This document shows, piece after piece, positions 1-64,000 of a DNA stretch of 64,000 nt. Position 1 is the stretch's first letter. Every line of letters begins with the position of its first letter. A program made the position numbers and the translations under genes. The notes below the pieces were generated by a model. It was not told where the DNA came from. It made no database searches and was given only the letters and a program-made list of their open reading frames with translations. This stretch comes from Marinobacterium aestuarii (GTDB taxonomy: Bacteria > Pseudomonadota > Gammaproteobacteria > Pseudomonadales > Balneatricaceae), in assembly GCF_001651805.1 (NCBI RefSeq), contig NZ_CP015839.1, forward strand, positions 4,650,001 to 4,714,000, given 5' to 3'.

Positions 1-509
1 GCCTCGACCTTGGCAATAGAGGGTTCAGCCGAGCGTGGTGGCATGTCGCGGCCATCCAGCACCCCGTGCAGATAAACCGACTTGGCGCCGCGTGCTGCCG
101 CCATTTCCAGCAGTGCCAGCATGTGCTCTTCATGACTGTGCACGCCGCCTGGCGACAGCAACCCCAGCACATGCACCGCCTTGCCGGCGCTGATCGCCTT
201 GTCCATCGCGGCGCAGATCACGCTGTTGTCAAAGAAATCGCCGTCACTGATGGCCTTGGAAATACGGGTGAAGTTCTGATAAACCGTGCGTCCGGCACCA
301 ATATTCATGTGCCCCACTTCGGAATTCCCCATCTGACCGTCGGGCAGGCCTACGGCCAGGCCGGAGGTTTCGATGCGGGAATTCGGATTGGCTGCCAGCA
401 GAGCATCCCAGGTGGGGGTCTGTGCGGCTTCGATGGCGGAGGATGCTGTGTGCTCGATGCCGAAGCCGTCGAGAATGATCAGTGCTTTGGGGATACGAGT
501 GGCAGTCAT
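1..509 (-). CDS. gpmI: 2,3-bisphosphoglycerate-independent phosphoglycerate mutase, N-terminal part
   Basis: Glycolytic and gluconeogenic enzyme interconverting 3- and 2-phosphoglycerate in the cytosol with two Mn ions. About 169 N-terminal codons are present and the gene runs off the left edge. The ATG at 509-507 opens a protein with the metal-binding LDGFG near residue 14, the NSEVGH motif holding the phosphorylated serine near residue 62, GGVHSHEEH, and HGVLDGRD towards the break. It is divergent from the rhodanese-grxC-secB genes, an arrangement also found in Pseudomonas. Identification is firm; only the C-terminal two thirds cannot be seen. Confidence 0.95.
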
Positions 510-733
510 GGAAGTTCTGATGTCCGGATCGGGTTTGCGAAGCGGCCATTTTACTGTGTATTAGCCCCTATTGCGACTGAGCAGAGCGCCCCGGCAGGCC
601 AATCGCGGCTATCATCACCCTTCCCCTTATGCCGCCGCAGTCAGCATTGTATACTTAGCCGCTAATTTTCAGTGCAATTGCAAAATTCAGACTCGAGCAT
701 TTGCGAAATCAGGCGTAGTTAACGGAATTCACG

Positions 734-1147
734 ATGGAAAACCTGTTCGAATTTGTTGTCAATCACCCCTACCTGATCGCTGCCTGGGTTTTGACCCTGG
801 CCATGCTACTCTGGAATGAAAGCCGCAAGTCCGGCACATCTGTCACGCCCAATGAGGCTGTCATGCTGATCAACAAGCAGGACGCCGTTGTCATTGATGT
901 CCGTGCCAAAAAGGAATGGGCTACAGGACACATCACCGATGCGGTCAACCTGCCCATCGCCGATTTTGATACCCGTATCGGGGAACTGAACAAATACAAG
1001 TCGCGACCGGTCATAGTCGTGTGCAACCTGGGCCAGACCGCCGGCAGTGCTACCAAGAAGCTGACCGCGGCCGGTTTTGAACAGGTCACCCGCCTCAGCG
1101 GCGGCATGACCGAATGGAAGGGCCAGAACCTGCCCGTCATAAAGTGA
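734..1147 (+). CDS. Membrane-anchored rhodanese-like protein (YibN type)
   Basis: A 137-residue protein with one N-terminal membrane segment (about residues 12-28) followed by a single rhodanese domain facing, most likely, the cytoplasm. The domain carries VIDVR near residue 54 and the active-site loop beginning VCNLGQ, so the sulfur-accepting cysteine is kept, and it ends in GGMTEWK. Rhodaneses move sulfane sulfur; the physiological partner of the YibN group is not settled. It precedes grxC by 5 bases and secB by a short gap and is probably cotranscribed with both, which fits a redox or export-quality role by inference only. Confidence 0.9.
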   Translation: MENLFEFVVNHPYLIAAWVLTLAMLLWNESRKSGTSVTPNEAVMLINKQDAVVIDVRAKKEWATGHITDAVNLPIADFDTRIGELNKYKSRPVIVVCNLGQTAGSATKKLTAAGFEQVTRLSGGMTEWKGQNLPVIK

Positions 1148-1152
1148 GCACC

Positions 1153-1404
1153 ATGACCGATATCCTTATTTACACCACCGCCTGGTGTCCGTTCTGCATT
1201 CGCGCCAAGATGCTGCTCGATGGCAAAGGCGCGACCTATACGGAAATCAATGTCGACAAAGAACCGGCCAAGCGCGCCGAAATGATGCAGCGCAGCCGTC
1301 AGCGCACCGTGCCGCAGATTTTCTTTGGTGAAAACCATATCGGCGGCTGCGACGAGCTCTACGCCCTGGAGCGACAGGGCAAGCTCGACAAGCTGCTGGC
1401 CTGA
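1153..1404 (+). CDS. grxC: Glutaredoxin 3
   Basis: An 83-residue glutaredoxin that reduces disulfides and glutathione adducts using glutathione. The dithiol active site CPFC sits near residue 14 and the glutathione-binding TVPQIFF and GGCDEL motifs follow in the normal places; the length is typical for GrxC. I chose the ATG at 1153, 5 bases after the rhodanese stop, because the longer reading frame from 1114 only adds residues overlapping the upstream gene. Rhodanese, grxC and secB form one conserved cluster. Confidence 0.95.
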   Translation: MTDILIYTTAWCPFCIRAKMLLDGKGATYTEINVDKEPAKRAEMMQRSRQRTVPQIFFGENHIGGCDELYALERQGKLDKLLA

Positions 1405-1505
1405 TCAACCCGGGTGGCGTCCAGCCTCCCTGCCACTCGGGCACAGCAATACACTGACCCTGTTTTGATGGCAGTGAACTCACGCATACACAAGGAGCAC
1501 ACAAC

Positions 1506-1997
1506 ATGGCTGAAGAAAACGCACAGAACGGCGCACAGCAAGCCACAGGACCGCAATTTTCGGTACAGCGGATCTACCTGAAAGACGTATCGCTGGAAGC
1601 CCCGGGCACACCCGCGATCTTCACGTCGGCGTGGAAACCAGAAATCAATCTGGATCTGAACACCCGTACCCGTACCCTGGGCGAGAATCACTACGAAGTG
1701 ATTCTGACCCTGACCGTAACGGCCAAGAACGATGGCAACAACGCCTTCCTGATCGAGATTCAGCAGGCGGGTATCTTCCAGATTGCAGGTCTGGCCGACG
1801 CCGAACTGAACCATACCCTGGGTGCCTTCTGCCCCAACATCCTGTTCCCCTACGCCCGTGAATCGGTCGACAGCCTGGCCACCAAGGCCAGCTTCCCGGC
1901 ACTGATGCTGGCGCCGGTGAACTTCGATGCCCTGTACGCGCAGCAGATGCAGCAGAAAGCCGCTCAGCCCGCCGAAAGCGAGCCTCAGGCACACTGA
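1506..1997 (+). CDS. secB: Protein-export chaperone SecB
   Basis: A 163-residue cytosolic chaperone that binds unfolded preproteins as a homotetramer and delivers them to SecA. Typical SecB landmarks are present: [17 protein letters not shown] at residues 18-34, the AGIFQI segment, [14 protein letters not shown] and [16 protein letters not shown] clear ribosome site AAGGAG lies 8 bases before ATG 1506. The gene is followed by a strong terminator, so the rhodanese-grxC-secB unit ends here. Confidence 0.97.
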
Positions 1998-2031
1998 GCC
2001 CCCGGCTTATAGTTAAAGAGGGCTGGAATAC

Positions 2032-2069
2032 AAAAAAGGGACCGACGCCCAGGCGTCAGTCCCTTTTTT
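2032..2069 (+). terminator. Rho-independent terminator after secB
   Basis: Nested perfect stem: AAAAAAGGGAC pairs with GTCCCTTTTTT, and inside it GACGCC pairs with GGCGTC around a 2-base loop. The A-run and T-run on both sides make it usable in both directions, although the next gene on the opposite strand ends about 210 bases away. Confidence 0.93.
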
Positions 2070-2277
2070 GTGCAGGCGATAGTGGGGCCAGACACTGGGT
2101 GTCGGCCTCTTCACCCCGTGGCTCCAATAGGCCAGCGGCGATTTGGACAGCGAGACCGGGCATAAAAACGTCTATGCTCTCTCCATCTAACGCCCGGGTC
2201 ATGCTCTCCCATGATCAGCAGGGTGCATTGCAAGATAACACCCGCGGCTCAGCGGCTCCGGCGAACACCAATCTGTA

Positions 2278-4026
2278 TCAACCCCCAGGCACGATTTCCA
2301 GGCTCCAGCTGTTCAGCCTACCTACATCGATGCGCGCCAGATCCGCGACCCTTAACGTCCAGTTGCCCTGGATGGGCTGGCCACTCAGCCCAGACAGCGG
2401 CGAGAGCGGCGCGGCTGAGTCGTAGGTTACGACCAGATTGTCCTGCCCTCCACCCAGCTGGCTGTGCAGCACTACACTGCGCCCGGCGGGCGAGATGAGT
2501 ACAAGACGCAGATCGCCTATATAAATGTGCGTAATGTCGATGCTCACCTTCAGCTGATCGACGCTGCCTGACTGGCTGATGACGATACTGCTGCTGACGC
2601 CGGCGGCATCGTTATCGGGGATAGCAAGATTAGGGGCGATTTCACCCTGGACGATTTGAGCAACCCTTTCGACCTCAACTTCAAGTTTCCAGCGGTTGAG
2701 TGTGCCAAGATCCCGACCCGCCAGGTCTTTTACACTGAGCATCCAATCGCCCTGCACAGCCCGCCCGACGAAGACCGCGAGCGCGGCCAGCGACTCCAGC
2801 GCGTAACTTTTGGACAGATTGTCCGCCGCGCCGCCCTCACGGTTGTGCAACTTAACCCGGGTGCCCGCAGGGTCCATGAGCTCAATCACCAGATCACCGA
2901 TATAGGTATGGGTGATATCCAGGCTCACCTTGATGCGCTGCACCAGCCCCGTCTGACCCATATTGATCTTGCTGTTGATGCCGGCCGTATTTTTGTCCGG
3001 AATCGACATTGATGTCATGTTTTCGCCCACCAGGGTCGATACCGAAATGACTGGGGGCGGTTCAACAACCCCGACGCGGAACTCCAGCCTCTCGTCCGGT
3101 ACAGCAATGTCCGAGAGGACAAAACCCGAATCGGAACCATCCCACAGACGCGAGGATGGGGTGGTGGCGTGGGATATGGCAACGCCATTCACTCCGCCGA
3201 AGAGATCGGTACCGTCGCCCTGATTAACGTTGTGTTCCAGATCGGTATTCCCGTCCGCCTGCAGCAGCGCACACTGGTAGTGACGCTGGCCAGTACCCTG
3301 CTGAAATTCGTTCGAGCCCAGGGTGTCGCAGTGATAAATGGCCAGCCCGCTGGAGGGCAGGTGCTGGTCGAGCCCAAGCTTGGAGCGGTTCTCCACCAGA
3401 AAGTATTCATTAGGCGTGCGGCCTCTGAATTTCAGCACGCGGTTGTAATCTCCGTGAACGGCCTGGATGACCGCCGCCGTATTGAGCAGGGTCTCATTGT
3501 CGCACCAGCCCGCCAGGTCACGCAGGTAGGCACACACAGGTGCGGGTGTGCGCCCGGAATTGAGGTGATTGCCGGAGCCCATGAGGCAGTAGCTGCCGGC
3601 ACTCTTCACACCGTCGCCTTCCCGGTTCACAGCACCGTAGTCGTACATATCCGGGAACCGGCAGAGCAGGTGCCCGTTCTCATGGCAGAAGGTACCAATG
3701 CTCAGATCCCAGGCGCTTCTCCCGGCGCTGGTGAGCAGGTAAAGGTTGGTGGAGATATTTCCGTAACGCAGGTTGATGTCGGAATTGTGCGGCCAGAGGT
3801 CACCGTCGTACTGGGTCTGTCCGGCGTACATTATATTGAGCGCATCCATGATTCCCTCACCACGGGAATCGTAGCGGCTCAAATCCGTGCCGGCGGCGAC
3901 AGCCAGATCCAGTGCCTCCTTGACCAAAAGATGGGTGATGTAATAACTGCGGTTCTGACTCAGCCGCAAGGGACCCACAACGTCATTGCTGTAGTCGAGT
4001 TTGCCGGACAGTACACTAGTTGCCAA
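2278..4026 (-). CDS. M6-family metalloprotease with two P-domains, N-terminally truncated
   Basis: The 582 codons open at a TTG (4026-4024) in the middle of an M6 (immune-inhibitor-A-like) peptidase domain. The zinc site HENGH is at about residues 115-119, followed by FPDMYDY. From about residue 330 come two tandem proprotein-convertase P-domains, each with an IPD-N-AG start, an ITHxYIGDL core and a W-L-V-DLA-R-D-G-LN-W end. Full-length M6 proteins have a signal peptide, a propeptide and about 100 more catalytic-domain residues; all are absent. The TGA of the upstream YkgJ gene (4041-4039) lies in the same frame five codons earlier. I infer a deletion junction and a probably non-secreted, inactive remnant with an otherwise open frame. 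Confidence 0.75.
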   Translation of the reverse strand: MATSVLSGKLDYSNDVVGPLRLSQNRSYYITHLLVKEALDLAVAAGTDLSRYDSRGEGIMDALNIMYAGQTQYDGDLWPHNSDINLRYGNISTNLYLLTSAGRSAWDLSIGTFCHENGHLLCRFPDMYDYGAVNREGDGVKSAGSYCLMGSGNHLNSGRTPAPVCAYLRDLAGWCDNETLLNTAAVIQAVHGDYNRVLKFRGRTPNEYFLVENRSKLGLDQHLPSSGLAIYHCDTLGSNEFQQGTGQRHYQCALLQADGNTDLEHNVNQGDGTDLFGGVNGVAISHATTPSSRLWDGSDSGFVLSDIAVPDERLEFRVGVVEPPPVISVSTLVGENMTSMSIPDKNTAGINSKINMGQTGLVQRIKVSLDITHTYIGDLVIELMDPAGTRVKLHNREGGAADNLSKSYALESLAALAVFVGRAVQGDWMLSVKDLAGRDLGTLNRWKLEVEVERVAQIVQGEIAPNLAIPDNDAAGVSSSIVISQSGSVDQLKVSIDITHIYIGDLRLVLISPAGRSVVLHSQLGGGQDNLVVTYDSAAPLSPLSGLSGQPIQGNWTLRVADLARIDVGRLNSWSLEIVPGG

Positions 4027-4038
4027 ACAGCAGCCCTG

Positions 4039-4338
4039 TCAGAAAGAGGTATCGGCGCGCTCGGTCAGGCACTCATAGGCCCCCATCTCGAACTCGCGGC
4101 AGATCAGTGGCCGATTTTCGTAGATGGTGCAGAGCATGGTGTTTCGATCCACCGCCAGGCACCAGCCATCATCCCCCTGCGCCATGGTTTCCCCGCCCCA
4201 GTCGTCGTACTCGATAAAGCGCTCGGGAACCCCGGTATCGGTCAGCAACATGACGGTCAGGCGACAGCAGCGGGCCGCGCAGCTGGCACAGGTCACCGCG
4301 CCAGTGGGTTCGGGCAGATTGATCAGGGCTATGGTCAT
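4039..4338 (-). CDS. YkgJ-family cysteine-cluster protein
   Basis: A 99-residue protein of the zinc/iron-chelating YkgJ type, with the cluster CASCAARCC near the N-terminus and CTIYENRPLICREFEMG near the C-terminus. The four or more conserved cysteines are expected to bind a metal or Fe-S centre; the reaction is not known. I chose ATG 4338 (protein beginning MTIALINLP) rather than the longer frame to 4434, because family members start just before the first cysteine cluster. Its stop codon is in frame with the truncated protease that follows 12 bases on, suggesting a rearrangement right at its 3' end. Confidence 0.8.
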   Translation of the reverse strand: MTIALINLPEPTGAVTCASCAARCCRLTVMLLTDTGVPERFIEYDDWGGETMAQGDDGWCLAVDRNTMLCTIYENRPLICREFEMGAYECLTERADTSF

Positions 4339-4662
4339 GCAAGGGTCACCAGCTTGTCGGGCGCCAAGCATAACGCTTTTAGACAATGGCTGCTGCCGGG
4401 CTTTGCCGCCAGCGAGTGAATTCCACTGTGTCACAGTGAACTTTCGTCATGCGCGGTGCATGACCGTACATTGCCGCAGGTGGGAAAGCGCCCTTACTCT
4501 TTGCAAACGAGTTCAGCGCCGGCCCGGCCACCGGTAAAGCCGGAGCACGGGCTGGAACCAAATCAAGGAAATCCGACAGTGAGGAGGCTGCCAGGCGACT
4601 ATTGGGCACCCTGACCGCAGCCAACCGAAGCAGACCGCGATTGCCACATCAATGGATGGCGG

Positions 4663-5442
4663 CTATTGCATATGCCAGCCATGGCTGACCACCAGCGACT
4701 GGCCGGACAGGGCAGCGGAAGGAAAGGCTGCCAGGTGCACCGCCAGTTCAGACACATCGTCCAGGGAGGTGAATTCGCCATCCAGGGTTTCCTTGAGCAT
4801 CACGTTACGGATCACTTCCTGTTCAGAAATACCCAGCTCACGTGCCTGTTCTGGAATCTGCTTATCCACCAGCGGCGTGCGCACAAAGCCGGGACAGATG
4901 ATATTGCTGCGCACGCCATGCTCGGCGCCTTCCTTGGCTACCGTACGGCACAGTCCCAGCATGCCATGTTTGGCGGCCACATAAGGTGCCTTGAGCGGCG
5001 AGGCCTCCAGCGAATGCACCGAGCCCATATAGAGCATGGTGCCACCGCCGTTAGCGTACATCTGTTGCAGCGCCGCCCGGGTGACCAGAAAAGCGCCCCC
5101 CAAATGCACCTCCACCACCTTGTTCCAGTCGGCATAGGACAGTTTGTGCAGGGGTTCTATATGCTGAATACCGGCATTGGCCAGGGCAATATCCAGCCTG
5201 CCCCAATGACTGACCACCGCAGCGACGCCCTGCTCCACCGCTTGCTCATCGGTCACGTCCATCTTCAGCGCCATCGCCGAACCTCCGGCGGTGACGATGG
5301 ACAGCGCCACCTGTTCGGCACTACTCAGATCCAGATCGGCCACCGCCACCCTGGCGCCTTCGCGGGCATAATGTTCGGCAATGGCTCTGCCTATGCCCCG
5401 GCCACCGCCGGTGATCAACGCAATTTGATCTTTCAGACGCAT
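4663..5442 (-). CDS. bdhA: 3-hydroxybutyrate dehydrogenase (short-chain dehydrogenase)
   Basis: A 259-residue SDR oxidising 3-hydroxybutyrate to acetoacetate with NAD. It shows the cofactor loop TGGGRGIG at about residues 11-18, NAG near 90, catalytic Ser of GSVHSLEA, YVAAK, and the bdh-typical VCPGFVRTPLV-like stretch followed by a lid containing LDGEFTS. AAGGAG sits 7 bases before ATG 5442, which settles the start against a longer frame. It follows dctM by 28 bases in the TRAP operon, so the transported compound is probably 3-hydroxybutyrate or a related hydroxy acid. Other SDR substrates cannot be excluded. Confidence 0.85.
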   Translation of the reverse strand: MRLKDQIALITGGGRGIGRAIAEHYAREGARVAVADLDLSSAEQVALSIVTAGGSAMALKMDVTDEQAVEQGVAAVVSHWGRLDIALANAGIQHIEPLHKLSYADWNKVVEVHLGGAFLVTRAALQQMYANGGGTMLYMGSVHSLEASPLKAPYVAAKHGMLGLCRTVAKEGAEHGVRSNIICPGFVRTPLVDKQIPEQARELGISEQEVIRNVMLKETLDGEFTSLDDVSELAVHLAAFPSAALSGQSLVVSHGWHMQ

Positions 5443-5470
5443 GATAGTTTTCTCCTTGTTAAGTTCTGGG

Positions 5471-6841
5471 TCAGTGACCGCCATAAACTTCATTCGGCAG
5501 CCAGGTGGCCAGGGGCTCAAACCAGAACACCAGCGCCAGCCCCAGTAGTTGCAGAGCAATAAAGGGCAAGACCCCCAGGTAGATATCACGGGTGGTGATT
5601 TCTGGCGGGCATACGCCCTTGATGTAGAACAGGGCAAAACCCACCGGCGGCGTAAGGAATGACGTTTGCAGGCAGATGGCAAACATGACGGCAAACCACA
5701 CAGGCTCAACCCCCAAGGAAAACACCACAGGCGCCACCAGCGGCAGGATAATCAGGGTGATTTCCACCCAGTCGAGGAAAAAGCCCAGCAGGAAGGTGAT
5801 AAACAAAATGGTCAGCAGTATGCCGGTGGTACCAAACGGCAGACCGGTAATGGCGTCACGGATCACATCATCCCCGCCCAGGCCACGCAGCACGGCGGCA
5901 AACACGGTCGCACCGATAAAAATGCCGAAAATAAAGGCGGTGGTGCGACTGGTCTGATAGAGGGACTCTTTCAAGACCTCCAGATTCAGCCTGCGACTCA
6001 ACAGCGCCATCAGCAGGGCACCGGCAGCGCCCACGGCGGAAGCCTCGGTCGTGGTGGCAATGCCGAAGAAAATGGAGCCCAGCACCGCCAGGATCAATAT
6101 CATCGGCGGTACTACCGCCAGGAACACGCCCAGCAGCGCCCGGCCGTCGAGGCGCTCGTGATGTTTCGGTGCCGGTGCCATGTCTTTTTTCAGCCAGGAC
6201 AGCACCACAATGTAGAGGATATACATAGCCGCCAGCATCAGGCCGGGGATCAGCGCCCCCATAAACAACTTGCCGACCGACGCTTCGGAGGTACCCATGC
6301 GGTCTGCCATCAGCACCAACATGATACTCGGCGGCACCAAAATGCCCAAGGTACCCACCGAGCAGGCAGTGCCCACGGCCAGGGATTTGTTGTAATTCGC
6401 CTGCATCATGGGCCCGAGCGACAGCATGCCAAGCAGCACCACTGAGGCGCCCACTATGCCGGTGGAGGCCGCCAGTAAAACGCCAACGATCACCACGGTA
6501 ATGGCATAGCCCCCGCGCAAGGGGCCGAGTACACGCACCAGGCTGTGCATCAGTTTTTCGGCGATGCCAGAACGATCAAGCATGATGCCCATAAAAATAA
6601 ACAGCGGCAGCGCCACCATCAGTTCGTTGGCCACTATGCCGTAGATACGCGCATCCAGCACGCCAATGGTGCCGTTCCAGGTAAACCAGAGATTGGCGTC
6701 AAACTGCTCCACCATTAGATGGCCCAGAGCCGCAAATACCAGACCGATGCCTGCCAACGCCCAAGCCACCGGAAAGCCCAGCAGCAACAGCGCCATAAAA
6801 CTGGCGAACATGGCCATAACGAGAAGGGGTTCCAACTCCAT
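5471..6841 (-). CDS. dctM: TRAP transporter large permease (DctM)
   Basis: A 456-residue inner-membrane protein of the DctM family with about 12 hydrophobic segments, the sodium-coupled transporting subunit of a TRAP system. Characteristic stretches are ALPLFIFMGIMLDRSG near residue 80, GASVVLLGMLSLGPM, GTLGILVPPSIMLV and, near the C-terminus, SFLTPPVGFALFY. It lies 18 bases behind dctQ and just ahead of bdhA, all on the minus strand. Substrate is inferred from the neighbour bdhA. Confidence 0.95.
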   Translation of the reverse strand: MELEPLLVMAMFASFMALLLLGFPVAWALAGIGLVFAALGHLMVEQFDANLWFTWNGTIGVLDARIYGIVANELMVALPLFIFMGIMLDRSGIAEKLMHSLVRVLGPLRGGYAITVVIVGVLLAASTGIVGASVVLLGMLSLGPMMQANYNKSLAVGTACSVGTLGILVPPSIMLVLMADRMGTSEASVGKLFMGALIPGLMLAAMYILYIVVLSWLKKDMAPAPKHHERLDGRALLGVFLAVVPPMILILAVLGSIFFGIATTTEASAVGAAGALLMALLSRRLNLEVLKESLYQTSRTTAFIFGIFIGATVFAAVLRGLGGDDVIRDAITGLPFGTTGILLTILFITFLLGFFLDWVEITLIILPLVAPVVFSLGVEPVWFAVMFAICLQTSFLTPPVGFALFYIKGVCPPEITTRDIYLGVLPFIALQLLGLALVFWFEPLATWLPNEVYGGH

Positions 6842-6859
6842 GGACAGCTACCTCATGAT

Positions 6860-7459
6860 TCAGGGGTGGGGGTGGTCGTTATTGCTGCTCTGCTCGGGCA
6901 TCTCTGTGGCACGGGGAAACCCGAACAGCAGCGTCATGCAACGCAGGGCTCTGGAGAACAGCGCTATGGCGACCAGAATAAGCCCCAGGGGAAGGGCGCT
7001 TTTAAAGATAAAGCGATACGGCAGGCCGCTCGGGGCCTGGGAGCGCTCATCGTAAATGTAAGCCTTGTAGGCGTACGGGATAAGGGCGTCGATCATCAAA
7101 TAGATGATGGGCAGGGCCAACAGCAATATGCACACCAGTTCGATAACCGCCTGGGTGTGCAGCGAGAATTTTTCCCGCAGCACGTCTACCCGTACATGGT
7201 CATCACGCACCACCGCGTAGCCCAGAGTCAGCATCATGGCGATACCAAACAGGTGCCAGGACAACTCTTCCAGCGCAATAGATCCTGCTGCGAGCACGAA
7301 ACGGCTGAAAACGTTGGTCAGCACCACGACCAGTACCGCCAGCCAGAGCCAGGAACTGAGCCGGCCCACGGCCTCCACAACGCTGTCCAGCAGTCGAGAG
7401 AGACGGTTGGTCGGCAGATCCCTGGGCCCGGCCTCGATAGAATTACTGTGTTGAGTCAC
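6860..7459 (-). CDS. dctQ: TRAP transporter small permease (DctQ)
   Basis: A 199-residue protein with four membrane segments, the small membrane subunit that docks to DctM. The motif EELSWHLFGIAMMLTLGYAV and the following DHVRVDVL are typical of DctQ. I place the start at GTG 7459 (preceded by GAGG at 5 bases) rather than at the GTG at 7507, whose extra 16 residues overlap an intergenic hairpin and look unrelated. The 129-base gap to dctP contains that hairpin. Confidence 0.88.
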   Translation of the reverse strand: MTQHSNSIEAGPRDLPTNRLSRLLDSVVEAVGRLSSWLWLAVLVVVLTNVFSRFVLAAGSIALEELSWHLFGIAMMLTLGYAVVRDDHVRVDVLREKFSLHTQAVIELVCILLLALPIIYLMIDALIPYAYKAYIYDERSQAPSGLPYRFIFKSALPLGLILVAIALFSRALRCMTLLFGFPRATEMPEQSSNNDHPHP

Positions 7460-7491
7460 ATTAACCTCGCTAAACCAGTAATAAGGGGAAA

Positions 7492-7519
7492 GGCAGGCAC
7501 CGGCCACGCCGGGCCTGCC
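7492..7519 (-). other. Intergenic hairpin between dctP and dctQ
   Basis: GGCAGGC and GCCTGCC form a 7-bp stem around a GC-rich loop, followed on the minus strand by only TTT. A weak terminator or RNA-stabilising structure after the substrate-binding-protein gene would let dctP be made in excess of the membrane subunits, as is common in transport operons. This role is inferred. Confidence 0.5.
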
Positions 7520-7587
7520 ACTGGCAACCTGTCGGACTTAACACTGATCTACTGCGGAAAAGCCCGACAGACTGCTGGGAGGCTAAC

Positions 7588-8670
7588 TCAGTCGTACTGG
7601 TAGAAATCGCGCGGCAGGTAGCCCTTGCCGTGCCAGATGGAGTGATGCTCCATAAAGGTGCGCTGGCTGGTGAGTACGCGCTTGAACATCTCGTCCTGGG
7701 CGGCCATTTCATCCATCACCTTGTCGGTGACCGTCTGCAGTTCGCGCAGCACCTGTTCGGGCAGTACCTGGGCTTTTACGCCCTCTTTTTCGTAATCGCG
7801 CAGGGCGGTCGGCTGGGCCCACTCACTCTGGGCAAAGCCCTTGAGGGTGGCGGATTCACAGCCCATTTCTACCAACGCACGGGTTTCGGGCTCAAGCTTG
7901 TTCCAGACGTCCTTGTTCACCAGCAGATGCGAAGTAGTCAGCGTCTGGTGCCAGCCGGGCATGATGTAGTTTTTCACGATTTGATCGAGACCCAGCATCT
8001 TGTCGATGGCGGGCTGAGAAAATTCGGTGGCGTCGATAGTGTTGCGTTCCAGCGCCTGGAAGATCTCTCCACCGGGCACCATGGTGACCGAAGCCCCTAA
8101 CTCTTCAAGTACCTTGCCGCCGATGCCGGCGAAACGGATACGCAGCCCATCGAAGTCCTTGAGGTCGGTAATCGACTTTTTAAACCAGCCTGCGCCCTCG
8201 GGACCTATGATGCTGCACAGCATGGGGTGGATATTGCGCGCATCATAGATCTCTTCCAGCAGTTTTTTACCATCGCCCTCGTAATACCAGGCCAGGTAGG
8301 CCGGCGGCTCCATATTGAAAGGCGCGCCCGAATACAGCGGCAGGGCCGGAATAGTGCCCTGATCGTAGCCAACCCAGGTATAGCCCGCGGGGTACTTGCC
8401 GGAGCTCACCGCATCCATAATTTCAAATGGCGGTACCAACTCACCCGGCTCGTAATAACGTAGCGTGATATCACCGCCTGACACCGCACTTAAGGACTCG
8501 GACAGGTGCTTGACCGGGGTGGTCAGACCCACCAGGTGAGACGGAAACGCCAGCGGCACCTGCCAACGCACCTTTTCAGTTGCCGTGGCCGGCGTGCTCA
8601 ACAGGCTGGCAGAAAGTACAGCGGCGGTCAGTCCACAGCTCAGGTTAGAAAATTTCTTATTAATCGACAT
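7588..8670 (-). CDS. dctP: TRAP transporter substrate-binding protein (DctP)
   Basis: A 360-residue periplasmic protein with a signal peptide ending around the TPATA-TEK boundary (residues 25-32). The DctP fold is recognisable from FPSHLVGLTTPVKHLSE, GPEGAGWFKKSITDLKDFDGLRIRF with the substrate-contacting arginine, and GGEIFQALERNTIDATEFSQP. It is the first gene of dctP-dctQ-dctM-bdhA, about 80 bases downstream of a predicted sigma-54 start site. The binding of 3-hydroxybutyrate or a similar acid is inferred from bdhA. Confidence 0.93.
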   Translation of the reverse strand: MSINKKFSNLSCGLTAAVLSASLLSTPATATEKVRWQVPLAFPSHLVGLTTPVKHLSESLSAVSGGDITLRYYEPGELVPPFEIMDAVSSGKYPAGYTWVGYDQGTIPALPLYSGAPFNMEPPAYLAWYYEGDGKKLLEEIYDARNIHPMLCSIIGPEGAGWFKKSITDLKDFDGLRIRFAGIGGKVLEELGASVTMVPGGEIFQALERNTIDATEFSQPAIDKMLGLDQIVKNYIMPGWHQTLTTSHLLVNKDVWNKLEPETRALVEMGCESATLKGFAQSEWAQPTALRDYEKEGVKAQVLPEQVLRELQTVTDKVMDEMAAQDEMFKRVLTSQRTFMEHHSIWHGKGYLPRDFYQYD

Positions 8671-8712
8671 GCAGTTATCCTTCTTCTGGGGTCGTTGCTC
8701 TGCCAGCCCGAC

Positions 8713-8732
8713 GGACAGTCATTTGTCTGTCC
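8713..8732. promoter_or_regulatory. Everted palindrome in the dctP leader
   Basis: GGACAG-N8-CTGTCC, using the same half-sites as the three upstream palindromes but facing outward. It lies about 18-37 bases downstream of the predicted start site, so it could be a further activator contact or an RNA hairpin in the leader. Confidence 0.5.
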
Positions 8733-8760
8733 TTGGCCGGCGTTTCGCCCATATGGAAGA

Positions 8761-8775
8761 GCACAAATCATGCCT
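8761..8775 (-). promoter_or_regulatory. Sigma-54 promoter of the TRAP-bdhA operon
   Basis: Read on the minus strand, GGCATGATTTGTGC has the invariant GG and GC with exactly ten bases between them, matching the -24/-12 pattern. Start of transcription is predicted near 8750. The adjacent gene encodes a sigma-54 activator and palindromes lie 85-170 bases upstream, which is why I trust a motif that departs from consensus at a few positions. Confidence 0.65.
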
Positions 8776-8835
8776 CAATTAAAAAATCGATATAATTCAA
8801 TAACTTAATTTATTTTTGTTGCAAAAAAAGAACGC

Positions 8836-8855
8836 CTGTCCTGTTATCTGGACAG
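8836..8855. promoter_or_regulatory. Upstream activator palindrome 1
   Basis: CTGTCC-N8-GGACAG, a perfect 6-bp dyad centred about 95 bases upstream of the predicted sigma-54 start site. It is the best copy of the three enhancer-type sites and probably binds the adjacent sigma-54 activator. Confidence 0.65.
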
Positions 8856-8878
8856 ATTGTTAGCAGATGCTCCTTAAA

Positions 8879-8898
8879 TCGTCCTGTATGGCGGACAG
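8879..8898. promoter_or_regulatory. Upstream activator palindrome 2
   Basis: TCGTCC-N8-GGACAG, the same 20-bp layout with one half-site degenerate. Its centre is 43 bases from that of the first palindrome, close to four helical turns, so both would lie on the same face of the DNA. Confidence 0.55.
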
Positions 8899-8918
8899 TT
8901 GTCTTAAATTCAGGACAG
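8899..8918. promoter_or_regulatory. Upstream activator palindrome 3, overlapping the activator gene end
   Basis: TTGTCT-N8-GGACAG, abutting the second palindrome (20 bases centre to centre) and overlapping the last codons of the activator gene. The spacing of two helical turns supports cooperative binding. Confidence 0.5.
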
Positions 8919-10322
8919 TCTGGCAAGCTTTTCATAGAGCGCAGAACGGGAAATTCCCAGCAACCGGGCCGCTTTCGAACGATTACTGTTACAGCTTTTT
9001 AAAGCCGCACCTATGGCGACAGCTTCAGCCTCGGCCAACACCTCCGCCAGCGGTCGGGCGGCGGCTGTCTCTGGGGGAGTATTCGAACCACAGACCGCTT
9101 TGGGAAGTACCCTGCACACGGCGTCGGCATCCAGCGTTCCGCTGCCCTCACCCATGGTAAAGGCGCGTTCCAGCACGTTACGCAACTCCCTGATATTACC
9201 GGGCCAGTCATAACACTCCAGCACACTGATGGCTGCATCGGTGACCTCAGCTCGCACTTCCTGCCCGGCGCAGATATCTTCCAGCAACGTCTCGCACAGC
9301 ACACCTATATCCGACAGCCTCGCCCTTAACGGCGGGATCGAAATTTCCAGTACGTTGAGGCGATAGTACAGATCGGAGCGAAAACTGCCCTCGGCCACCA
9401 TGGCATCCAGATCACGGCTGGTAGCGGCAATCAGCCGCACATCCACCGGGATCACCTGATTCGAACCCAGGGGTTCGATTTCACGTTCCTGCAGCACGCG
9501 CAGCAGTTTGGCCTGCAGGGCCAGCGGCATATCGCCCACTTCATCAAGAAACAGGGTACCCCCGTGCGCCAGCTGGAACTTGCCCTTGCGCATGCGCCTG
9601 TCGGCGCCGGTAAATGCGCCGGGGGCTACCCCGAAAAACTCGGCCTCCAGCAAATTTTCAGGCACCGCCGCCACATTAACGCCGACAAAGGGCGCTGCGG
9701 TCCGGGGCGACAGGGAATGGATAGCCTGAGCCAGTATCTCCTTGCCGGTACCGGTTTCACCCAGCAACAGCACCGGCATGTCACGCCCGGCGGCCAGCCT
9801 GGCCCGGCGTTTAACCTCCAGAGCTGCGGGGCTGGCGCCAGCAAAGTCATTCAGGCTGTAGCGGGTGCTGCGGGCCTTATTTGCCAGCGCTTTTTTGGCG
9901 GCCAGCAGATCCTGGTACAACTGGCGGTATTTGCTGACCAGAGGCGTAAGTGGCTGCAAATCGTCATAGAGCACGAAGGCCACGGCGCCGCTGACCTGGC
10001 CTGCATCATCAAAAAACGGCAACCGGCTGACCACCAATTGCTGGGTTTGATGCTCCATGATGTCCAGCAGCAGGGGCTGGCCGGTTCGCAATACCTCCGG
10101 TAACCGGCTGTGGGGAATAACAGCACGCACCGGACGGCCAATCAGGGTATGAGGATCCTTGATACCCAGCAGGCTGGCATAGCGGGTATTGATCCAGGTG
10201 ATGCGCCCTTCCCTGTCCACGGCAATAGCACCGGCACTGGCCTGCTCAAAAATTGGGAACAGCACTTCGATCAGCTCCCGGGTGAGGCCGATACTCTGCT
10301 TACTGTCAAATGGAGCGGACAT
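8910..10322 (-). CDS. Sigma-54-dependent activator with PAS sensor domain (HbcR-like)
   Basis: A 470-residue cytosolic enhancer-binding protein. Residues about 20-110 form a PAS domain ([12 protein letters not shown]), residues about 160-385 the AAA+ core with [17 protein letters not shown] for sigma-54 contact and [13 protein letters not shown], and the C-terminus is a Fis-type helix-turn-helix ([18 protein letters not shown]). There is no receiver domain, so activity is likely set by a ligand or by the PAS domain. It lies directly upstream of the TRAP-bdhA operon and three palindromes. In Pseudomonas aeruginosa a sigma-54 activator (HbcR) controls bdhA, so an equivalent role is likely here. 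Confidence 0.88.
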
Positions 10323-10509
10323 AAGATTGATCCCAGACCGGATAATGCGCCCATGCTAACAAAGCATTTCCGGCATAAACATTGAAGCGCGCGAAAAATG
10401 AATGGCTCCTCGATAAATCTCGCCACCCGGTAGGGTCTTGAGGTCAAAGTCACACATCCTGGTTCGGCCACCGGCTGCTCCGCGAGCGGCGAATATATAG
10501 AACCCGCGT

Positions 10510-11472
10510 CTAGCGCTTGCGCGCTGTCTTCTGCTCATACAGCAGCTCATCCGCCCTCGCCATCAGGGCTTCGATATCGCAGCTATCGTCACTTTTTCGG
10601 ATGGCGTAGCCCGCGCTGTACTTAAGGTCATAGCCCCTGGCCGCTTCTGTGTTGTACTGATCCACCGCCCGCTGAAAGTTCTCAAGTACCTGCTGTACAT
10701 ACTCTTCTCCGGTACCGGTCAGCAGCGCCACGAACTCATCCCCTCCCACGCGGGCAAACACATCGGAGTCGCGGAAATTTTCCCGCAGCAGGTTGGCAAA
10801 TGCGATCAGCGCTATATCACCCTCGGCATGACCATAGGTATCGTTAATAGGCTTGAAATCGTCCAGATCAAAAAACACCAGCGTCGCCGACTGCCCATGG
10901 CGCCGGCACATCGCCAATGCATGCTTGGCCAGCGAGATAAAACCCCGGCGATTGGAAATCGCGGTCAGCTCATCCAGTGTCGCCAGTTGCAGCGCGGCAA
11001 TCTCCTGCTCGGCCATGACCGCCAGGTCCCGCAACAGCTGCTTGTCTTCCTCATCCATCTCCCGCGGCTTGTCATCGATCAGGCACAGGGTGCCCATCTT
11101 GTGGCCGCTGCCAACCCGCAACGGGCAGCCGGCATAGAAACGGATGTTAGGCGCATCCGTGACCAGCGGATTATCATGGAAGCGTTCATCTTTGATGGCG
11201 TTGGGTATTAAAAACAGATCATCACCCAGAATGGCATGGCCACAAAAGGAAATGTCCCGAGGGGTCTCGGTTGCATCCAGCCCCTGGGCCGACTTGAACC
11301 ACTGCCGGTCGCTGTCGACGATACTGACCAGCGAGATAGGCACACCAAACATGCGCTTGGCCATGCGCGTGAGGCGGTCAAAACGCTCTTCAGGAGCCGA
11401 ATCAAGAATTTTGAGCGCCCGCAGGGTTTCAAGGCGCTGTGCTTCATCGGGTGGGATCTGGGGCGATATCAT
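10510..11472 (-). CDS. Diguanylate cyclase with GAF domain
   Basis: A 320-residue soluble protein that should make cyclic di-GMP. A GAF domain (about residues 25-155, with SLVSIVDSDRQWFKS and a FCGHAIL segment) is followed by a GGDEF domain (about 160-318). The active site reads GGDEF, so catalysis is expected, and RDSD five residues before it is an intact inhibitory I-site. No membrane segment is visible. It lies alone, with no neighbour suggesting the ligand of the GAF domain. Confidence 0.9.
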   Translation of the reverse strand: MISPQIPPDEAQRLETLRALKILDSAPEERFDRLTRMAKRMFGVPISLVSIVDSDRQWFKSAQGLDATETPRDISFCGHAILGDDLFLIPNAIKDERFHDNPLVTDAPNIRFYAGCPLRVGSGHKMGTLCLIDDKPREMDEEDKQLLRDLAVMAEQEIAALQLATLDELTAISNRRGFISLAKHALAMCRRHGQSATLVFFDLDDFKPINDTYGHAEGDIALIAFANLLRENFRDSDVFARVGGDEFVALLTGTGEEYVQQVLENFQRAVDQYNTEAARGYDLKYSAGYAIRKSDDSCDIEALMARADELLYEQKTARKR

Positions 11473-11786
11473 CTCGTTAATTCCATTTATTTAGTGAGTG
11501 ATTCAATTAAAAATAGCACAAACTGAAGAATCTTCTTATCCCTAGTAGACACTAAAACATCGCTAAAAACAGCAGATTACAGAAACGACAGGTATAAAAA
11601 CCTGTGAATATTAACCCAATTAATAAGCAGACCTAAAAGCACCAATAGGTGGACTGGAAGATAAAAACTCGATGAGTTTATCTAAAGTGGAATTACAGTC
11701 AGGCGTTCATATTTTACTCTGATGAAAACTTCACAGGCGCCTGAGAAAGGCCCACTGCACCGGAGGCTGCCAACAGCCGGGCAGTG
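11473..11786. other. AT-rich intergenic gap
   Basis: About 310 bases without a credible gene. It is visibly richer in A and T than the surroundings and probably holds the promoter of the diguanylate cyclase gene; I see no convincing palindrome or terminator. Confidence 0.5.
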
Positions 11787-11987
11787 TCAGGGCGCATCGC
11801 CCTGCTCCAGCTGATGCACCAGATCCATGATCTGTTCGACGCTCGGGCCTGAATTCAGCATTTCCTGCGGCGTCATGCCTTCGAGCCCCATATGCGGGCT
11901 ATTGATCCATTCTTCCGCCATTTTCCGGCTGCCGAAGTAGCCGGTCGCTGCATCCAGCAGCCGTTGTCGCGCATCGTCCCGCACCAT
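11787..11987 (-). CDS. Orphan MbcA/ParS/Xre toxin-binding domain protein (DUF2384)
   Basis: A 66-residue protein consisting almost entirely of the DUF2384 domain: YFGSRKMAEEWINSPHMGLEGMTPQEML followed by a short helix. In type II toxin-antitoxin systems this domain sits at the C-terminus of the antitoxin and grips a RES-domain toxin. Here the N-terminal DNA-binding part is absent and no RES gene lies next to it. I chose ATG 11987, 8 bases after GGGG; a GTG at 11996 is the alternative. It may be a solitary regulator or a remnant of a lost pair. Confidence 0.7.
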   Translation of the reverse strand: MVRDDARQRLLDAATGYFGSRKMAEEWINSPHMGLEGMTPQEMLNSGPSVEQIMDLVHQLEQGDAP

Positions 11988-12077
11988 TGCTGTCACCCCG
12001 CCGCCAGGTTCGCTCTAAGGCCATGGTCTGCAGTATAGAAGAACGGCGCAGCTTTCCCCCACGAGCGAGCACACGTC

Positions 12078-13247
12078 TTAGCGGGCAATCAGTTCGCGCC
12101 ACTGCGTCAGCACCACGCCGCCGGTGCCGGTGCCACTGCCTGGGCTGCTGCAATCCCCTGCATCCATGTCCCACAGGGTTTTCCCGACGACGTTCAAAAG
12201 ATCCCGGGCGTCGGACAATTTATCGCAGTCATAGGTATAGTCCGATGTACCGCCACCGTTGGTGTCAAACTTCAAATCGGAGCCTGTGAATGTCCAGGCC
12301 GGCAGGCTGGTATCTACATCCGCAATAAACATGGAGCCTCCCAGACCACCATTACCGCCACCACCCACAGCGAAGGTACCACCCAGTACAATAATCAGAC
12401 CGTCCCAAGTTGGCGTCCCCTGATATGAAAGGTCGCCATACACCACCATTACACCCGCCCCTGTATCATTCCCCTTGAGCGACAGGTCCCCCTTGACCAC
12501 TGTGATCTTCATATTGCTGCTTGAGCCCAGGTCATCGACATCAACATCGCCATCAGTATTATAAACCCGAGCATCTGGGCTGGTTTCGATAGCGCTTACC
12601 AGTGCCTGCAGGCCGGTAGCAGTACTCCAGGTTTCAGGAAAATCCGCCGTTTCCACCCCACCTATATAATTGTCGATTCTGTCCGATGGGATAGCCGCCA
12701 GAATACCGTCGCGATAAGCGTCGGTGGAGGCGGTAATCGCCGGCCCGCCGACACCATCCACTTCGAAGGCATTGGAGCTGGGGGTGTCGAAGGTGACTAC
12801 ATCACCGACGAAATTGATCGCACCGCCGAGCCCACCGCCGCGCAATGATTCACTCTGCAGCACAAATTCTATATCGCGGGAGGCGCCGGTTTCCTGTTGA
12901 ATGCCGCTGCTTCTGAGGGTGACTTCATCGGTGCCACAGGTGACCGCCGTAACTGTATAGCGGGCACTGCCGTAGGCCACGCCAGACATGCCCGGCAAGG
13001 CCGCATTGACGGCACAGCTATAGCCGGCCCAATTCAGAATCAGGTAGTCCTGCGCCTTGCTGGTGCCGGCTTCCGCCGCCAGAAATGCCTGCAACTGCGC
13101 CCGGGCGTTACTGCTTTTACGCTCGCCGAGCAGGGTCGTATTCATCATCGACAGGCCGGCAATCGCCATCACAATCATGATGATCATGCCGACGATTAAC
13201 GCAGAACCCCGCTCGCGCGGAACCTGCAGGCTGCAATTAATCTTCAT
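12078..13247 (-). CDS. pilX: PilX-like minor pilin with long C-terminal extension
   Basis: A 389-residue protein with a PilX-type N-terminus: a short leader ending in Gly (ERGSALIVGMIIMIVMAIAG) and one hydrophobic helix, then a soluble domain. Like other PilX proteins it lacks the Glu at mature position 5. It is about twice the length of Pseudomonas PilX. The extra part (from about residue 150) contains glycine-rich, strand-forming stretches such as TVVKGDLSLKGND and YGDLSYQG, resembling a beta-helix, and ends in a short cysteine-containing tail. It is the last gene of the minor-pilin operon, where pilY1 would be expected next but is missing. Confidence 0.75.
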   Translation of the reverse strand: MKINCSLQVPRERGSALIVGMIIMIVMAIAGLSMMNTTLLGERKSSNARAQLQAFLAAEAGTSKAQDYLILNWAGYSCAVNAALPGMSGVAYGSARYTVTAVTCGTDEVTLRSSGIQQETGASRDIEFVLQSESLRGGGLGGAINFVGDVVTFDTPSSNAFEVDGVGGPAITASTDAYRDGILAAIPSDRIDNYIGGVETADFPETWSTATGLQALVSAIETSPDARVYNTDGDVDVDDLGSSSNMKITVVKGDLSLKGNDTGAGVMVVYGDLSYQGTPTWDGLIIVLGGTFAVGGGGNGGLGGSMFIADVDTSLPAWTFTGSDLKFDTNGGGTSDYTYDCDKLSDARDLLNVVGKTLWDMDAGDCSSPGSGTGTGGVVLTQWRELIAR

Positions 13248-13277
13248 TCACCACATCCTGTGTTGTTTGGCAGCGGG

Positions 13278-13670
13278 CTACTTCCAGCACGCGCCCCCTG
13301 CGCTGGAGCCCCGGCTACCCGTGTGTGTCAGTGTCAGGTCACCGCACTGAGTGTCCTGAAAGTTGGATTCGGCGGTGAGTGTATAGCTGGTCGCCGCCGC
13401 CGAAACGCTCAAGCTGTAATAGCCGCTCTGGCTATCCAGCGGCCCGGTCGGGCACGAACCGCTGACATAGGAAAAACCCTCGGTAAAACAGCGTTCCAGC
13501 TGTGTCGACAGGCTGAGCAATGCCACCTGGCCCTCGCTGCGTTTGCCGTCACGCACGTAGCGTACGTAGGATGGCACCGCGAAGGAGGCAATAATGCCGA
13601 CGATCACCACCACAATCATGACTTCGATCAGGGTGAAGCCGCGGCTTCTGGATGTCTTGAACGTAGGCAT
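13278..13670 (-). CDS. pilE: Type IV pilin (PilE-like)
   Basis: A 130-residue pilin. The prepilin peptidase site is RG-FTLIEVMIVVVIVG, with Glu at mature position 5 and a classical hydrophobic N-terminal helix. Three or four cysteines in the C-terminal half, including CGDLTLTHTG and the final CWK, would form the D-loop disulfide. It lies 10 bases behind pilW and 30 bases ahead of the pilX-like gene. PilE of Pseudomonas and its relatives is a minor pilin of similar length and operon position. Confidence 0.88.
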   Translation of the reverse strand: MPTFKTSRSRGFTLIEVMIVVVIVGIIASFAVPSYVRYVRDGKRSEGQVALLSLSTQLERCFTEGFSYVSGSCPTGPLDSQSGYYSLSVSAAATSYTLTAESNFQDTQCGDLTLTHTGSRGSSAGGACWK

Positions 13671-13679
13671 ATGCTGACT

Positions 13680-14762
13680 CTAAAAATCTATGGTTTTTGT
13701 CACTGAAGACTGAGTGCCGCACGACAGAGTGAATTCTTTAGTAGTGTCATGTTTACTGTCGTTCAGCATGATCAGCATTCCTTCAGCGTAAGGGCCACCG
13801 ATACAGCTGTAGGTAGGGTTGGGGTTCGTCCCAGCACTTGCGCAGGCAAGTGCGCTTGCGCCATCAACGGTTATGGTAACCCTGGAATCTTTATGATCTT
13901 TTGACCCGATTACCGTCACAAAACAGCTGGCCACAGTGCCGGAGTCACCGCCGCTGTCTCCACCTGAATCACCACCGCTATCGCCACCGTCATCGCCGCT
14001 ATCGCCGTTATCACTGCCACCCGTGTCGCCGTTATCCCCTCCGGTATCGCCGTCGTCTCCCCCGTTGTCGCTGCCGTCATCCCCATCGCCAGAATCATCA
14101 TCGTCATCGCTGCCGGCAGCAGGCGCCGTGGTGATACCCGCCACGGCATTCAGCAGCGGATTGCGCAGGGCCACGGTGGAGCTGATGCTACGCTGGCCAA
14201 AATGCAGGTCGGAGCCATTGTCCTCGGGGTCATTCAATGCCAGTTCGATGCGTAGCGCCCAGATATTATCCTGGGCGACGCTGGCAATATCGCTCTGACC
14301 CACATATTGCACACTGCCATCAGTCGGATCGCCCACACCAAAGGTCACATTCATCGCGGAGATACCGTCCACCAGCGGCTGGGGACTGTCGCTGTCACGG
14401 CGATACACCAGCTCGTTATCCGCATTTATCCAGTACTCAACAGTCGCGCCATCCCCTTCCGCGCTCAGCACCCAGGCGTTGGCATGGTCGGCGTCGTCCA
14501 CCTGGGCAAAGCTGAGCCAGCTGCTGGAAGTGGCGTTCAGCCCCGCCAGGCGCAACTCGCGCTTCATCAGCTCGAAAGAAACCCGCGCATTCTCGGAAAT
14601 TGCCGCCATGCTGGCCTGACTGACGACGGCGGAGCGACTGATCATCAGCGCCTGTACGACGCCCATAACCAGCACCAGGCCGATCAGCATTGAAATCATC
14701 AGCTCGATCAGTGACATTCCGCGTTGTCTGGCTCGCATCTTGAGGTGCTCCGTGCCGATCAT
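13680..14762 (-). CDS. pilW: PilW minor pilin with acidic Gly/Asp/Ser linker and extra C-terminal domain
   Basis: A 360-residue protein. Residues 1-215 are a normal PilW: leader ending RG, then MSLIELMISMLIGL, then the pilin head. Residues about 220-275 are a low-complexity tract of Asp, Gly, Ser and Asn, and the last 75 residues form a separate domain starting ASCFVTVIG with about four cysteines. Ordinary PilW proteins stop near where the tract begins. The start overlaps the pilV stop by 4 bases (ATGA). The acidic linker may bind calcium or simply extend the extra domain from the pilus; both ideas are inference. Confidence 0.8.
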   Translation of the reverse strand: MIGTEHLKMRARQRGMSLIELMISMLIGLVLVMGVVQALMISRSAVVSQASMAAISENARVSFELMKRELRLAGLNATSSSWLSFAQVDDADHANAWVLSAEGDGATVEYWINADNELVYRRDSDSPQPLVDGISAMNVTFGVGDPTDGSVQYVGQSDIASVAQDNIWALRIELALNDPEDNGSDLHFGQRSISSTVALRNPLLNAVAGITTAPAAGSDDDDDSGDGDDGSDNGGDDGDTGGDNGDTGGSDNGDSGDDGGDSGGDSGGDSGGDSGTVASCFVTVIGSKDHKDSRVTITVDGASALACASAGTNPNPTYSCIGGPYAEGMLIMLNDSKHDTTKEFTLSCGTQSSVTKTIDF

Positions 14763-15295
14763 GGGGTTAGGCGGTAACTGAATCCGCGGGTCTCGATACT
14801 GCGCTGATTATTCTGCTCTGAAACGCGTTCCTGCCAGTTGAGGTCGATCTGATAGTCTCCCGACGTGCTAGTGATCGCCGCCGAGGCAAAGAGCCCGCCA
14901 AACAGGTCTATATTGGCGCTGCACCACTGCTCCAAATCCCAGCTCACCGTCTGGGATACCGCGCAGCTCGCGGTAGCACAATCCACCGGAGCCACAGGCA
15001 CCGCTACCGAGGCTGCACCTGAGCCCAGCCCAAGACACTGAGTGCCATCCATCACATAGGCATCGGCCGCCGCCCAGGGGTTGGCGCGGATGCGCTCATC
15101 CATGTCGGCGGCCTGTATCGAGGCAAGGGAACGCAGGTAAGTGTTATGGCTGATCGAGAGGCTCTGGGCATACATGGCCCCCATACCCAGCAAGCCGATG
15201 GAAAAGACCAGCAGGGTAATCAGCACTTCGATCATCGAGAAACCCCGCTCGGGGGTTGAGATAGAACCAACCGAGTCTGAACCAGAGCTACGCAT
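14759..15295 (-). CDS. pilV: PilV minor pilin
   Basis: A 178-residue minor pilin. The leader peptidase site is RG-FSMIEVLITLLVFSIGLLG, and the LGMGAMYAQSLSISHNTYLRS segment after it is typical of PilV. I use ATG 15295, which overlaps the fimT stop by 8 bases, instead of the upstream in-frame start because the shorter leader fits the family. Several cysteines in the head domain (CLG, CATASCAVS, WCSAN) could form disulfides. Confidence 0.88.
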   Translation of the reverse strand: MRSSGSDSVGSISTPERGFSMIEVLITLLVFSIGLLGMGAMYAQSLSISHNTYLRSLASIQAADMDERIRANPWAAADAYVMDGTQCLGLGSGAASVAVPVAPVDCATASCAVSQTVSWDLEQWCSANIDLFGGLFASAAITSTSGDYQIDLNWQERVSEQNNQRSIETRGFSYRLTP

Positions 15296-15779
15296 TACAA
15301 CCGCTCCAGCTGCCCAATTTAACCTTGCCGGTGGCATAGAGCGTCATCTGGCGTCCGTTGCCTCGGTTGCTGCACAGATGAAACGTCTGCGCCGTGGTGG
15401 TACCTGCACCTGAAAAGCTCAAGCCGGTGCAATCACCAACGCAACTAAGGGTAACGCCAGACAGGCTGTCCAGGCTGCGCAACTGCTCAGCTCCAACAGT
15501 CACGGACAGACCGCGGGTCCAGCCGGCGCCAGAAGACGGCGCGACGGCAACGACCGCATTGCGCTTGACCGCTTCGCTCTGAGCAAACTGTATGGCATCA
15601 ATCAGGCTGGACTGCCCCTTGTCCATGCGCGAGTCCTCCATCACATAACGGAAAGACGGCACGCCCAGGGTCAGCAGAATGGCGGCAATAGAAAGCGTGA
15701 CGAGCAGCTCAATAAGGGTGAATCCCCCTATGGCGGCTGTTCGCCTGATAGCACGGCTAGATCGGTGGAACTGAACCAT
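15288..15779 (-). CDS. fimT: FimT/GspH-type minor pilin
   Basis: A pseudopilin of 163 residues from ATG 15779 (AGG at 6 bases; a second ATG at 15794 is possible). It has GG-FTLIELLVTLSIAAIL at the cleavage site, VPSFRYVMEDSRMDKGQSSLIDAIQFAQSEAVKRN typical of GspH/FimT, and a C-terminal pair of cysteines. FimT-type proteins help prime pilus assembly and in some species bind DNA for uptake. It opens the fimT-pilV-pilW-pilE-pilX operon. Confidence 0.88.
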   Translation of the reverse strand: MVQFHRSSRAIRRTAAIGGFTLIELLVTLSIAAILLTLGVPSFRYVMEDSRMDKGQSSLIDAIQFAQSEAVKRNAVVAVAPSSGAGWTRGLSVTVGAEQLRSLDSLSGVTLSCVGDCTGLSFSGAGTTTAQTFHLCSNRGNGRQMTLYATGKVKLGSWSGCNA

Positions 15780-16658
15780 GGTGAACCTGCCCATCCCTGG
15801 CGAAAGTCATTGCACTGCTAATAAAAGCTGACGGTTGTGACAACAAGTGCCACATCCTAGCAAACTATGCTGTCAATTACTGAAGTCAGCTCAGCTATTT
15901 AGTATCTATTTAGAGACACTTATTTTTAGCTAATCGGACAGCCTATAACACACAGCACCTTGAGCCAGGCAATATAGAGACAGGCGAGACGAACAAACCG
16001 GAACAACCCCCTTCCATAAACCCTCAGCCTGATAGCCAGCTATCCCTGCCATGCGGCTATTCTACGCCACAATGTAGCACGTTAATTATACTAATCGACC
16101 GACCAGTCCAAATGAGGCTAAAGCCCAACGGGATGAACTCTGACTGCAGGTAACGGGGCGCCACCCTGGCCACTGCGCAACAAGCAGATCACCACAGAGC
16201 ATCTGCGCCAACCGGTGCCCAGGGGTATTAGTCCAGCCTGGCCACTGTCTTGCACCTGCTTATCTGTGGACAACCGGCTTTGTCACAAGCGTTTTATTTC
16301 CCCGCGGCACTTGACATCAACCTCAATCAGATAAGTTTCAGATCTGCCTGCGCAGCCGGCAAAGCACTGCAGCCACAGCCTCTGCGCCGATCAATTAATA
16401 CCCGCGCGGCGTCAGACGGCATGACCACCGAGCCTGGGACAAGTACCCATATGTTATCCACAATATTACACACAGCTTTCGGGGATAAGGCGCGAAACCA
16501 GACAAAATCCGCACGCCAAAATGCAGTGCCATGAACTTTTTCAGGCCCTTTTACCGCAGCCGGCGAACGGGAACTTTGCTACAGTGCAGCCGAGTCAAAC
16601 ACCTGTGTAACGGCTATCTGAAATCCAGTGTCAGCCATGATCCCCAGAGGGTCTGTTC
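15780..16658. other. Long intergenic gap upstream of the pilin operon
   Basis: About 880 bases without a supportable gene; the one open frame on the plus strand (16250-16534) has no ribosome site and no recognisable sequence. One perfect DnaA-type 9-mer TTATCCACA occurs at 16454-16462 and a near match near 16262-16270 in reverse, too few for an origin. The promoters of the pilin operon and of the lytic transglycosylase must lie here but I cannot place them firmly. Confidence 0.5.
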
Positions 16659-18482
16659 ATGCAAACTCGCTCTGCCACGGCACTCGTACTCGGCGCTCTG
16701 CTCTGGGCCCTGCCACTGCGCCTGCTCGCCACCGAGCTGGACCTTCCTGTCACCCTGGACTACCGCATTCTGCACAGGGCGCTTGACGAACAACTGCTGT
16801 CGGGCCCGGGCAAGACGGTGGAACTCCTTGCAGACAGCAGCGGCTGCAACAGCCTGCGCCTGTCCAACCCGCGCATTGAGGGTACCGACGGCGGCCAGAT
16901 TCGTATCCTCACCGATGTAAGCACCCGGACAGGCATCCCGACCGGCAATCACTGCATGCTGCCACTGGAGTGGAAAGGCGTGGTTGAAACCCTGCACCAG
17001 GCCTATATCGACCAGCGCAGACCGGCGATCCATATCCAGACCATCAACTCCAGCATCCTCAAGTCCGACGAGCAGGCGCGCGCGGTGCCAGGTGTTATCT
17101 GGGACTGGATCAAGACCTTTATCCAGCCCAGGTACGATGCCATCAGCATTGATCTTGGCGCCGTGACTGCCGGCCTTGAAGATCTGCTGCGCCTGACACT
17201 AAAGGACCCACAATCTGCTGACAGCCCGCCCCTGGGCCTCGCATTCACAGCGGTCACCCCCACTCCCGCCGGGCTGGATGTACTGCTGCGACTTCAGGTT
17301 CCGGATGCACCCCCCGGGTGGCAGCCGGCCAGTGACAGGGTATTGAGCACAGAGGAACTGGCCCGCTGGGATAGCGCCTGGCAGTCCTGGGACAGCTTTG
17401 CCACCTGGTTGATCAAGACCCTCGCCAGCACAGCCGAGCCTGAGCTTGCAAATGCCCTGGTCGATATTTTGCTGCAGGCCCGCTTCGACCTGCGTGACGC
17501 CCTGGCGGATGATGACCGTGCCCGCGATCCGGTCCGCGACCTCTTTCTCAATACCTGGGAGCGACTGGCACCGCTGCTGCACGACACCCGCCTGGACATT
17601 CCCGGAATTCAGGCTCTGCAATACGCGACCTTTATCAGCGCCGCCGACGCCCTCAGCGCCCTGGACAGGGTCGCGCCGCACCTGGGCATGCAGCTGGACC
17701 GCCACAGCCTGCGCAGCCTGGCCCGCTTGCTGGTGCCCGCGGTCAGCGACGACACTCTCGAATACGATACCGAGGTGGACCCGGCGCTGCGCAGGCTGCT
17801 CGGGCTGGACCCCGAACTGAATATGGATGAACCCGAGGATCCACCCCTGCCTCTGGCCTGGTTAATGCCGCCGGCCCATGCCGGCCAGATAACCCCGACC
17901 CTGGTGGCTCGACTCACCAACTGGGTACCGGCCACCGCTGAGATTGATGACTATCTCGGCACCATGGCGCAACTGTTTGATCAGGTGGTGATAGCCGAGC
18001 GACGCAAGGGCAAGGTGCCGGGGGATGCCTTCGATATCTACGCCACCCTGCTGCGGACCACGGCCTGGCAAGAAAGCTGCTGGCGACAGTTCGTCCGCAA
18101 GGATGGAGAGGTACGCACCATAGTGTCACCGGGCGGTGCCATAGGCCTGATGCAGATCAACCGCCATGTCTGGCGCGGCCTGTACAACATCGACTCACTC
18201 AGCCGCGATGTCGGCTATAACGCCCGGGCCGGCAACGAGATCCTGGTGCATTACCTGGTCGACTTCGCCATCAAGCGCAAGGAAGATGAGATTGGCGGCG
18301 ATCCCCGCGCTCTCGCCCGTGCTGCTTACGGCGTATACAACGGCGGCCCACGCCACCTGAGCCGTTACCGCAGGGCTGGTACCAGCAGGCATCTCCAGCT
18401 GGTCGATACGGAATTCTGGCGCAAATACCAGGACATGGAACAACAGGGCAGCGACGCCGTGAAGGCCTGCTACGGCCTCTAA
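16659..18482 (+). CDS. Secreted lytic transglycosylase, SLT domain at the C-terminus
   Basis: A 607-residue exported protein with a signal peptide (about residues 1-24, ALLWALPLRLLA). The C-terminal 150 residues form an SLT-type lysozyme-like domain with TTAWQESCWRQF containing the catalytic Glu, SPGGAIGLMQIN, and AAYGVYNGGPRHL, so it should cleave peptidoglycan glycan strands to 1,6-anhydro ends. The 430-residue N-terminal part has no family I recognise. The gene stands alone; an open guess is a role in pilus or envelope assembly because of the neighbouring minor pilins. Confidence 0.82.
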   Translation: MQTRSATALVLGALLWALPLRLLATELDLPVTLDYRILHRALDEQLLSGPGKTVELLADSSGCNSLRLSNPRIEGTDGGQIRILTDVSTRTGIPTGNHCMLPLEWKGVVETLHQAYIDQRRPAIHIQTINSSILKSDEQARAVPGVIWDWIKTFIQPRYDAISIDLGAVTAGLEDLLRLTLKDPQSADSPPLGLAFTAVTPTPAGLDVLLRLQVPDAPPGWQPASDRVLSTEELARWDSAWQSWDSFATWLIKTLASTAEPELANALVDILLQARFDLRDALADDDRARDPVRDLFLNTWERLAPLLHDTRLDIPGIQALQYATFISAADALSALDRVAPHLGMQLDRHSLRSLARLLVPAVSDDTLEYDTEVDPALRRLLGLDPELNMDEPEDPPLPLAWLMPPAHAGQITPTLVARLTNWVPATAEIDDYLGTMAQLFDQVVIAERRKGKVPGDAFDIYATLLRTTAWQESCWRQFVRKDGEVRTIVSPGGAIGLMQINRHVWRGLYNIDSLSRDVGYNARAGNEILVHYLVDFAIKRKEDEIGGDPRALARAAYGVYNGGPRHLSRYRRAGTSRHLQLVDTEFWRKYQDMEQQGSDAVKACYGL

Positions 18483-18495
18483 GGCTACCGGCAGA

Positions 18496-18810
18496 TCAGC
18501 CCCGTAGCGCCTGCTCCAGCAACAACTCTGCCTGGCCGCTATCCAGCATGGCGGCAACCTCCATAGTCGAAAACGGCGGCACGCTGACCAGGGTACGGGG
18601 GGACAGCATCAGCATATCGCCAAGGACTTCGGCGGGCTGATCACTGAGCAGGAAGAACGGACATGGCAGACTCTGCAACAGGTCACAGTTAACCTGCTGC
18701 CCGGGTTCGGCCTGCACCAGCAGGGAGCGGCCATCGTGACAAAGGCCGCGCAGGCAGCCGGTGGTTACATCAAAGCCATACAACTCGGTTACGATCAGCA
18801 AGGACTGCAT
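18496..18810 (-). CDS. Hypothetical protein, 104 residues
   Basis: I do not recognise this protein. It starts MQSLLIVTELYGFD and has a leucine-rich C-terminal helix; there is no signal peptide and no membrane segment. It reads like a folded domain with regular hydrophobic spacing, and its frame has the high third-position GC of its neighbours, so it is probably real. It converges with the lytic transglycosylase gene, only 14 bases separating the two stop codons. Confidence 0.55.
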   Translation of the reverse strand: MQSLLIVTELYGFDVTTGCLRGLCHDGRSLLVQAEPGQQVNCDLLQSLPCPFFLLSDQPAEVLGDMLMLSPRTLVSVPPFSTMEVAAMLDSGQAELLLEQALRG

Positions 18811-18964
18811 CCGTTTGCCCCGTCAAAGCATCAAACGATAAGACTGCCACGGCCCGCTGAGCGGAACAAGCGCGGCCTGCCAACTTGCAGCGCGGCCGCT
18901 TGTTCGGGACAATGCACAAAGCCAACCCCATTTTGTATACATAAAAACACTCAAGGAGCCCCCC

Positions 18965-19408
18965 ATGATCTGGACCGTCTACCTTTCCGGCGAGATTCAC
19001 AGCGACTGGCGTGAACGCATCGAAGCCGGTTGCCAGGCACTGGACCTGCCCGTTGCTTTCGTCGGCCCCGTCACCGACCACGATGCCTCCGATGCCGCCG
19101 GCGATCACCTGGGCGCTGAAGACAAGCCCTTCTGGCGCGACAACAAGTCATCCAAAGTTAACGCCATCCGCACCAAAACCCTGATCGAGAGCGCCGATGT
19201 CGCCGTGGTGCGCTTTGGCAGCCAGTACAAGCAGTGGAACGCCGCCTTTGACGCTGGCTACCTGGCGGCACTGGGCACCCCGTTCATTACCCTGCACGAC
19301 GCCGACATCATCCATCCGCTGAAAGAAGTCGACGCCGCCGCCATGGCCTGGGCGCAGCAACCTGAGCAAGTGGTAGAGATCCTGCGGTACGTGACCCAGG
19401 GCAAGTAA
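18965..19408 (+). CDS. ytoQ: YtoQ-family protein (nucleoside 2-deoxyribosyltransferase-like)
   Basis: A 147-residue soluble protein of the YtoQ family, which has the fold of nucleoside 2-deoxyribosyltransferases but no proven reaction. Signature stretches are VYLSGEIHSDWRERI at the start, FVGPVTDHDASDAAGD, RTKTLIESADVAVVRFG, and QWNAAFDAGYLAALGTPFI. AAGGAG precedes ATG 18965 by 7 bases. It appears to be a single-gene unit. Confidence 0.85.
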   Translation: MIWTVYLSGEIHSDWRERIEAGCQALDLPVAFVGPVTDHDASDAAGDHLGAEDKPFWRDNKSSKVNAIRTKTLIESADVAVVRFGSQYKQWNAAFDAGYLAALGTPFITLHDADIIHPLKEVDAAAMAWAQQPEQVVEILRYVTQGK

Positions 19409-19458
19409 CTACACGACCCCAGATAAAGCGCCGCCACGGTTTCTCCGGCGGCGCTCCG

Positions 19459-19516
19459 TCCTCTCTTTCTCCTTGCTCCCTTTCGCCTTGCCCTCTTTCA
19501 CCTTTCGTCTTTCGCC
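19459..19516. repeat. Degenerate heptamer array upstream of the CorA-like gene
   Basis: A pyrimidine-rich run of degenerate 7-base units of the type CTTTCGC / CTTGCCC / TCTTTCA. It is the left-hand member of a pair flanking the CorA-like gene and belongs to the same heptamer family seen in four other gaps of the window. Confidence 0.55.
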
Positions 19517-19632
19517 CCGCTGCCGCTGCAATTTTTGCACAATAACCCCGTAAAACCCCACCGCCGCGCTACAGACGTGCCTCGCTGTGGCGTTATACTC
19601 TGGCGCATCACTGTCAGGGAGTACGCCGCCCC

Positions 19633-20580
19633 ATGCTGGCCGCATATCAACTCGAACACAATCACCTGCGCAAGACACGCCTGAGCATCAACGATGACAT
19701 CCCCGATGGCACCATCTGGATCGATGCGCTGGAACCGGACGAGGACGAGCGTAACTGGCTGTCGGGCCACTTTGTCGGTGGTCTGCCCGGGCAGGAAAAG
19801 GTCGATGAGATAGAGGCATCCTCGCGTTTTTTTACCGACCAGGACGGCCTGCATATCAACTCGCTGTTTCCCCACAAGGTCGGTCAGGAACTGCGCAGCT
19901 TTAACGTCTCCCTCAACCTGCGTGTCGACCGCCTGATCAGTGTGCGGGGTGAAGACCTCAGCCTGTTCCGCCTGCTGCGCCAGTATCTGCGCCAGGACCG
20001 GATTCACGCTGCGGGCCCGATGGAGCTGCTGCTGCACCTGTTTGCCCTCAAGGTGGATTACCTGTCGGACTCCATCGAAGACGTGTACAAGATTCTGGGA
20101 CCGGCCTCAGAGCAGGTCTTCGAGACCGACGGCCTGGATGAACTGCTGCGCATGATCACCCGCCAGGAAGACAGCAACGGCAAAATCCGCCTGAGCCTGC
20201 TGGATACCCAGCGTACCCTGCGCTTTCTGCAGCGCTATCAGATCGACAAGCTGAGCAAGGACAACAAGCGCCAGATCCGGGAGATGCTGTCTGACATCGA
20301 GTCCCTGCTGCCCCACACCCAGTTTCTGTTCGACAAGATAAACTTTATGCTCGACGCCACCATGAGCTTCACCAACCTGCAACAAAGCAAGATCATCAAG
20401 ATCTTCTCGGTGGCCGCCGTGGTCTTCCTGCCACCCACCCTGATAGCCAGCATCTACGGCATGAACTTCAATATCATGCCCGAGCTGCAGCAAAGCTGGG
20501 GCTATCCCATGGCGCTCGGCATGATGGTCGCCAGCGCCTTCGGCACCTATTACTTCTTCAAGCGCAAAGACTGGCTGTAG
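19633..20580 (+). CDS. corA: CorA-family magnesium/divalent cation channel
   Basis: A 315-residue inner-membrane channel for Mg or other divalent ions. The long N-terminal cytoplasmic part includes helices such as QQSKIIKIFSVAAVVFLPPTLIASIYGMNF, where YGMNF at the end of the first of two C-terminal membrane helices is the selectivity motif. The C-terminal helix ends in the positively charged YYFFKRKDWL. It seems to be a single gene, with a heptamer-repeat array on each side. Confidence 0.92.
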   Translation: MLAAYQLEHNHLRKTRLSINDDIPDGTIWIDALEPDEDERNWLSGHFVGGLPGQEKVDEIEASSRFFTDQDGLHINSLFPHKVGQELRSFNVSLNLRVDRLISVRGEDLSLFRLLRQYLRQDRIHAAGPMELLLHLFALKVDYLSDSIEDVYKILGPASEQVFETDGLDELLRMITRQEDSNGKIRLSLLDTQRTLRFLQRYQIDKLSKDNKRQIREMLSDIESLLPHTQFLFDKINFMLDATMSFTNLQQSKIIKIFSVAAVVFLPPTLIASIYGMNFNIMPELQQSWGYPMALGMMVASAFGTYYFFKRKDWL

Positions 20581-20582
20581 AG

Positions 20583-20613
20583 CAGGTGCAAGGTAAAGCG
20601 CAGGGGAAAGGGG
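20583..20613. repeat. Degenerate heptamer array directly after the CorA-like gene
   Basis: Degenerate 7-base units GGTGCAA, GGTAAAG, CGCAGGG and GAAAGGG follow the CorA-like stop codon by a few bases. This is the right-hand partner of the array at 19459-19516. Confidence 0.45.
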
Positions 20614-20721
20614 GGTGATGTGTTCTTCGCGGACTTTAGGGGGAAGTGAAGATTAGCAGACAGAGGGAAGCAGTACTGTGGTTGTCGCCAAACAAACCCA
20701 TCCTGCAACTCTGCAATCAGC

Positions 20722-20982
20722 ATGGGTATTATTGATTTCTGCTCTTTTTGGCGAGGCCATGATGTTGTCTACTGCCATGATGCAGGCACACTCACGCTGG
20801 TGCTGGAATCCAAGCCCGGCCTAACCCCACGCTGCAGTCGCGGCCAGCAATAAGTACCGTTGATTCATGACCGCCGGATTCGGCAGGTGTGTGACCGGGA
20901 TATCCTGGGTCGATGGGGCTTTCTGCGCCTACCTGTCCACGAGTCGAGGGCAGGAGTCATGATTGCTCCTTACCCGACATAG
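20722..20982 (+). pseudogene. ISL3-like transposase N-terminal remnant
   Basis: From ATG 20722 the frame gives MGIIDFCSFWRG, then YCHDAGTLTLVLESKPG, LTPRCSRGQQ, a stop (TAA at 20851), and then VPLIHDRRIRQVCDRDILG. The Cys-x-Arg zinc-ribbon remains and the HDRR-R-VRD pattern resemble the N-terminus of ISL3-family transposases. The match fades after about 75 codons and the catalytic domain is missing, so this is a dead fragment. No terminal inverted repeats were found. The family call is from pattern recognition only. Confidence 0.45.
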
Positions 20983-20984
20983 CC

Positions 20985-21048
20985 GCCTAACGCCCGGTAT
21001 CACCCGTTCGGGCTCGCCGGGCCCTGTCCGTGCACACCTTTGTTTCGC
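20985..21048 (-). repeat. attC-like palindrome after the SnoaL-like gene
   Basis: On the minus strand the 64-base element ends in the consensus R-prime box GTTAGGC, preceded by CCGGGC, and begins with GCGAAAC, an imperfect counterpart. The arms pair imperfectly (GGTGTGCACGGACAGGGC against GGTATCACCCGTTCGGGC), with a central CCCGGCGAGCC loop. This bulged, imperfectly paired layout is what integron attC sites look like. It starts 52 bases past the SnoaL-like stop codon. Confidence 0.45.
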
Positions 21049-21099
21049 AACCTGCCGTTCCCGTGTTTCAAGCCGCCATGAACCAGCAAAAAACAGAAC

Positions 21100-21459
21100 T
21101 CAGAACGCGTGCTTCCATTGTTCGGTGTCGAGGAACCACCGCTCCTCGTAAATTTTGTCGCCTTTGAACCTGAACAGAACGGACGCCTGGGAGCCAGGGA
21201 CCTTCTCGGACCTCCACTCAAGGATCGAGACGACTTCGTTTTCCCCTTCGATCTGACGCAGCCCTGTGATTTCAAAGCCTGGCGGGAGAATATTCCCAAG
21301 GCCATCCAGCGCCCCGCGGAACGCCTGGCGCCCTTCAAGGACATCGGTCTGCCCCGGCATGATAAACGTCATGTCCTCCACGTAGTCGGCCACCAGGGTA
21401 TCGAAGTCTCCGGCACCGAGTGCCTCCCAACCTCGCTGTACGATATCTGCTAAACGCAT
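21100..21459 (-). CDS. SnoaL/NTF2-like protein
   Basis: A 119-residue single-domain protein of the SnoaL-like NTF2 superfamily. Recognition rests on the pattern of a long N-terminal helix (IVQRGWEALGAGDFDTLVADYVEDMTF), a LEGRQAFRGAL segment, and a final FRFKGDKIYEERWFLDTEQW. Such proteins are small isomerases, hydrolases or unknown binders, and no specific reaction can be read here. It is the last of five same-strand genes and is followed by an attC-like palindrome. Proteins of this family are common cargo of mobile gene cassettes. Confidence 0.72.
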   Translation of the reverse strand: MRLADIVQRGWEALGAGDFDTLVADYVEDMTFIMPGQTDVLEGRQAFRGALDGLGNILPPGFEITGLRQIEGENEVVSILEWRSEKVPGSQASVLFRFKGDKIYEERWFLDTEQWKHAF

Positions 21460-21714
21460 TGGTCTTGCCCTCCTGGACGGGTCTAATCGTTCGTACGGTA
21501 CGCTCGCGCAAAACGGCAGAGCGGCCTTGATTCATTATGGACGCCGCTGCCAATACTGCTCGTTGCAACGGGCCGCCGGCAACTGCTGACGCCCGAAAAT
21601 ATCGGCAAAATCGAACATGCTGTTTTGCCACTGAAACCTGCTTCCTGGCACAAGGTTGTGCAAGGGCGGCACAATACGCCAAGTCAAAAAAAAGCATCGG
21701 GACCGAAAACGGCT

Positions 21715-21775
21715 GGGGTCTTGCCTTTACCGCCGGCATATACAGGCGGCCTTATATGACAAAACGCAAGACCCC
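21715..21775. other. 61-base hairpin with 10-bp perfect outer stem
   Basis: GGGGTCTTGC at 21715-21724 pairs perfectly with GCAAGACCCC at 21766-21775, and CCGCC at 21730-21734 pairs with GGCGG at 21745-21749 inside. It sits 9 bases past the stop codon of the 188-residue gene and has no T-run, so it does not look like a normal terminator. It could be a cassette recombination relic or a stable RNA end. Confidence 0.55.
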
Positions 21776-21783
21776 TGAACCTC

Positions 21784-22350
21784 TTATCGCGTCGATCCTA
21801 TGGTCCCGGAAGTATGCGACGTTTTATTAGTCCACTTCACAACCAGTGGTGATACTCCAGTCACAGTAAACTTTCCTGAAGCACTATCCAATGTACCGCT
21901 AACGTCTCCACCGGAGACAACTATTGTATAACCATCAGGCCCCCATAAAGAGGGAACTGTTGCTGGATTAACTACAAAATTAGCAATCGTTACGGCCGTA
22001 TCTGCAACAAGCGCCGAGGCACTCGCAGCAGTTGCCGCGGCAGTTGCAACCAAAAGCGGCGTTGATCCTCCGAACGTTGCTATGGTTAACGCTGTGCCGG
22101 CGATGGTCCCGAGTGCGCCGACAATAACTATGCCAAAGCCAAGCGCATGAGACCAATCCTGGGAATGGCTTATTTTGTTTTCCTCAAAGCCAGTAATCAC
22201 CATTAAGTCTTGCCAGCCAAAATTTGCGGCTGATATTTCAATGGTCTCTCCTGGTTCAATGTTATTTCTGTATTCCTGCACGATATGATTCCATTCTGTC
22301 GCAGCATGGATTGGCAATTTCGTATTATTGGTTATCGTAATTGTAGACAT
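21784..22350 (-). CDS. Unknown protein with Gly/Ala-rich hydrophobic centre
   Basis: I do not recognise this 188-residue protein. Residues 1-50 look like a small beta domain (ITITNNTKLPIHAATEW), residues about 68-128 form a long hydrophobic Gly/Ala/Thr/Ser tract that reads like a pair of membrane-inserting segments, and the rest is polar and Gly/Ser-rich. There is no signal peptide. The gene is AT-richer than the chromosome around it. The layout recalls small pore-forming or envelope-active proteins, but that is only an impression. Confidence 0.6.
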   Translation of the reverse strand: MSTITITNNTKLPIHAATEWNHIVQEYRNNIEPGETIEISAANFGWQDLMVITGFEENKISHSQDWSHALGFGIVIVGALGTIAGTALTIATFGGSTPLLVATAAATAASASALVADTAVTIANFVVNPATVPSLWGPDGYTIVVSGGDVSGTLDSASGKFTVTGVSPLVVKWTNKTSHTSGTIGSTR

Positions 22351-22515
22351 AAACTAATCCTTTAGTATTTGAATGCGAACAACAAACTAGTCGACCTACG
22401 TATTTTTATCTCATATAAATCCCCTTGCATTGGTACGACCTGGAAAAAGGGATAGGCCCAGGCCTCTTTTTTTTACCTTCGAATGAAAGGCTGAAGTGAA
22501 AGAAAATACCCCACA

Positions 22516-22567
22516 CCCTAACGCAGAAGGGCGAAGCCCTGTAGCGAACGGCTTGGCCTTGTTATAC
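22516..22567 (-). repeat. attC-like palindrome overlapping the cupin stop codon
   Basis: Minus strand: GTATAAC starts the element and contains the cupin TAA stop; then AAGGCCAAGCCG, a perfect hairpin AGGGCTTCGCCCT, and finally GCGTTAGGG. TAACAAGG near the start and GCGTTAGG near the end are the boxes seen in many integron attC sites, though the outer arms here do not pair fully. A stop codon inside the first box is typical of tightly packed gene cassettes. Confidence 0.45.
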
Positions 22568-22873
22568 GCTGCCCTCGCTCTCAACCACCAGGACCCGCAC
22601 CTCTCCCTGAGGACGAGCCACGTGCTCCGTGCCGACTGAGGCAAAAAATATATCGCCAGCTTCCAGCACAGCGACCTTTTCAATGGAGTTTTCCCTGTAG
22701 TGCATGTGCACAATGCCATCAATAACCACGAAGACCTCTTCCCCAGCATTGATATGCCATTTGTAGGGCTGGTTGGTCCAATGTAATTTGGTAGTTATGC
22801 CCTGCATATTCGCGATCAACTTTGAACCCCAGGCTCGACTCGCTGTAAACTCTCTACCTTTTATGACTTCCAT
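22562..22873 (-). CDS. Cupin-domain protein
   Basis: A 103-residue single cupin barrel. Motif 1 is degenerate (WHINAGEEVFVVIDGIVHMH) with His and Glu positions kept; motif 2 is seen around GDIFFASVGTEHVARP. These could bind one metal ion. Small cupins of this kind have no assigned substrate. It is the third of five same-strand genes and its stop codon lies inside an attC-like element. Confidence 0.75.
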   Translation of the reverse strand: MEVIKGREFTASRAWGSKLIANMQGITTKLHWTNQPYKWHINAGEEVFVVIDGIVHMHYRENSIEKVAVLEAGDIFFASVGTEHVARPQGEVRVLVVESEGSV

Positions 22874-23004
22874 GATTTATCTTTACGGATACTCGATGAT
22901 GGCCAAATAACGGAGCACAGGGGCAGATCTTCACTTCCTGCTAACAACCAGAAACCAAAGCAAAAGAGTCTCTTTATTACCCGAGTAATCTACCACTTTC
23001 ACTG

Positions 23005-23421
23005 TTACATTTTATCGGCGAAATAAGCCATTATCTCAGCCGTAGTCATTTCTTTTGTTTTATTTGAAAAACAGTAATAACCGGGGCGCATGTCACTGAA
23101 ATACTGCATATCCATCTCCAGCCCCTCCAGGTTTGGGAACAGCCCTACGGGCATGTTATATTCGCCCGTTTCTTTGAACTTATAAAAGAGATGAGTGCCA
23201 CACTCCGTACAAAAACCGCGGGACGCCCAGGATGACGACTCATACATCTTGACTTTATCACCACCCTTAATATCCACTCGGGTACCGCATTTAACAGCAA
23301 AAAATGGCGCCCCACCCCAGGTCCTGCATGACTGGCAATGACATACGCTAAACTTGGGATCGATTTTATCAACAACGATTTCCACAGCACCACAAAGACA
23401 GCTTGTTTCTGAATGAGACAT
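23005..23421 (-). CDS. GFA-family (glutathione-dependent formaldehyde-activating-like) protein
   Basis: A 138-residue zinc protein of the GFA family. CLCGAVEI near the N-terminus, CHCQSCRTWGGAPF near residue 35-48 and CTECGTHLFYKF supply the zinc ligands. True Gfa binds glutathione, but most relatives have no proven activity, so only the family is claimed. I chose ATG 23421 (protein beginning MSHSETSCLCGAV); the longer frame overlaps the upstream gene. Confidence 0.85.
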   Translation of the reverse strand: MSHSETSCLCGAVEIVVDKIDPKFSVCHCQSCRTWGGAPFFAVKCGTRVDIKGGDKVKMYESSSWASRGFCTECGTHLFYKFKETGEYNMPVGLFPNLEGLEMDMQYFSDMRPGYYCFSNKTKEMTTAEIMAYFADKM

Positions 23422-23443
23422 TTTATTGGGACCTTGACTATAG

Positions 23444-23466
23444 AAAAAGGGGAAAGGGGAAAGGGA
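23444..23466. repeat. Short GGAAAGG heptamer run
   Basis: About three 7-base units (AAAAAGG, GGAAAGG, GGAAAGG) between the DUF4236 and GFA genes, next to a GTATAAC box (minus strand, 23473-23467) 4 bases past the DUF4236 stop. It resembles the other heptamer arrays in unit length and composition. Confidence 0.45.
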
Positions 23467-23476
23467 GTTATACCGC

Positions 23477-24580
23477 TTATGCAACACAGACGACTTCCTT
23501 GGGCATTTTCCTGCCCAGCGACGAAATGGCTTCCGCGAAACCCCTTCCTGCGCCGCACCGGGATAATTGAATCACCTCATTTAGCCCTGACTGGCTCGAC
23601 AGAGCGATTTCCTCGTATCGACAGATGGGTAATTCCGTGTTGTCTTTGAAACGCTTATCGGGGCCACCAGACTTGTTGACGTACTTCCACGTTCGTCCGA
23701 CGATCTCTGCATCTCCGGGAACTGACTCGCTTTCAATAAATTGAGTTACGCCCACTTCCACGCGCAGCTCTTGATAACCGACGGCACCCACGCCGTTCTG
23801 ATCATATATGAAAACGCGGTCAGGGAAGAAGTGCAGTGTTTGACGGCCCACACTAACAGCGACAGTTTCGATATTTGTCTTAACGTACGGTGGTTCGCCC
23901 CTTCGGATGGAAGTGCTATTTCGGCGGACAAGATCACTGGCTCCCGCGTGGTATTTCCGATCATGTACTTTTCCAGACGCCTCGATATGCCAAGCCGCCC
24001 CACAATTGGAAAGTTGGCTCGCAGCCGTGTGAAGTTTGGCGTAAGCAGCCTCCATATCGGCGTCAAAGTCATAGAACATCACAACGGTTTTCTGCAGGGT
24101 GTCTCTTATGTGAGCGGCATACGTTCCCGCAGCGAATGCTATTGCGAGTAAGCCTACAAGCCAAGCGGACCAGCCGGAAAATGCACCAAAAGCCAGTAAT
24201 ACAACAGATGAAACCGCAACGAAAGGGCACAGGCGAACCTTCGTACTCTTCCGGTTCAGCTCGTCTAAAAGCTCTCGGGATGACGAATCGACGATTGTAG
24301 AAATATCCGCCGACTCGATCTCCTCAAGCGGAGCATGGGTTCCAAGAGGTATTTCTGCTGTCGATTGAAAGCGAAACTGAGCTGGCGAGTCACGGAGGGA
24401 CGATGAAGTAGGAAGCGTCGCGCGATAGTGAAGGCCACCTCGGCCTATGTGAACGTAGTTACCTCGCGGACCGATGCCAAAGCGAAGGCCAATTACACCT
24501 GCCGAAATGCCTATACCTGACTTAGAAAGATTAAATCGTAACGGTCCGACACTGATACTCTTTCTCAGATAGAATCCCAT
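23477..24580 (-). CDS. DUF4236-containing membrane protein
   Basis: A 367-residue protein. Residues 1-57 are a clear DUF4236 domain (MGFYLRKSISVGPLRFNLSK, then GIGPRGNYVHIGRGGLHYR). Two adjacent membrane segments lie near residues 118-155 (PFVAVSSVVLLAFGAFSGW and following), and the C-terminal 200 residues are a soluble domain with a possible coiled helix. Function is unknown; DUF4236 is often tied to small accessory proteins. It is the first of five same-strand genes and AT-richer than the backbone. Confidence 0.8.
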   Translation of the reverse strand: MGFYLRKSISVGPLRFNLSKSGIGISAGVIGLRFGIGPRGNYVHIGRGGLHYRATLPTSSSLRDSPAQFRFQSTAEIPLGTHAPLEEIESADISTIVDSSSRELLDELNRKSTKVRLCPFVAVSSVVLLAFGAFSGWSAWLVGLLAIAFAAGTYAAHIRDTLQKTVVMFYDFDADMEAAYAKLHTAASQLSNCGAAWHIEASGKVHDRKYHAGASDLVRRNSTSIRRGEPPYVKTNIETVAVSVGRQTLHFFPDRVFIYDQNGVGAVGYQELRVEVGVTQFIESESVPGDAEIVGRTWKYVNKSGGPDKRFKDNTELPICRYEEIALSSQSGLNEVIQLSRCGAGRGFAEAISSLGRKMPKEVVCVA

Positions 24581-25158
24581 TGGCTAAATCTCCAATCAGG
24601 TACGAATGTAGGCAAAATAATGATTAAAGGGCCAAGTTTTTCCTTTTCCCTTTCAATTAGAGGCCGAGGCTGAATCAAAAGATAAGTTCTGGCCTCCTCT
24701 ACCCCAAAAACCACGCTACCGCCCCGGCAACAAGGGAATGCCATTGTCGATACGCTGCGGGAGTGGAGTCAGGGGAGAAAGCGAACAGAGCCGGGTGGCC
24801 CCTTCACATAGCCTGGTGTCCACTGCTGAGCTAGCGATCTTGCTGGAAGTCAGCCGATGAAGCTGGCGCCCCTTGTTGTGCAGACTGCCTGCGCTGCGAG
24901 CGCCATTGATCCTTCGTTGGCGACTGTCGCGCGGGGAACGAGGGCAACGATTGCTAATGGAAAAGGAAGACCGCGCCCTCCCCTGCACCGCTGAAGATTA
25001 GCACGGTCTGTGCGAGAAACGAGAAATATCCACTGCAGATTAGCCTGGTCATAAAAACAGCACGCAAGCGGAGAGACAAAGTAGCCAGCCCTTGATGGAC
25101 TGCGCTCGGTTGGAGTGGGGAGGAGACCATCTCCCATCTCATCATCCTACGCAAACAA
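24581..25158. other. Intergenic gap without recognisable genes
   Basis: About 580 bases. Short frames occur on both strands but none has a ribosome site, family motif or gene-like composition. It may contain decayed mobile DNA next to the cassette-like patch, but I recognise nothing specific. Confidence 0.4.
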
Positions 25159-25189
25159 CGCTATTCGCCCGCGGAGCGGGCTCCCACAC
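25159..25189 (-). repeat. REP-like extragenic palindrome
   Basis: Minus strand: GTGTGGGAGCCCGC, then TCCGCGGGCGAATAGCG. The GTGGGAGC head followed by a GC-rich hairpin (GCCCGC / GCGGGC) is the pattern of REP elements in Pseudomonas and relatives. Only one copy is present in this window, so the call rests on resemblance. Confidence 0.5.
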
Positions 25190-25190
25190 A

Positions 25191-25224
25191 AAAAAGGCAG
25201 GCCGCCAATACGCCCTGCCTTTTT
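25191..25224 (-). terminator. Terminator of the sodium-dependent transporter gene
   Basis: AAAAAGGCAGG pairs with CCTGCCTTTTT around a 12-base loop, 69 bases beyond the transporter stop. T-runs exist on both strands, so it can work in both directions. Confidence 0.88.
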
Positions 25225-25287
25225 GCTTTCACTTTTTACTTTCGCCTTGCGCCTTTTACCTAGCTCCTTGCGCCTTGCGCCTTGCCG
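25225..25287. repeat. Degenerate heptamer array downstream of the sodium-dependent transporter
   Basis: Pyrimidine-rich units such as TTCGCCT, TTGCGCC (twice in tandem) and TTTACCT, between the terminator and the transporter stop codon. With the array at 26773-26869 it brackets this one gene. Confidence 0.5.
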
Positions 25288-25292
25288 TCGCT

Positions 25293-26714
25293 TTACACCA
25301 GGTTATAAATAAACACGATGGCCACCGCCACCGGCGTCACGTAGCGCAACACGCCGTACCAGAGCGCGAAGCTGCGACGGCCCATGGACAGTTCGTTCTC
25401 CAGCGCCTGGCGCGCCATGAACCAGCCGACAAAGACTGCCACCAGCAGGCCGCCCAGCGGCAGCAGGATGTTGGCGGTGAGGTAATCCAGCAGATCGAAG
25501 ATGGTCTTGCCTTCAAAGATGGCGAACATGCCCAGGGGCGCAAAGTCCGACCACTCGTTCAGCGACAGGATGGAACCGATGCCCAGCAGCCAGGCGGCGA
25601 TGCCTGCACCCAGGGTGCTGATCATGCGGTTCATGCCGCGGCGTTCTTCGAGCCATTCCACCAGCGGTTCCAGCAGCGAGATGGCGGACGTCCAGGCGGC
25701 GAACACCAGCAGCACGAAGAACAGGGTGCCGAACAGGCTGCCAAAGGGCATCTGGGCAAACGCCAGGGGCAGGGTCTGGAAGATCAGGCCGGGGCCGGCG
25801 CCGGGCTCAAGACCGTTGGCGAACACCAGCGGGAAGATCGCCAGCCCCGCCAGCAGCGCCACGCCGGTATCCATCACCGATACCAGCATGGAGGTGCGGG
25901 CGATGGACACGCCCTTGGGCAGGTAGGAGCCGTAGGCCATCATTACGCCCATGCCCAGGCTCAGGGTAAAGAAGGCATGACCCAGTGCCACCAGGATGCC
26001 CTCGGTGGTCAGTTTGGAAAAGTCGGGCTGGAACAGGAAGCTCAGCGCCTGGCCGAAATGGCCGGTGGTCATGGCATACCCCACCAGCAGCAACAGCAGC
26101 ACGAACAGCGCCGGCATCAGGATGGTCACCGCACGCTCAAGGCCACCGCGCAGGCCCCGGGCCACCACCAGCATGGTCAGCGCCATAAAGAGCGTATGCC
26201 AGATCAACAGAGTGCCGGGGTCCGCCAGCAGGCCGGAGAATATCGCACCGATGGTTTCGCTGCTCTGGCCGCTCAGTTCACCGCTGCCCGCCGTGCCCAC
26301 GTAGGACAGGGCCCAGCCACCGATCACCGAGTAGAACGACAGTATCAGGAAGGATGCCAGCACACCGATGCCGGCAAGCCAGCGCCAGTTGCTGTGCAGC
26401 TTGTCGCGCTGGCACAGGATACCCATGCTGCTGATGGGGCTGCGCCCGCCGCGCCGGCCGATCAGCACCTCCGCCATCATGATGGGAATACCAACGATGG
26501 CGATACAGAGCAGGTACACCAGCACGAAGGCGCCGCCGCCGTTCTCCCCGGTGATATAGGGGAATTTCCAGACGTTACCCAGGCCCACGGCGGAGCCGGT
26601 GGCCGCCAGGATAAAGGCCATGCGCGACGACCAGAAAGCACGTTTGGGCGAAGCGGCACTGTTTGCGCCAGAGGCTGCGCCCGGTGCTGGCGCTGAAGTG
26701 ACAGATTGAGTCAT
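25293..26714 (-). CDS. Sodium-dependent transporter, NSS/SNF family
   Basis: A 473-residue inner-membrane symporter of the neurotransmitter:sodium symporter family, which import amino acids or amines with Na. Signature: FILAATGSAVGLGNVWKFPY in the first helix, then GGGAFVLVYL, GRRGGRSP, and about 11-12 hydrophobic segments. I chose ATG 26714 because the longer frame adds 45 residues encoded by the heptamer repeats. Next upstream lie the leucine-dehydrogenase-like and 2-oxoacid oxidoreductase genes on the same strand, so uptake of a branched-chain or aromatic amino acid is a reasonable inference. Confidence 0.9.
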   Translation of the reverse strand: MTQSVTSAPAPGAASGANSAASPKRAFWSSRMAFILAATGSAVGLGNVWKFPYITGENGGGAFVLVYLLCIAIVGIPIMMAEVLIGRRGGRSPISSMGILCQRDKLHSNWRWLAGIGVLASFLILSFYSVIGGWALSYVGTAGSGELSGQSSETIGAIFSGLLADPGTLLIWHTLFMALTMLVVARGLRGGLERAVTILMPALFVLLLLLVGYAMTTGHFGQALSFLFQPDFSKLTTEGILVALGHAFFTLSLGMGVMMAYGSYLPKGVSIARTSMLVSVMDTGVALLAGLAIFPLVFANGLEPGAGPGLIFQTLPLAFAQMPFGSLFGTLFFVLLVFAAWTSAISLLEPLVEWLEERRGMNRMISTLGAGIAAWLLGIGSILSLNEWSDFAPLGMFAIFEGKTIFDLLDYLTANILLPLGGLLVAVFVGWFMARQALENELSMGRRSFALWYGVLRYVTPVAVAIVFIYNLV

Positions 26715-26772
26715 GTGAATCTCCGTGTTGCTGTTTTTATAGGGAGGAGCTTTCGTTCGGTTTAAAGGCCAA

Positions 26773-26869
26773 GGTGAAAGGTGAAAGGTGAAAGGTGAAA
26801 GGTTCAAGATTGAAAAACCAGGAACCAAGCACCAGGCACTAATCACCAATCACCAATTACCAATTACCA
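26773..26869. repeat. Heptamer arrays: GGTGAAA x4 and ATCACCA/ATTACCA x4
   Basis: Four perfect tandem copies of GGTGAAA at 26773-26800 are followed, after about 40 bases of related sequence, by ATCACCA twice and ATTACCA twice at 26842-26869. Both have a strict 7-base period. The array separates the transporter gene from the dehydrogenase gene. Confidence 0.85.
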
Positions 26870-26895
26870 AGAACCCGGGCTGTAAAAGTCGGGCA

Positions 26896-27978
26896 TCAGG
26901 CCACCTGCAGGTCGCCTTTCTCCCTGCCCGGCTTGAAGCGTTCCTCCGCCAGGCGGTTGGCGATCACGCCGGTGGGCTGCTGGGTCAAGGAGGCGCGGGC
27001 GAAGATTTCGCCCAGGGTATCGCCGATGGTTTCCACATGGCGGCGCACAGCCTCGGCATCATGGCCATTGCGCTCGTAGCAGACATCGATAATGCCACCG
27101 GCGTTGATCACGAAATCCGGCGCATAGAGGATGCCGCGCTGGCTCAGTGCCTGATCGTGGCGTGCGAGTTCGAGCTGGTTGTTGGCGGCCCCCGCCACCA
27201 CCCGGGCCTGCAGCCGGGCGATGCTCTGGTCGTTCAGCACCGCACCGAGTGCACAGGGCGCCACCACATCGACGTTGAGGCCAAGGATTTCATCCCCCGC
27301 CACGGCGGTGGCACCGAGTTCATCGACGGCACGGGCCACCGCATCGCTGTGAATATCGTGCACCCAGAGCTTGGCGCCGGCATCGCTGAGCAGCTGCGCC
27401 AGGCGATAGCCGACATTACCGATACCCTGCACCGCCACTTTAAGACCTTCCAGGTCACTGCGGCCGAGCTGATGCGCCACCGCCGCCTTGAGGCCAACAA
27501 AGGTGCCGTAGGCCGTGGCCGGTGACGGATCACCGTTGCTGTGCCGGCCATCAAAGCCCGGGCGCGCCGCAATACCGGCCACATGGCGGGTATGGCGCCC
27601 CATCACCTGCAGGTCCGCCACGCTGGTGCCGGAGTCCTCGGCGGCGATATAAAGGCCGCCGAGCTGTTCCAGAAAACGCCCCATGGCTTCGAGCAGGGCT
27701 TCACTCTTGTGGGCACGGGGATCGCCGATAATCACCGACTTGCCGCCGCCCAGGTCCAGGTTGGCCAGAGCCGACTTGTAGGTCATGCCCCTGGACAGAC
27801 GCAGCACATCGCGCAATGCCGCTTCGTCGCTGGCGTAGGGGAACATGCGGCAGCCGCCCAGCGCCGGCCCGCGGTTGGTGTTGTGCACCGCAACTATGGC
27901 CCGCAGGCCGGTTTCTTCGTCGCTGACAAAGGACAGGTGCTGATGGTTATCAAATTCCGGATGACTAAATACAGACAT
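26896..27978 (-). CDS. Leucine/valine/phenylalanine dehydrogenase family enzyme
   Basis: A 360-residue NAD-dependent amino-acid dehydrogenase (Glu/Leu/Phe/Val family) that reversibly deaminates an amino acid to its 2-oxoacid. It has the GPALGG substrate loop, [19 protein letters not shown] with the catalytic Lys, NPSPATAYG-like [10 protein letters not shown], the nucleotide-binding VQGIGNVG, and [10 protein letters not shown]. The length matches leucine dehydrogenase (about 364). ATG 27978 (AGGA at 9 bases) is used. It lies 33 bases behind the 2-oxoacid:ferredoxin oxidoreductase gene, which would consume its product. Which amino acid is preferred cannot be read from sequence. Confidence 0.88.
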
Positions 27979-28011
27979 GATTCTTTTTCCTGTGGGCAAC
28001 ATCACAAAGGA

Positions 28012-31000
28012 TTAAACGGCGGCGCCGGAGACGGCATCGATAATCTGGGGTTCGACTGAGCGCACCGGGGCGCACAGCAGGCCACGCAAGCGTGCACGCT
28101 CTGGCTGTACTTTTTCCCAGGCGGCTTCCTTCACGGGGCCATAGCCGCGCACCTGCTGGGGCAGGCTGGCGAGCGCCCGGGCGGCGGCCAGATTGTCGCC
28201 GCTCAGGTGCTGCACTATGGCATCGATATCGGCTTCGAATTCGCGGATCAGCGCCCGCTCCAGGCGCCGGTCGGCGCTGTAGCCAAAGGGGTCCAGCGGC
28301 GTGCCGCGCAGCACCCGGGCCCTGGCCAGCAGCCCGAAGGCGGATTCCATCCAGGGGCCGAAGCGGCGTTTGCGCGGGCGACCATTCGCGGTGCCCTTGC
28401 CAAACAGCGTGCCGAGAAAACGGCCATCCAGCAGCGGCGGCGCCAGGTTGAATTCCAGCTCCACCTCGCCTTCAAACTGCTCGGCCAAGAGCTTGCGAAA
28501 ACTGCCATCGCTGTAGAGGCGCGCCACTTCGTACTCGTCCTTGTAGGCCAGCAGCTTGGCGTAGCTCTGGGCCACGGCTTTGAGCAAGGCGCTGTCGTGA
28601 CCGGCCACCTCGCCGATACGCGCCTCAACGCGGCGTACCTGCGCTTCGTAACGCTGCGCCAGCGCGGCATTTTGATAGTCACGCAGATGGGCTTTTTCCC
28701 GCTCGATCAGTTGCGCCGGTGTTTCGATGATCTTCAGCGGCACCGCCGTGGGGTGGGCCAGTTCCTGCACCCGCGCCAGGTCATGGGCGGCACGCCGGCC
28801 CCACAGGAACGCCTGCTTGTTCTTGCTCACCGCCGCGCCATTAAGCTCGATGGCCTGCTCGATGGACTCGGCCCGAAGCGGCAACAGGCCCTGCTGCCAG
28901 GCAAAGCCGAGGGTGAACAGGTTTACCGCCATGCCATCCCCCATCAGCGCCAGCGCCAGCTCCGAGGCATCGAGGAAGAAACTGCCATCCGGGTGGCAGG
29001 ACTCGCGAATGCTGCGCTCCATGGCGTCACCCGGGAACTGCAGGTCCGGCTCGCGGGTAAAGGCCGCCGGCATGGCTTTCTGGGTGTTGACTACGGCACG
29101 GGAGAAGCGGCTGTCGAGCTTGGCCAGCGCATCCAGGCTTGCGCCCACCATCAGGTCGAAGGCGATCATCAGGTCCGCCTCCCCCGCCGGGATACGCACC
29201 GCCTGGATATCCTGCTGCGAGGGCGCTATGCGCACATGGCTCACCACGGCGCCGAACTTCTGCGCCAGGCCCGCCTGGTCCAGCACCGCCACGCCCTTGC
29301 CTTCGATATGGGCCGCCATGCCCAGCAGTGCGCTGACGGTCACCACGCCGGTGCCGCCCACGCCGGTGAGCAGAATGCCGTAGGGACTGTGTTCACCGGC
29401 AAACACCGGCTGCGGCAGTTCCGGGAAGGCGACCCCGGTGCCGATGCCGGCGGGTTTGCGCAGGGTACCGCCCTTGACGGTGACAAAGCTTGGGCAGAAA
29501 CCGCGCACGCAGCTGAAATCCTTGTTGCAGGCAGACTGGTCGATGGTGCGCTTGCGGCCACGCTCGGTTTCCAGCGGCAGCACCGACAGGCAGTTGGACT
29601 GCACGCCGCAGTCGCCACAGCCTTCACAGACCGCCGGGTTGATCAGCACGCGCTTGTCCGGGTCTGTCAGGGTGCCGCGCTTGCGCCGGCGGCGTTTCTC
29701 GGCGGCGCAGGTCTGGTCATAGATCATCACCGAGCAGCCTTCGATTTCGCGCATCTCGCGCTGCACCGCATCCAGATCCTCCCGCGGGTGGAAGGTGGTG
29801 CGATCGGCGAAGTCGGCCCGCGACGGGTACTTGCCGATATCGTCGCTGACCACGGCGATGCGGCGCACACCCTCGCCGTAAAGCTGATGGCTGATCTGCT
29901 GCACCGTGAGCATGCCGTCCACAGGCTGGCCGCCGGTCATGGCCACGGCATCGTTATACAGCACCTTGTAGGTAATGTTGGCGCCGGAGGCGATGGCGGC
30001 CCGGATGGCCAGCAGGCCGGAATGGAAATAGGTGCCGTCGCCCAGGTTCTGGAACACGTGCTTTTCATGGGTAAAGGGCGACTGGCCTATCCAGGTGGCG
30101 CCCTCCCCGCCCATCTGGGTAAAGGTATCGGTTTCGCGATCCATCCAGGTGGCCATGTAGTGGCAGCCGATACCGCCGAGCGCGCGGCTGCCTTCGGGCA
30201 CTACGGTGGAGGTATTGTGCGGACAGCCGGAACAGAAATGCGGCGTGCGCTCGAGCAGCTCCCGCGGCTCGGCCAGGCTCGCTTCCTTGCCGGTCAGAAA
30301 GCTCAGGCGTTCGCTCAGGCGGGCGCTGCTGTAGCGGCTCTGGATGCGGGCGGCTATCACCCGGGCCACCATGGCCGGCGTCAGCTCGGCGATGGAGGGC
30401 AGCAGTTCGGCGCCCTGCTCGTCCCGCTTGCCGACGATGCACGGGGCCTTGTCAGTACCGTAGAGCTGCTCCTTGAGCTGTTCCTCGATCAGGCCGCGCT
30501 TTTCCTCCACCACCAGCACTTCTTCCAGGCCGGCGGCAAATTCCCGCACGCCCTCGGGCTCCAGCGGCCAGGGCATGGCCACCTTGTACAGCCGCAGGCC
30601 GATGGCGGCGCACTCGGCCTCACCCAGGCCCAGGTCCGTTAGCGCCTGCACCACGTCGAGGTAGGATTTGCCGGTGGTGATAATGCCAAAACGCGCATCG
30701 CAGGTGGAGAAGATTGTCCGGTCCAGGCGGTTGGCACGGCAGAACGCCTTAGCCGCATCGAGCTTGTAGTGATGCAGGCGCTCTTCCTGCTGCAGCGGTT
30801 TGTCGGGCCAGCGGGCGTTAAGGCCCCCCTCCGGCAGCGGGAAATCCTCTGGCAGCACGATCTGCACGCGGTGCGGGTCCAGGTCCGCGGAGATGGACGA
30901 GTCCAGCACCTCGGCCAACGCCTTGAAGCCCACCCAGCAACCGCTGAAACGGGACATGGCCCAGCCATAGAGGCCATAATCCAGCATTTCCTGAATCCCG

Positions 31001-31518
31001 CTGGGATGCAGCACCGGCATCATGGCGTCGCTGAAGGCATAGTCGCTCTGGTGCGGCAAAGTGGAGGACTTGCAGGCATGGTCGTCGCCTGCCACCGCCA
31101 GCACGCCGCCGAAGCGGGAGCTGCCCGCCGCATTGGCGTGCTTGAGCACATCACCGGTACGATCGACGCCCGGCCCCTTGCCGTACCAGAGCCCGAAGAC
31201 GCCATCGTACTTGGCGCCCTGGAACAGGTTCACCTGCTGCGAGCCCCAGACGGCGGTGGCGCCGAGGTCTTCGTTAATGCCGGGCTGGAAATGAATGCGG
31301 TGTTTGGCCAGGTAGGCCTTGGCTTCCCACAGGGTCTTGTCGAAATTTCCCAGCGGCGAGCCGCGATAGCCGGAAATAAAACCCGCAGTATTCAGGCCCG
31401 CGGCCTGGTCCCGCTGTGCCTGCAACATGGGCAGACGCGCCAGCGCCTGGCTGCCGGTGAGATAAACGCGACCTGCGTCCAGCTCCCATTTGTCATTGAG
31501 GCTGATGTCATGACTCAT
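28012..31518 (-). CDS. Fused indolepyruvate/2-oxoacid:ferredoxin oxidoreductase
   Basis: An 1168-residue single-chain enzyme oxidatively decarboxylating a 2-oxoacid to its acyl-CoA with ferredoxin as acceptor. The IorA-like half covers residues 1 to about 700 with thiamine-diphosphate region segments GYRGSPLGNFD and GIGCHYMATWMDRETD, and cysteine clusters CSGCPHNTS, CEGCGDCGVQSNC and CVRGFCPS for Fe-S binding; the IorB-like gamma half follows (GVGGTGVVTVSALLGMAAH). Such long fused forms are typical of aerobic proteobacteria, where they act on aryl- or branched-chain pyruvates. The next gene encodes the matching amino-acid dehydrogenase. Confidence 0.92.
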   Translation of the reverse strand: MSHDISLNDKWELDAGRVYLTGSQALARLPMLQAQRDQAAGLNTAGFISGYRGSPLGNFDKTLWEAKAYLAKHRIHFQPGINEDLGATAVWGSQQVNLFQGAKYDGVFGLWYGKGPGVDRTGDVLKHANAAGSSRFGGVLAVAGDDHACKSSTLPHQSDYAFSDAMMPVLHPSGIQEMLDYGLYGWAMSRFSGCWVGFKALAEVLDSSISADLDPHRVQIVLPEDFPLPEGGLNARWPDKPLQQEERLHHYKLDAAKAFCRANRLDRTIFSTCDARFGIITTGKSYLDVVQALTDLGLGEAECAAIGLRLYKVAMPWPLEPEGVREFAAGLEEVLVVEEKRGLIEEQLKEQLYGTDKAPCIVGKRDEQGAELLPSIAELTPAMVARVIAARIQSRYSSARLSERLSFLTGKEASLAEPRELLERTPHFCSGCPHNTSTVVPEGSRALGGIGCHYMATWMDRETDTFTQMGGEGATWIGQSPFTHEKHVFQNLGDGTYFHSGLLAIRAAIASGANITYKVLYNDAVAMTGGQPVDGMLTVQQISHQLYGEGVRRIAVVSDDIGKYPSRADFADRTTFHPREDLDAVQREMREIEGCSVMIYDQTCAAEKRRRRKRGTLTDPDKRVLINPAVCEGCGDCGVQSNCLSVLPLETERGRKRTIDQSACNKDFSCVRGFCPSFVTVKGGTLRKPAGIGTGVAFPELPQPVFAGEHSPYGILLTGVGGTGVVTVSALLGMAAHIEGKGVAVLDQAGLAQKFGAVVSHVRIAPSQQDIQAVRIPAGEADLMIAFDLMVGASLDALAKLDSRFSRAVVNTQKAMPAAFTREPDLQFPGDAMERSIRESCHPDGSFFLDASELALALMGDGMAVNLFTLGFAWQQGLLPLRAESIEQAIELNGAAVSKNKQAFLWGRRAAHDLARVQELAHPTAVPLKIIETPAQLIEREKAHLRDYQNAALAQRYEAQVRRVEARIGEVAGHDSALLKAVAQSYAKLLAYKDEYEVARLYSDGSFRKLLAEQFEGEVELEFNLAPPLLDGRFLGTLFGKGTANGRPRKRRFGPWMESAFGLLARARVLRGTPLDPFGYSADRRLERALIREFEADIDAIVQHLSGDNLAAARALASLPQQVRGYGPVKEAAWEKVQPERARLRGLLCAPVRSVEPQIIDAVSGAAV

Positions 31519-31616
31519 ACAGATTCACCCTGCGCCTGTAGCAACCTGCACCCGTGACGGGTGCCGCTATTACAGACGATCAACTGCCAAAAATGGATAT
31601 GCGCGCTGCAACGGAA

Positions 31617-31733
31617 TCAGAACCGTGGCGCTGCGCCTGAAGTCAGTGATGGTGAAGCAGATATGCGGGCCGGGCCGCCGGTGGAGAGATGCGCACAACG
31701 GCGCGCCTTGAGCAGGTGTTGCCAGATACTCAT
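31617..31733 (-). CDS. Possible 38-residue leader ORF upstream of the oxidoreductase
   Basis: ATG 31733 with ACGAGG 7 bases before it opens a 38-codon frame (MSIWQHLLKARRCAHLSTGG and on) ending in TGA at 31617, inside a leader of about 340 bases. It has no run of a regulatory amino acid and no recognisable domain, so it may be a leader peptide or a chance ORF. The ribosome site is the only positive evidence. Confidence 0.25.
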   Translation of the reverse strand: MSIWQHLLKARRCAHLSTGGPARISASPSLTSGAAPRF

Positions 31734-31832
31734 GTAAAATCCTCGTCCCTGGCCGGATCACGGCAAGGCAGCAAATCTTGTTGTTATTGTCCGGCGGGTT
31801 TGTCCCCAGCCGGCTTTATTTGATTTCCAGCA

Positions 31833-31853
31833 TCGCGTCCTTGTGAGACGCGA
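31833..31853. promoter_or_regulatory. Inverted repeat at the predicted oxidoreductase start site
   Basis: TCGCGTC-N7-GACGCGA, a perfect 7-bp dyad lying from about +3 to +23 relative to the predicted transcription start. A repressor bound here would block the promoter. No regulator gene is adjacent. Confidence 0.45.
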
Positions 31854-31862
31854 AGTCGAGAC

Positions 31863-31891
31863 ATACTAATAAGGGTTTACGCGTACGTCAA
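31863..31891 (-). promoter_or_regulatory. Sigma-70 promoter of the oxidoreductase operon
   Basis: Minus strand TTGACG, 17-base spacer, TAGTAT. Start predicted near 31856, giving a leader of about 340 bases before the oxidoreductase start codon. Confidence 0.65.
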
Positions 31892-32565
31892 CCTGAAGTC
31901 GGAATCCGTTTCCCACTGCAGCAGTAGCAATACCCGAACGCCTGAATGAAATTAATCCAGCCGGCAACATTCCAACAAAAATAACCAACAGAACAGCCCA
32001 TTAGGGTCTTCTGCCAACGGCACCCGGATAAAGCTGCCCATATAAAATGAAATCACCTCATTCGCGGCAGCAACAGCCTGCTGGCGCTAACATACCGACC
32101 TCGGCGACGCCGATACAAGAGTGCCCAATCGCATTTTCCACCTTATCCTGCCGAGCCAGTTCTACCAGATACCTCGAGCGACCAAGCAATGAGGGCACTG
32201 CCGTCTGATTGGTGCGATTACTGCATCGCCCACTCGAGCGTACAAAAAGCGGGCGCGGTGGCAGCCCAACTCGGCACGCCGGCAAGCCACTGAGCGGTGG
32301 GGTGAATAACGGCGAAAGGGGGAGCCGCACCGGTAGCCGCGCAAACAAAGCAGGTGTAGTGTCTGAACTGGCGGAATGGGCAGAGGACTAAGCCGCACCA
32401 ATGCGGTGCAAAAGCCATTTTACGCCTGAGGAATAACCGCCGAGGGGGCATCCGTGCCTTTGAACCCAGGTTACCTCTGATCGATACAGCGCCTGGGATC
32501 TGTATGCTGTAACCACTGTGATTCCGATCGTACCTGCAGATTGACATTAACGAGGATTGTTATTG
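31892..32565. other. Intergenic gap upstream of the MobD-like gene
   Basis: About 670 bases without a supportable gene; overlapping frames at 32058-32547 on the minus strand have no ribosome sites and no recognisable domain. One NtrC-type palindrome (32394-32410) is the only organised feature I find. Confidence 0.45.
32394..32410. promoter_or_regulatory. NtrC-type palindrome
   Basis: CGCACC-AATGC-GGTGCA differs from the consensus TGCACC-N5-GGTGCA at one base. It lies about 155 bases upstream of the MobD-like gene. I could not find a good sigma-54 promoter between the two, so binding may be incidental. Confidence 0.35.
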
Positions 32566-33273
32566 ATGAGCAGTATCCATTTTATTGGCGGGGAAAAAGG
32601 CGGCGTAGGCAAATCGGTGCTTTCACGCTTGCTGTCGCAGTACTTCCTCGACCGGGGCCAGCCCTACCTCGGGCTGGACGCCGATCAGTCCCATGCCACA
32701 CTAAGTCGTTTTTATCCGCAATACACGCGCCCGGTCAACCTGGACTCATTCGACAGCATCGACCAGATAATGGAGTTCGCCACTGAAGGCGAGCAGCAGA
32801 TTCTGATCGACCTGCCAGCCCAGAGTGAACGCTTTCTGGATCGCTGGATCGATGAAAACGGCGTGCTCGACATGTGCGCTGAACTGCAGATTCCGCTGCT
32901 GTACTGGTATATCGTCGACGACGGTCTCGATTCAGTCGCGCTGCTGGAAACCTTTCTGGCCAAATACGGCAGCCGAATGAATATCGCCGTTATCAAGAAC
33001 GAGGGCCGCGGTACAAACTTTGCCACCATCGATGCCATACTGCACAGCGATCCTGCCACGGCCGGCGGCAGCACCCGGCATGCGGCGCTACCCGCCCTGC
33101 ACCGTGAAACCATGCGCAAGATAGACGAGCTGAGTTTCAGCTTCTGGGGCGCTGAAAACATCAAAGACAAAAACCTTGAGCACCTCAGTCTGATGGAACG
33201 CCAGCGCACCCGCGTCTGGATCAAAAAGACCTATGCCCTGTTCGACGAACTCTTTATCGGCCAGCCCTGTTAA
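32566..33273 (+). CDS. Stand-alone MobD/ParA-like P-loop ATPase
   Basis: A 235-residue cytosolic ATPase with a deviant Walker A motif GGEKGGVGKS at residues 8-17, including the signature Lys, and LGLDADQSHATLSRF as the Walker A-prime region. It resembles the MobD/TraL-type single-domain ATPases of mobilisation modules rather than chromosomal ParA, and there is no ParB, relaxase or parS-like repeat next to it. ATG 32566 (GAGG at 10 bases) is chosen over a TTG at 32557. The partner is unknown; single-gene copies of plasmid origin are one possibility. Confidence 0.75.
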   Translation: MSSIHFIGGEKGGVGKSVLSRLLSQYFLDRGQPYLGLDADQSHATLSRFYPQYTRPVNLDSFDSIDQIMEFATEGEQQILIDLPAQSERFLDRWIDENGVLDMCAELQIPLLYWYIVDDGLDSVALLETFLAKYGSRMNIAVIKNEGRGTNFATIDAILHSDPATAGGSTRHAALPALHRETMRKIDELSFSFWGAENIKDKNLEHLSLMERQRTRVWIKKTYALFDELFIGQPC

Positions 33274-33603
33274 ATAGCCAGCGTACTCAGGCCGTTTGAC
33301 AAACAGACGGCCTGAAACAGCTCCCCTGCAACGATAACTCAGCCTTCACCCCATAGTCACAGCTCACAGCCCCCTTAAACCCAAGGGTCAGTGACTCACT
33401 AATAGCCCCGAAAGTTCCGTTTGCCTTCGCCGTATCGACATTACAAACCTTAGGGGAATTTCCGGCAAGACAACAAGTGGCGACATTTAAAACAGACAAA
33501 GGCTGGATTCTGACCAACGCCTAAAATAGGCACCCTCGCTTAGACTATTCGCTCAGATACTTTACAATCCAGATTGATTTGAAACTTTACCTCTGCATTA
33601 TCT
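33274..33603. other. AT-rich gap between the ATPase and H-NS genes
   Basis: About 330 bases. A 76-codon frame on the minus strand (33287-33517) lacks a ribosome site and looks accidental. AT content rises towards the H-NS-type promoter, as often seen upstream of self-regulated H-NS genes. Confidence 0.45.
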
Positions 33604-33631
33604 TTGCTAATATAAATTTATTCTGTAGAAT
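33604..33631 (+). promoter_or_regulatory. Sigma-70 promoter of the H-NS-like gene
   Basis: TTGCTA, 16-base AT-rich spacer, TAGAAT, 37 bases before the start codon. Both hexamers are near consensus. Confidence 0.5.
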
Positions 33632-33667
33632 CCAGCACAATATCAACATGACACAGGTGACTATTAA

Positions 33668-34069
33668 ATGAGCGAAAACGAGTTCACTTCTACACTGCTG
33701 CGCAAAAACTCTCTGCGTAAAGCTGTATCTGAAATCTCCGTCGCAGAACTGGAAAAAGTTCTTTCCGACCTTCAGGAAATCCGCGACGAGAAAGTTGCTG
33801 CAGAAGAAGAACGCGCAGCCGCTGATGCAACTCGTCTGGAAGCCGTTAAAAAGATCCAGGCTCAGATGGCCGAACTCGGTCTGTCTGCCGACGATCTGTC
33901 CGCTGGCGGCGCCACTGCCACCAAGAAGGCTTCTGTACCGGCCAAGTACCGTCTGATCGATGCTGAAGGCAAGCCGCATGAATGGTCCGGCCGTGGCCGT
34001 ACCCCGCGTGTCTTCCTGGAGCGTTTTGAAAAAGGCGCCAAGAAAGAAGATTTCCTGATTCAGAAGTAA
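33668..34069 (+). CDS. H-NS-family nucleoid protein
   Basis: A 133-residue xenogeneic silencer. The N-terminal half (about residues 10-70) is a charged coiled coil that should oligomerise (LEKVLSDLQEIRDEKVAAEE), followed by a flexible linker and a C-terminal DNA-binding domain with HEWSGRGRTPRVFLE, in which the GRGRTP loop inserts into the AT-rich minor groove. Codon use is that of a highly expressed gene. It probably silences AT-rich foreign DNA such as that at 21.7-24.6 kb and 61.5-64 kb. Confidence 0.9.
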   Translation: MSENEFTSTLLRKNSLRKAVSEISVAELEKVLSDLQEIRDEKVAAEEERAAADATRLEAVKKIQAQMAELGLSADDLSAGGATATKKASVPAKYRLIDAEGKPHEWSGRGRTPRVFLERFEKGAKKEDFLIQK

Positions 34070-34115
34070 TCAGGCGTTAAGGCCGGTTAATACCGGCTTT
34101 AAACGAACTGCTATT

Positions 34116-34150
34116 AAAAAGCGCTGTATCTCCCGGGATCAGCGCTTTTT
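34116..34150 (+). terminator. Bidirectional terminator between the H-NS-like gene and trmL
   Basis: AAAAAGCGCTG pairs with CAGCGCTTTTT around a 13-base loop. T-runs on both strands serve the two convergent genes. Confidence 0.92.
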
Positions 34151-34185
34151 GCGTTTGCAACACAGGCAAGCTCACAGTCTATGGA

Positions 34186-34650
34186 TCAGGCTCCGCCGTG
34201 GAACCCCTGCTGCCGCCAGGCCTCATAACTGATAATCGCCACCGCATTGGATAGATTCAACGAGCGGTTATTCGGCATCATGGGAATACGCAAGCGCTGA
34301 TCCGGCGCAATGCCTTGCATCACTGAATCCGGCAGGCCGCTGGTTTCAGAGCCGAACAAAAGCACATCGTCGGGCCTGTATTCAATCTGATCGTGGGACT
34401 GGGTGCCCTTGGTGGTACAGGCCAGAATCCGCCGGCCCTGCATGGCGATTATAAAGACGCCATAATTTTCATACCGGTGCACACGGGCGAGATCATGATA
34501 ATCCAGCCCCGCCCGGCGCAGATTCTTTTCCTCCAGATCAAACCCCAAAGGCTCAATCAGGTGCAGCGTGCAGCCATTATTGGCCGCCAGCCGAATAATA
34601 TTGCCGGTATTGGGTGGAACCCTCGGCTCATAAAGTGCGATATGAAACAT
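34186..34650 (-). CDS. trmL: tRNA (cytidine(34)-2'-O)-methyltransferase TrmL
   Basis: A 154-residue SPOUT methyltransferase that methylates the wobble ribose of tRNA-Leu isoacceptors. Motifs: [19 protein letters not shown] at the start, [13 protein letters not shown] in the middle, and [24 protein letters not shown] in the trefoil-knot region. The length is right for TrmL. In Pseudomonas trmL follows secB directly; here 32 kb of other genes lie between them. Confidence 0.94.
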
Positions 34651-34742
34651 GCAATGTCAGCCAGCGTCAGCCGTAAAGGCAGCCATTATACATGGGCCTT
34701 TGCATTAACCGACATCCGCGGTAATAGCCAACACTGTACTGA

Positions 34743-35378
34743 TCAGGAGATCATTGGCCAGGATTGACCCCGGCTCACCAGGGACCTTATCTCCGCGGTC
34801 TGGTGATGGGGGACTCGCCGGTGCGCACGGGCGGCCAGCCCGACAAAGGCCGTTTGCAGTATTTGCACCAGATCTCCGTGGGACACCAGCAACAACACTT
34901 CTCCGGCATGGCGCGTATCCAGCGCCCGTAACGTATCAAGCCCACGCTGCAGAACGCAGCTTACCGGCTCAACGGCGCCCTGCCCCTGGCTCCCTGCGTC
35001 TTCTGCGGCCTTATCAAGGCTGCCATCGGTGTCGGCTTCATCCTGCTGCCAAACCTGCCCGTAGCCGCTGTCCGCCTGACCTTCCCAGCCCCCGAAAAAT
35101 CGCTCCCGCAGGCCGACATCCAGTTCAGGCGATGGCAGCTCGAAATAACGGGCGGCCAGCACCGCCGTTTGCCGGGCACGCAGAAAATCAGAGCTGATCA
35201 CCCGCGTCGGCCGCGGGCCCTCAAAGTGCGCCAGCGACGCCTGCACCTGGCGCTCGCCTTCTTCAGTCAAACCGTAGGCCGTCGTGCCTATAAAGGGCGC
35301 ACTGACGATCAACCCGGCCACATTGGCTTCGCTTTGGCCATGGCGCATCAGGTAGTAGCTGTTGTTAAATTGCGTCAC
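34743..35378 (-). CDS. Histidine phosphatase-family protein
   Basis: A 211-residue member of the histidine phosphatase (phosphoglycerate-mutase-like) superfamily. The active-site signature YLMRHGQSEAN is at about residues 8-18, the second histidine is in LLLVSHGDLVQ, and an RARQT segment and RFFGGWEG are also present. No signal peptide is visible, so it is cytosolic. The start codon lies 56 bases behind the stop of the last phnE gene on the same strand, so it may close that operon and release phosphate from an imported phosphoester. The substrate is not known. Confidence 0.82.
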   Translation of the reverse strand: MTQFNNSYYLMRHGQSEANVAGLIVSAPFIGTTAYGLTEEGERQVQASLAHFEGPRPTRVISSDFLRARQTAVLAARYFELPSPELDVGLRERFFGGWEGQADSGYGQVWQQDEADTDGSLDKAAEDAGSQGQGAVEPVSCVLQRGLDTLRALDTRHAGEVLLLVSHGDLVQILQTAFVGLAARAHRRVPHHQTAEIRSLVSRGQSWPMIS

Positions 35379-35433
35379 GACTGTTGCTCTCCCCTCCCAA
35401 AAAAGCCCGCCATTGCCCGGCCTCTAACCGACA

Positions 35434-36255
35434 TCATAGAAGTCGCTTGCGGATATTCACCACCAGGATTTCCGCCAGTATGACCACGACAAAAATCGCC
35501 AGCAGCGCCATGGCCACCCGCTGCCATTCGAACAGATTCATGGAGTCGCTGAGCACTACGCCGATACCGCCTGCGCCCACCAGCCCAAGCACCGCCGACT
35601 CGCGGACATTAATGTCCCATCGAAACAGCACTATGCTGAAAAACGCCGGCAGAATCTGTGGCCAGTACCCCTTGAGCAGAATCGCCGCCCATGAAGCGCC
35701 CGTTGCCGTCAGGGCTTCGATGGGGCCCATATTGATCTCTTCGATGGCCTCACCCAGCAGCTTGCCGACAAAACCCACCGAACGAAAAGCAATGGCCAGC
35801 ACGCCTGCAATCACCGACGGGCCGAAGATGGCCACAAACAGCAGCGCCCACACCAAAGAATTGACAGAGCGGGACGATACCAGGAAAAAGCGCGCCACCC
35901 AGTGACACCAGGGCGATGCCACCACATTACTGGCGTTCATCAGCGCCAGCGGAATGGCAAAAATCAGCGTCAGCAGCGTACCCAGGGTCGCGATATTGAG
36001 TGTTTCGAGCATGGCATCGTGCACCGAAACCGGATAGTAGGCGAAGTCTATCGGCCACATGCGGGTAAACATGTCGGCCATCTGTTCGGGCGCATCATAG
36101 AAAAACTCAGGAATCACTTCCACCGTCTGCATCGACAGCACCAGCGCCATGACCAGCACCAGGTAAACCGCATAACGCGACAGTTTCTGACTCAGGGTAA
36201 AGCGCTGCCAGTGGTGATCGATGCCGGTCTGGGGGGTCGCGGTCGATGTTTTCAT
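35434..36255 (-). CDS. phnE: Phosphonate-type ABC transporter permease (PhnE), second copy
   Basis: A 273-residue inner-membrane permease of the PhnE type with about six membrane segments and the cytoplasmic coupling loop EAIEEINMGPIEALTATGAS followed by GYWPQILPAFFSIVLFRWDINVRES and GLVGAGGIG. It overlaps the first phnE by 4 bases (ATGA). Two different PhnE permeases presumably form the heterodimeric channel. Confidence 0.93.
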   Translation of the reverse strand: MKTSTATPQTGIDHHWQRFTLSQKLSRYAVYLVLVMALVLSMQTVEVIPEFFYDAPEQMADMFTRMWPIDFAYYPVSVHDAMLETLNIATLGTLLTLIFAIPLALMNASNVVASPWCHWVARFFLVSSRSVNSLVWALLFVAIFGPSVIAGVLAIAFRSVGFVGKLLGEAIEEINMGPIEALTATGASWAAILLKGYWPQILPAFFSIVLFRWDINVRESAVLGLVGAGGIGVVLSDSMNLFEWQRVAMALLAIFVVVILAEILVVNIRKRLL

Positions 36256-37052
36256 TTGAAGATCCTGCGCACCAGGTTGGAAAGAAACTCGCCAAACATG
36301 ATCAGGGCAATAATGACGATCAGGATGGCGGCGACAAAGTCATAGTCAAAGCGCTGGAAAGCCGAAAACAGCGTACCGCCCAGGCCGCCGGCACCGACTA
36401 TACCCACCATGGTGGAGTTGCGCAGATTGGAATCCAGCTGATAGGTGGCAAAGCCCAGAAAGCGCGAGAACACCTGTGGCATCACCGCAAACAGCACGAC
36501 ACTGACAAAACTGGCGCCGGTGGCACGAATCGCCTCAACTTGTTTGAGAGATATTTCCTCTATGGCTTCGGCAAACAGCTTGGCGATAAAGCCAATGGAA
36601 GCGACCACCAGGGTCAGGATGCCGGCCAGGGCACCAAAGCCCACACTCTTGACGAACAGGATGGCGATAATCACCGGATGAAAGGTACGACAGAGTGCAA
36701 TCAGCGCTCGCACCGGGCTACTCACCCAGCCACTCATCATATTGCGCGCCGCAAAGAGCCCCAGAAACAGCGACACGACTATGCCGACAAAGCTGGCTAT
36801 CACGGCTATTTCAAGGCTTTCGATCAGGCCGCCAAGCAGCAGTTCCCAGCGACTGAAGTTGGGCGGGAACATCTTGTCCAGCAGGTTGCCGGCAAAGCCC
36901 ATACCGGTGCTTATACGATCCCAGCTCAGCCCCAGCGCATTGACCGAATACAGCAGATAGCCCGCCAGCAGCAGCCAGATGCCGGTCACGAACCCGTTGC
37001 GCGCAAAGGGGTTAGGCCTTGCCTGCCCGGCAACAGACTTTACGCCAGCCAT
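36252..37052 (-). CDS. phnE: Phosphonate-type ABC transporter permease (PhnE), first copy
   Basis: A 266-residue permease with about six membrane segments, with the coupling loop [20 protein letters not shown] and the typical [20 protein letters not shown]. It overlaps the end of phnC by 13 bases. It probably dimerises with the second PhnE. Confidence 0.93.
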
Positions 37053-37807
37053 GACTCACCTCCGTAGATCAGTTTCAGATGCGCATCGGAAATGCCCTCT
37101 GGGCTGCCGTCATACACCACCTTGCCGCCGGCCATGCCGATCATGCGCCTGGCAAAACGCCGGGCCAGGGTTACGTCATGGATATTCACCAGCGCCGGAA
37201 TGTTTTTCTCCTGTGCAAAGCGTTCCAGCAGCTCCATGATCTCCACGGCGGTCTTGGGGTCCAGTGAGGAGGTCGGCTCATCGGCCAGCAGAATGCGCGG
37301 ATCCTGCATGACAGCCCGGGCAATGCCGACACGCTGGCGCTGGCCGCCGGACAGGCTGTCGGCGCGCTGGGTGGCGTGTTCGCTCAGGCCCACCGCATCC
37401 AGCAACTCGAAGGCGATATTGATATCCTGCTGGCTGAAATTGCGCCGCCAGGCACGCCAGGCCGACATATACCCCAGCCGCCCGGTGAGCACATTTTCGA
37501 TCACGCTCAGGCGCTCCACCAGGTTGTATTCCTGGAACACCATGCCGACATGCCGGCGCAGTTTGCGCAGCTCGCCACCCCTGGCATCGCACAGATCTGC
37601 CTGGTCAAACATGATCTGCCCGGCGGTGGGCTCGATCAGGCGGTTGATACAGCGCAGCAGCGTACTTTTGCCGGTACCCGAGGGGCCTATAATGGCAATA
37701 ATACCGGGTTCGGTGATCGTAATATCAATGCCCTTGAGTATAGGGTTACCACTCACATATTCTTTTTTAAGGCCTTTAATCTCAAGAAACGCCTGAGCAG
37801 AAGACAT
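37040..37807 (-). CDS. phnC: Phosphonate-type ABC transporter ATPase (PhnC)
   Basis: A 255-residue ATPase with Walker [11 protein letters not shown]-loop [12 protein letters not shown], signature [14 protein letters not shown], and Walker [13 protein letters not shown]. PhnC-like features are the [29 protein letters not shown] stretch and ASLDPKT-like [13 protein letters not shown] chose ATG 37807 (AGGA at 7 bases) over an upstream TTG. A stable hairpin separates it from the diesterase gene. Confidence 0.93.
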
Positions 37808-37890
37808 AGCCAAATCCTGTAAACATGAAAATTGGGTGCACCAATGCGCAGGAGCCAGAAAGGTCCAGTCAGGGCACAGGCACAGGGGTA

Positions 37891-37924
37891 GCGACGCCCG
37901 GACCTAAACCGGCCCCGGCGTCGC
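37891..37924 (-). other. Intergenic hairpin between the diesterase gene and phnC
   Basis: GCGACGCC pairs with GGCGTCGC (8 bp) around an 18-base loop. There is no T-run on the minus strand, so I read it as an RNA-stabilising or processing element rather than a terminator. Confidence 0.4.
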
Positions 37925-37941
37925 TTTTAAAGCCGGGAAGC

Positions 37942-39201
37942 TTAGCTGGAACAGCCGGCGTAGTAAGTCACAGTGGCGGGCCAGTCGGAGAAGACACCAA
38001 TCACACCCACGTCCTGCACCAGTACGTCCAGCAGGTCGAAGGTATTGCCGTCATTGCTGGTGATATCGTTGATGCTCTGGTAATACCAGCCACCGCCGCC
38101 GTTCAGCGGCCCTGAGCGCTCAAGGCTCCAGGTTATGATATCGAGGCCGGCATCCTTCGCAGCCGTGGCATAGACCGAGGGTACTATCTTGCCGTTTTCG
38201 GCCGTCACCAGCATCCACAGCGGCGGCGCTATGATCTTGACGCCCATCGCCTGCAGCTCGCCCATGCTGGGCGACCAGGTGGCGGGATTACTGTAGTCAA
38301 AGCCTTCGATGTCATAGCGATCATCCAGATACACGCCCTGGGCGCCAAAGGCAGGCTCATTCGCCAGCCAGTATTTCACGTCCTCCAGATTAAAGGACTG
38401 CGCCAGCACATTAGCCGGATCCACGCCCAGCTCTTTGTAATCATTGATCATCTGCTGGGCGTAGTCGTGCTGGCTATAGTCGCCCTCAAACGGCATTTCC
38501 ACCGCGGCGCCCTTGAGCTCCGGCGTCATTTTCACACCCAGCTGCTGAAACAGCGCGATGCTCTGACGGTGACTCATCAGGGTGCCGTTAGCGGCATACA
38601 GATCGGTGCGATAGGCGGCGGTGGAATTCATGTATTCCTCCAGCGTTTTCGCCTCCTTGTTGCCGGCGTCCATCTTGCCCTTGAGGGACAGGAACTCATC
38701 CAGCGTCACATCACTGGTGCGACACTCCACATCCTTGAAGGGCGTGTCGCTGCTGTAGTCCGGCGCCACTGTGCATTTTTCCGCCAGCTCCGGCACCGCC
38801 AGAATATTGGTGGTGGTGTGCAGATCGCTCTGGGAATGGCGGCATACCAGTTCACGATCCTTGGTAAAGGTCACATCACATTCCACCACGCCGGCACCCA
38901 TGCGCGCCGCAGCAACGTAGGACTCACGGGTATGCTCGGGGAACTGCAGGGGCGCGCCACGGTGGCCGATGGACAGGTCAGAGCGGGAGAAGCTCTGATC
39001 CTTGCAGGCACTGAGGCGTTCTTTCAGCGGGCTGTCCTGCATCGCATCGATCAGGTAGAAAGGCCGGGGTCCCAGCTGCGCCGCCGCCATCTCGGCTTTG
39101 GCGCCCGCATCGGTGGCCGTGGCGGCAAAGGCGCCACCGGCCATGCCCGCCAGCAGAGTCATGCCCGCCAGGGCATGCAGGCTTTTGGTCAGTTTTTTCA
39201 T
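37942..39201 (-). CDS. Secreted glycerophosphodiester phosphodiesterase
   Basis: A 419-residue exported enzyme with a signal peptide ([18 protein letters not shown]). The GDPD barrel shows [18 protein letters not shown] with the catalytic His and Arg-Gly, [19 protein letters not shown] with the metal-binding Glu-x-Asp and second His, and later TPELKG and [10 protein letters not shown]. It should cleave glycerophosphodiesters to glycerol 3-phosphate and an alcohol in the periplasm. It lies between phnD and phnC in the transport operon, an uncommon arrangement suggesting that its product or a related ester is what the transporter imports. Confidence 0.9.
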
Positions 39202-39445
39202 GGTTCATCCTTAGCAGGTTCCCGTACGAGGGAGACCTGCGGTTATGCGATTCAAGGAGTTCGGGCGCCACCACAGACTGCAGCAACGCCCACAGAGTCG
39301 GAGTGCTAAACAGCGCTCCCCGGGCCCACAGGGCCGGGGAACAGCGTACGGCTGCGATGTTGCAATAAGGGTGCACGCGGCCGGCAAAGTCCGGCCCCGG
39401 TCACCCGCAGTGCAGCAGCACGCCGGCCTGCCTGGCGGGTGAAAC

Positions 39446-40498
39446 TCAGCTGCTTGTCTTGGCCGCTTCAGCGGCGACCTGCTCGGCCCGCTTCTTGGCC
39501 GCCTTGGCAGCATCCTTTTCAGCCAGTGCCTTGAGGCCGGCCTTGGAATAGGCAGTACCTGTGGCATGGGCTATATCGCGGATAACCTTCCAGTCTTCCT
39601 GGTAAGTCACGGGGTAGAAGCGATCGGCACCGTTAAAGGTTTCGGTCATTTGCGCCGAGAAGCGGAAGCTGGCGAACGCCTGCTTGATCTTCTCGACCAG
39701 CTCAGGGTGCAGGTCATGGGCGTAGCCAAAGGCCGACGTCGGGAAACGCGGGCTGGTGTAGATAATACGGAAGTCATCCAGCTTGATGCGCTCGGCGGAC
39801 ACCATGCGATCGAACACATCGGAGGCCACGGGCGCGGCATCGTAGTCACCGCTCAACACGCCCATGATCGACTGATCGTGTTTGCCGGAGTATTTAACGG
39901 TGTAGTCAGTGTCCGGCGTAATGCCCAGCGCCGGGAACAGTGCCCGGGGGGCCAGATTACCGGAGTTGGACGACGCCGATGTGTGTGCCACCAGCTTGCC
40001 TTTCAGATCCGCCATGGTCTGAATCGGGCTGTCCTTGCGCACTATGGTAATCAGGTTATAGCCCTGAAAGGAATCGGCGGTGCCCTTTACGGCAATGGGA
40101 ACATAGCCGCCGAGGTTGACGGCGTAACCGGTCGGGCCGGTGGAGAATCCGGCGATATGCAGCCGGCCGGAGCGAATGGCTTCCACTTCAGCGGCATTGG
40201 AATGCACGGTGTAATAGATCACCTTTTTGCCGGTGGCTGCACTCAGATGCTGCTGAAACTCCTGGAACGCATCCTTGTACACGGCTGGGTCTTCCACCGG
40301 GGTGTAGGTGAACACCAGGGTACTGGGGTCACGCCACTGGGACGCATCCTTGGGCGAATCCGCCACCAGATCCTTGTTCTCGTCGCAGAACTTGTCGTCC
40401 AGCACGCCACGGTGGCTGCACTCATCGGCGTTGGCGATACTCGCACCCAGTAGCAGGGAAGCCGTCAGAAGCAGGCCGGTTAGGGATTTTCTTAGCAT
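39446..40498 (-). CDS. phnD: Phosphate/phosphite/phosphonate ABC transporter binding protein (PhnD)
   Basis: A 350-residue periplasmic protein with a signal peptide ending near SIANA-DECSHRG. The PhnD family is seen in VFTYTPVEDPAVYKDAFQEF, KVIYYTVHSNAAEVEAIRSGRLHIAGFSTGPTGYAV with the anion-binding Ser-Thr-Gly loop, LVAHTSASSNSGNLAPRALF and GDYDAAPVASDVFDRM. The Lys-rich tail after residue 325 is unusual. It is the first gene after the predicted sigma-54 promoter. Whether it binds phosphonate, phosphite, phosphate or a phosphoester cannot be read off. Confidence 0.92.
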   Translation of the reverse strand: MLRKSLTGLLLTASLLLGASIANADECSHRGVLDDKFCDENKDLVADSPKDASQWRDPSTLVFTYTPVEDPAVYKDAFQEFQQHLSAATGKKVIYYTVHSNAAEVEAIRSGRLHIAGFSTGPTGYAVNLGGYVPIAVKGTADSFQGYNLITIVRKDSPIQTMADLKGKLVAHTSASSNSGNLAPRALFPALGITPDTDYTVKYSGKHDQSIMGVLSGDYDAAPVASDVFDRMVSAERIKLDDFRIIYTSPRFPTSAFGYAHDLHPELVEKIKQAFASFRFSAQMTETFNGADRFYPVTYQEDWKVIRDIAHATGTAYSKAGLKALAEKDAAKAAKKRAEQVAAEAAKTSS

Positions 40499-40600
40499 TG
40501 TTTTTATCCTTGTCGCTCATCGTGTTGGCGCCGCCCGATATCCTGCGGCGGCGGTGCTACGCAGCCCGGACACTGCCAGGCTTAGTCGACGGGATAGATA

Positions 40601-40615
40601 GCAAGATCAGAACCA
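40601..40615 (-). promoter_or_regulatory. Sigma-54 promoter of the phnD operon
   Basis: Minus strand TGGTTCTGATCTTGCT has GG-N10-GC spacing and an exact TTGCT at -12. Start predicted near 40590, 92 bases before the phnD ATG. A sigma-54 response regulator gene is the next gene upstream. Confidence 0.68.
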
Positions 40616-40658
40616 ATAATTAAAAGTCTTTATTTTACAGCTAGTTATATTTAATCAT

Positions 40659-40696
40659 CGGGTCAAGTACCCGCCCAAACGGGACACTTCAGACCC
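40659..40696. promoter_or_regulatory. Candidate upstream activator sites for the phnD promoter
   Basis: CGGGT-N5-ACCCG at 40659-40673 and GGG-N10-CCC (GGGACACTTCAGACCC) at 40681-40696 lie 70-107 bases upstream of the predicted start, the right place for the adjacent sigma-54 activator. The two sites are only loosely alike, so this is a candidate. Confidence 0.4.
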
Positions 40697-40719
40697 ATCC
40701 AGCCGCCCCTAAAAGACAG

Positions 40720-42072
40720 CTATGACCCATCATCCTCGCCAGCCTTGAACAGTTGCTTGTCCAGCCGATGCTTCTTCATCTTGCGGTACAGCGTCTTGCG
40801 CGACAGGTTAAGACGCTGTGCCGCCGCATTGAGTTGTCCCTGCGCCGCCTTGAGCTCTTCGCGGATAATGTGCCGCTCGTAATGATCCATGCGTTCCTCA
40901 TAGCCGCCCGGCGCCTCATCCGTGGCCATGGCGCTCTCGCCTATACCCAGCACAAAGCGATCGGCAGCATTCTTGAGTTCACGCACATTGCCCGGCCAGT
41001 CGTGCTGCAGCAGACGGGTGCTTTGTGCCGCACTGAGTTCCGGCAGGGGCCGCGCGAAACGCTCGCAGGCCTGCTGGGCATAATGATGGAACAGCGGCAG
41101 CACATCTTCGGGCCTGTCGCGCAGTGCCGGAATGCTCAGGCTGGCCACACTGAGGCGGTAATACAGATCCTTGCGAAAGCGCCCCTCTTCCCCCAGCTGG
41201 GCCAGATCGTCCTTGCTGGCCGCCAGCACCGTGAGCGACACCGGAATAGGCGTGCTGCTGCCGACCCTTTCTATGCTGCGTTCCTGCAGCACCCGCAACA
41301 GCTTGACCTGCAACGACAGCGGCATGGATTCGATTTCATCCAGAAACAGGGTACCGCCATTGGCCACTTCAATCTTGCCAATATGGCGCTTGCTGGCGCC
41401 GGTGAAGGAGCCCGCCTCATGACCGAACAGCTCGCTTTCAATCAGGCTTTCACTCATGCCGCCGCAGTTAATGGCCACGAAACGCTTGTCACGCCGGGCA
41501 CTGCACTGATGCAGCGCCCGGGCCACCACATCCTTGCCGCTACCGGTATCGCCGTAAATGACCGTATCCACATTCGCCTGGGCCAGGGCCAGCACCTGCT
41601 GGCGAATGCCCTTGATGGCCGCGGACTCACCGATAATCGAGGCTTCGAGCCCGCAGCGCGCCTCCAGATTCTGCCTCAGGCTGCGGTTATCCAGCACCAG
41701 GCGCCGCTTGTCGATGGCATGGTGCAGGCGCGACAGCAGGTGCTCGGGCTGCAAGGGTTTTTCCAGAAAGTCGTAGGCGCCCTCCTTCATGGCCTCGATG
41801 GCCATGGGAATATCGCCATGGCCACTCATCAGCAGCACCGGTATTGCCGCATCCAGTTGCTGCAAGCGGGCCAGCAGATCGAGGCCATTGAGCCTTGGCA
41901 TCCGCACGTCACTCAGCACCACCACAGGACTGTCCGCGTGCAGGGACGCCAGCGCCTTTTCGGGTTGCGCAAAGGCCTGCACGCAGAAATCGTCCAGCTC
42001 CAGCATTTCGGTCAGCGCTTCGGTGATTTCTGCATCATCGTCGATGATGACGACCTGGATATCGCTATGCAT
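40720..42072 (-). CDS. Sigma-54-dependent response regulator (PgtA/DctD-like)
   Basis: A 450-residue regulator: receiver domain (residues 1-125; acidic DDD near the start, phosphoacceptor in VVLSDVRMPRLNG, Lys in DFLEKPL), AAA+ domain (about 145-380) and Fis-type helix-turn-helix. The Walker A reads GDTGSGKD instead of the usual GETGTGKE, and the sigma-54 contact loop reads GSFTGA instead of GAFTGA, both within what the family tolerates. ATG 42072 overlaps the kinase stop by 8 bases, so the two are translated together. It should act at the sigma-54 promoter of phnD, divergent in function though on the same strand. Confidence 0.88.
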   Translation of the reverse strand: MHSDIQVVIIDDDAEITEALTEMLELDDFCVQAFAQPEKALASLHADSPVVVLSDVRMPRLNGLDLLARLQQLDAAIPVLLMSGHGDIPMAIEAMKEGAYDFLEKPLQPEHLLSRLHHAIDKRRLVLDNRSLRQNLEARCGLEASIIGESAAIKGIRQQVLALAQANVDTVIYGDTGSGKDVVARALHQCSARRDKRFVAINCGGMSESLIESELFGHEAGSFTGASKRHIGKIEVANGGTLFLDEIESMPLSLQVKLLRVLQERSIERVGSSTPIPVSLTVLAASKDDLAQLGEEGRFRKDLYYRLSVASLSIPALRDRPEDVLPLFHHYAQQACERFARPLPELSAAQSTRLLQHDWPGNVRELKNAADRFVLGIGESAMATDEAPGGYEERMDHYERHIIREELKAAQGQLNAAAQRLNLSRKTLYRKMKKHRLDKQLFKAGEDDGS

Positions 42073-43981
42073 GCTGTCCCGCCCTTTTGAGTACCAGAGT
42101 AAAGGTGCTGCCGTGCCCCTGGCGGGATTGCACCCGAATATGCCCGCCAAAATCCTGCACTATGTTGTAGCTGATCGACAAGCCCAGACCCAGGCCTTCG
42201 CCGACCTCCTTGCCGGTAAAAAACGGATCAAAGATCTGCCCCAGCTGATCCGCCACCATGCCGATACCGCTGTCCTGCACCTCAACCATGACAGTATCGG
42301 CCGCCTGCCCAAGCCGAATGTTCAGGCGCCGGACCTTGCTGTTTTTCATCGCATCAATGGCATTGCTCAGCAGATTGACCAGCACCTGTTCAAGCCGAAT
42401 CGGCTCCGCCTCGACCCTGAGCCCTGGGGGGCCAGGTTCATAACAAAGTTCGCAGTCCACGTCCGCCAGCCGCGCCGACATCAGCTCCAGTGCTTCCCGG
42501 ATGACCCCATCCAGATCCACCGGACTCAGCTCAGTGCCGGCCTCGCGGGCAAACGCCTTGAGATGGCGGGTAATGCTGGCGATCTTGTCCAGCAGCTGGC
42601 GAATCTTGTTCAGACTCAGGCGCGCCTGCTCCGGCTGCTGCCGGTCGAGCCTGCGCCCGGCGCTATGCAGATGACTGGCAATGGCGGTGAGCGGCTGATT
42701 GATTTCGTGGGTAATACCGACACTCAACTGACCCAGCGCCGCCAGTTTGCCGGCCTGTATCAGTTCGTTCTGGGCCGCCTTGAGCTGCGCTTCGGCGGTG
42801 ATGCGCTCGTCGATTTCGGCGGCCAGGCGCTGATTGGTGCGCTCCACCTCGATGGCGGTTTTCTGAAAATGCTTCAGATCCCGTGCCATGGCGGAGACCT
42901 CGTCGTCCCCCAGAATGCGGATATTAGTATCCAGCTGCGCCGAGGCGATGGCACGCATGTTCTGCTGCAGTTCAATAATGCGCTGCAGCACGTTGCGTCG
43001 CACGTAAAACCAGGAGATCGCGCAGGCCACTACCAGACTGATCAGCGACAGCAACAGGCTGCTGCGAATACTGACATTGATCGACAGTATGGCCGCCTGC
43101 AGCGAGTCACTGATACTGGCGTTGGTCTGGTTGGTATGGTGATTAATCTGGGTGGCCAGCTGCTGAATATGCTGCTGACTGTTTTCCAGAAAGAAGCTCT
43201 GCTGATACAGCAGGTCGAGCTCTTCATTCTTGAGCGCAAAGAGCGCTCCTGCGCGCGAACCGATCCGCAGCAGTTCGTGCAGATCATCGATCAGCTCGGG
43301 TTCGATAGTATCGGGGGCAATGCCCTGCAACTGCTGTCGGATCTGTGCACCCAGCAGCTCCAGTCGCAAAAAGGTGTAGTCCAGGTCATTGAAGGAGGCG
43401 TCATTGCGCACCTTTTCAACCATGCCGGAAAAATAATACAGCCGGCTGATCACAGCTCCCAGGGCGTCGCCGGACAGCGCATGATGGGACGCCTCCAGCC
43501 GCTGGATAAACTGCGAAAACAGCGGAAACACCCGGTTCGACTCCAGCGCCAGCTCGCGCCTTATTTGCTCACGCCGCTCCACGCTCTGATTCAGCAGCAC
43601 CAGACTGTTCTCGATCTGCACGATCAGCTCGCTGAAGTAGCGGTTATAGTCCGGCAGATTGCGCATCAGCTGGTCCATATCCAGGATAGCCCCGCGCAGT
43701 TCACCCATCGCCTGCTGGCGCGCCAGGTTGGAGTCGCTGGTCACCAGCAGGGGTGCCGTGGCCACCACCAGCCGGCTCGTGTTGTTCAGCCGCGCGGCCG
43801 CATCCAGCCCCGGAATATCCTGCTCTTTCAGCGCCAGCAGCCGTTCGCTCAGGTCCAGATAGGTATTGGTGGCCAGACCGCTGGCCAGCACCGTAATGGA
43901 CGAAATCAGCACAAAGGCCAGAAACAGCCGCCCGCCAATACCGAGCCGTTTCAACCCCGGAATAGCCCCCACCCGCATCAC
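42065..43981 (-). CDS. Sensor histidine kinase (PgtB/DctB-like)
   Basis: A 638-residue inner-membrane kinase. A membrane segment near residues 17-38, a long helical periplasmic domain (about 40-310), a second membrane segment (about 312-330, LISLVVACAISWFYV), a HAMP-like region, and then the kinase core with GITHEINQPLTAIA around the phosphorylated His, NLLSNAIDAM, DSGIGM, FDPFFTGKEVGEGLGLGLS. The size and all-helical sensor resemble PgtB, which detects phosphoglycerates in Salmonella. Its neighbour is the cognate regulator, so the signal is probably a phosphorylated compound outside the cell. Confidence 0.85.
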   Translation of the reverse strand: MMRVGAIPGLKRLGIGGRLFLAFVLISSITVLASGLATNTYLDLSERLLALKEQDIPGLDAAARLNNTSRLVVATAPLLVTSDSNLARQQAMGELRGAILDMDQLMRNLPDYNRYFSELIVQIENSLVLLNQSVERREQIRRELALESNRVFPLFSQFIQRLEASHHALSGDALGAVISRLYYFSGMVEKVRNDASFNDLDYTFLRLELLGAQIRQQLQGIAPDTIEPELIDDLHELLRIGSRAGALFALKNEELDLLYQQSFFLENSQQHIQQLATQINHHTNQTNASISDSLQAAILSINVSIRSSLLLSLISLVVACAISWFYVRRNVLQRIIELQQNMRAIASAQLDTNIRILGDDEVSAMARDLKHFQKTAIEVERTNQRLAAEIDERITAEAQLKAAQNELIQAGKLAALGQLSVGITHEINQPLTAIASHLHSAGRRLDRQQPEQARLSLNKIRQLLDKIASITRHLKAFAREAGTELSPVDLDGVIREALELMSARLADVDCELCYEPGPPGLRVEAEPIRLEQVLVNLLSNAIDAMKNSKVRRLNIRLGQAADTVMVEVQDSGIGMVADQLGQIFDPFFTGKEVGEGLGLGLSISYNIVQDFGGHIRVQSRQGHGSTFTLVLKRAGQHA

Positions 43982-44084
43982 AGCCGCCCCGCATTCTTAT
44001 GCTTATTATGCGCAGCGATGCCGCCACGGCAGTGATGCAACATGCAGCAAAGCAGCGGTGAGCGCAAGGGCGCGGCACATCACT

Positions 44085-44702
44085 CTAACCGGCAATCAAA
44101 CTCATCAGGGGAGCGCCTGCGGAAGACATTAGCCAGCCCAGCACCGCGCAGTTGGCGCTAACGGTCAGCCAGAAAACAAAGCGAAAGGAGCCCTTGATCG
44201 ACTTGTGACGCAGGATCTGCTGTGCCGCCATGGCGCCCGGCCAGCCCCCCAGCAACGCCAACAGATGCAGCCTGCTTTCCTGGGTACGCCACTGCCCTTT
44301 CTGCGCGGCGGACTTGTCCCATGCGTAGGTGCCAAAGGTCACCAGGCTGACCAGTGCGTAGAGGCCGGCCAGCAACAACGGCAACTTGCCCAGCATGGCC
44401 GCAACGGCGACAAAGCCCAGAAAGATACCGGCAAACAGCAGCCCCAGGGTCCCGTTGCCACTGGAGCGCCTGGACACACGGGCTTGACGCCTATCGCCGG
44501 GATAGCTGACCTTCAGCGCCTGGGGGCGACCGCGCTCACCGGTGCCCGGGGTGTAGACCACGACATCCTGCACAGAGGGGCGCAAGCGCCGGCTGGCAAA
44601 GGCCGAGATATGCACGAACACAGGCTCGCCGCCGCCATCAGGGGTTATAAAGCCAAAGCCCTGGTCATCTTTCCAGCGCGTGATGCGTCCCTGCAATCGC
44701 AT
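44085..44702 (-). CDS. Cold-shock domain plus DUF1294 membrane protein
   Basis: A 205-residue two-part protein. Residues 1-65 are a cold-shock nucleic-acid-binding domain (GRITRWKDDQGFGFITPDGGG, VFVHISAF). Residues about 85-200 are a DUF1294 membrane domain with three or four segments and the signature GGWPGAMAAQQILRHKS-K-SFRFVFW. The combination is frequent in gammaproteobacteria; function unknown. It appears to be a single-gene unit between the kinase and the polyamine locus. Confidence 0.88.
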   Translation of the reverse strand: MRLQGRITRWKDDQGFGFITPDGGGEPVFVHISAFASRRLRPSVQDVVVYTPGTGERGRPQALKVSYPGDRRQARVSRRSSGNGTLGLLFAGIFLGFVAVAAMLGKLPLLLAGLYALVSLVTFGTYAWDKSAAQKGQWRTQESRLHLLALLGGWPGAMAAQQILRHKSIKGSFRFVFWLTVSANCAVLGWLMSSAGAPLMSLIAG

Positions 44703-44904
44703 TCGTCTTTCCTCGTTCTGTTACCTGCCTGTAGCGCCCGGGCAAAACCCTGCACAGCATTTAAATCGGCATGGATGAACGCTGTTTATAACAGCCAGAC
44801 CCGCGCAGGGAAAGACGCTGCGCACTCCCAGAACAGCAGGGCACTTGAACGAGATATCCACCCGCGCTATCAGGCGATCTGCTGTGTGGAGCAAAAGCCA
44901 GCAT

Positions 44905-45717
44905 TTACAGGGGCGCCTGATTAGCCAGATGATCCAAAAAGAGGGAGAACAGCTCGGACTGGGTCGAAGTATTGAGGCGGGCGTGCATATTCTTGCGATG
45001 CACCTTCACTGTGCCGCTACTGATATGCAGCTGGGCGGCGATGGCATCACTGGAAAAGCCCTGCAGCACCAGCCCCGCGACCTCCTGCTCCCGCGCGGTG
45101 AGTATGCCGCAACCAAAGGTTTCCATCGCCTGGGCCAGGGCGCCGCCGGATTTGCGCTCGTTCAGATATCGCCCCGACTGCACCAGCCAGAACTGTTTCA
45201 CCAGGGCGCTGAGCACCGGAAACAGCGCCTGAAGCCCAAGACGCTCGGCCCGCGTCACTGAGCCGAGTTCCTGCCGGCGACCGATAGAAACGGTAAAAGC
45301 GATGCCAGGTTCGGGATAGATAAACAGAACCACCTCGTCGATAAGACCGAATTCGCGGTAGCAGCTGCGATAGTAATCACTCTGCTCAAATGAATCGGGC
45401 GCTATATCGGCCAGGCGCTGTACGCCGGGGCGAATCTGGCGGCGAATGGCGTTGAACACCGGGTCCAGCATATAGGCTTCATTCAGATAACGGCACATGG
45501 CGGCGCTGCGCGGATCACTCGCCAGCGGGTGCAGCACCCGCGGTCTGTCCTGCTCGCGGTAGACTGCCAGCAGCATGGTATCAAAATGCACCATCCGCCC
45601 CAGCGCGCTGGCCAGTGCCTGGGGGAAGCCCGGCAGACGGATGTGATCGATCAGCTGAGCCACTTCCCGCGACCAGACACTGGCGGCACTCAGTTCAGAT
45701 GTATTTGCGCAGTACAT
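44905..45717 (-). CDS. LuxR-family regulator of the polyamine locus
   Basis: A 270-residue regulator with a GAF-like or uncharacterised N-terminal sensing region (residues about 20-180) and a C-terminal LuxR helix-turn-helix (about 205-262: LTAREQEVAGLVLQGFSSDAIAAQLHISSGTVKVH). There is no acyl-homoserine-lactone signature that I can recognise. A perfect 12-bp inverted repeat lies 33 bases upstream of its start codon and may be its own operator. It shares the strand with the glutamine amidotransferase and pot genes. Confidence 0.8.
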   Translation of the reverse strand: MYCANTSELSAASVWSREVAQLIDHIRLPGFPQALASALGRMVHFDTMLLAVYREQDRPRVLHPLASDPRSAAMCRYLNEAYMLDPVFNAIRRQIRPGVQRLADIAPDSFEQSDYYRSCYREFGLIDEVVLFIYPEPGIAFTVSIGRRQELGSVTRAERLGLQALFPVLSALVKQFWLVQSGRYLNERKSGGALAQAMETFGCGILTAREQEVAGLVLQGFSSDAIAAQLHISSGTVKVHRKNMHARLNTSTQSELFSLFLDHLANQAPL

Positions 45718-45749
45718 TCAGATGACCTCAAGCGACGCTATTAACCTAG

Positions 45750-45780
45750 CGGACAAATAGGTTCCCTCCCTATTTGTCCG
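45750..45780. promoter_or_regulatory. Perfect 12-bp inverted repeat upstream of the LuxR gene
   Basis: CGGACAAATAGG at 45750-45761 and CCTATTTGTCCG at 45769-45780 are perfect arms around 7 bases. The site is 33 bases upstream of the LuxR start codon. With no T-run and such perfect arms it looks like an operator, but a transcript hairpin is also possible. Confidence 0.55.
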
Positions 45781-45870
45781 TCACGCCATAAAAACGGCCG
45801 CAGGTGCGTGGACATGCTTGTTTGTATGGCATTCGCCTTGGCCTGCGGCCAATGATGAAGCATCCCTGCT

Positions 45871-46677
45871 TCATGTATTAACCCGCGGGTTAATACCACT
45901 TATTCGCGGTGCGCAGGCCGTCGCATTCGCCCCGGAGCCGGTACAGTCCGCAGGCATCAGGCCCTGTCGTCGGAAGAACTCCACCAGCCAGCGGGCCACC
46001 CGGCCTGAATCGTTGAGCGCATCCGCTGCCCGCAGGCCGCTCAGTGCCACATCAGCCTGAGCCTGTGGCAATCGCTCGCCTTTCACCGCCTCGAGCAGCG
46101 CCGCCGTATAGTCGAGCGTGAACTCGGGATGCGCCTGGAAGCTAATCACGCTATCGCCGTAACGCAGCGCCGCGTAGGGGCAAAAATCGGAACTGGCAAA
46201 CACTTCAGCCGTTACCGGTTTTTCCACCACCTGATCCTGATGCAGCGCATTGAGCACCAGAGTGTCACCGCGTCCGCCCAGCCCCTTGCAGGGCCCGACC
46301 TGTTGATACTGATGCACGCCAAGCCCCCAGCCACGGGCGGATTTTTCGACCCGCCCACCCAGCGCACTGGCGATGATCTGATGCCCAAAGCAGATTCCCA
46401 GCAGCGGACGGCGCTGTGCTACCAGCTCCAGGATCAGGTCACTGAGGCGGCGCATCCAGGGCAGGTCCTCATAGACGCCATGGCGCGAGCCGGTAATGAT
46501 CCAGCCATCGCACAGGTCGGGCGCGGGCGGGAAAACCCCATCCACCACCTGGTAACGCTCGAACCTCAAGCCCGGGTCCGCCGCGCCCAGCATGCGCACG
46601 AACAGATCGGCATAGCTACCGTACTGTGCCGCCAGCGCCTGCGGGCTGGTACCGGTTTCGAGAATGCCTATCTTCAT
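45871..46677 (-). CDS. Class I glutamine amidotransferase-like protein
   Basis: A 268-residue protein of the GATase type 1 fold. The nucleophile is Cys96 in GICFGHQ, with His183 and Glu185 in QAHPEF, and WIITGSRHGVYEDLPW matches GMP-synthase-like amidotransferases. Such proteins (YfeJ type) hydrolyse glutamine or gamma-glutamyl amides. In this locus gamma-glutamyl-polyamine chemistry is a possible role, but it is not the PuuD family. Its last eight codons lie within a 22-bp perfect palindrome. Confidence 0.8.
   Translation of the reverse strand: MKIGILETGTSPQALAAQYGSYADLFVRMLGAADPGLRFERYQVVDGVFPPAPDLCDGWIITGSRHGVYEDLPWMRRLSDLILELVAQRRPLLGICFGHQIIASALGGRVEKSARGWGLGVHQYQQVGPCKGLGGRGDTLVLNALHQDQVVEKPVTAEVFASSDFCPYAALRYGDSVISFQAHPEFTLDYTAALLEAVKGERLPQAQADVALSGLRAADALNDSGRVARWLVEFFRRQGLMPADCTGSGANATACAPRISGINPRVNT
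45875..45896. promoter_or_regulatory. 22-bp perfect palindrome overlapping the amidotransferase 3' end
   Basis: Each half reads GTATTAACCCG then its complement, with no mismatch over 22 bp. It covers the codons for Gly-Ile-Asn-Pro-Arg-Val-Asn-Thr before the stop. No T-run follows, so it is not a standard terminator. Chance occurrence of a perfect 22-bp palindrome is unlikely, but it may be a coding artefact. Confidence 0.45.
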
Positions 46678-46752
46678 TGCCTGTCTACTCCACTGTTATT
46701 CACTGGGCACCGCGTTGCCCGCTACGCCACAAAAGCCCGAATGTCCGCTATC

Positions 46753-47571
46753 TCAGGCATTGCTGCGCACACTGCGTGACTGGCGGCGCAGCTGCCAGGT
46801 GGCGCCCAGGACACTGACAGCCACCACCAGAATCATCAGGGTTGCCAGCGCATTGATTTCGGGGGTCACGCCCAGACGCACCTTGGAAAAAATCACCATC
46901 GGCAGGGTACTGTTGCCGGGGCCTGACACAAAGCTTGCGATCACCAGGTCATCCAGCGACAGGGTAAAGGACAGCAGCCAGCCGGAGATCAGCGCCGGCG
47001 ATATCAGCGGCAGCGTGACCAGGAAAAACAGCGTCCAGGGCTTGGCCCCCAGATCCATCGCCGCCTCTTCCAGGGATTCATCCAGGGTCGCCAGACGTGA
47101 CTGCACCACCACCGCCACATAGGCCATGCAAAAGGTGACATGGGCGATGATCACCGTGGTGATGCCCCGTCCTGCCGGCCAGCCGAAGCTGCCTTCCAGC
47201 GCCACAAACAGCAACAGCAGGGACAAACCGGTGATGACTTCGGGCATCACCAGCGGAGCGGTAATCATGCCCGACAGCGCCATGCGACCGCGAAAGCGGC
47301 CAAAGCGCGACAGGCAGAAACCCGCCAGGGTACCCAGCACCACCGCCAGGCTGGCGCTGATCACGGCCACTTTCAGGCTGACAATGGCGGCATCGATAAT
47401 CTGCTCGTTGTCCAGCAGCGCGCTGTACCACTTGAGGGAAAAGCCCCCCCACACGGTCACCAGCTTGGAGGCATTAAAGCTGTAGACGATCAGCGAAATA
47501 ATCGGGGCGTACAGAAAGGCAAAGCCCAGCCAGGACGACAGCTGCAAAAAACCCGGTTTGCGCCTCTTCAT
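46753..47571 (-). CDS. potI: Polyamine ABC transporter permease PotI
   Basis: A 272-residue inner-membrane permease with six hydrophobic segments and the coupling motif EEAAMDLGAKPWTLFFLVTLPLISPAL. It overlaps potH by 4 bases and ends the potFGHI set. The FVSGPGNSTLPMVIFSKVRLGVTPEINA stretch is characteristic of PotC/PotI permeases. Polyamine (putrescine) import is inferred from the whole set. Confidence 0.93.
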   Translation of the reverse strand: MKRRKPGFLQLSSWLGFAFLYAPIISLIVYSFNASKLVTVWGGFSLKWYSALLDNEQIIDAAIVSLKVAVISASLAVVLGTLAGFCLSRFGRFRGRMALSGMITAPLVMPEVITGLSLLLLFVALEGSFGWPAGRGITTVIIAHVTFCMAYVAVVVQSRLATLDESLEEAAMDLGAKPWTLFFLVTLPLISPALISGWLLSFTLSLDDLVIASFVSGPGNSTLPMVIFSKVRLGVTPEINALATLMILVVAVSVLGATWQLRRQSRSVRSNA

Positions 47572-48542
47572 GTTCTCTCCTCCCGCCGCCCCTGGGCGTT
47601 GCGCAATAACATGATGGGCATGACCAGGAACAGCAGCATCAGAATCGCCACCGCCGATGCCCGTGGCCAGTCACGATTGAGGAAGAACTCGTCCCAGAGT
47701 ACCCGGCCTATCATCAGCGTATCTGAGCCACCGAGCAGCGCCGGAATGACGTACTCCCCCAGCGCCGGAATAAACACCAGCAGACAGCCGGCCAGCATAC
47801 CCGGCAGCGACAGCGGCAGCGTCACCAGAAAAAAGCGCTGCATCGGCTTGCAGCCCAGATCCTCGGCGGCTTCGAGCAGACTGATATCGAGTTTTTCCAG
47901 GGTGCTGTAGAGCGGCAGCACCATGAACGGCAGATAGGTATAGATGATGCCGATATAGATGGCGAAGTCGGTCTGCAGCATGATCAGCGGCTCGTCGATC
48001 AGCCCCATGGACAGCAGCAGCTCGTTCACCACGCCATTCTTTTTCAGAAAGCCCATCCAGGCATAGACCCGCAGCAGGAAGGAGGTCCAGAACGGCAGTA
48101 TCACCAGGGACAGCAGAATCACCCGGTTGGACGGGCTGCTGCGGGCAATCATGTAGGCCATGGGATAGGCCAGCAGCAGGGTAATAAAGGTCGAAATGGC
48201 CGCCACCTTGATGGAATTCAGGTAGGCCTCCAGATAGAGCGAATCTTCGAACAGGAACAGATAGTTGCCGAGGTTCAGCTGCAGCGAGGCCAGGGCCAGG
48301 TCGGCGTCCCACTCGAACAGTGCAGTATAGGGCGGCACCGCGATGGCGGGCTCCGCCAGGGAAATTTTGAACACCACCACAAAGGGAATCAGGAAGAACA
48401 GTGCCAGCCAGAAGGTCGGGATCGAGGCCACCAGGGTTTTACCGGGCTGCAATCGGGCGCTCAGCCCGTGCAGTGCCTGGCGCCATAGCCCGGACACAGC
48501 CCCGGTAGCCGCGGGTATGAATGCGCTCGTGCGGCGGTTCAT
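47568..48542 (-). CDS. potH: Polyamine ABC transporter permease PotH
   Basis: A 324-residue permease with a longer N-terminus and six membrane segments, including the coupling motif EAAEDLGCKPMQRFFLVTLPLSLPGM and the typical PALLGGSDTLMIGRVLWDEFF. I chose ATG 48542 because it overlaps the ATPase stop codon as ATGA; the longer frame adds residues that lie within the ATPase gene. Confidence 0.93.
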   Translation of the reverse strand: MNRRTSAFIPAATGAVSGLWRQALHGLSARLQPGKTLVASIPTFWLALFFLIPFVVVFKISLAEPAIAVPPYTALFEWDADLALASLQLNLGNYLFLFEDSLYLEAYLNSIKVAAISTFITLLLAYPMAYMIARSSPSNRVILLSLVILPFWTSFLLRVYAWMGFLKKNGVVNELLLSMGLIDEPLIMLQTDFAIYIGIIYTYLPFMVLPLYSTLEKLDISLLEAAEDLGCKPMQRFFLVTLPLSLPGMLAGCLLVFIPALGEYVIPALLGGSDTLMIGRVLWDEFFLNRDWPRASAVAILMLLFLVMPIMLLRNAQGRREERT

Positions 48543-49705
48543 GATGTCAGCACCACGCAGCTGTCGGCACCCCAGCTCAGATACACAGGATCGCGGCACT
48601 GAATGCGCTCATCAAAGCGCCGCGCCATGTTGGGTTTGGTGACCCGCACCATCTGGCCGCTGGCAAGACGCACCCGAAATACCGACAGGCTCCCCATATA
48701 AGCCACCTCATCCACGTTGCCGCTGATGCAATTGTCAGCGTCCGCCGGGCGGGTACGGGAAATGCGCATTTTCTCCGGTCGCACCGCCGCCCAGACCTTC
48801 TGACCCAGGGTGCAGCTGATACCATGGTTGACGAAGAGTTCTGCGCCGGCCTGCTCCGAGCGGATACGTACCGAATCCACTTCGTCTTCGCTGATCAGGC
48901 CTTCAAACAGATTGATGGCCCCCACAAAATCAGCCACAAAACGGCTCTGCGGATATTCATAGACCTGGTGGGGCTCGCCCACCTGCACGATGCGGCCCTG
49001 GTCCATGACGCCGATCCGGGTCGAGAGCGTCATGGCCTCTTCCTGATCGTGGGTCACGACCATAAAGGTCACCCCCAGGTTCTGCTGGATATTGATCAGC
49101 TCGAACTGGGTTTCCTCGCGCAGCTTCTTGTCCAGTGCCCCCAGGGGCTCGTCCAGCAACAGCAGCTTGGGGCGCTTGATCAGCGCCCGGGCCAGGGCAA
49201 TGCGCTGGCGCTGACCGCCGGACAGCTGGTGGGGCTTGCGCCGGCCCAGGTGCCCGAGCTGCACCAGCTCGAGCATTTCGGCCACCCGCTGTTTCACCTC
49301 GGCGCGGGGCACGCCGTCACGCTTGAGACCAAAGGCCACGTTCTGCTCCACCGACAGGTGCGGAAAGAGCGCGTAGGACTGGAACATCATATTAACCGGA
49401 CGCTTCCAGGCCGGGATGGCCGAGATATCCACTCCGTCAATCAGAATCCGGCCGCCGCTCGGCGCCTCAAAGCCCGCCAGCATGCGCAGCAGCGTACTCT
49501 TGCCGGAGCCAGACCCGCCCAGCAGGCAAAACAGCTCCGATTGGTAGATATCCAGCGAAATGGCGTCGACGGCGGTAAAGTCGCCAAACTGCTTGCTAAC
49601 ATTTTCTATGCGCACAAAGGGTTCGGCGTCAGGGCGCGCCCAAAGCGGCAGGGCTTCAAGCGGCGACTGATCAACCTGCTGAAGAAGAGAGTCATTGAGC
49701 TGCAT
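48539..49705 (-). CDS. potG: Polyamine ABC transporter ATPase (PotG/PotA)
   Basis: A 388-residue ATPase. It has Walker A LGGSGSGKST, signature [14 protein letters not shown], Walker B LLLLDEPLGALD and a C-terminal TOBE domain (residues about 300-385, VWAAVRPEKMRIS). The N-terminal 27 residues precede the usual start of homology. Arrangement potF-potG-potH-potI with overlaps is that of a putrescine importer. Confidence 0.93.
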   Translation of the reverse strand: MQLNDSLLQQVDQSPLEALPLWARPDAEPFVRIENVSKQFGDFTAVDAISLDIYQSELFCLLGGSGSGKSTLLRMLAGFEAPSGGRILIDGVDISAIPAWKRPVNMMFQSYALFPHLSVEQNVAFGLKRDGVPRAEVKQRVAEMLELVQLGHLGRRKPHQLSGGQRQRIALARALIKRPKLLLLDEPLGALDKKLREETQFELINIQQNLGVTFMVVTHDQEEAMTLSTRIGVMDQGRIVQVGEPHQVYEYPQSRFVADFVGAINLFEGLISEDEVDSVRIRSEQAGAELFVNHGISCTLGQKVWAAVRPEKMRISRTRPADADNCISGNVDEVAYMGSLSVFRVRLASGQMVRVTKPNMARRFDERIQCRDPVYLSWGADSCVVLTS

Positions 49706-49769
49706 CGAAAAATCCTCACAAATTGCGTCGGCGATCGCCGCCGCGCCTCGAAAGCGCGGCGGCCGGCTT

Positions 49770-50861
49770 TCAACGACCCGTCTTGATGCGGGTCCAGGAG
49801 CGGGTCAGCAGACGATCGAAACGGGCACTGTGGGCATTTTGGGAAAACAGATTGGCTTTCACCTGCGCCGGCGGGTAAATGCCGGGGTTGCTGCGCACAT
49901 CGTCATTCAGCAGCGACTCGGCACCGGTATTGGGTACCGCGTAATAGACGAAGTTGGAAATACCGGCGGCCACGTCCGGCTGCAGCACGAAGTTAATAAA
50001 GCGGTGCGCCGCCTGCGGGTTGGGCGCATCCGCCGGAATCACCATGAGGTCAAACCAGGCCAGGCTGCCCTCATCCGGGATGCTGTACGCCACCTTTACG
50101 CCCTGGCCAGCACTGGCGGCGCGATCCTGGGACTGCAGCATATCGCCGTTATAACCCACCGCAACGCAGATCTCGCCGTTAGCCAGATCGCTGATGTATT
50201 GCGATGAATGGAAATACTTGATGCTCGGCTGCGCCGCCGCCAGCATCACTTCTGCCTTTTTCAGGTCATCCTTGTCTTCACTGTTGGGATCCAGCCCCAG
50301 ATAATTCAGCGCCACGGCTACCACCTCGGCCGGGGAATCCAGCACCGCGATGCCGCAGTCCGCCACCTTTGCCGCCAGTTCCGGCTTGAAGATCAGATCC
50401 CAGGAGCTCACGGGCATATCACCCAGACGCTGCCTTAGCATGTCCTGGTTATAGCCAATGCCGATGGTGCCCCAGGTATAGGGCACACCGTGACTGTTAT
50501 CCGGATCATGCCGGGACACGGTCTCAAGCAGCTGCGCATCCAGATTGGCGTAGTTGCTCAGCTGGCTGCGATCCACTGCCGCGTAGATACCGGCCTGAAT
50601 CTGGCGCTCCATAAAGGCGCCGGTCGGCACCACCAGGTCATAGCCGCTGTGGCCCGACATCAGCTTGGCTTCCAGCACCTCGTTGGAATCGTAAACGTCG
50701 TAGTTCACCTTGATGCCGGTCTCGGCCTCGAACCGACTGATGGCTTCGGGGGCTATATAGTCCGACCAGTTATAGATATTCAGTACCTGCTGTTCGGCGG
50801 CGGCCGAAACAGACAGTGTGCACCCCAGGATGGCGGCAAGTGTGGCGGATTTCATGTTCAT
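49770..50861 (-). CDS. potF: Polyamine-binding periplasmic protein (PotF/SpuD-like)
   Basis: A 363-residue binding protein with signal peptide (MNMKSATLAAILGCTLSVSAAA) then EQQVLNIYNWSDYIAPEAISRFE, the hallmark of PotF/PotD proteins. YDLVVPTGAFMERQIQAGIY, AGIYAAVDRSQLSNYANLD, HGVPYTWGTIGIGYN and YSIPDEGSLAWFDLMVIPADAPN complete the family pattern. Putrescine is the likely ligand, because the set pairs with an aminotransferase. Start ATG 50861 is about 120 bases from the shared GntR operator. Confidence 0.93.
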   Translation of the reverse strand: MNMKSATLAAILGCTLSVSAAAEQQVLNIYNWSDYIAPEAISRFEAETGIKVNYDVYDSNEVLEAKLMSGHSGYDLVVPTGAFMERQIQAGIYAAVDRSQLSNYANLDAQLLETVSRHDPDNSHGVPYTWGTIGIGYNQDMLRQRLGDMPVSSWDLIFKPELAAKVADCGIAVLDSPAEVVAVALNYLGLDPNSEDKDDLKKAEVMLAAAQPSIKYFHSSQYISDLANGEICVAVGYNGDMLQSQDRAASAGQGVKVAYSIPDEGSLAWFDLMVIPADAPNPQAAHRFINFVLQPDVAAGISNFVYYAVPNTGAESLLNDDVRSNPGIYPPAQVKANLFSQNAHSARFDRLLTRSWTRIKTGR

Positions 50862-50981
50862 GCGATGGACTCTCTCCGTTACTTATTTTTATCGAGTGCC
50901 GAGCTCTGCCCCAAACCGGATACCGCAGCCCAGGCTTGAGCATTCGTGGCAATCCTGAAGTGGATACCAGAAACGGGGCAT

Positions 50982-50995
50982 AATGTGATCACATT
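50982..50995. promoter_or_regulatory. GntR operator in the potF/GntR intergenic region
   Basis: AATGTGATCACATT, a perfect 14-bp palindrome with core TGTGATCACA, between the divergent potF and GntR genes. The same core recurs twice upstream of the aminotransferase. FCD-type GntR regulators bind short palindromes of this style. Confidence 0.7.
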
Positions 50996-51097
50996 GTAAG
51001 CGCAGAGACAAGGGCGTTGGCTATACCTACTCGGGGGTATAAAGTTCGACCTGATCTCATTACTATGCTGTGCAGATTCCATCGATATCAGGCCAAC

Positions 51098-51802
51098 ATG
51101 AAATCCAAAGCCCCACTGAAACTGACCCTCGAGGGTTTCGATCCCGCCATGACGGTAAACCAGAAGGTTTATCTGAGCCTGCGCCATGCCCTGATGTGTG
51201 GCGAGATCCCGCCGGGGCGCGCCCTGACTATCCGCGAACTGGCAGCAACCCTGGAGGTGAGCCCCATGCCGGTGCGCGAGGCACTGCGACAGCTGGCGGC
51301 CGAAAGCGCGCTGGAAATCCAGGGCAACCGCCGGGTGCTGGTGCCGAAAATGACGGCCATGAAATTTCAGGAACTGCTCGAAGCCAGGGTCGCGCTCGAG
51401 TCCCATGCCGCCGAGCGCGCCATGCCCTACATCGACAAGGCGGGCCTGGCCGAGCTGGAACAGCTGGATGCCCGGGTTGATGCGGCCTATGAGCGTGGCG
51501 ATCACGCCCAGGTGAGCATCTGCAATCAGCAGTTTCACCGCCGCCTGTACAGCGCCAACCCGCACCAGGTCACCCTCACCCTGATCGAAAGCCTGTGGCT
51601 CCAGCTTGGCCCCTTCATGCGTCTGGCCACCACTGAGCTGGCGGGCCACTACCAGATTGATCGCCATAACGAAGCGCTGGATGCCATTCGTCGTCATGAC
51701 GCCTTTGCGCTGCGCCTGGCTATCAGCGCCGATATCCGCGACGGCATTGGCTTTGTCATCACCTCAGGCCTGTTTCAGGATGTCATCGAGCCGCGTGCCT
51801 GA
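51098..51802 (+). CDS. GntR-family regulator (FadR/FCD subfamily)
   Basis: A 234-residue repressor-type regulator. The winged-helix domain spans about residues 18-85 (VYLSLRHALMCGEIPPGRALTIREL, then VSPMPVREALRQLAAESAL) and the all-helical FCD ligand domain about 95-225 (LLEARVALESHAAERAM, FHRRLYSANPH, HNEALDAIRRHD). The conserved His and Asp of the metal site in FCD domains are present. I chose ATG 51098 (AGG at 5 bases). It faces potF across one operator and precedes the aminotransferase with two more, so it likely responds to putrescine or a breakdown product. Confidence 0.9.
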   Translation: MKSKAPLKLTLEGFDPAMTVNQKVYLSLRHALMCGEIPPGRALTIRELAATLEVSPMPVREALRQLAAESALEIQGNRRVLVPKMTAMKFQELLEARVALESHAAERAMPYIDKAGLAELEQLDARVDAAYERGDHAQVSICNQQFHRRLYSANPHQVTLTLIESLWLQLGPFMRLATTELAGHYQIDRHNEALDAIRRHDAFALRLAISADIRDGIGFVITSGLFQDVIEPRA

Positions 51803-51889
51803 GCCCGCTCTGCAGCGCCCCCCATCCTGCGCCACCGACACCCGCCCGGGTTAAAAACCGCGACCCCCTTCCTGGCGACTCATTGTTTC

Positions 51890-51897
51890 GTGATCAC
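51890..51897. promoter_or_regulatory. GntR operator, distal copy before the aminotransferase
   Basis: GTGATCAC core (51890-51897) within CGTGATCACATT, sharing the right half with the operator at 50982. It lies 30 bases upstream of the proximal copy, close to three helical turns. Confidence 0.6.
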
Positions 51898-51918
51898 ATT
51901 ATTGCGTTGACTTTTTAA

Positions 51919-51936
51919 ATTTTGTGATCACAAAAT
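51919..51936. promoter_or_regulatory. GntR operator, proximal copy before the aminotransferase
   Basis: ATTTTGTGATCACAAAAT, a perfect 18-bp palindrome. A TTGACT hexamer at 51907-51912 lies between the two operator copies, so bound repressor would cover the promoter. The gene starts 81 bases further on. Confidence 0.7.
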
Positions 51937-52016
51937 AAGGCAACTCAGGGACATCACCGTCACCGCGCATACAGCACGGCCGGCGTCCTGTTCGAATGCA
52001 CACCAGGGGGAACCCC

Positions 52017-53441
52017 ATGTCAGCCAGCGTCGCCAACCAGATCATCACGCCAGCCACCACCGAACCCGGCCACAACCTCACAACGTCCGTGCAGCAGATT
52101 GATGCACGCCATCACCTGCACCCTTTCACCGACACCGCGGCGCTAAACCGCAGAGGGGCTCGCGTCATGGTGCGCGGCGAAGGAGTTTATCTGTGGGATT
52201 CCGAGGGCAACAAGATTCTGGATGGCATGGCGGGGCTCTGGTGCGTCAACCTCGGCTATGGCCGGCGCGAACTGATCGACGCCGCCAAAACCCAGCTTGA
52301 AGAACTGCCCTATTACAACAACTTTTTCCAGACCACCACGGCCCCCGCCGCCGTGCTGGCCCAGGAAATCGCCAGCGTGACACCGGGGGATCTGAATCAC
52401 ATTTTCTTTGCCAACTCGGGCTCGGAAGCGGTGGATACGCTGATGCGCATGATTCGCCACTACTGGACACTGGAAGGCCAGCCACAGAAAACCCTGCTGA
52501 TCAGCCGGGACAATGCCTACCACGGCAGCACCATCGGCGGCACCAGCCTTGGCGGCATGACCCCCATGCACCGCCAGGGTGGTCCTTTCCTGCCGGATAT
52601 CGAACATATCCGCCAGCCGTACTGGTATGGCGAGGGTGACGGGCTGAGCGAAGCGGAGTTTGGCCTCAAGGCCGCCGCCGCACTGGAAGAGCGCATCCTG
52701 CAGCTGGGCCCCGAGCGGGTCGCGGCCTTTGTCGGCGAACCCATTCAGGGCGCAGGCGGTGTCATCATGCCGCCGGCGGGCTACTGGCAGGAAATCCAGC
52801 GCATCTGCCGCAAATACGACATTCTGCTGGCGGCCGACGAGGTGATCTGTGGCTTTGGTCGCACCGGCAGCTGGTTCGGCTCCCAGACGCTGGGGATCGA
52901 GCCCGACCTGATGTCCATGGCCAAGGGGCTGTCATCGGGTTACATGCCCATATCCGCCGTGGCCGTGGGGGACCGCGTGGCCAGCAGCCTGATCGAAAAA
53001 GGCGGCGAGTTCTACCACGGCTTCACCTACTCCGGACACCCGGTGGCCGCCGCCGTGGCCATCGCCAATATCCGCACCATGAAGCAGGAAAAAATCGTCG
53101 AGTATGTCGCCGACGACATAGGGCCCTACTTCCAGCAGCGCCTGCGCCAAATCCTGGCGGAACATCCGCTGGTGGGACATATCGAAGGCATCGGCCTGAT
53201 TGCCGGCATAGCGCTGGTGAAGGACCGGGCCCGCCGGACCTTCTTCGCAGAAACCGGCGCCGCGGGGCAAATCTGTCGGGATCACTGCTTTGAAAACAAC
53301 CTGATCATGCGCGCCGTGGGTGACCGCATGGTGCTGTCACCGCCGCTGATTATCAGCCGGGATGAGGTGGATGAGCTCTGTCAGAAGGTGCGCACCTGCT
53401 TCGACCTGACACTCAAAAGCGTGCGCGAACAGGGCTTATAG
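52017..53441 (+). CDS. spuC: Class III aminotransferase, putrescine:pyruvate aminotransferase-like (SpuC)
   Basis: A 474-residue pyridoxal-phosphate enzyme of the omega-aminotransferase type. NSGSEAVDTLMRMIRHYW binds the phosphate; AAFVGEPIQGAGGVIMPP and AADEVICGFGRTGSWFG follow; the PLP lysine is in MSMAKGLSSGYMPISA. The length and motifs match SpuC and related aminotransferases that give 4-aminobutanal from putrescine. ATG 52017 follows GGGGG at 5 bases. Shared operators with potF and the GntR regulator support a polyamine-catabolism role; beta-alanine or other amines cannot be excluded. Confidence 0.85.
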   Translation: MSASVANQIITPATTEPGHNLTTSVQQIDARHHLHPFTDTAALNRRGARVMVRGEGVYLWDSEGNKILDGMAGLWCVNLGYGRRELIDAAKTQLEELPYYNNFFQTTTAPAAVLAQEIASVTPGDLNHIFFANSGSEAVDTLMRMIRHYWTLEGQPQKTLLISRDNAYHGSTIGGTSLGGMTPMHRQGGPFLPDIEHIRQPYWYGEGDGLSEAEFGLKAAAALEERILQLGPERVAAFVGEPIQGAGGVIMPPAGYWQEIQRICRKYDILLAADEVICGFGRTGSWFGSQTLGIEPDLMSMAKGLSSGYMPISAVAVGDRVASSLIEKGGEFYHGFTYSGHPVAAAVAIANIRTMKQEKIVEYVADDIGPYFQQRLRQILAEHPLVGHIEGIGLIAGIALVKDRARRTFFAETGAAGQICRDHCFENNLIMRAVGDRMVLSPPLIISRDEVDELCQKVRTCFDLTLKSVREQGL

Positions 53442-53565
53442 CAGGTGCGAAGCGCGTCTAACCCGGCCTACAAGTTCGGTAACCATCGTGCCTGCCCGGT
53501 GAGGGACCGGCGCCGCTGCGCAGTTCGCTGACCGGGCTGGCATCACAGCAGCGACGGCCTCCGAC

Positions 53566-54075
53566 TCAGGGCGCCGGCTTGCCCCTGGTGCCGCCAAACC
53601 AGTAACTCAGCACCTGTACCACGCCCGCCGTGAGCACGCCAAACAGGATCTGCAACTGATCCATCAGGGAATTATCCCCGGTCTGCATGTTCATTTCATC
53701 GCTGATTTCGACATAGAAGATTGCTGCCAGCATGCTGAAGTATGCGATCAGAAATAGCACACTGATGAGTACCTGCGGATTAATGGCGGCTTTTGCTCTG
53801 GGGTTATCAGGGCCAGCGCCCTGCTGCTTGTGCAGATCGACGCCCAGCTTCTGCATTTCGAGCCGAAACGGCTGATCGAGATCCTTGATCCTGTGCAGAT
53901 TTTTCGCATCATCGAGCAGCGCTAAGAGGCGTTCCTGCGGACTGGCCTCGCTGCCCTCACTGCCGGGCGGCAGATGATCCTGAATATAACGCTGTGCCAC
54001 GGCGGCGAAAGGCCCCTTGAGAGCCAACCCCAGCGTAGGCGCAACCTGTTGAATAATATCCGGTATTTCTTTCAT
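53566..54075 (-). CDS. Holin-like membrane protein, 169 residues
   Basis: I recognise a possible 3TM-holin pattern but not a firm family. The N-terminal 100 residues are soluble and charged; two hydrophobic segments follow (about 105-124, PQVLISVLFLIAYFSMLAAI, and about 138-160, LQILFGVLTAGVVQVLSYWF), then a Gly-rich tail FGGTRGKPAP. Phage and gene-transfer-agent holins have a similar tail. It stands alone between the aminotransferase and ntrC; a stray phage gene or a host envelope protein are both possible. Confidence 0.5.
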   Translation of the reverse strand: MKEIPDIIQQVAPTLGLALKGPFAAVAQRYIQDHLPPGSEGSEASPQERLLALLDDAKNLHRIKDLDQPFRLEMQKLGVDLHKQQGAGPDNPRAKAAINPQVLISVLFLIAYFSMLAAIFYVEISDEMNMQTGDNSLMDQLQILFGVLTAGVVQVLSYWFGGTRGKPAP

Positions 54076-54280
54076 CCCTGATTACCTGCGGTAATTGCCC
54101 ATGTTCAGGCACAGCCATGGATAAGGGACTAAAAGGGCGGATACTGGGTTGATCTACTCAACCCGAACGAAGCCGCCTCCACCCTGAAAACATCGCACAA
54201 GCTTGCGCCAACAGCTCCTGATACTGCGCCTGTGGTGGCGCTATTCACAATGAAAAGTCTGCATTCACCCGGCGCATCCG

Positions 54281-55714
54281 TTACTCGTCCTCGTCGACCT
54301 CGGTGCCGCTATCCATGCCCAGTTCCTTGATCTTGCGGGTCAGGGTGTTGCGGCCCCAGCCCAGCAGCAGGGCGGCATCGCGCCTGCGGCCAGCGGTATG
54401 CTTGAGCGCGGTTTCTATCATGATGCGCTCGAACGCCGGCACCGCCTCTTCCAGAATCCCCTGGCGACCACAGCCCAGCTGCTGATCGGTCCACAGGCGC
54501 AGCGCCTGCTCCCAGTTGGAACTGACGGTGGTGCCCTGGTCCTGCTGCTCCAGCAGCTCCGGCGGCAGGTCTTCGATCAGCACCTCGCGGCCCGAGGCCA
54601 TCACCGTAAGCCAGCGACAGGTGTTCTCCAGCTGACGCACGTTGCCCTGCCATAACAGGTGACTCATAAACTTTTCAGTTTCCGCCTTCAGCACCTTGGG
54701 CTCGACACTCAGCTCCTTGGCCGAGCTGGCGAGAAAGTGCTGCGCCAGACGCGGAATATCCTCGCGTCGCTCCGACAGTTTCGGAATATGGATGCGAATC
54801 ACATTGAGGCGATGAAACAGGTCTTCGCGAAAGCGCCCGTCGGCCACCAGCTTTTCAAGGTTCTGATGGGTGGCGGCGATAATGCGCACATCCACCTGCA
54901 CCGGCGTATGACCACCCACGCGGTAGAACTCGCCTTCGGCCAGCACGCGCAGCAGCCGGGTCTGGGTATCCGCCGGCATGTCGCCGATCTCATCCAGAAA
55001 CAGGGTGCCACCGTCGGCCTGCTCGAAACGCCCGCGACGTGCAGACGCAGCCCCCGTAAAAGCGCCTTTCTCGTGCCCGAACAATTCGGATTCGATCAGA
55101 TCCTTGGGAATGGCCGCCATGTTAAGCGGGATAAACGACTGACTGGCGCGGGGACTGTGCTTGTGCAGCGCGTGGGCGACCAGCTCCTTGCCGGTGCCGG
55201 ACTCGCCATTGATCAGCACCGTGATATTGGACTGCGACAGCCGGCCAATGGCACGGAAGACTTCCTGCATCGCAGGCGCCTCGCCGATAATCTCGGTGGC
55301 GCGCACCACCACCGGCTCGATGACCGCACCCTGCTGCTGCTCCCGGGCGTGGGCCAGGGCCCTGCGCGCCAGTGCCACGGCATCATCCACATCAAAGGGC
55401 TTGGGCAGGTATTCAAAGGCGCCGCCCTGGTAGGATGCCACCGCACTTTCCAGATCCGAATGGGCGGTCATGATAATGATCGGGATTTCAGGATGGGTAT
55501 CCTGAATCTTGTCGAGCATGGCCAGACCATCGGTGCCGGGCATACGGATGTCGCTGATGATGGCGTCGGGACACTCACGCGTCAGGCGGCGCAGCAGATC
55601 ATCGGCGTTGTCGAACGACTGGGTCTCAAGTCCGGCCTGATCCAGCGCCTTTTCCAGCACCCAGCGGATCGACCGGTCATCGTCCACGATCCAGACGTTA
55701 CCTGAGATTCTCAT
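54281..55714 (-). CDS. ntrC: Nitrogen regulator NtrC
   Basis: A 477-residue sigma-54 response regulator. The receiver domain (residues 1-125) has VDDDRS, the phosphoacceptor Asp in IISDIRMPG and the Lys in YLPKPF; the AAA+ domain carries GESGTGKE, GAFTGAASARRG and [13 protein letters not shown]; the C-terminal Fis-type domain has RRRDAALLLGWGRNTLTRKIKELG. It overlaps the ntrB stop by 17 bases. It activates glnA and nitrogen-scavenging genes when phosphorylated by NtrB. Confidence 0.96.
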   Translation of the reverse strand: MRISGNVWIVDDDRSIRWVLEKALDQAGLETQSFDNADDLLRRLTRECPDAIISDIRMPGTDGLAMLDKIQDTHPEIPIIIMTAHSDLESAVASYQGGAFEYLPKPFDVDDAVALARRALAHAREQQQGAVIEPVVVRATEIIGEAPAMQEVFRAIGRLSQSNITVLINGESGTGKELVAHALHKHSPRASQSFIPLNMAAIPKDLIESELFGHEKGAFTGAASARRGRFEQADGGTLFLDEIGDMPADTQTRLLRVLAEGEFYRVGGHTPVQVDVRIIAATHQNLEKLVADGRFREDLFHRLNVIRIHIPKLSERREDIPRLAQHFLASSAKELSVEPKVLKAETEKFMSHLLWQGNVRQLENTCRWLTVMASGREVLIEDLPPELLEQQDQGTTVSSNWEQALRLWTDQQLGCGRQGILEEAVPAFERIMIETALKHTAGRRRDAALLLGWGRNTLTRKIKELGMDSGTEVDEDE

Positions 55715-56783
55715 GCTGTAGCTCCAACGGTATAAAGAGTTTGAATTGGGTTTCGCCCGGCTCAGTCACGCACTCGATCAGCCCCTGGTGCTGATTGATG
55801 ATCGACTGGGCAATGGACAGCCCCAGACCCGTGCCATCGGCATGTCCGGTGACCATGGGGTAGAAGATGTTGTTGAATATTTCGGCGGGAATGCCCGGGC
55901 CGTTGTCGCTGATCATCACACAGCACACCAGACGATGACGCTCCGTGCCCAGGGTCACCTGGCGCATGGCGCGGGTGCGCAGCTGCAGCGTCGGCTCAGG
56001 CGTGCCGGCACGCTGCAGCGCCTGCATGCCATTGCGTACTATGTTCAGCACCGCCTGAATCAGCTGCTCCGAGTCACCGGTAAATTCGGGAATACTGGGG
56101 TCGTAGTCCCGCTGGATGTTGATCCAGCCACCACTCTCGGCATTCACCAGGCTGCACACCCGTTCGAGGATGGCGTGAATGTTCACCGCCGACAGCTGTG
56201 GCAGCTTGCGCGGCCCCAGCAGCCGGTCCACCAGGTTGCGCAGCCGGTCGGCCTCTTCGATGATGACACGGGTATATTCGTGCAGGTCGGCATCGTTCAG
56301 TTCGCGCTCCAGCAATTGCGCGGCGCCGCGAATGCCCCCCAGTGGATTCTTGATTTCGTGGGCCAGTCCACGCACCAGATTGCGCGCCGCGGCGTGGCGG
56401 GCCAGCAACTCTTCTTCGCGCTCGATGCGCATCAGTCGGTCACGCGCTTCCACTTCCACCAGCAGGGTGCGACCACCACCGGACTGCGGAATCGTATTGA
56501 CGCTGTAATCGACGGTCAGCTCATGCCCGCTCATGGTGATCATGCGCGCCTCGCGCTTGGTGTAGGGATGCCCCGACGCCATCGAGTTCTGCAATACCTG
56601 CAGTTCGGCCGGACTGGCCGCCAGCCATTCTTCCGCCCGCATGCCCTTGAGCCTGCGCATGGTGGCCTCGAACAGCATCTCGGCCGCCGGATTCATGTAA
56701 ACGATGCACAGCGCGCCATCGAGCATGATCACAGCCTTGCTGAGGTTATCGAGTATCTGCTTGTGCTGAGATGGCCTGAACAT
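55698..56783 (-). CDS. ntrB: Nitrogen sensor kinase NtrB
   Basis: A 361-residue soluble kinase/phosphatase controlled by the PII protein. A PAS domain (about residues 10-110, with ALCIVYMNPAAEMLF) is followed by the H-box GLAHEIKNPLGGIRGAAQLL, then N-box NIVRNGMQAL and DNGPGIP, GLGLSIAQSI. Its promoter region carries a perfect NtrC site. Confidence 0.96.
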   Translation of the reverse strand: MFRPSQHKQILDNLSKAVIMLDGALCIVYMNPAAEMLFEATMRRLKGMRAEEWLAASPAELQVLQNSMASGHPYTKREARMITMSGHELTVDYSVNTIPQSGGGRTLLVEVEARDRLMRIEREEELLARHAAARNLVRGLAHEIKNPLGGIRGAAQLLERELNDADLHEYTRVIIEEADRLRNLVDRLLGPRKLPQLSAVNIHAILERVCSLVNAESGGWINIQRDYDPSIPEFTGDSEQLIQAVLNIVRNGMQALQRAGTPEPTLQLRTRAMRQVTLGTERHRLVCCVMISDNGPGIPAEIFNNIFYPMVTGHADGTGLGLSIAQSIINQHQGLIECVTEPGETQFKLFIPLELQHENLR

Positions 56784-57222
56784 AATGAACTCTGTTGCTG
56801 GACTCTATAAGTAGTAGCAAGATCAGCGCCAACTTGCTGACAGCGCTAAAACGGGCTGAATGCCCTGGCCGGCGCCATAATGGGGCAACCCGGCGCCCTG
56901 CTAGAGTTTAGCCTTGGGCGCGGACATGCACCACTATGGTGCATTCCCGCGCCCTATAACAGCCAGCCGCACCACAACAGCCACGCGCTCTGCTATGGCG
57001 CCTTGGAATGGCGCTCCACAATGACTGTGCGCCCCCACAAAAGTGGGCACACAGTTAGACCCTCTGCTCGAACGCCGCCAGTTTTACCCTGTTTCTCGGA
57101 ATTTGCCGGTATATCTTCGAAATTCGCCCGGAGCTCATTTCCCGGCTACAACGGCATTCGCAGGTTGGTAATGAGCCTAGCGAATTCCGACATCCGCAGC
57201 GCCCGCTGTGAAGCACAGTTCC
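56784..57222. other. Intergenic gap between ntrB and the glnA terminator
   Basis: About 440 bases between ntrB and the heptamer array, with no gene. The open frame on the plus strand (56880-57275) overlaps repeats and lacks family motifs. The NtrC box at 56927 is the only feature I can define; the ntrB promoter must lie nearby. Confidence 0.5.
56927..56943. promoter_or_regulatory. NtrC-binding box upstream of ntrBC
   Basis: TGCACC-ACTAT-GGTGCA is a perfect match to the NtrC consensus TGCACC-N5-GGTGCA. It lies about 145 bases upstream of the ntrB start codon and fits autoregulation of ntrBC by NtrC. Confidence 0.82.
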
Positions 57223-57289
57223 AAGGTGCAAGGTGCAAGGTGCAAGGTGCAAGGTCTGATGCTAGCTACGAATAACGAATAACGAATAA
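57223..57289. repeat. Heptamer arrays: AAGGTGC x4 and CGAATAA x3
   Basis: Four perfect tandem copies of AAGGTGC (57223-57250, plus a partial fifth) are followed 18 bases later by three perfect copies of CGAATAA (57269-57289). Both have a strict 7-base period. The array lies between the NtrC box and the glnA terminator. Confidence 0.88.
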
Positions 57290-57374
57290 CGGCTTTTTTA
57301 CTTCCTGCTCAGCGGCCGATGTAACCCCGAATTGATCGCCACCGCGACAGTGCCGATGGCGAAAAACAGGCACA

Positions 57375-57400
57375 AAAAAACCTCCCGAAGGAGGTTTTTT
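57375..57400 (-). terminator. Rho-independent terminator of glnA
   Basis: AAAAAACCTCC pairs with GGAGGTTTTTT around a CGAA tetraloop, 54 bases past the glnA stop. The tetraloop and T-runs on both strands make this a very strong, possibly bidirectional, terminator. Confidence 0.95.
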
Positions 57401-57453
57401 GCGGGCCGTCAGATCAGCGCCACCACAGCGGCACCTTTCTTATACGGAACGGC

Positions 57454-58863
57454 TTATACGGAGTAGTAGAGGTCGAACTCTACCGGGTGCGTCGTCATGT
57501 TGACGCGCGCCAGTTCTTCACGCTTCAGGCGGATGTAAGCATCCAGCATGTCGTCGGAGAATACTCCGCCAGCGGTGAGGAACTCACGATCCGCTTCCAG
57601 TGCCAGCAGCGCTTCGTCGAGGCTCTCGGCAACGGTCGGGATCAGCTTCGCTTCTTCCGGCGGCAGGTCGTACAAATCTTTGTCAGCCGGGTCGCCAGGA
57701 TGAATCTTGTTCTTGATACCGTCGATACCCGCCATCAGCAGTGCCGCGAAGCACAGGTAAGGGTTGGCAGCAGGATCCGGGAAGCGCGCTTCCACACGAC
57801 GGCCCTTGGGGCTGGTAGTGTAAGGAATGCGCAGCGACGCGGAACGGTTGCGGGCAGAGTATGCCAGCATGACCGGCGCTTCGAAGCCAGGTACCAGACG
57901 CTTGTAAGAGTTGGTAGCCGGGTTGCAAATGGCGTTCAGAGCCTTGGCGTGCTTGACGATACCGCCAATGTAGAACAGTGCAGTTTCGCTCAGACCACCG
58001 TAGCCGTCACCCGCGAAGATGTTCACGCCGTCCTTGTTCATGGACAGATGCACGTGCATACCTGAGCCGTTATCGCCAACCAGCGGCTTGGGCATAAAGG
58101 TCGCAGTCTTGCCGTAGCTGTGGGCCACGTTGTGCACGCAGTACTTCAGGATCTGAACTTCGTCCGCCTTTTTCACCAGGCTGTTACCGCGCACGCCAAT
58201 TTCGCACTGGCCGGCGGTGGCAACTTCGTGGTGGTGAACTTCGATGGTCAGGCCCATGGCTTCCATGGCATCGCACATGGCGGCGCGCAGGTCGTGCAGG
58301 GAATCGATTGGCGGAACCGGGAAGTAACCGCCTTTAACGCGCGGACGGTGACCGGTGTTACGGCCGCCTTCGAACTGCTTGTCGGACGACCAGGACGCTT
58401 CTTCAGAACCGATGCTGTAACCGCAACCACCGATACCGGCGTGCCACTCAACAGAATCGAACACGAAGAATTCCGGCTCTGGGCCCAGCATGCAGCTATC
58501 GGCAATGCCGGTAGACTTCAGGTATTCTTCGGCGCGCGTTGCAACAGAACGCGGGTCACGGTCGTAACCCTGGCCAGTCATGGGCTCAACGATGTTGCAA
58601 CGTACGATAACGGTAGCGTCTTCAGCAAAGGGGTCCAGCACGGAAGCGCTGTCGTCCGGCATCAGGATCATGTCGGATTCGTTGATTCCCTTCCAGCCTG
58701 CGATGGAAGAACCATCGAACATTTTGCCGTCTTCGAAGAATTCATCACCCATGTCCGAAACCGGAATGGTGAGATGCTGCTCTTTACCTTTGAAATCGGT
58801 AAAGCGCATATCAATCCAGCGAGCTTCGCTTTCTTTAATCAGATTCAGAGTATTCTCTGACAT
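57454..58863 (-). CDS. glnA: Glutamine synthetase type I
   Basis: A 469-residue enzyme making glutamine from glutamate and ammonia, active as a dodecamer. [17 protein letters not shown] is the beta-grasp motif, [11 protein letters not shown] and [16 protein letters not shown] bind metal and substrates, and [16 protein letters not shown] and [18 protein letters not shown] follow. The adenylylation site Tyr is present in [10 protein letters not shown] near residue 400, so GlnE control is expected. Transcription from a perfect sigma-54 site by NtrC is indicated by its upstream region. Confidence 0.98.
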
Positions 58864-58951
58864 TTGCCTTTCTCCACTCTGTTGAAACTGTCAGATCCGT
58901 GGTTCTGCAGTCCTGCTAAAAACGGCCTACAACCTCTTGGCTGTAGCAAGA

Positions 58952-58966
58952 GCAATCTCCGTGCCA
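58952..58966 (-). promoter_or_regulatory. Sigma-54 promoter of glnA
   Basis: Minus strand TGGCAC-GGAGA-TTGC is an exact match to the sigma-54 consensus, predicting a start near 58940 and a leader of about 77 bases. It is the strongest promoter signal in the window. Confidence 0.9.
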
Positions 58967-59028
58967 GCACTACAAAAGCCCTAAGTGCTTCATTTTCGGT
59001 CAATCCAGACCCGACGAAGCCCCAGCGG

Positions 59029-59046
59029 CGCACCAACATGAAGCAC
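59029..59046. promoter_or_regulatory. NtrC-binding box upstream of glnA
   Basis: GCACCAACATGAAGCAC retains the left half-site and the core of the E. coli glnA site (GCACCAACATGGTGC) with a degenerate right half. It lies about 97 bases upstream of the predicted glnA start. A weaker copy may lie at 59059-59075. Confidence 0.6.
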
Positions 59047-59301
59047 AAAAGAACGCCAGCGCACTACTACGGGTCATTTACAGTATTTTCTGCCCATGCG
59101 AGCATCAGCGAGCCCAATCATACTGCAACCCTTCCAAAGCTGTCTGCCTCAAAAAGGGGCCCTCGGAGTATTTTTCGTGCGAAGCCCCCTGCAAACAGAA
59201 ACAGTTGCCCAACTGGCCACATTTTGATCATATGCTGATCGCTTGTTCGGCTTCGCTCCCGTATAATGCCGCCTTTCCGATTTTCTTGAAGGTAAGAACT
59301 G

Positions 59302-61110
59302 GTGATCGAGAAGCTTAGAAACATTGCCATCATCGCGCACGTTGACCATGGTAAAACCACACTGGTCGACAAGTTGCTGCAGCAGTCCGGTACCCTGGGC
59401 CGACGCGATGAAGGCGCTGAGCGCGTCATGGACTCCAACGATCAGGAGCGTGAGCGCGGTATTACCATTCTGGCGAAAAACACCGCCATTGAATGGAACG
59501 GTTACCGGATCAATATCGTCGATACCCCGGGACACGCCGACTTCGGTGGTGAAGTGGAACGCGTTCTGTCCATGGTTGACTCCGTACTGCTGCTGGTTGA
59601 CGCCGTCGACGGCCCGATGCCCCAGACTCGCTTCGTGACCCAGAAAGCTTTCGCCCAGGGCCTGCGCCCGATCGTGGTCATCAACAAGGTTGACCGTCCG
59701 GGCGCGCGCCCTGACTGGGTTGTAGATCAGGTCTTCGACCTGTTCGATAACCTGGGTGCCACCGACGAGCAGCTCGACTTCCCGATCGTTTACGCCTCTG
59801 CCCTGAACGGCATCGCAGGTCTTGAAGTCGATCAGATGAGCGATGACATGACACCGCTGTTCGAAGCCGTGGTTGAGCACGTCAGCCCGCCGGATGTCGA
59901 CATGGATGGCCCGCTGCAGATGCAGATCTCGGCACTGGACTACAACAGCTATGTTGGCGTCATCGGTGTAGGTCGCGTCAAGCGCGGCCGGATCGCGGTC
60001 AATGCCCAGGTCAAGGTTATCGACCACGACGGCAAGGTCCGTAGCGGCAAGGTTCTGAAGATCATGGGTTACATGGGTCTGGAACGCGTTGAAGTACAGC
60101 AGGCCAAGGCCGGCGACATCATCTGCATCACCGGTATCGATGGACTCAACATCTCCGATACCCTGTGTGATCCGTCCCTGGTAGAAGCCCTGCCGCCGCT
60201 GAGCGTCGACGAACCCACCGTTTCCATGACCTTCCAGGTCAACGATTCGCCGTTCGCAGGCCAGGACGGTAAGTTCGTCACCAGCCGTAACATCAAGGAC
60301 CGCCTCGAGCGCGAATTGATCCACAACGTGGCACTGCGGGTTGAACAGGGCGAATCCCCTGAAAAATTCAAGGTCTCCGGTCGTGGCGAACTGCACCTGT
60401 CGGTACTGATCGAAACCATGCGTCGCGAAGGCTTCGAGCTGGGCGTGTCCCGCCCCGAAGTTATCCAGAAGATCGTCGACGGCAAGGTAGAAGAACCGTA
60501 CGAACTGGTTATGCTGGACGTTGAAGAGCAGCACCAGGGTTCGGTTATCGAAGAGCTGGGCAAGCGCAAAGGCGACATGACCAACATGGAAGTGGATGGC
60601 AAGGGCCGCGTACGCCTGACCTTCATGATTCCGTCCCGTGGTCTGATCGGTTTCCGCTCCATCTTCCTGACCATGACCTCCGGTACTGGCATCCTGACCT
60701 CGACCTTCGATCACTACGGTCCGATCAAGGAAGGCGAAGTCACCTCGCGCATGAACGGCGTACTGGTGACCATGGTCACCGGCAAGGCCCTGGGCTATGC
60801 CCTGTGGAACCTGCAGGAACGTGGCCGTCTGTGCATCGAGCCTAACACCGATGTTTACGAAGGCATGATCCTGGGCATCCACAGCCGCACCAACGACCTG
60901 GCCGTGAACCCGACCAAAGGCAAGCAGCTGACCAACGTTCGTGCCTCCGGCACCGACGAAAACATTCAGCTGACTCCGGCGATCCGCTTCACCCTGGAGC
61001 AGGCGCTGGACTTCATCGAAGACGACGAGCTGGTGGAGGTAACTCCCAAAGGCCTGCGTATTCGCAAGAAGCTGCTGAAAGAAAACGAGCGCAAGCGCAA
61101 CAAGAAGTAA
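59302..61110 (+). CDS. typA: Translational GTPase TypA/BipA
   Basis: A 602-residue ribosome-associated GTPase. G1 is AHVDHGKTT at about residues 13-21, then [27 protein letters not shown] and SALNG. Later domains are those of elongation-factor-G-like GTPases, ending in the typA C-terminal [10 protein letters not shown]. The start is GTG 59302. Codon use is that of a strongly expressed gene. It is divergent from glnA, as in Pseudomonas. Confidence 0.97.
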
Positions 61111-61153
61111 GCGGGTCGCTGCAGCTGCAGTGATCCGGTCTTAATAGTCTTGT

Positions 61154-61188
61154 AAAAAGGGGAGTGCCGCCAGGTACTCCCCTTTTTT
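61154..61188 (+). terminator. Rho-independent terminator of typA
   Basis: AAAAAGGGGAGT pairs with ACTCCCCTTTTT around a 10-base loop, followed by a further T, 43 bases past the typA stop. Confidence 0.93.
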
Positions 61189-61538
61189 GTGCCTGTATGC
61201 CGCCACAGCGCAAACCACGGGGCCTGCCATGAGGTACGCTGGAGGCCTGACAACATTCAGGCCGGGCCTGCCACCCGCGGCAAAAGTCCGCCCGAATTCT
61301 GTCTCGGCGGCCTTTTTCGTATTGGAATTTCATATTTGAAAACCCTATCTGAAACAAAGTCACTCTCAAGGCTGAAGATGCCTGATATAAAAAACACTTA
61401 AAATCAATAAGTTACCCTATACCGCCTGCAAAAAATGCATTCCCGCCCGAGCACACAGGCTCCAAAAGCTCTCAACCAGCCACCAGATGCCTCCACCAAA
61501 CTCAAGATATTCCATATTTGGCTTTTAATATTTCATTA
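61189..61538. other. AT-rich gap upstream of the IclR gene
   Basis: About 350 bases without a gene. Composition shifts from GC-rich to visibly AT-rich near 61310, which I take as the left boundary of an acquired segment. No repeat or tRNA end marks it. Confidence 0.45.
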
Positions 61539-61568
61539 TTGACTTTTTGTTTGGGTCGGGCGTACTAT
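61539..61568 (+). promoter_or_regulatory. Sigma-70 promoter of the IclR-sulfatase genes
   Basis: TTGACT, 18-base spacer, TACTAT, 38 bases before the IclR start codon. Both hexamers are close to consensus. Confidence 0.6.
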
Positions 61569-61606
61569 CACTCCATAACTAAAAGCGACTAAAGACAGAA
61601 ACCACC

Positions 61607-62350
61607 ATGTCAGAGCCCGTTAAAAGAACACTCAAGGTGCTGGAGTTTTTCGCCACCAGTGGGCAACAACCCGTATCGCTCACTGAAATCGCCAGGCACT
61701 GCAATATAGCCATGGCAACCCTGTTCAGAATCGTCAGTACCCTTGAACAGACGGGTTATATACAGCGACAGAGTCACACAACTTATATAAGCAACTTTGA
61801 ATTTAAAAAATCACTGCCCATGTCCAGCGATTATCTTAAAAAGCTGGAACAGGTTCTGAATGATATTGCTGACAGCTCTCAGCAAACGGCTGAATCGATT
61901 CTAATTGATAGCGACCACCTGCTTTGGCATTCAAAAAACGAATACAAGGATCTGGCAATTCGCTTGCGCGCACAACCAGGTTTTAGACGTGCAATGTATG
62001 AACTCGACTCCCCTTCCCGTCTTTATTTGAAAGCCCTTGGCTGGGAAAAAGTCAGTGAGACATTCGACAAAACAGCATTTTTTCGTACCGGTACTGAACG
62101 GGAATTCATTACCGAGAGCGAAGCAAAAGATATCATAGAGTCCACGGACATCAGTGATGTAGCTTATGATATCGAAGGTAATGTTCGGGGCATCAGACGC
62201 TTCGCAAAACTCATCCTTGATGCAAACGGCAGTCCCTTATTCCTTATCTGTATCGCCGAAGCCGCTCTACAGGTTCCCGATAAAGAAAAACACATCAGTC
62301 GTTACAAAAAAATACTGCACGATGCGGCGAACAGCCTGAAAACTCCTTGA
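61607..62350 (+). CDS. IclR-family regulator
   Basis: A 247-residue regulator: N-terminal winged helix (residues about 4-65, RTLKVLEFFATSGQQPVSLTEIARHCNIAMATLFRI) and C-terminal IclR effector domain (about 80-240). It sits 18 bases before the sulfatase gene and probably controls it in response to a sulfated sugar or its breakdown product. The effector domain is more divergent than in most IclR proteins. Composition is AT-richer than the backbone. Confidence 0.85.
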   Translation: MSEPVKRTLKVLEFFATSGQQPVSLTEIARHCNIAMATLFRIVSTLEQTGYIQRQSHTTYISNFEFKKSLPMSSDYLKKLEQVLNDIADSSQQTAESILIDSDHLLWHSKNEYKDLAIRLRAQPGFRRAMYELDSPSRLYLKALGWEKVSETFDKTAFFRTGTEREFITESEAKDIIESTDISDVAYDIEGNVRGIRRFAKLILDANGSPLFLICIAEAALQVPDKEKHISRYKKILHDAANSLKTP

Positions 62351-62368
62351 CCCATGACGGAGGAACTA

Positions 62369-63913
62369 ATGAATTCAAAGCCAAATATTCTATTCATCAT
62401 GGCGGACGATCACGCCTCTAAGGCCATCAGCTGCTACGGCTATGGAATAAATCAGACGCCGAACCTGGATCGAATTGCGCAGGAGGGTATGCGCCTTAAT
62501 CACTGCTACGTCACCAATTCCATCTGTACACCGAGCCGCGCCAGCATCCTGACGGGAACCTACAATCACGTTAATGGCGTAGTGACGCTGGATAGCAAGA
62601 TCAACAAGCATATCCCCAATGTTGCCAAACATCTCAAAACCGATGGCTACCAGACCTCAATGGTCGGAAAGTGGCACCTGGGAGAAGGCGCGGCTCACGA
62701 GCCCACAGGCTTCGACTTCTGGTCTGTTTTGCCAGGACAGGGCGATTACCATGACCCCGAAATGATCGAGATGGGTCAGACGGTACATGAGTCCGGCTAC
62801 GCCACCGACATCATCACGGACAAGTGCCTGAACTGGCTGGATCAGCGTGATCCCGCGAAGCCATTCTTCATGATGTGCCACCACAAGGCACCGCACCGTT
62901 CCTGGGAACCGAACGCCAAACACAGGCACCTGTACCAGGACGACATCAAGGTGCCCGATACTTTCAACGATGATTACAAGAACCGCAGCAAAGCCGCCGC
63001 CGCGGCAAAAATGCGTATCGAGTCGGACATTACCTATTACGACCTTGGTCTCGTACAACCCGAAGGCGGCGCTGAGGTAGGCGAGATCGCGGTTGCAGGC
63101 GGCAGCGTGCGCAAGATTCCCAACCCTGATGATGTGTCACAGATCAGGCTGATTGACAAAGACAGCGGCGAAGTTTTTACATTCAGCAGCCAGCAGGAAT
63201 TCAGCCACTTCAAATACCAGCGCTATATCAAACGCTACCTGCGCACCATCGCCTCCATCGACGAAAATGTCGGCCGCATGCTGGATTATCTCGATGAGAA
63301 TGGCCTGACCGACAACACTATCGTCATCTATACCTCAGACCAGGGATTCTTCCTGGGCGAACACGGCTGGTTCGACAAGCGCTTTATGTACGAAGAATCA
63401 TTCCAAATGCCATTTCTTGTGCGCTATCCCAAGGAAATAAAAGCAGGCACTGTGTGTGATGACATTATTTGCAATGTCGACTTCGCGCAGACGTTTTTGG
63501 ACTATGCCGGCCTGACCGAACCCAGCTATATGCAGGGCACCAGCTTCAGACCGCTATTGGAAGGCAATACACCGCAAGACTGGCAGCAACTGGCCTATCA
63601 TCGCTACTGGATGCATAAGGACGAACACCATAATGCCTACGCCCATTATGGGATCCGCAACAAAAGATACAAACTGATTTACTGGTATAACGAAGACTTT
63701 GATCTTCCGGGAACAAGCCCCGGCGGTGAGGAAAAAGAGTGGGAGCTTTTCGACTGTGAAAAGGACCCTCTGGAACTGTTCAATTGCTATCAGGATCCGG
63801 AGTACGCAAATATAGTACGAAAGATGACGCTGGAACTGGACAAGAAAATGCGTGAGATTGGTGATACGCCCTGCCATAACACGGAAGAAATTTTGAATAA
63901 ATTACAACTGTAA
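62369..63913 (+). CDS. Sulfatase (type I, Cys-type formylglycine)
   Basis: A 514-residue sulfatase. Metal ligands begin with Asp13-Asp14 in IMADDHASK, Cys53 in CTPSRAS is the residue converted to formylglycine, GKWHLGE is present, and YTSDQGFFLGEHGWFDKRFMYEES completes the site. Between about residues 210 and 285 there is an inserted segment before KYQRYIKRYLRTIASIDENVGRML that most of the related enzymes have in shorter form. No signal peptide, so it appears cytoplasmic; an intracellular sulfatase needs its substrate imported. ATG 62369 is used because GGAGG lies 5 bases before it, inside the longer frame that starts at 62354. Substrate (a sulfated polysaccharide unit or sulfate ester) is inferred. 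Confidence 0.88.
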   Translation: MNSKPNILFIMADDHASKAISCYGYGINQTPNLDRIAQEGMRLNHCYVTNSICTPSRASILTGTYNHVNGVVTLDSKINKHIPNVAKHLKTDGYQTSMVGKWHLGEGAAHEPTGFDFWSVLPGQGDYHDPEMIEMGQTVHESGYATDIITDKCLNWLDQRDPAKPFFMMCHHKAPHRSWEPNAKHRHLYQDDIKVPDTFNDDYKNRSKAAAAAKMRIESDITYYDLGLVQPEGGAEVGEIAVAGGSVRKIPNPDDVSQIRLIDKDSGEVFTFSSQQEFSHFKYQRYIKRYLRTIASIDENVGRMLDYLDENGLTDNTIVIYTSDQGFFLGEHGWFDKRFMYEESFQMPFLVRYPKEIKAGTVCDDIICNVDFAQTFLDYAGLTEPSYMQGTSFRPLLEGNTPQDWQQLAYHRYWMHKDEHHNAYAHYGIRNKRYKLIYWYNEDFDLPGTSPGGEEKEWELFDCEKDPLELFNCYQDPEYANIVRKMTLELDKKMREIGDTPCHNTEEILNKLQL

Positions 63914-63983
63914 AAGTGCACAAGTAAAAAACAAGCGTTCAAACCGTAAAATACACCATCAAAACTATAAAAGGATATTTTAT

Positions 63984-64000
63984 ATGTTTCCCAAAAAAGC
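63984..64000 (+). CDS. Start of a further gene, cut by the window edge
   Basis: ATG 63984 with AAGGA 8 bases before it opens MFPKK at the edge. It is 70 bases behind the sulfatase gene on the same strand, so it is probably part of the same operon (a transporter or anaerobic sulfatase-maturase would fit). Five codons do not allow identification. Confidence 0.4.

Follow-up and report, generated by a model that had tools for sequence, protein, structure and literature searches.

What does an ABC transporter of the phnCDE type import, and what switches it on, when a glycerophosphodiester phosphodiesterase (GDPD) is encoded among its genes and a two-component pair stands beside it? The question is raised by eight genes of Marinobacterium aestuarii, a member of a marine genus, all on the minus strand at 34743-43981 of the window (the whole 64,000-nucleotide stretch of DNA analysed): sensor kinase, response regulator, PhnD, GDPD, PhnC, two PhnE and histidine phosphatase. 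The content, order, strand and families claimed for these genes in a first-pass annotation were confirmed, the families by Pfam and NCBIfam profile searches. The locus is best understood, with a probability of about 0.77, as an inducible glycerol-phosphate uptake operon equipped with its own sigma-54 two-component switch. This reading draws on the genes themselves, a match of ligand residues, a promoter and enhancer footprint, the co-occurrence of kinase and binding protein, and a repeated pairing with GDPD.

The PhnD-family binding protein (39446..40498) has as its closest solved structure GpxB (9LF9, E 4.7e-75, 46% identity), a protein described in December 2025 that binds glycerol-1/3-phosphate, with reported Kd values of 1.7 µM for glycerol-1-phosphate and 1.1 µM for glycerol-3-phosphate (PMC12718374). 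All seven residues that hold the phosphate head in GpxB (Thr111, Gly112, Tyr138, Ser168, Asn169, Ser170 and His199) are identical in the window's protein; at the glycerol tail Arg223 is kept and Thr247 is replaced by Ser, which makes eight identical positions of nine, compared with four of nine in PtxB. Ser247 is found in the window's PhnD and at all 35 loci linked to the regulator. The 63 proteins without Thr247 form a single clade (IQ-TREE 100, FastTree 0.78); those with Thr247 form one in FastTree (support 0.74) but not in the IQ-TREE rooting, and the clade of 63 may be sister to them or nested among them. Because identity to GpxB is 46%, Thr247 is replaced, and residues 124-125, near two of the phosphate ligands, separate the regulator-linked proteins from the remaining 60, the ligand may have shifted.

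The gene neighbourhoods of relatives bear on the same point. For Ser247 relatives in Roseomonas and Pseudoroseomonas, the row of genes also includes glpD and those for a HAD hydrolase and a GlpR-type regulator; in Deinococcus, a Thr247 relative has genes for a glycerol-3-phosphate dehydrogenase and a HAD hydrolase beside it. Among 16 annotated plasmid loci, the genes beside the transporter encode a HAD hydrolase in 10, a GlpR-type regulator in seven and a glycerol-3-phosphate dehydrogenase in three. At a Marinomonas locus, ugp-type genes with a GDPD, a DeoR-type regulator and a HAD protein are encoded on the opposite strand, starting 1.6 kb beyond phnE2. Counting against a glycerol-phosphate role, the relatives in Shinella, Ensifer and Rhizobium adjoin a different ABC transporter.

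Two other substrates have to be weighed against this evidence. The transporter could be an importer of phosphonate or phosphite into which GDPD was inserted by chance, as the profile scores of its membrane and ATPase components would suggest: the PhnC-family ATPase (37040..37813; listed start TTG, with an ATG two codons inside) scores 319 bits against a phosphonate-transporter equivalog cut-off of 266, the PhnE-family permeases (36252..37052 and 35434..36255) score 287 and 260 bits against 217, and PhnD itself exceeds the cut-off of the broad phosphate/phosphite/phosphonate subfamily (185 against 112 bits). However, PhnD reaches 131 bits where the equivalog for the C-P-lyase-linked protein demands 261, its ligand residues fit GpxB and not PtxB, and its relatives adjoin glycerol-phosphate genes. 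C-P lyase genes are not adjacent: the genome's one PhnJ match is found at a distance of about 1.1 Mb, where a different, distant PhnD relative lies 4 kb from it. Phosphonate or phosphite import is considered highly improbable, and the phosphoester role proposed in its place by the first-pass annotation gains support from ligand residues and neighbours alike, which would sharpen it to glycerol-1/3-phosphate.

Import of another small phosphomonoester, with phosphoglycerate, dihydroxyacetone phosphate and sugar phosphates as examples, and co-regulation of the GDPD for some other purpose would accommodate Ser247 and the clade-specific residues near the pocket, the likeness of the kinase transmitter to PgtB, the lack of GDPD at most readable regulator loci, and the presence beside relatives of phosphatases of two folds. 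It is nonetheless judged quite unlikely, given that Ser247 relatives adjoin glpD and GlpR-type genes, that the GDPD pairing recurs, and that GpxB is reported to show significantly weaker binding, or none, with other C3 phosphates (PMC12718374).

The GDPD (37942..39201) is separated from phnD by a gap with stable RNA hairpins (39310..39445, z -2.7) and from phnC by one with a single stable hairpin (37814..37941, z -2.0). Read by eye, its N-terminal letters and those of PhnD (MLRKSLTGLLLTASLLLGASIANA) make both proteins look exported. The eight catalytic-motif positions checked, which we take to be the HRG, ExD, distal His and ExK motifs, are intact in the window's enzyme and invariant in 40 of 40 alignment rows (two of which represent one gene), and six cysteines are conserved in 39-40 of the 40. 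With 37 bits against the 254 of the GlpQ equivalog, the enzyme belongs to a subfamily separate from GlpQ. As GpxB binds a monoester, the GDPD would act before uptake. Diester scavenging by the locus, like the histidine phosphatase step, is a proposal.

The GDPD had been portrayed as integral to the circuit, which the survey does not bear out: it is found at five of the 32 readable regulator loci and missing from 27 (L044, L059 and L064 are left out of this count, and L033 alone is counted for the genome that it shares with L021). The phnD-GDPD-phnC order for which a search had been proposed does recur exactly in three other genomes (L023, L033, L034), and remains of it are seen in one more (L022), whose contig breaks off within the GDPD gene. 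Besides this arrangement we find regulator-GDPD-phnD (Vibrio L081), phnE-GDPD (L029), phnE-HAD-DeoR-GDPD (L152) and GDPD-phnD (L153), and the transporter-linked copies occupy four places in the GDPD tree, in which loci labelled solo were judged from short flanks and the L144 row is the linked gene of L152. The GDPD is accessory, yet its family is paired with such transporters in five arrangements. The histidine phosphatase (34743..35378; RHGQSEANVAG motif, by eye without signal peptide) is likewise variable, occurring at 10 of 30 readable regulator loci, L033 and L034 among these 10, and missing from 20 (contigs of L044, L045, L052, L059 and L064 end too early to be counted).

Control of the operon by sigma-54 and the neighbouring regulator, as the first-pass annotation had it, is strongly supported by conservation at the predicted control sites. 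The regulator (40720..42072, its start probably the ATG at 42072 rather than the TTG at 42150) combines a receiver, an AAA+ domain with a GAFTGA-type loop (GSFTGA) and a helix-turn-helix, and together with a -24/-12 promoter and upstream dyads it is predicted to be of the sigma-54 two-component, NtrC type. L062 and L081, whose loop has the sequence GSFTSA and escapes the GAFTGA-type pattern, carry the regulator too and were counted as regulator loci. Taken alone, the promoter ahead of the window's phnD (TGGTTCTGATCTTGCT, 40600..40615 on the minus strand) means little. A loose consensus scan of the whole window (up to three mismatches) returned 323 matches against 366 expected, no better than chance, and conservation across loci was therefore used instead. 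It is from this that the site gains its weight: a -24/-12 site precedes the transport operon at 35 of 35 regulator loci, as against five of 52 loci without the regulator. The search covered 300 bases, and the site of L064, a regulator locus, lies further out and was counted. The core reads TTGC in 34 of the 35 and CTGC in one. Sites at five controls are more than shuffling predicts (1.3, for the 54 loci first sorted as controls).

Upstream of the promoter we find a predicted enhancer that adds to the first-pass annotation, which did not report it. Two GGACA-N4-TGTCC dyads stand 31-33 bp apart at 31 of 35 regulator loci; in the window they are GGTCATAGCTGTCT (40714..40727, overlapping the stop codon of the regulator) and GGTCTGAAGTGTCC (40682..40695), both on the minus strand and 32 bp apart. 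A double-dyad score of at least 15 out of 20 is reached at 32 of 35 regulator loci and at 0 of 52 controls, where the control stretches (140 bases long, with their ends 110 bases ahead of the gene) had to be cut differently because controls have no sigma-54 site as anchor; the counts for regulator loci are not independent, many of these being Marinomonas. A 10-bp palindrome within the regulator coding region was set aside once the intergenic dyads appeared. Genome-wide, further targets of the enhancer amounted to three candidates with three mismatches, against 15 in a reversed-pattern control, and are attributed to chance. The absence of a Pho box, previously noted, holds in the window scan, where none stands out: there are three loose matches for an expected 4.4, and the stretch upstream of phnD has none of them, its best score being 8 of 14. 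A scan of 34600-44200 for sigma-70-like sites returned none, with 3.6 expected.

What the kinase (42065..43981) senses is approached through its N-terminal part, which is followed by HAMP, HisKA and HATPase domains. Residues 1-400 are predicted as an all-helical model (mean pLDDT 80); apart from HAMP, the sensor region has no Pfam match above cut-off, its matches to solved structures are weak and confined to the HAMP part, and that to the TorS sensor falls below threshold. A likeness to PgtAB had been offered as a clue to the ligand and does not serve as one: PgtB matches at 221 bits against a cut-off of 1000 and over kinase residues 229-627 only, which is transmitter and leaves the sensor uncovered, and PgtA matches the regulator at 338 against 650 bits (NCBIfam). 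One could then argue that the kinase responds to phosphate limitation or envelope state and that the operon serves a starvation response run by sigma-54. The lack of a sensor match beyond HAMP would suit this, as would the lack of a Pho box, by which phosphate control, if any, must use another route. Against it, the sensor (E up to 1e-25) occurs in 10 of 293 genomes, the same 10 that hold a close PhnD, and always near this transporter; the two distant sensor relatives examined both adjoin solute-binding proteins; and glycerol-1- and glycerol-3-phosphate are reported to raise the GpxB level in Phaeobacter (PMC12718374). We regard a starvation or envelope signal as unlikely.

On the glycerol-phosphate reading, which assigns ligand, signal, order of steps and phosphatase substrate provisionally from sequence, exported GDPD would cut deacylated phospholipid head groups in the periplasm to release sn-glycerol-3-phosphate. 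The PhnD-like protein would bind this product, and probably glycerol-1-phosphate too, for import by PhnC and the two PhnE. In the cytosol, glycerol-3-phosphate may be oxidised by GlpD, of which a homologue is encoded elsewhere in the genome (the best GlpT match there, at 236 bits, is below the cut-off of 408), and the histidine phosphatase could remove phosphate from glycerol-3- or glycerol-1-phosphate. The kinase would sense the substrate, most likely via the binding protein, and phosphorylate the regulator, which on binding the two dyads would activate the promoter ahead of phnD. We tentatively propose, at somewhat less than even odds, that the GpxB-type protein has a second role besides feeding its own ABC transporter: in its loaded form it would dock on the kinase's helical sensor, upon which the dedicated pair would fire one sigma-54 promoter via the two-dyad enhancer. 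If true, a PhnD-family protein would transport and signal at once, and in GDPD-bearing lineages the operon would produce the inducer that turns it on.

There are analogies to known systems. UgpBAEC-UgpQ and GlpQ-GlpT combine a diesterase with glycerol-3-phosphate uptake, as proposed here; UgpB (CUT1 family), however, is unrelated to the binding protein of the locus, and GlpQ-GlpT uses an MFS carrier in place of an ABC transporter. In PgtA-PgtB-PgtC-PgtP, a kinase and a sigma-54-type regulator govern organophosphate (phosphoglycerate) uptake, by what is described as an antiporter and not by an ABC transporter. Chelatococcus L191 has solute-binding proteins, kinase, sigma-54 regulator and ABC operon in a row, as at the locus, with a transporter of a different family; its kinase N-terminus shows 25% identity, with HAMP lying inside the 91% of the query that is aligned. 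In Salmonella, ugp is reported to be under Pho control (PMC10715179). The claim that the circuit is unlike known systems is weakened by two of them. The GpxB transporter described from Phaeobacter and Marinobacter shares the PhnD-family protein, PhnC-type ATPase and PhnE-type permeases (PMC12718374), and in AioX-AioS-AioR arsenite sensing a PhnD-fold protein is likewise joined to a kinase and to a regulator that works on a promoter of the RpoN type (PMC5908839). Distinct from the former are the dedicated NtrC-type pair, the sigma-54 enhancer and the GDPD within the operon; in a term search, "two-component" and "phosphodiester" are absent from the main text of the GpxB paper, whose conclusions leave regulation to future work (PMC12718374). 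AioX, as described, binds arsenite and only signals, whereas the PhnD of the locus belongs to a full ABC transporter; in 2018 AioX orthologues were counted as the only signalling PhnD-family members (PMC5908839).

Lastly, the locus appears to be a regulatory variant of a GpxB-type importer, new, as far as open-licence PMC text shows, in having its own sigma-54 two-component switch. It provides a concrete candidate regulator, promoter and enhancer for a marine branch of the GpxB transporter, and it points to lipid-backbone scavenging as the role of a group of genes now labelled phnCDE for phosphonate uptake. It also makes it possible to test whether organophosphate use is switched by sigma-54 independently of the Pho regulon.

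The operon occupies the minus strand from 43981 to 34743 of the window, in a host genome of 5.19 Mb on a single contig, and its eight genes encode in order a sensor kinase, an NtrC-type regulator, PhnD, a secreted GDPD, PhnC, two PhnE and a histidine phosphatase; gene calls and family searches confirm the families and coordinates that the first-pass annotation had assigned to all eight. The transcript holds stable hairpins on both sides of the GDPD gene (37814-37941, z -2.0; 39310-39445, z -2.7), which perhaps tune expression of the binding protein and the enzyme. Elsewhere in the window, the gene at 44905-45717, whose product ends in a GerE (LuxR-type) domain, adjoins one for a cold-shock/DUF1294 protein. 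At 45871-53441, genes for a glutamine amidotransferase, an ABC permease, a TOBE-domain ABC ATPase and a solute-binding protein are followed on the opposite strand by a class-III aminotransferase gene; this group looks like one for polyamine use, and a second NtrC-type sigma-54 response regulator lies at 54281-55714.

The genes for kinase, regulator and PhnD are neighbours in each of the 35 transporter loci linked to an NtrC-type regulator (the window, L023, L156, L157, the plasmid locus L081 and 30 genome loci, L033-L039, L041-L059, L061, L062, L064 and L065), many of them from one genus, so that counts over this set overstate independence; phnC and two phnE come next wherever the contig continues, the L065 kinase and regulator genes being divergently oriented. 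A GDPD gene occurs in 5 of the 32 loci readable beyond phnD (window, L023, L033, L034, L081), the histidine phosphatase in 10 of the 30 readable beyond phnE2.

The sigma-54 core TGG-N8-TTGC lies no more than 300 bases from phnD in 32 of the 33 loci first sorted as regulator-linked, where dinucleotide shuffles predict 0.46. With L062 and L081 moved into this set and L064 read further out, all 35 loci have a -24/-12 site, 34 with TTGC and one with CTGC (L081, upstream of its GDPD). Among 52 control loci without the regulator, the core occurs in five, at 150-299 bases, above the shuffle figure of 1.3 that refers to the 54 first sorted there. Two dyads with consensus GGACA-N4-TGTCC, 31-33 bases apart, precede the sigma-54 site in 31/35 loci, and in 30/35 they start 110-112 and 77-80 bases ahead of the -24 TGG; L061, L064, L081 and L157 deviate by spacing, and L065 is shifted. 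A summed dyad match of at least 15/20 is reached by 32 of the 35 loci (the window scoring 16) and by none of the 52 controls. The gap, about three helical turns, would suit a pair of regulator dimers bound to the same face of the DNA. The pattern built from the window's own dyads and their spacing matches the genome exactly at this promoter only; three other places match with 3 mismatches, fewer than the 15 in the reversed control. Judged by this genome-wide scan, which would miss looser sites, the regulator looks dedicated to this operon.

Kinase residues 1-400 find matches at E <= 1e-25 in 10 of 293 genomes, exactly the ten with a PhnD of at least 74% identity, the sensor always lying within a few kb. 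The predicted structure of the sensor is all-helical (mean pLDDT 80, pTM 0.58), and Pfam returns a sub-threshold match to the TorS sensor (E 7e-4). The sensor matches 61 plasmid records, mostly Sinorhizobium; in the two distant relatives examined, similarity of the N-termini to the window kinase is partly due to HAMP. One is an adenylate cyclase of Sinorhizobium meliloti pSymA (L190, 5737-9478), its N-terminus distantly like that of the window kinase, directly after a lone solute-binding protein gene. In the other, from Chelatococcus (L191, 4610-12563), the genes for a related kinase and the sigma-54 regulator after it are flanked by those for two solute-binding proteins, and an ABC transporter closes the row, a parallel design to that of the window. 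By analogy with AioX-AioS-AioR, a precedent with a PhnD-fold protein (PMC5908839), the window kinase would most likely sense via the binding protein.

The solved structure closest to the window PhnD in a sequence search is 9LF9 (E 4.7e-75), the glycerol-1/3-phosphate binding protein GpxB; PtxB (E 4.8e-18) and E. coli PhnD (E 1.4e-9) fall far behind. Aligned with GpxB (46% identity), it keeps eight of the nine ligand residues listed in PMC12718374 (Thr111, Gly112, Tyr138, Ser168, Asn169, Ser170, His199, Arg223, Thr247), with Ser replacing Thr247; PtxB reads PLYSTSHHY at these sites. The window's residue set is common to all 35 regulator-linked proteins. Proteins without Thr247 (n=63, window included) form a single clade (IQ-TREE 100, FastTree 0.78), which may be either sister to the Thr247 group or nested within it; the regulator-linked 35 also group as a clade with L040, L060 and L063, which lack the regulator (support values 92 and 0.94). 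The residues at eight positions (77, 82, 95, 97, 99, 124, 125 and 237) characterise the regulator-linked proteins and are seldom seen among the remaining 60; given that 124-125 follow two phosphate ligands, the specificity could be altered, or else these residues might have a signalling role. The sole phnJ match in the genome lies ~1.1 Mb off, near a PhnD relative of 23% identity. Separately, Rhodocyclaceae and related loci (L066, L067, L073-L075, L078) carry two or three phnD-type genes in tandem with differing pocket residues (e.g., TGFSTSHQN, TGVSNSHHD, AGYSNSHRG), which suggests several ligands for one transporter.

A plasmid survey gave 900 records with a match, and 19 were examined among the 40 matches listed, 16 of them annotated. 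Beside the transporter in these 16 are a HAD hydrolase in ten (L083, L085-L089, L093, L095, L098, L099), a DeoR/GlpR-type regulator in seven (L083, L086-L088, L095, L098, L099) and glycerol-3-phosphate dehydrogenase in three (L087, L088, L093); in Roseomonas and Pseudoroseomonas, which both carry Ser247, the row runs GlpR-type regulator, HAD, transporter, glpD. The remaining 6/16 are unlike, Pseudosulfitobacter and Ruegeria TM1040 having a different two-component pair. Shinella and Ensifer plasmids have another ABC transporter beside the relative, an Agrobacterium plasmid (L096, 1-14915) has a Thr247 GpxB-type transporter with phoB/pst genes on one side and an arsenic resistance cluster on the other, and the neighbours examined in Ketogulonicigenium were uninformative. 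Eight further genome neighbours comprise three HAD, two DeoR-type regulators, two histidine phosphatases and one AraC-type regulator. In Marinomonas phaeophyticola (L042), as read from translations, genes on the opposite strand, beginning 1.6 kb beyond phnE2, encode a binding protein (cut), permeases and an ATPase of ugp type; these are followed by a GDPD, a DeoR-type regulator and a HAD. Together, the plasmid, genome and L042 neighbours point to glycerol phosphate, and from these and the ligand residues we infer it as the probable ligand of the window PhnD.

The host genome encodes a GlpD homologue (52% to Roseomonas GlpD). Glycerol-1-phosphate should not be oxidised by GlpD; one idea, a guess, is that the phosphatase could let the cell use this compound. 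The GDPD is patchy in the genus, with a strong match in 4/7 genomes, one of which (G004) carries it away from the transporter. Across the order, 41/293 genomes have a PhnD relative, 54/293 this GDPD type at E <= 1e-60 and nine both, the two adjoining in three (G000, G036, G258). G258 has two GDPD paralogues (L152, L153), each by a different Thr247-type transporter and in differing gene order; the Vibrio locus L081 places the GDPD between regulator and phnD, and L029 places it downstream of phnE2, with phnC extending off the contig end. By topology, a GDPD tree of 40 rows (two being one gene) sets transporter-linked copies in four places, and the eight GDPD positions checked are invariant across all rows. 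That one enzyme family has come together repeatedly with one transporter family, on the Ser247 as well as the Thr247 side, argues that the two act in a common pathway.
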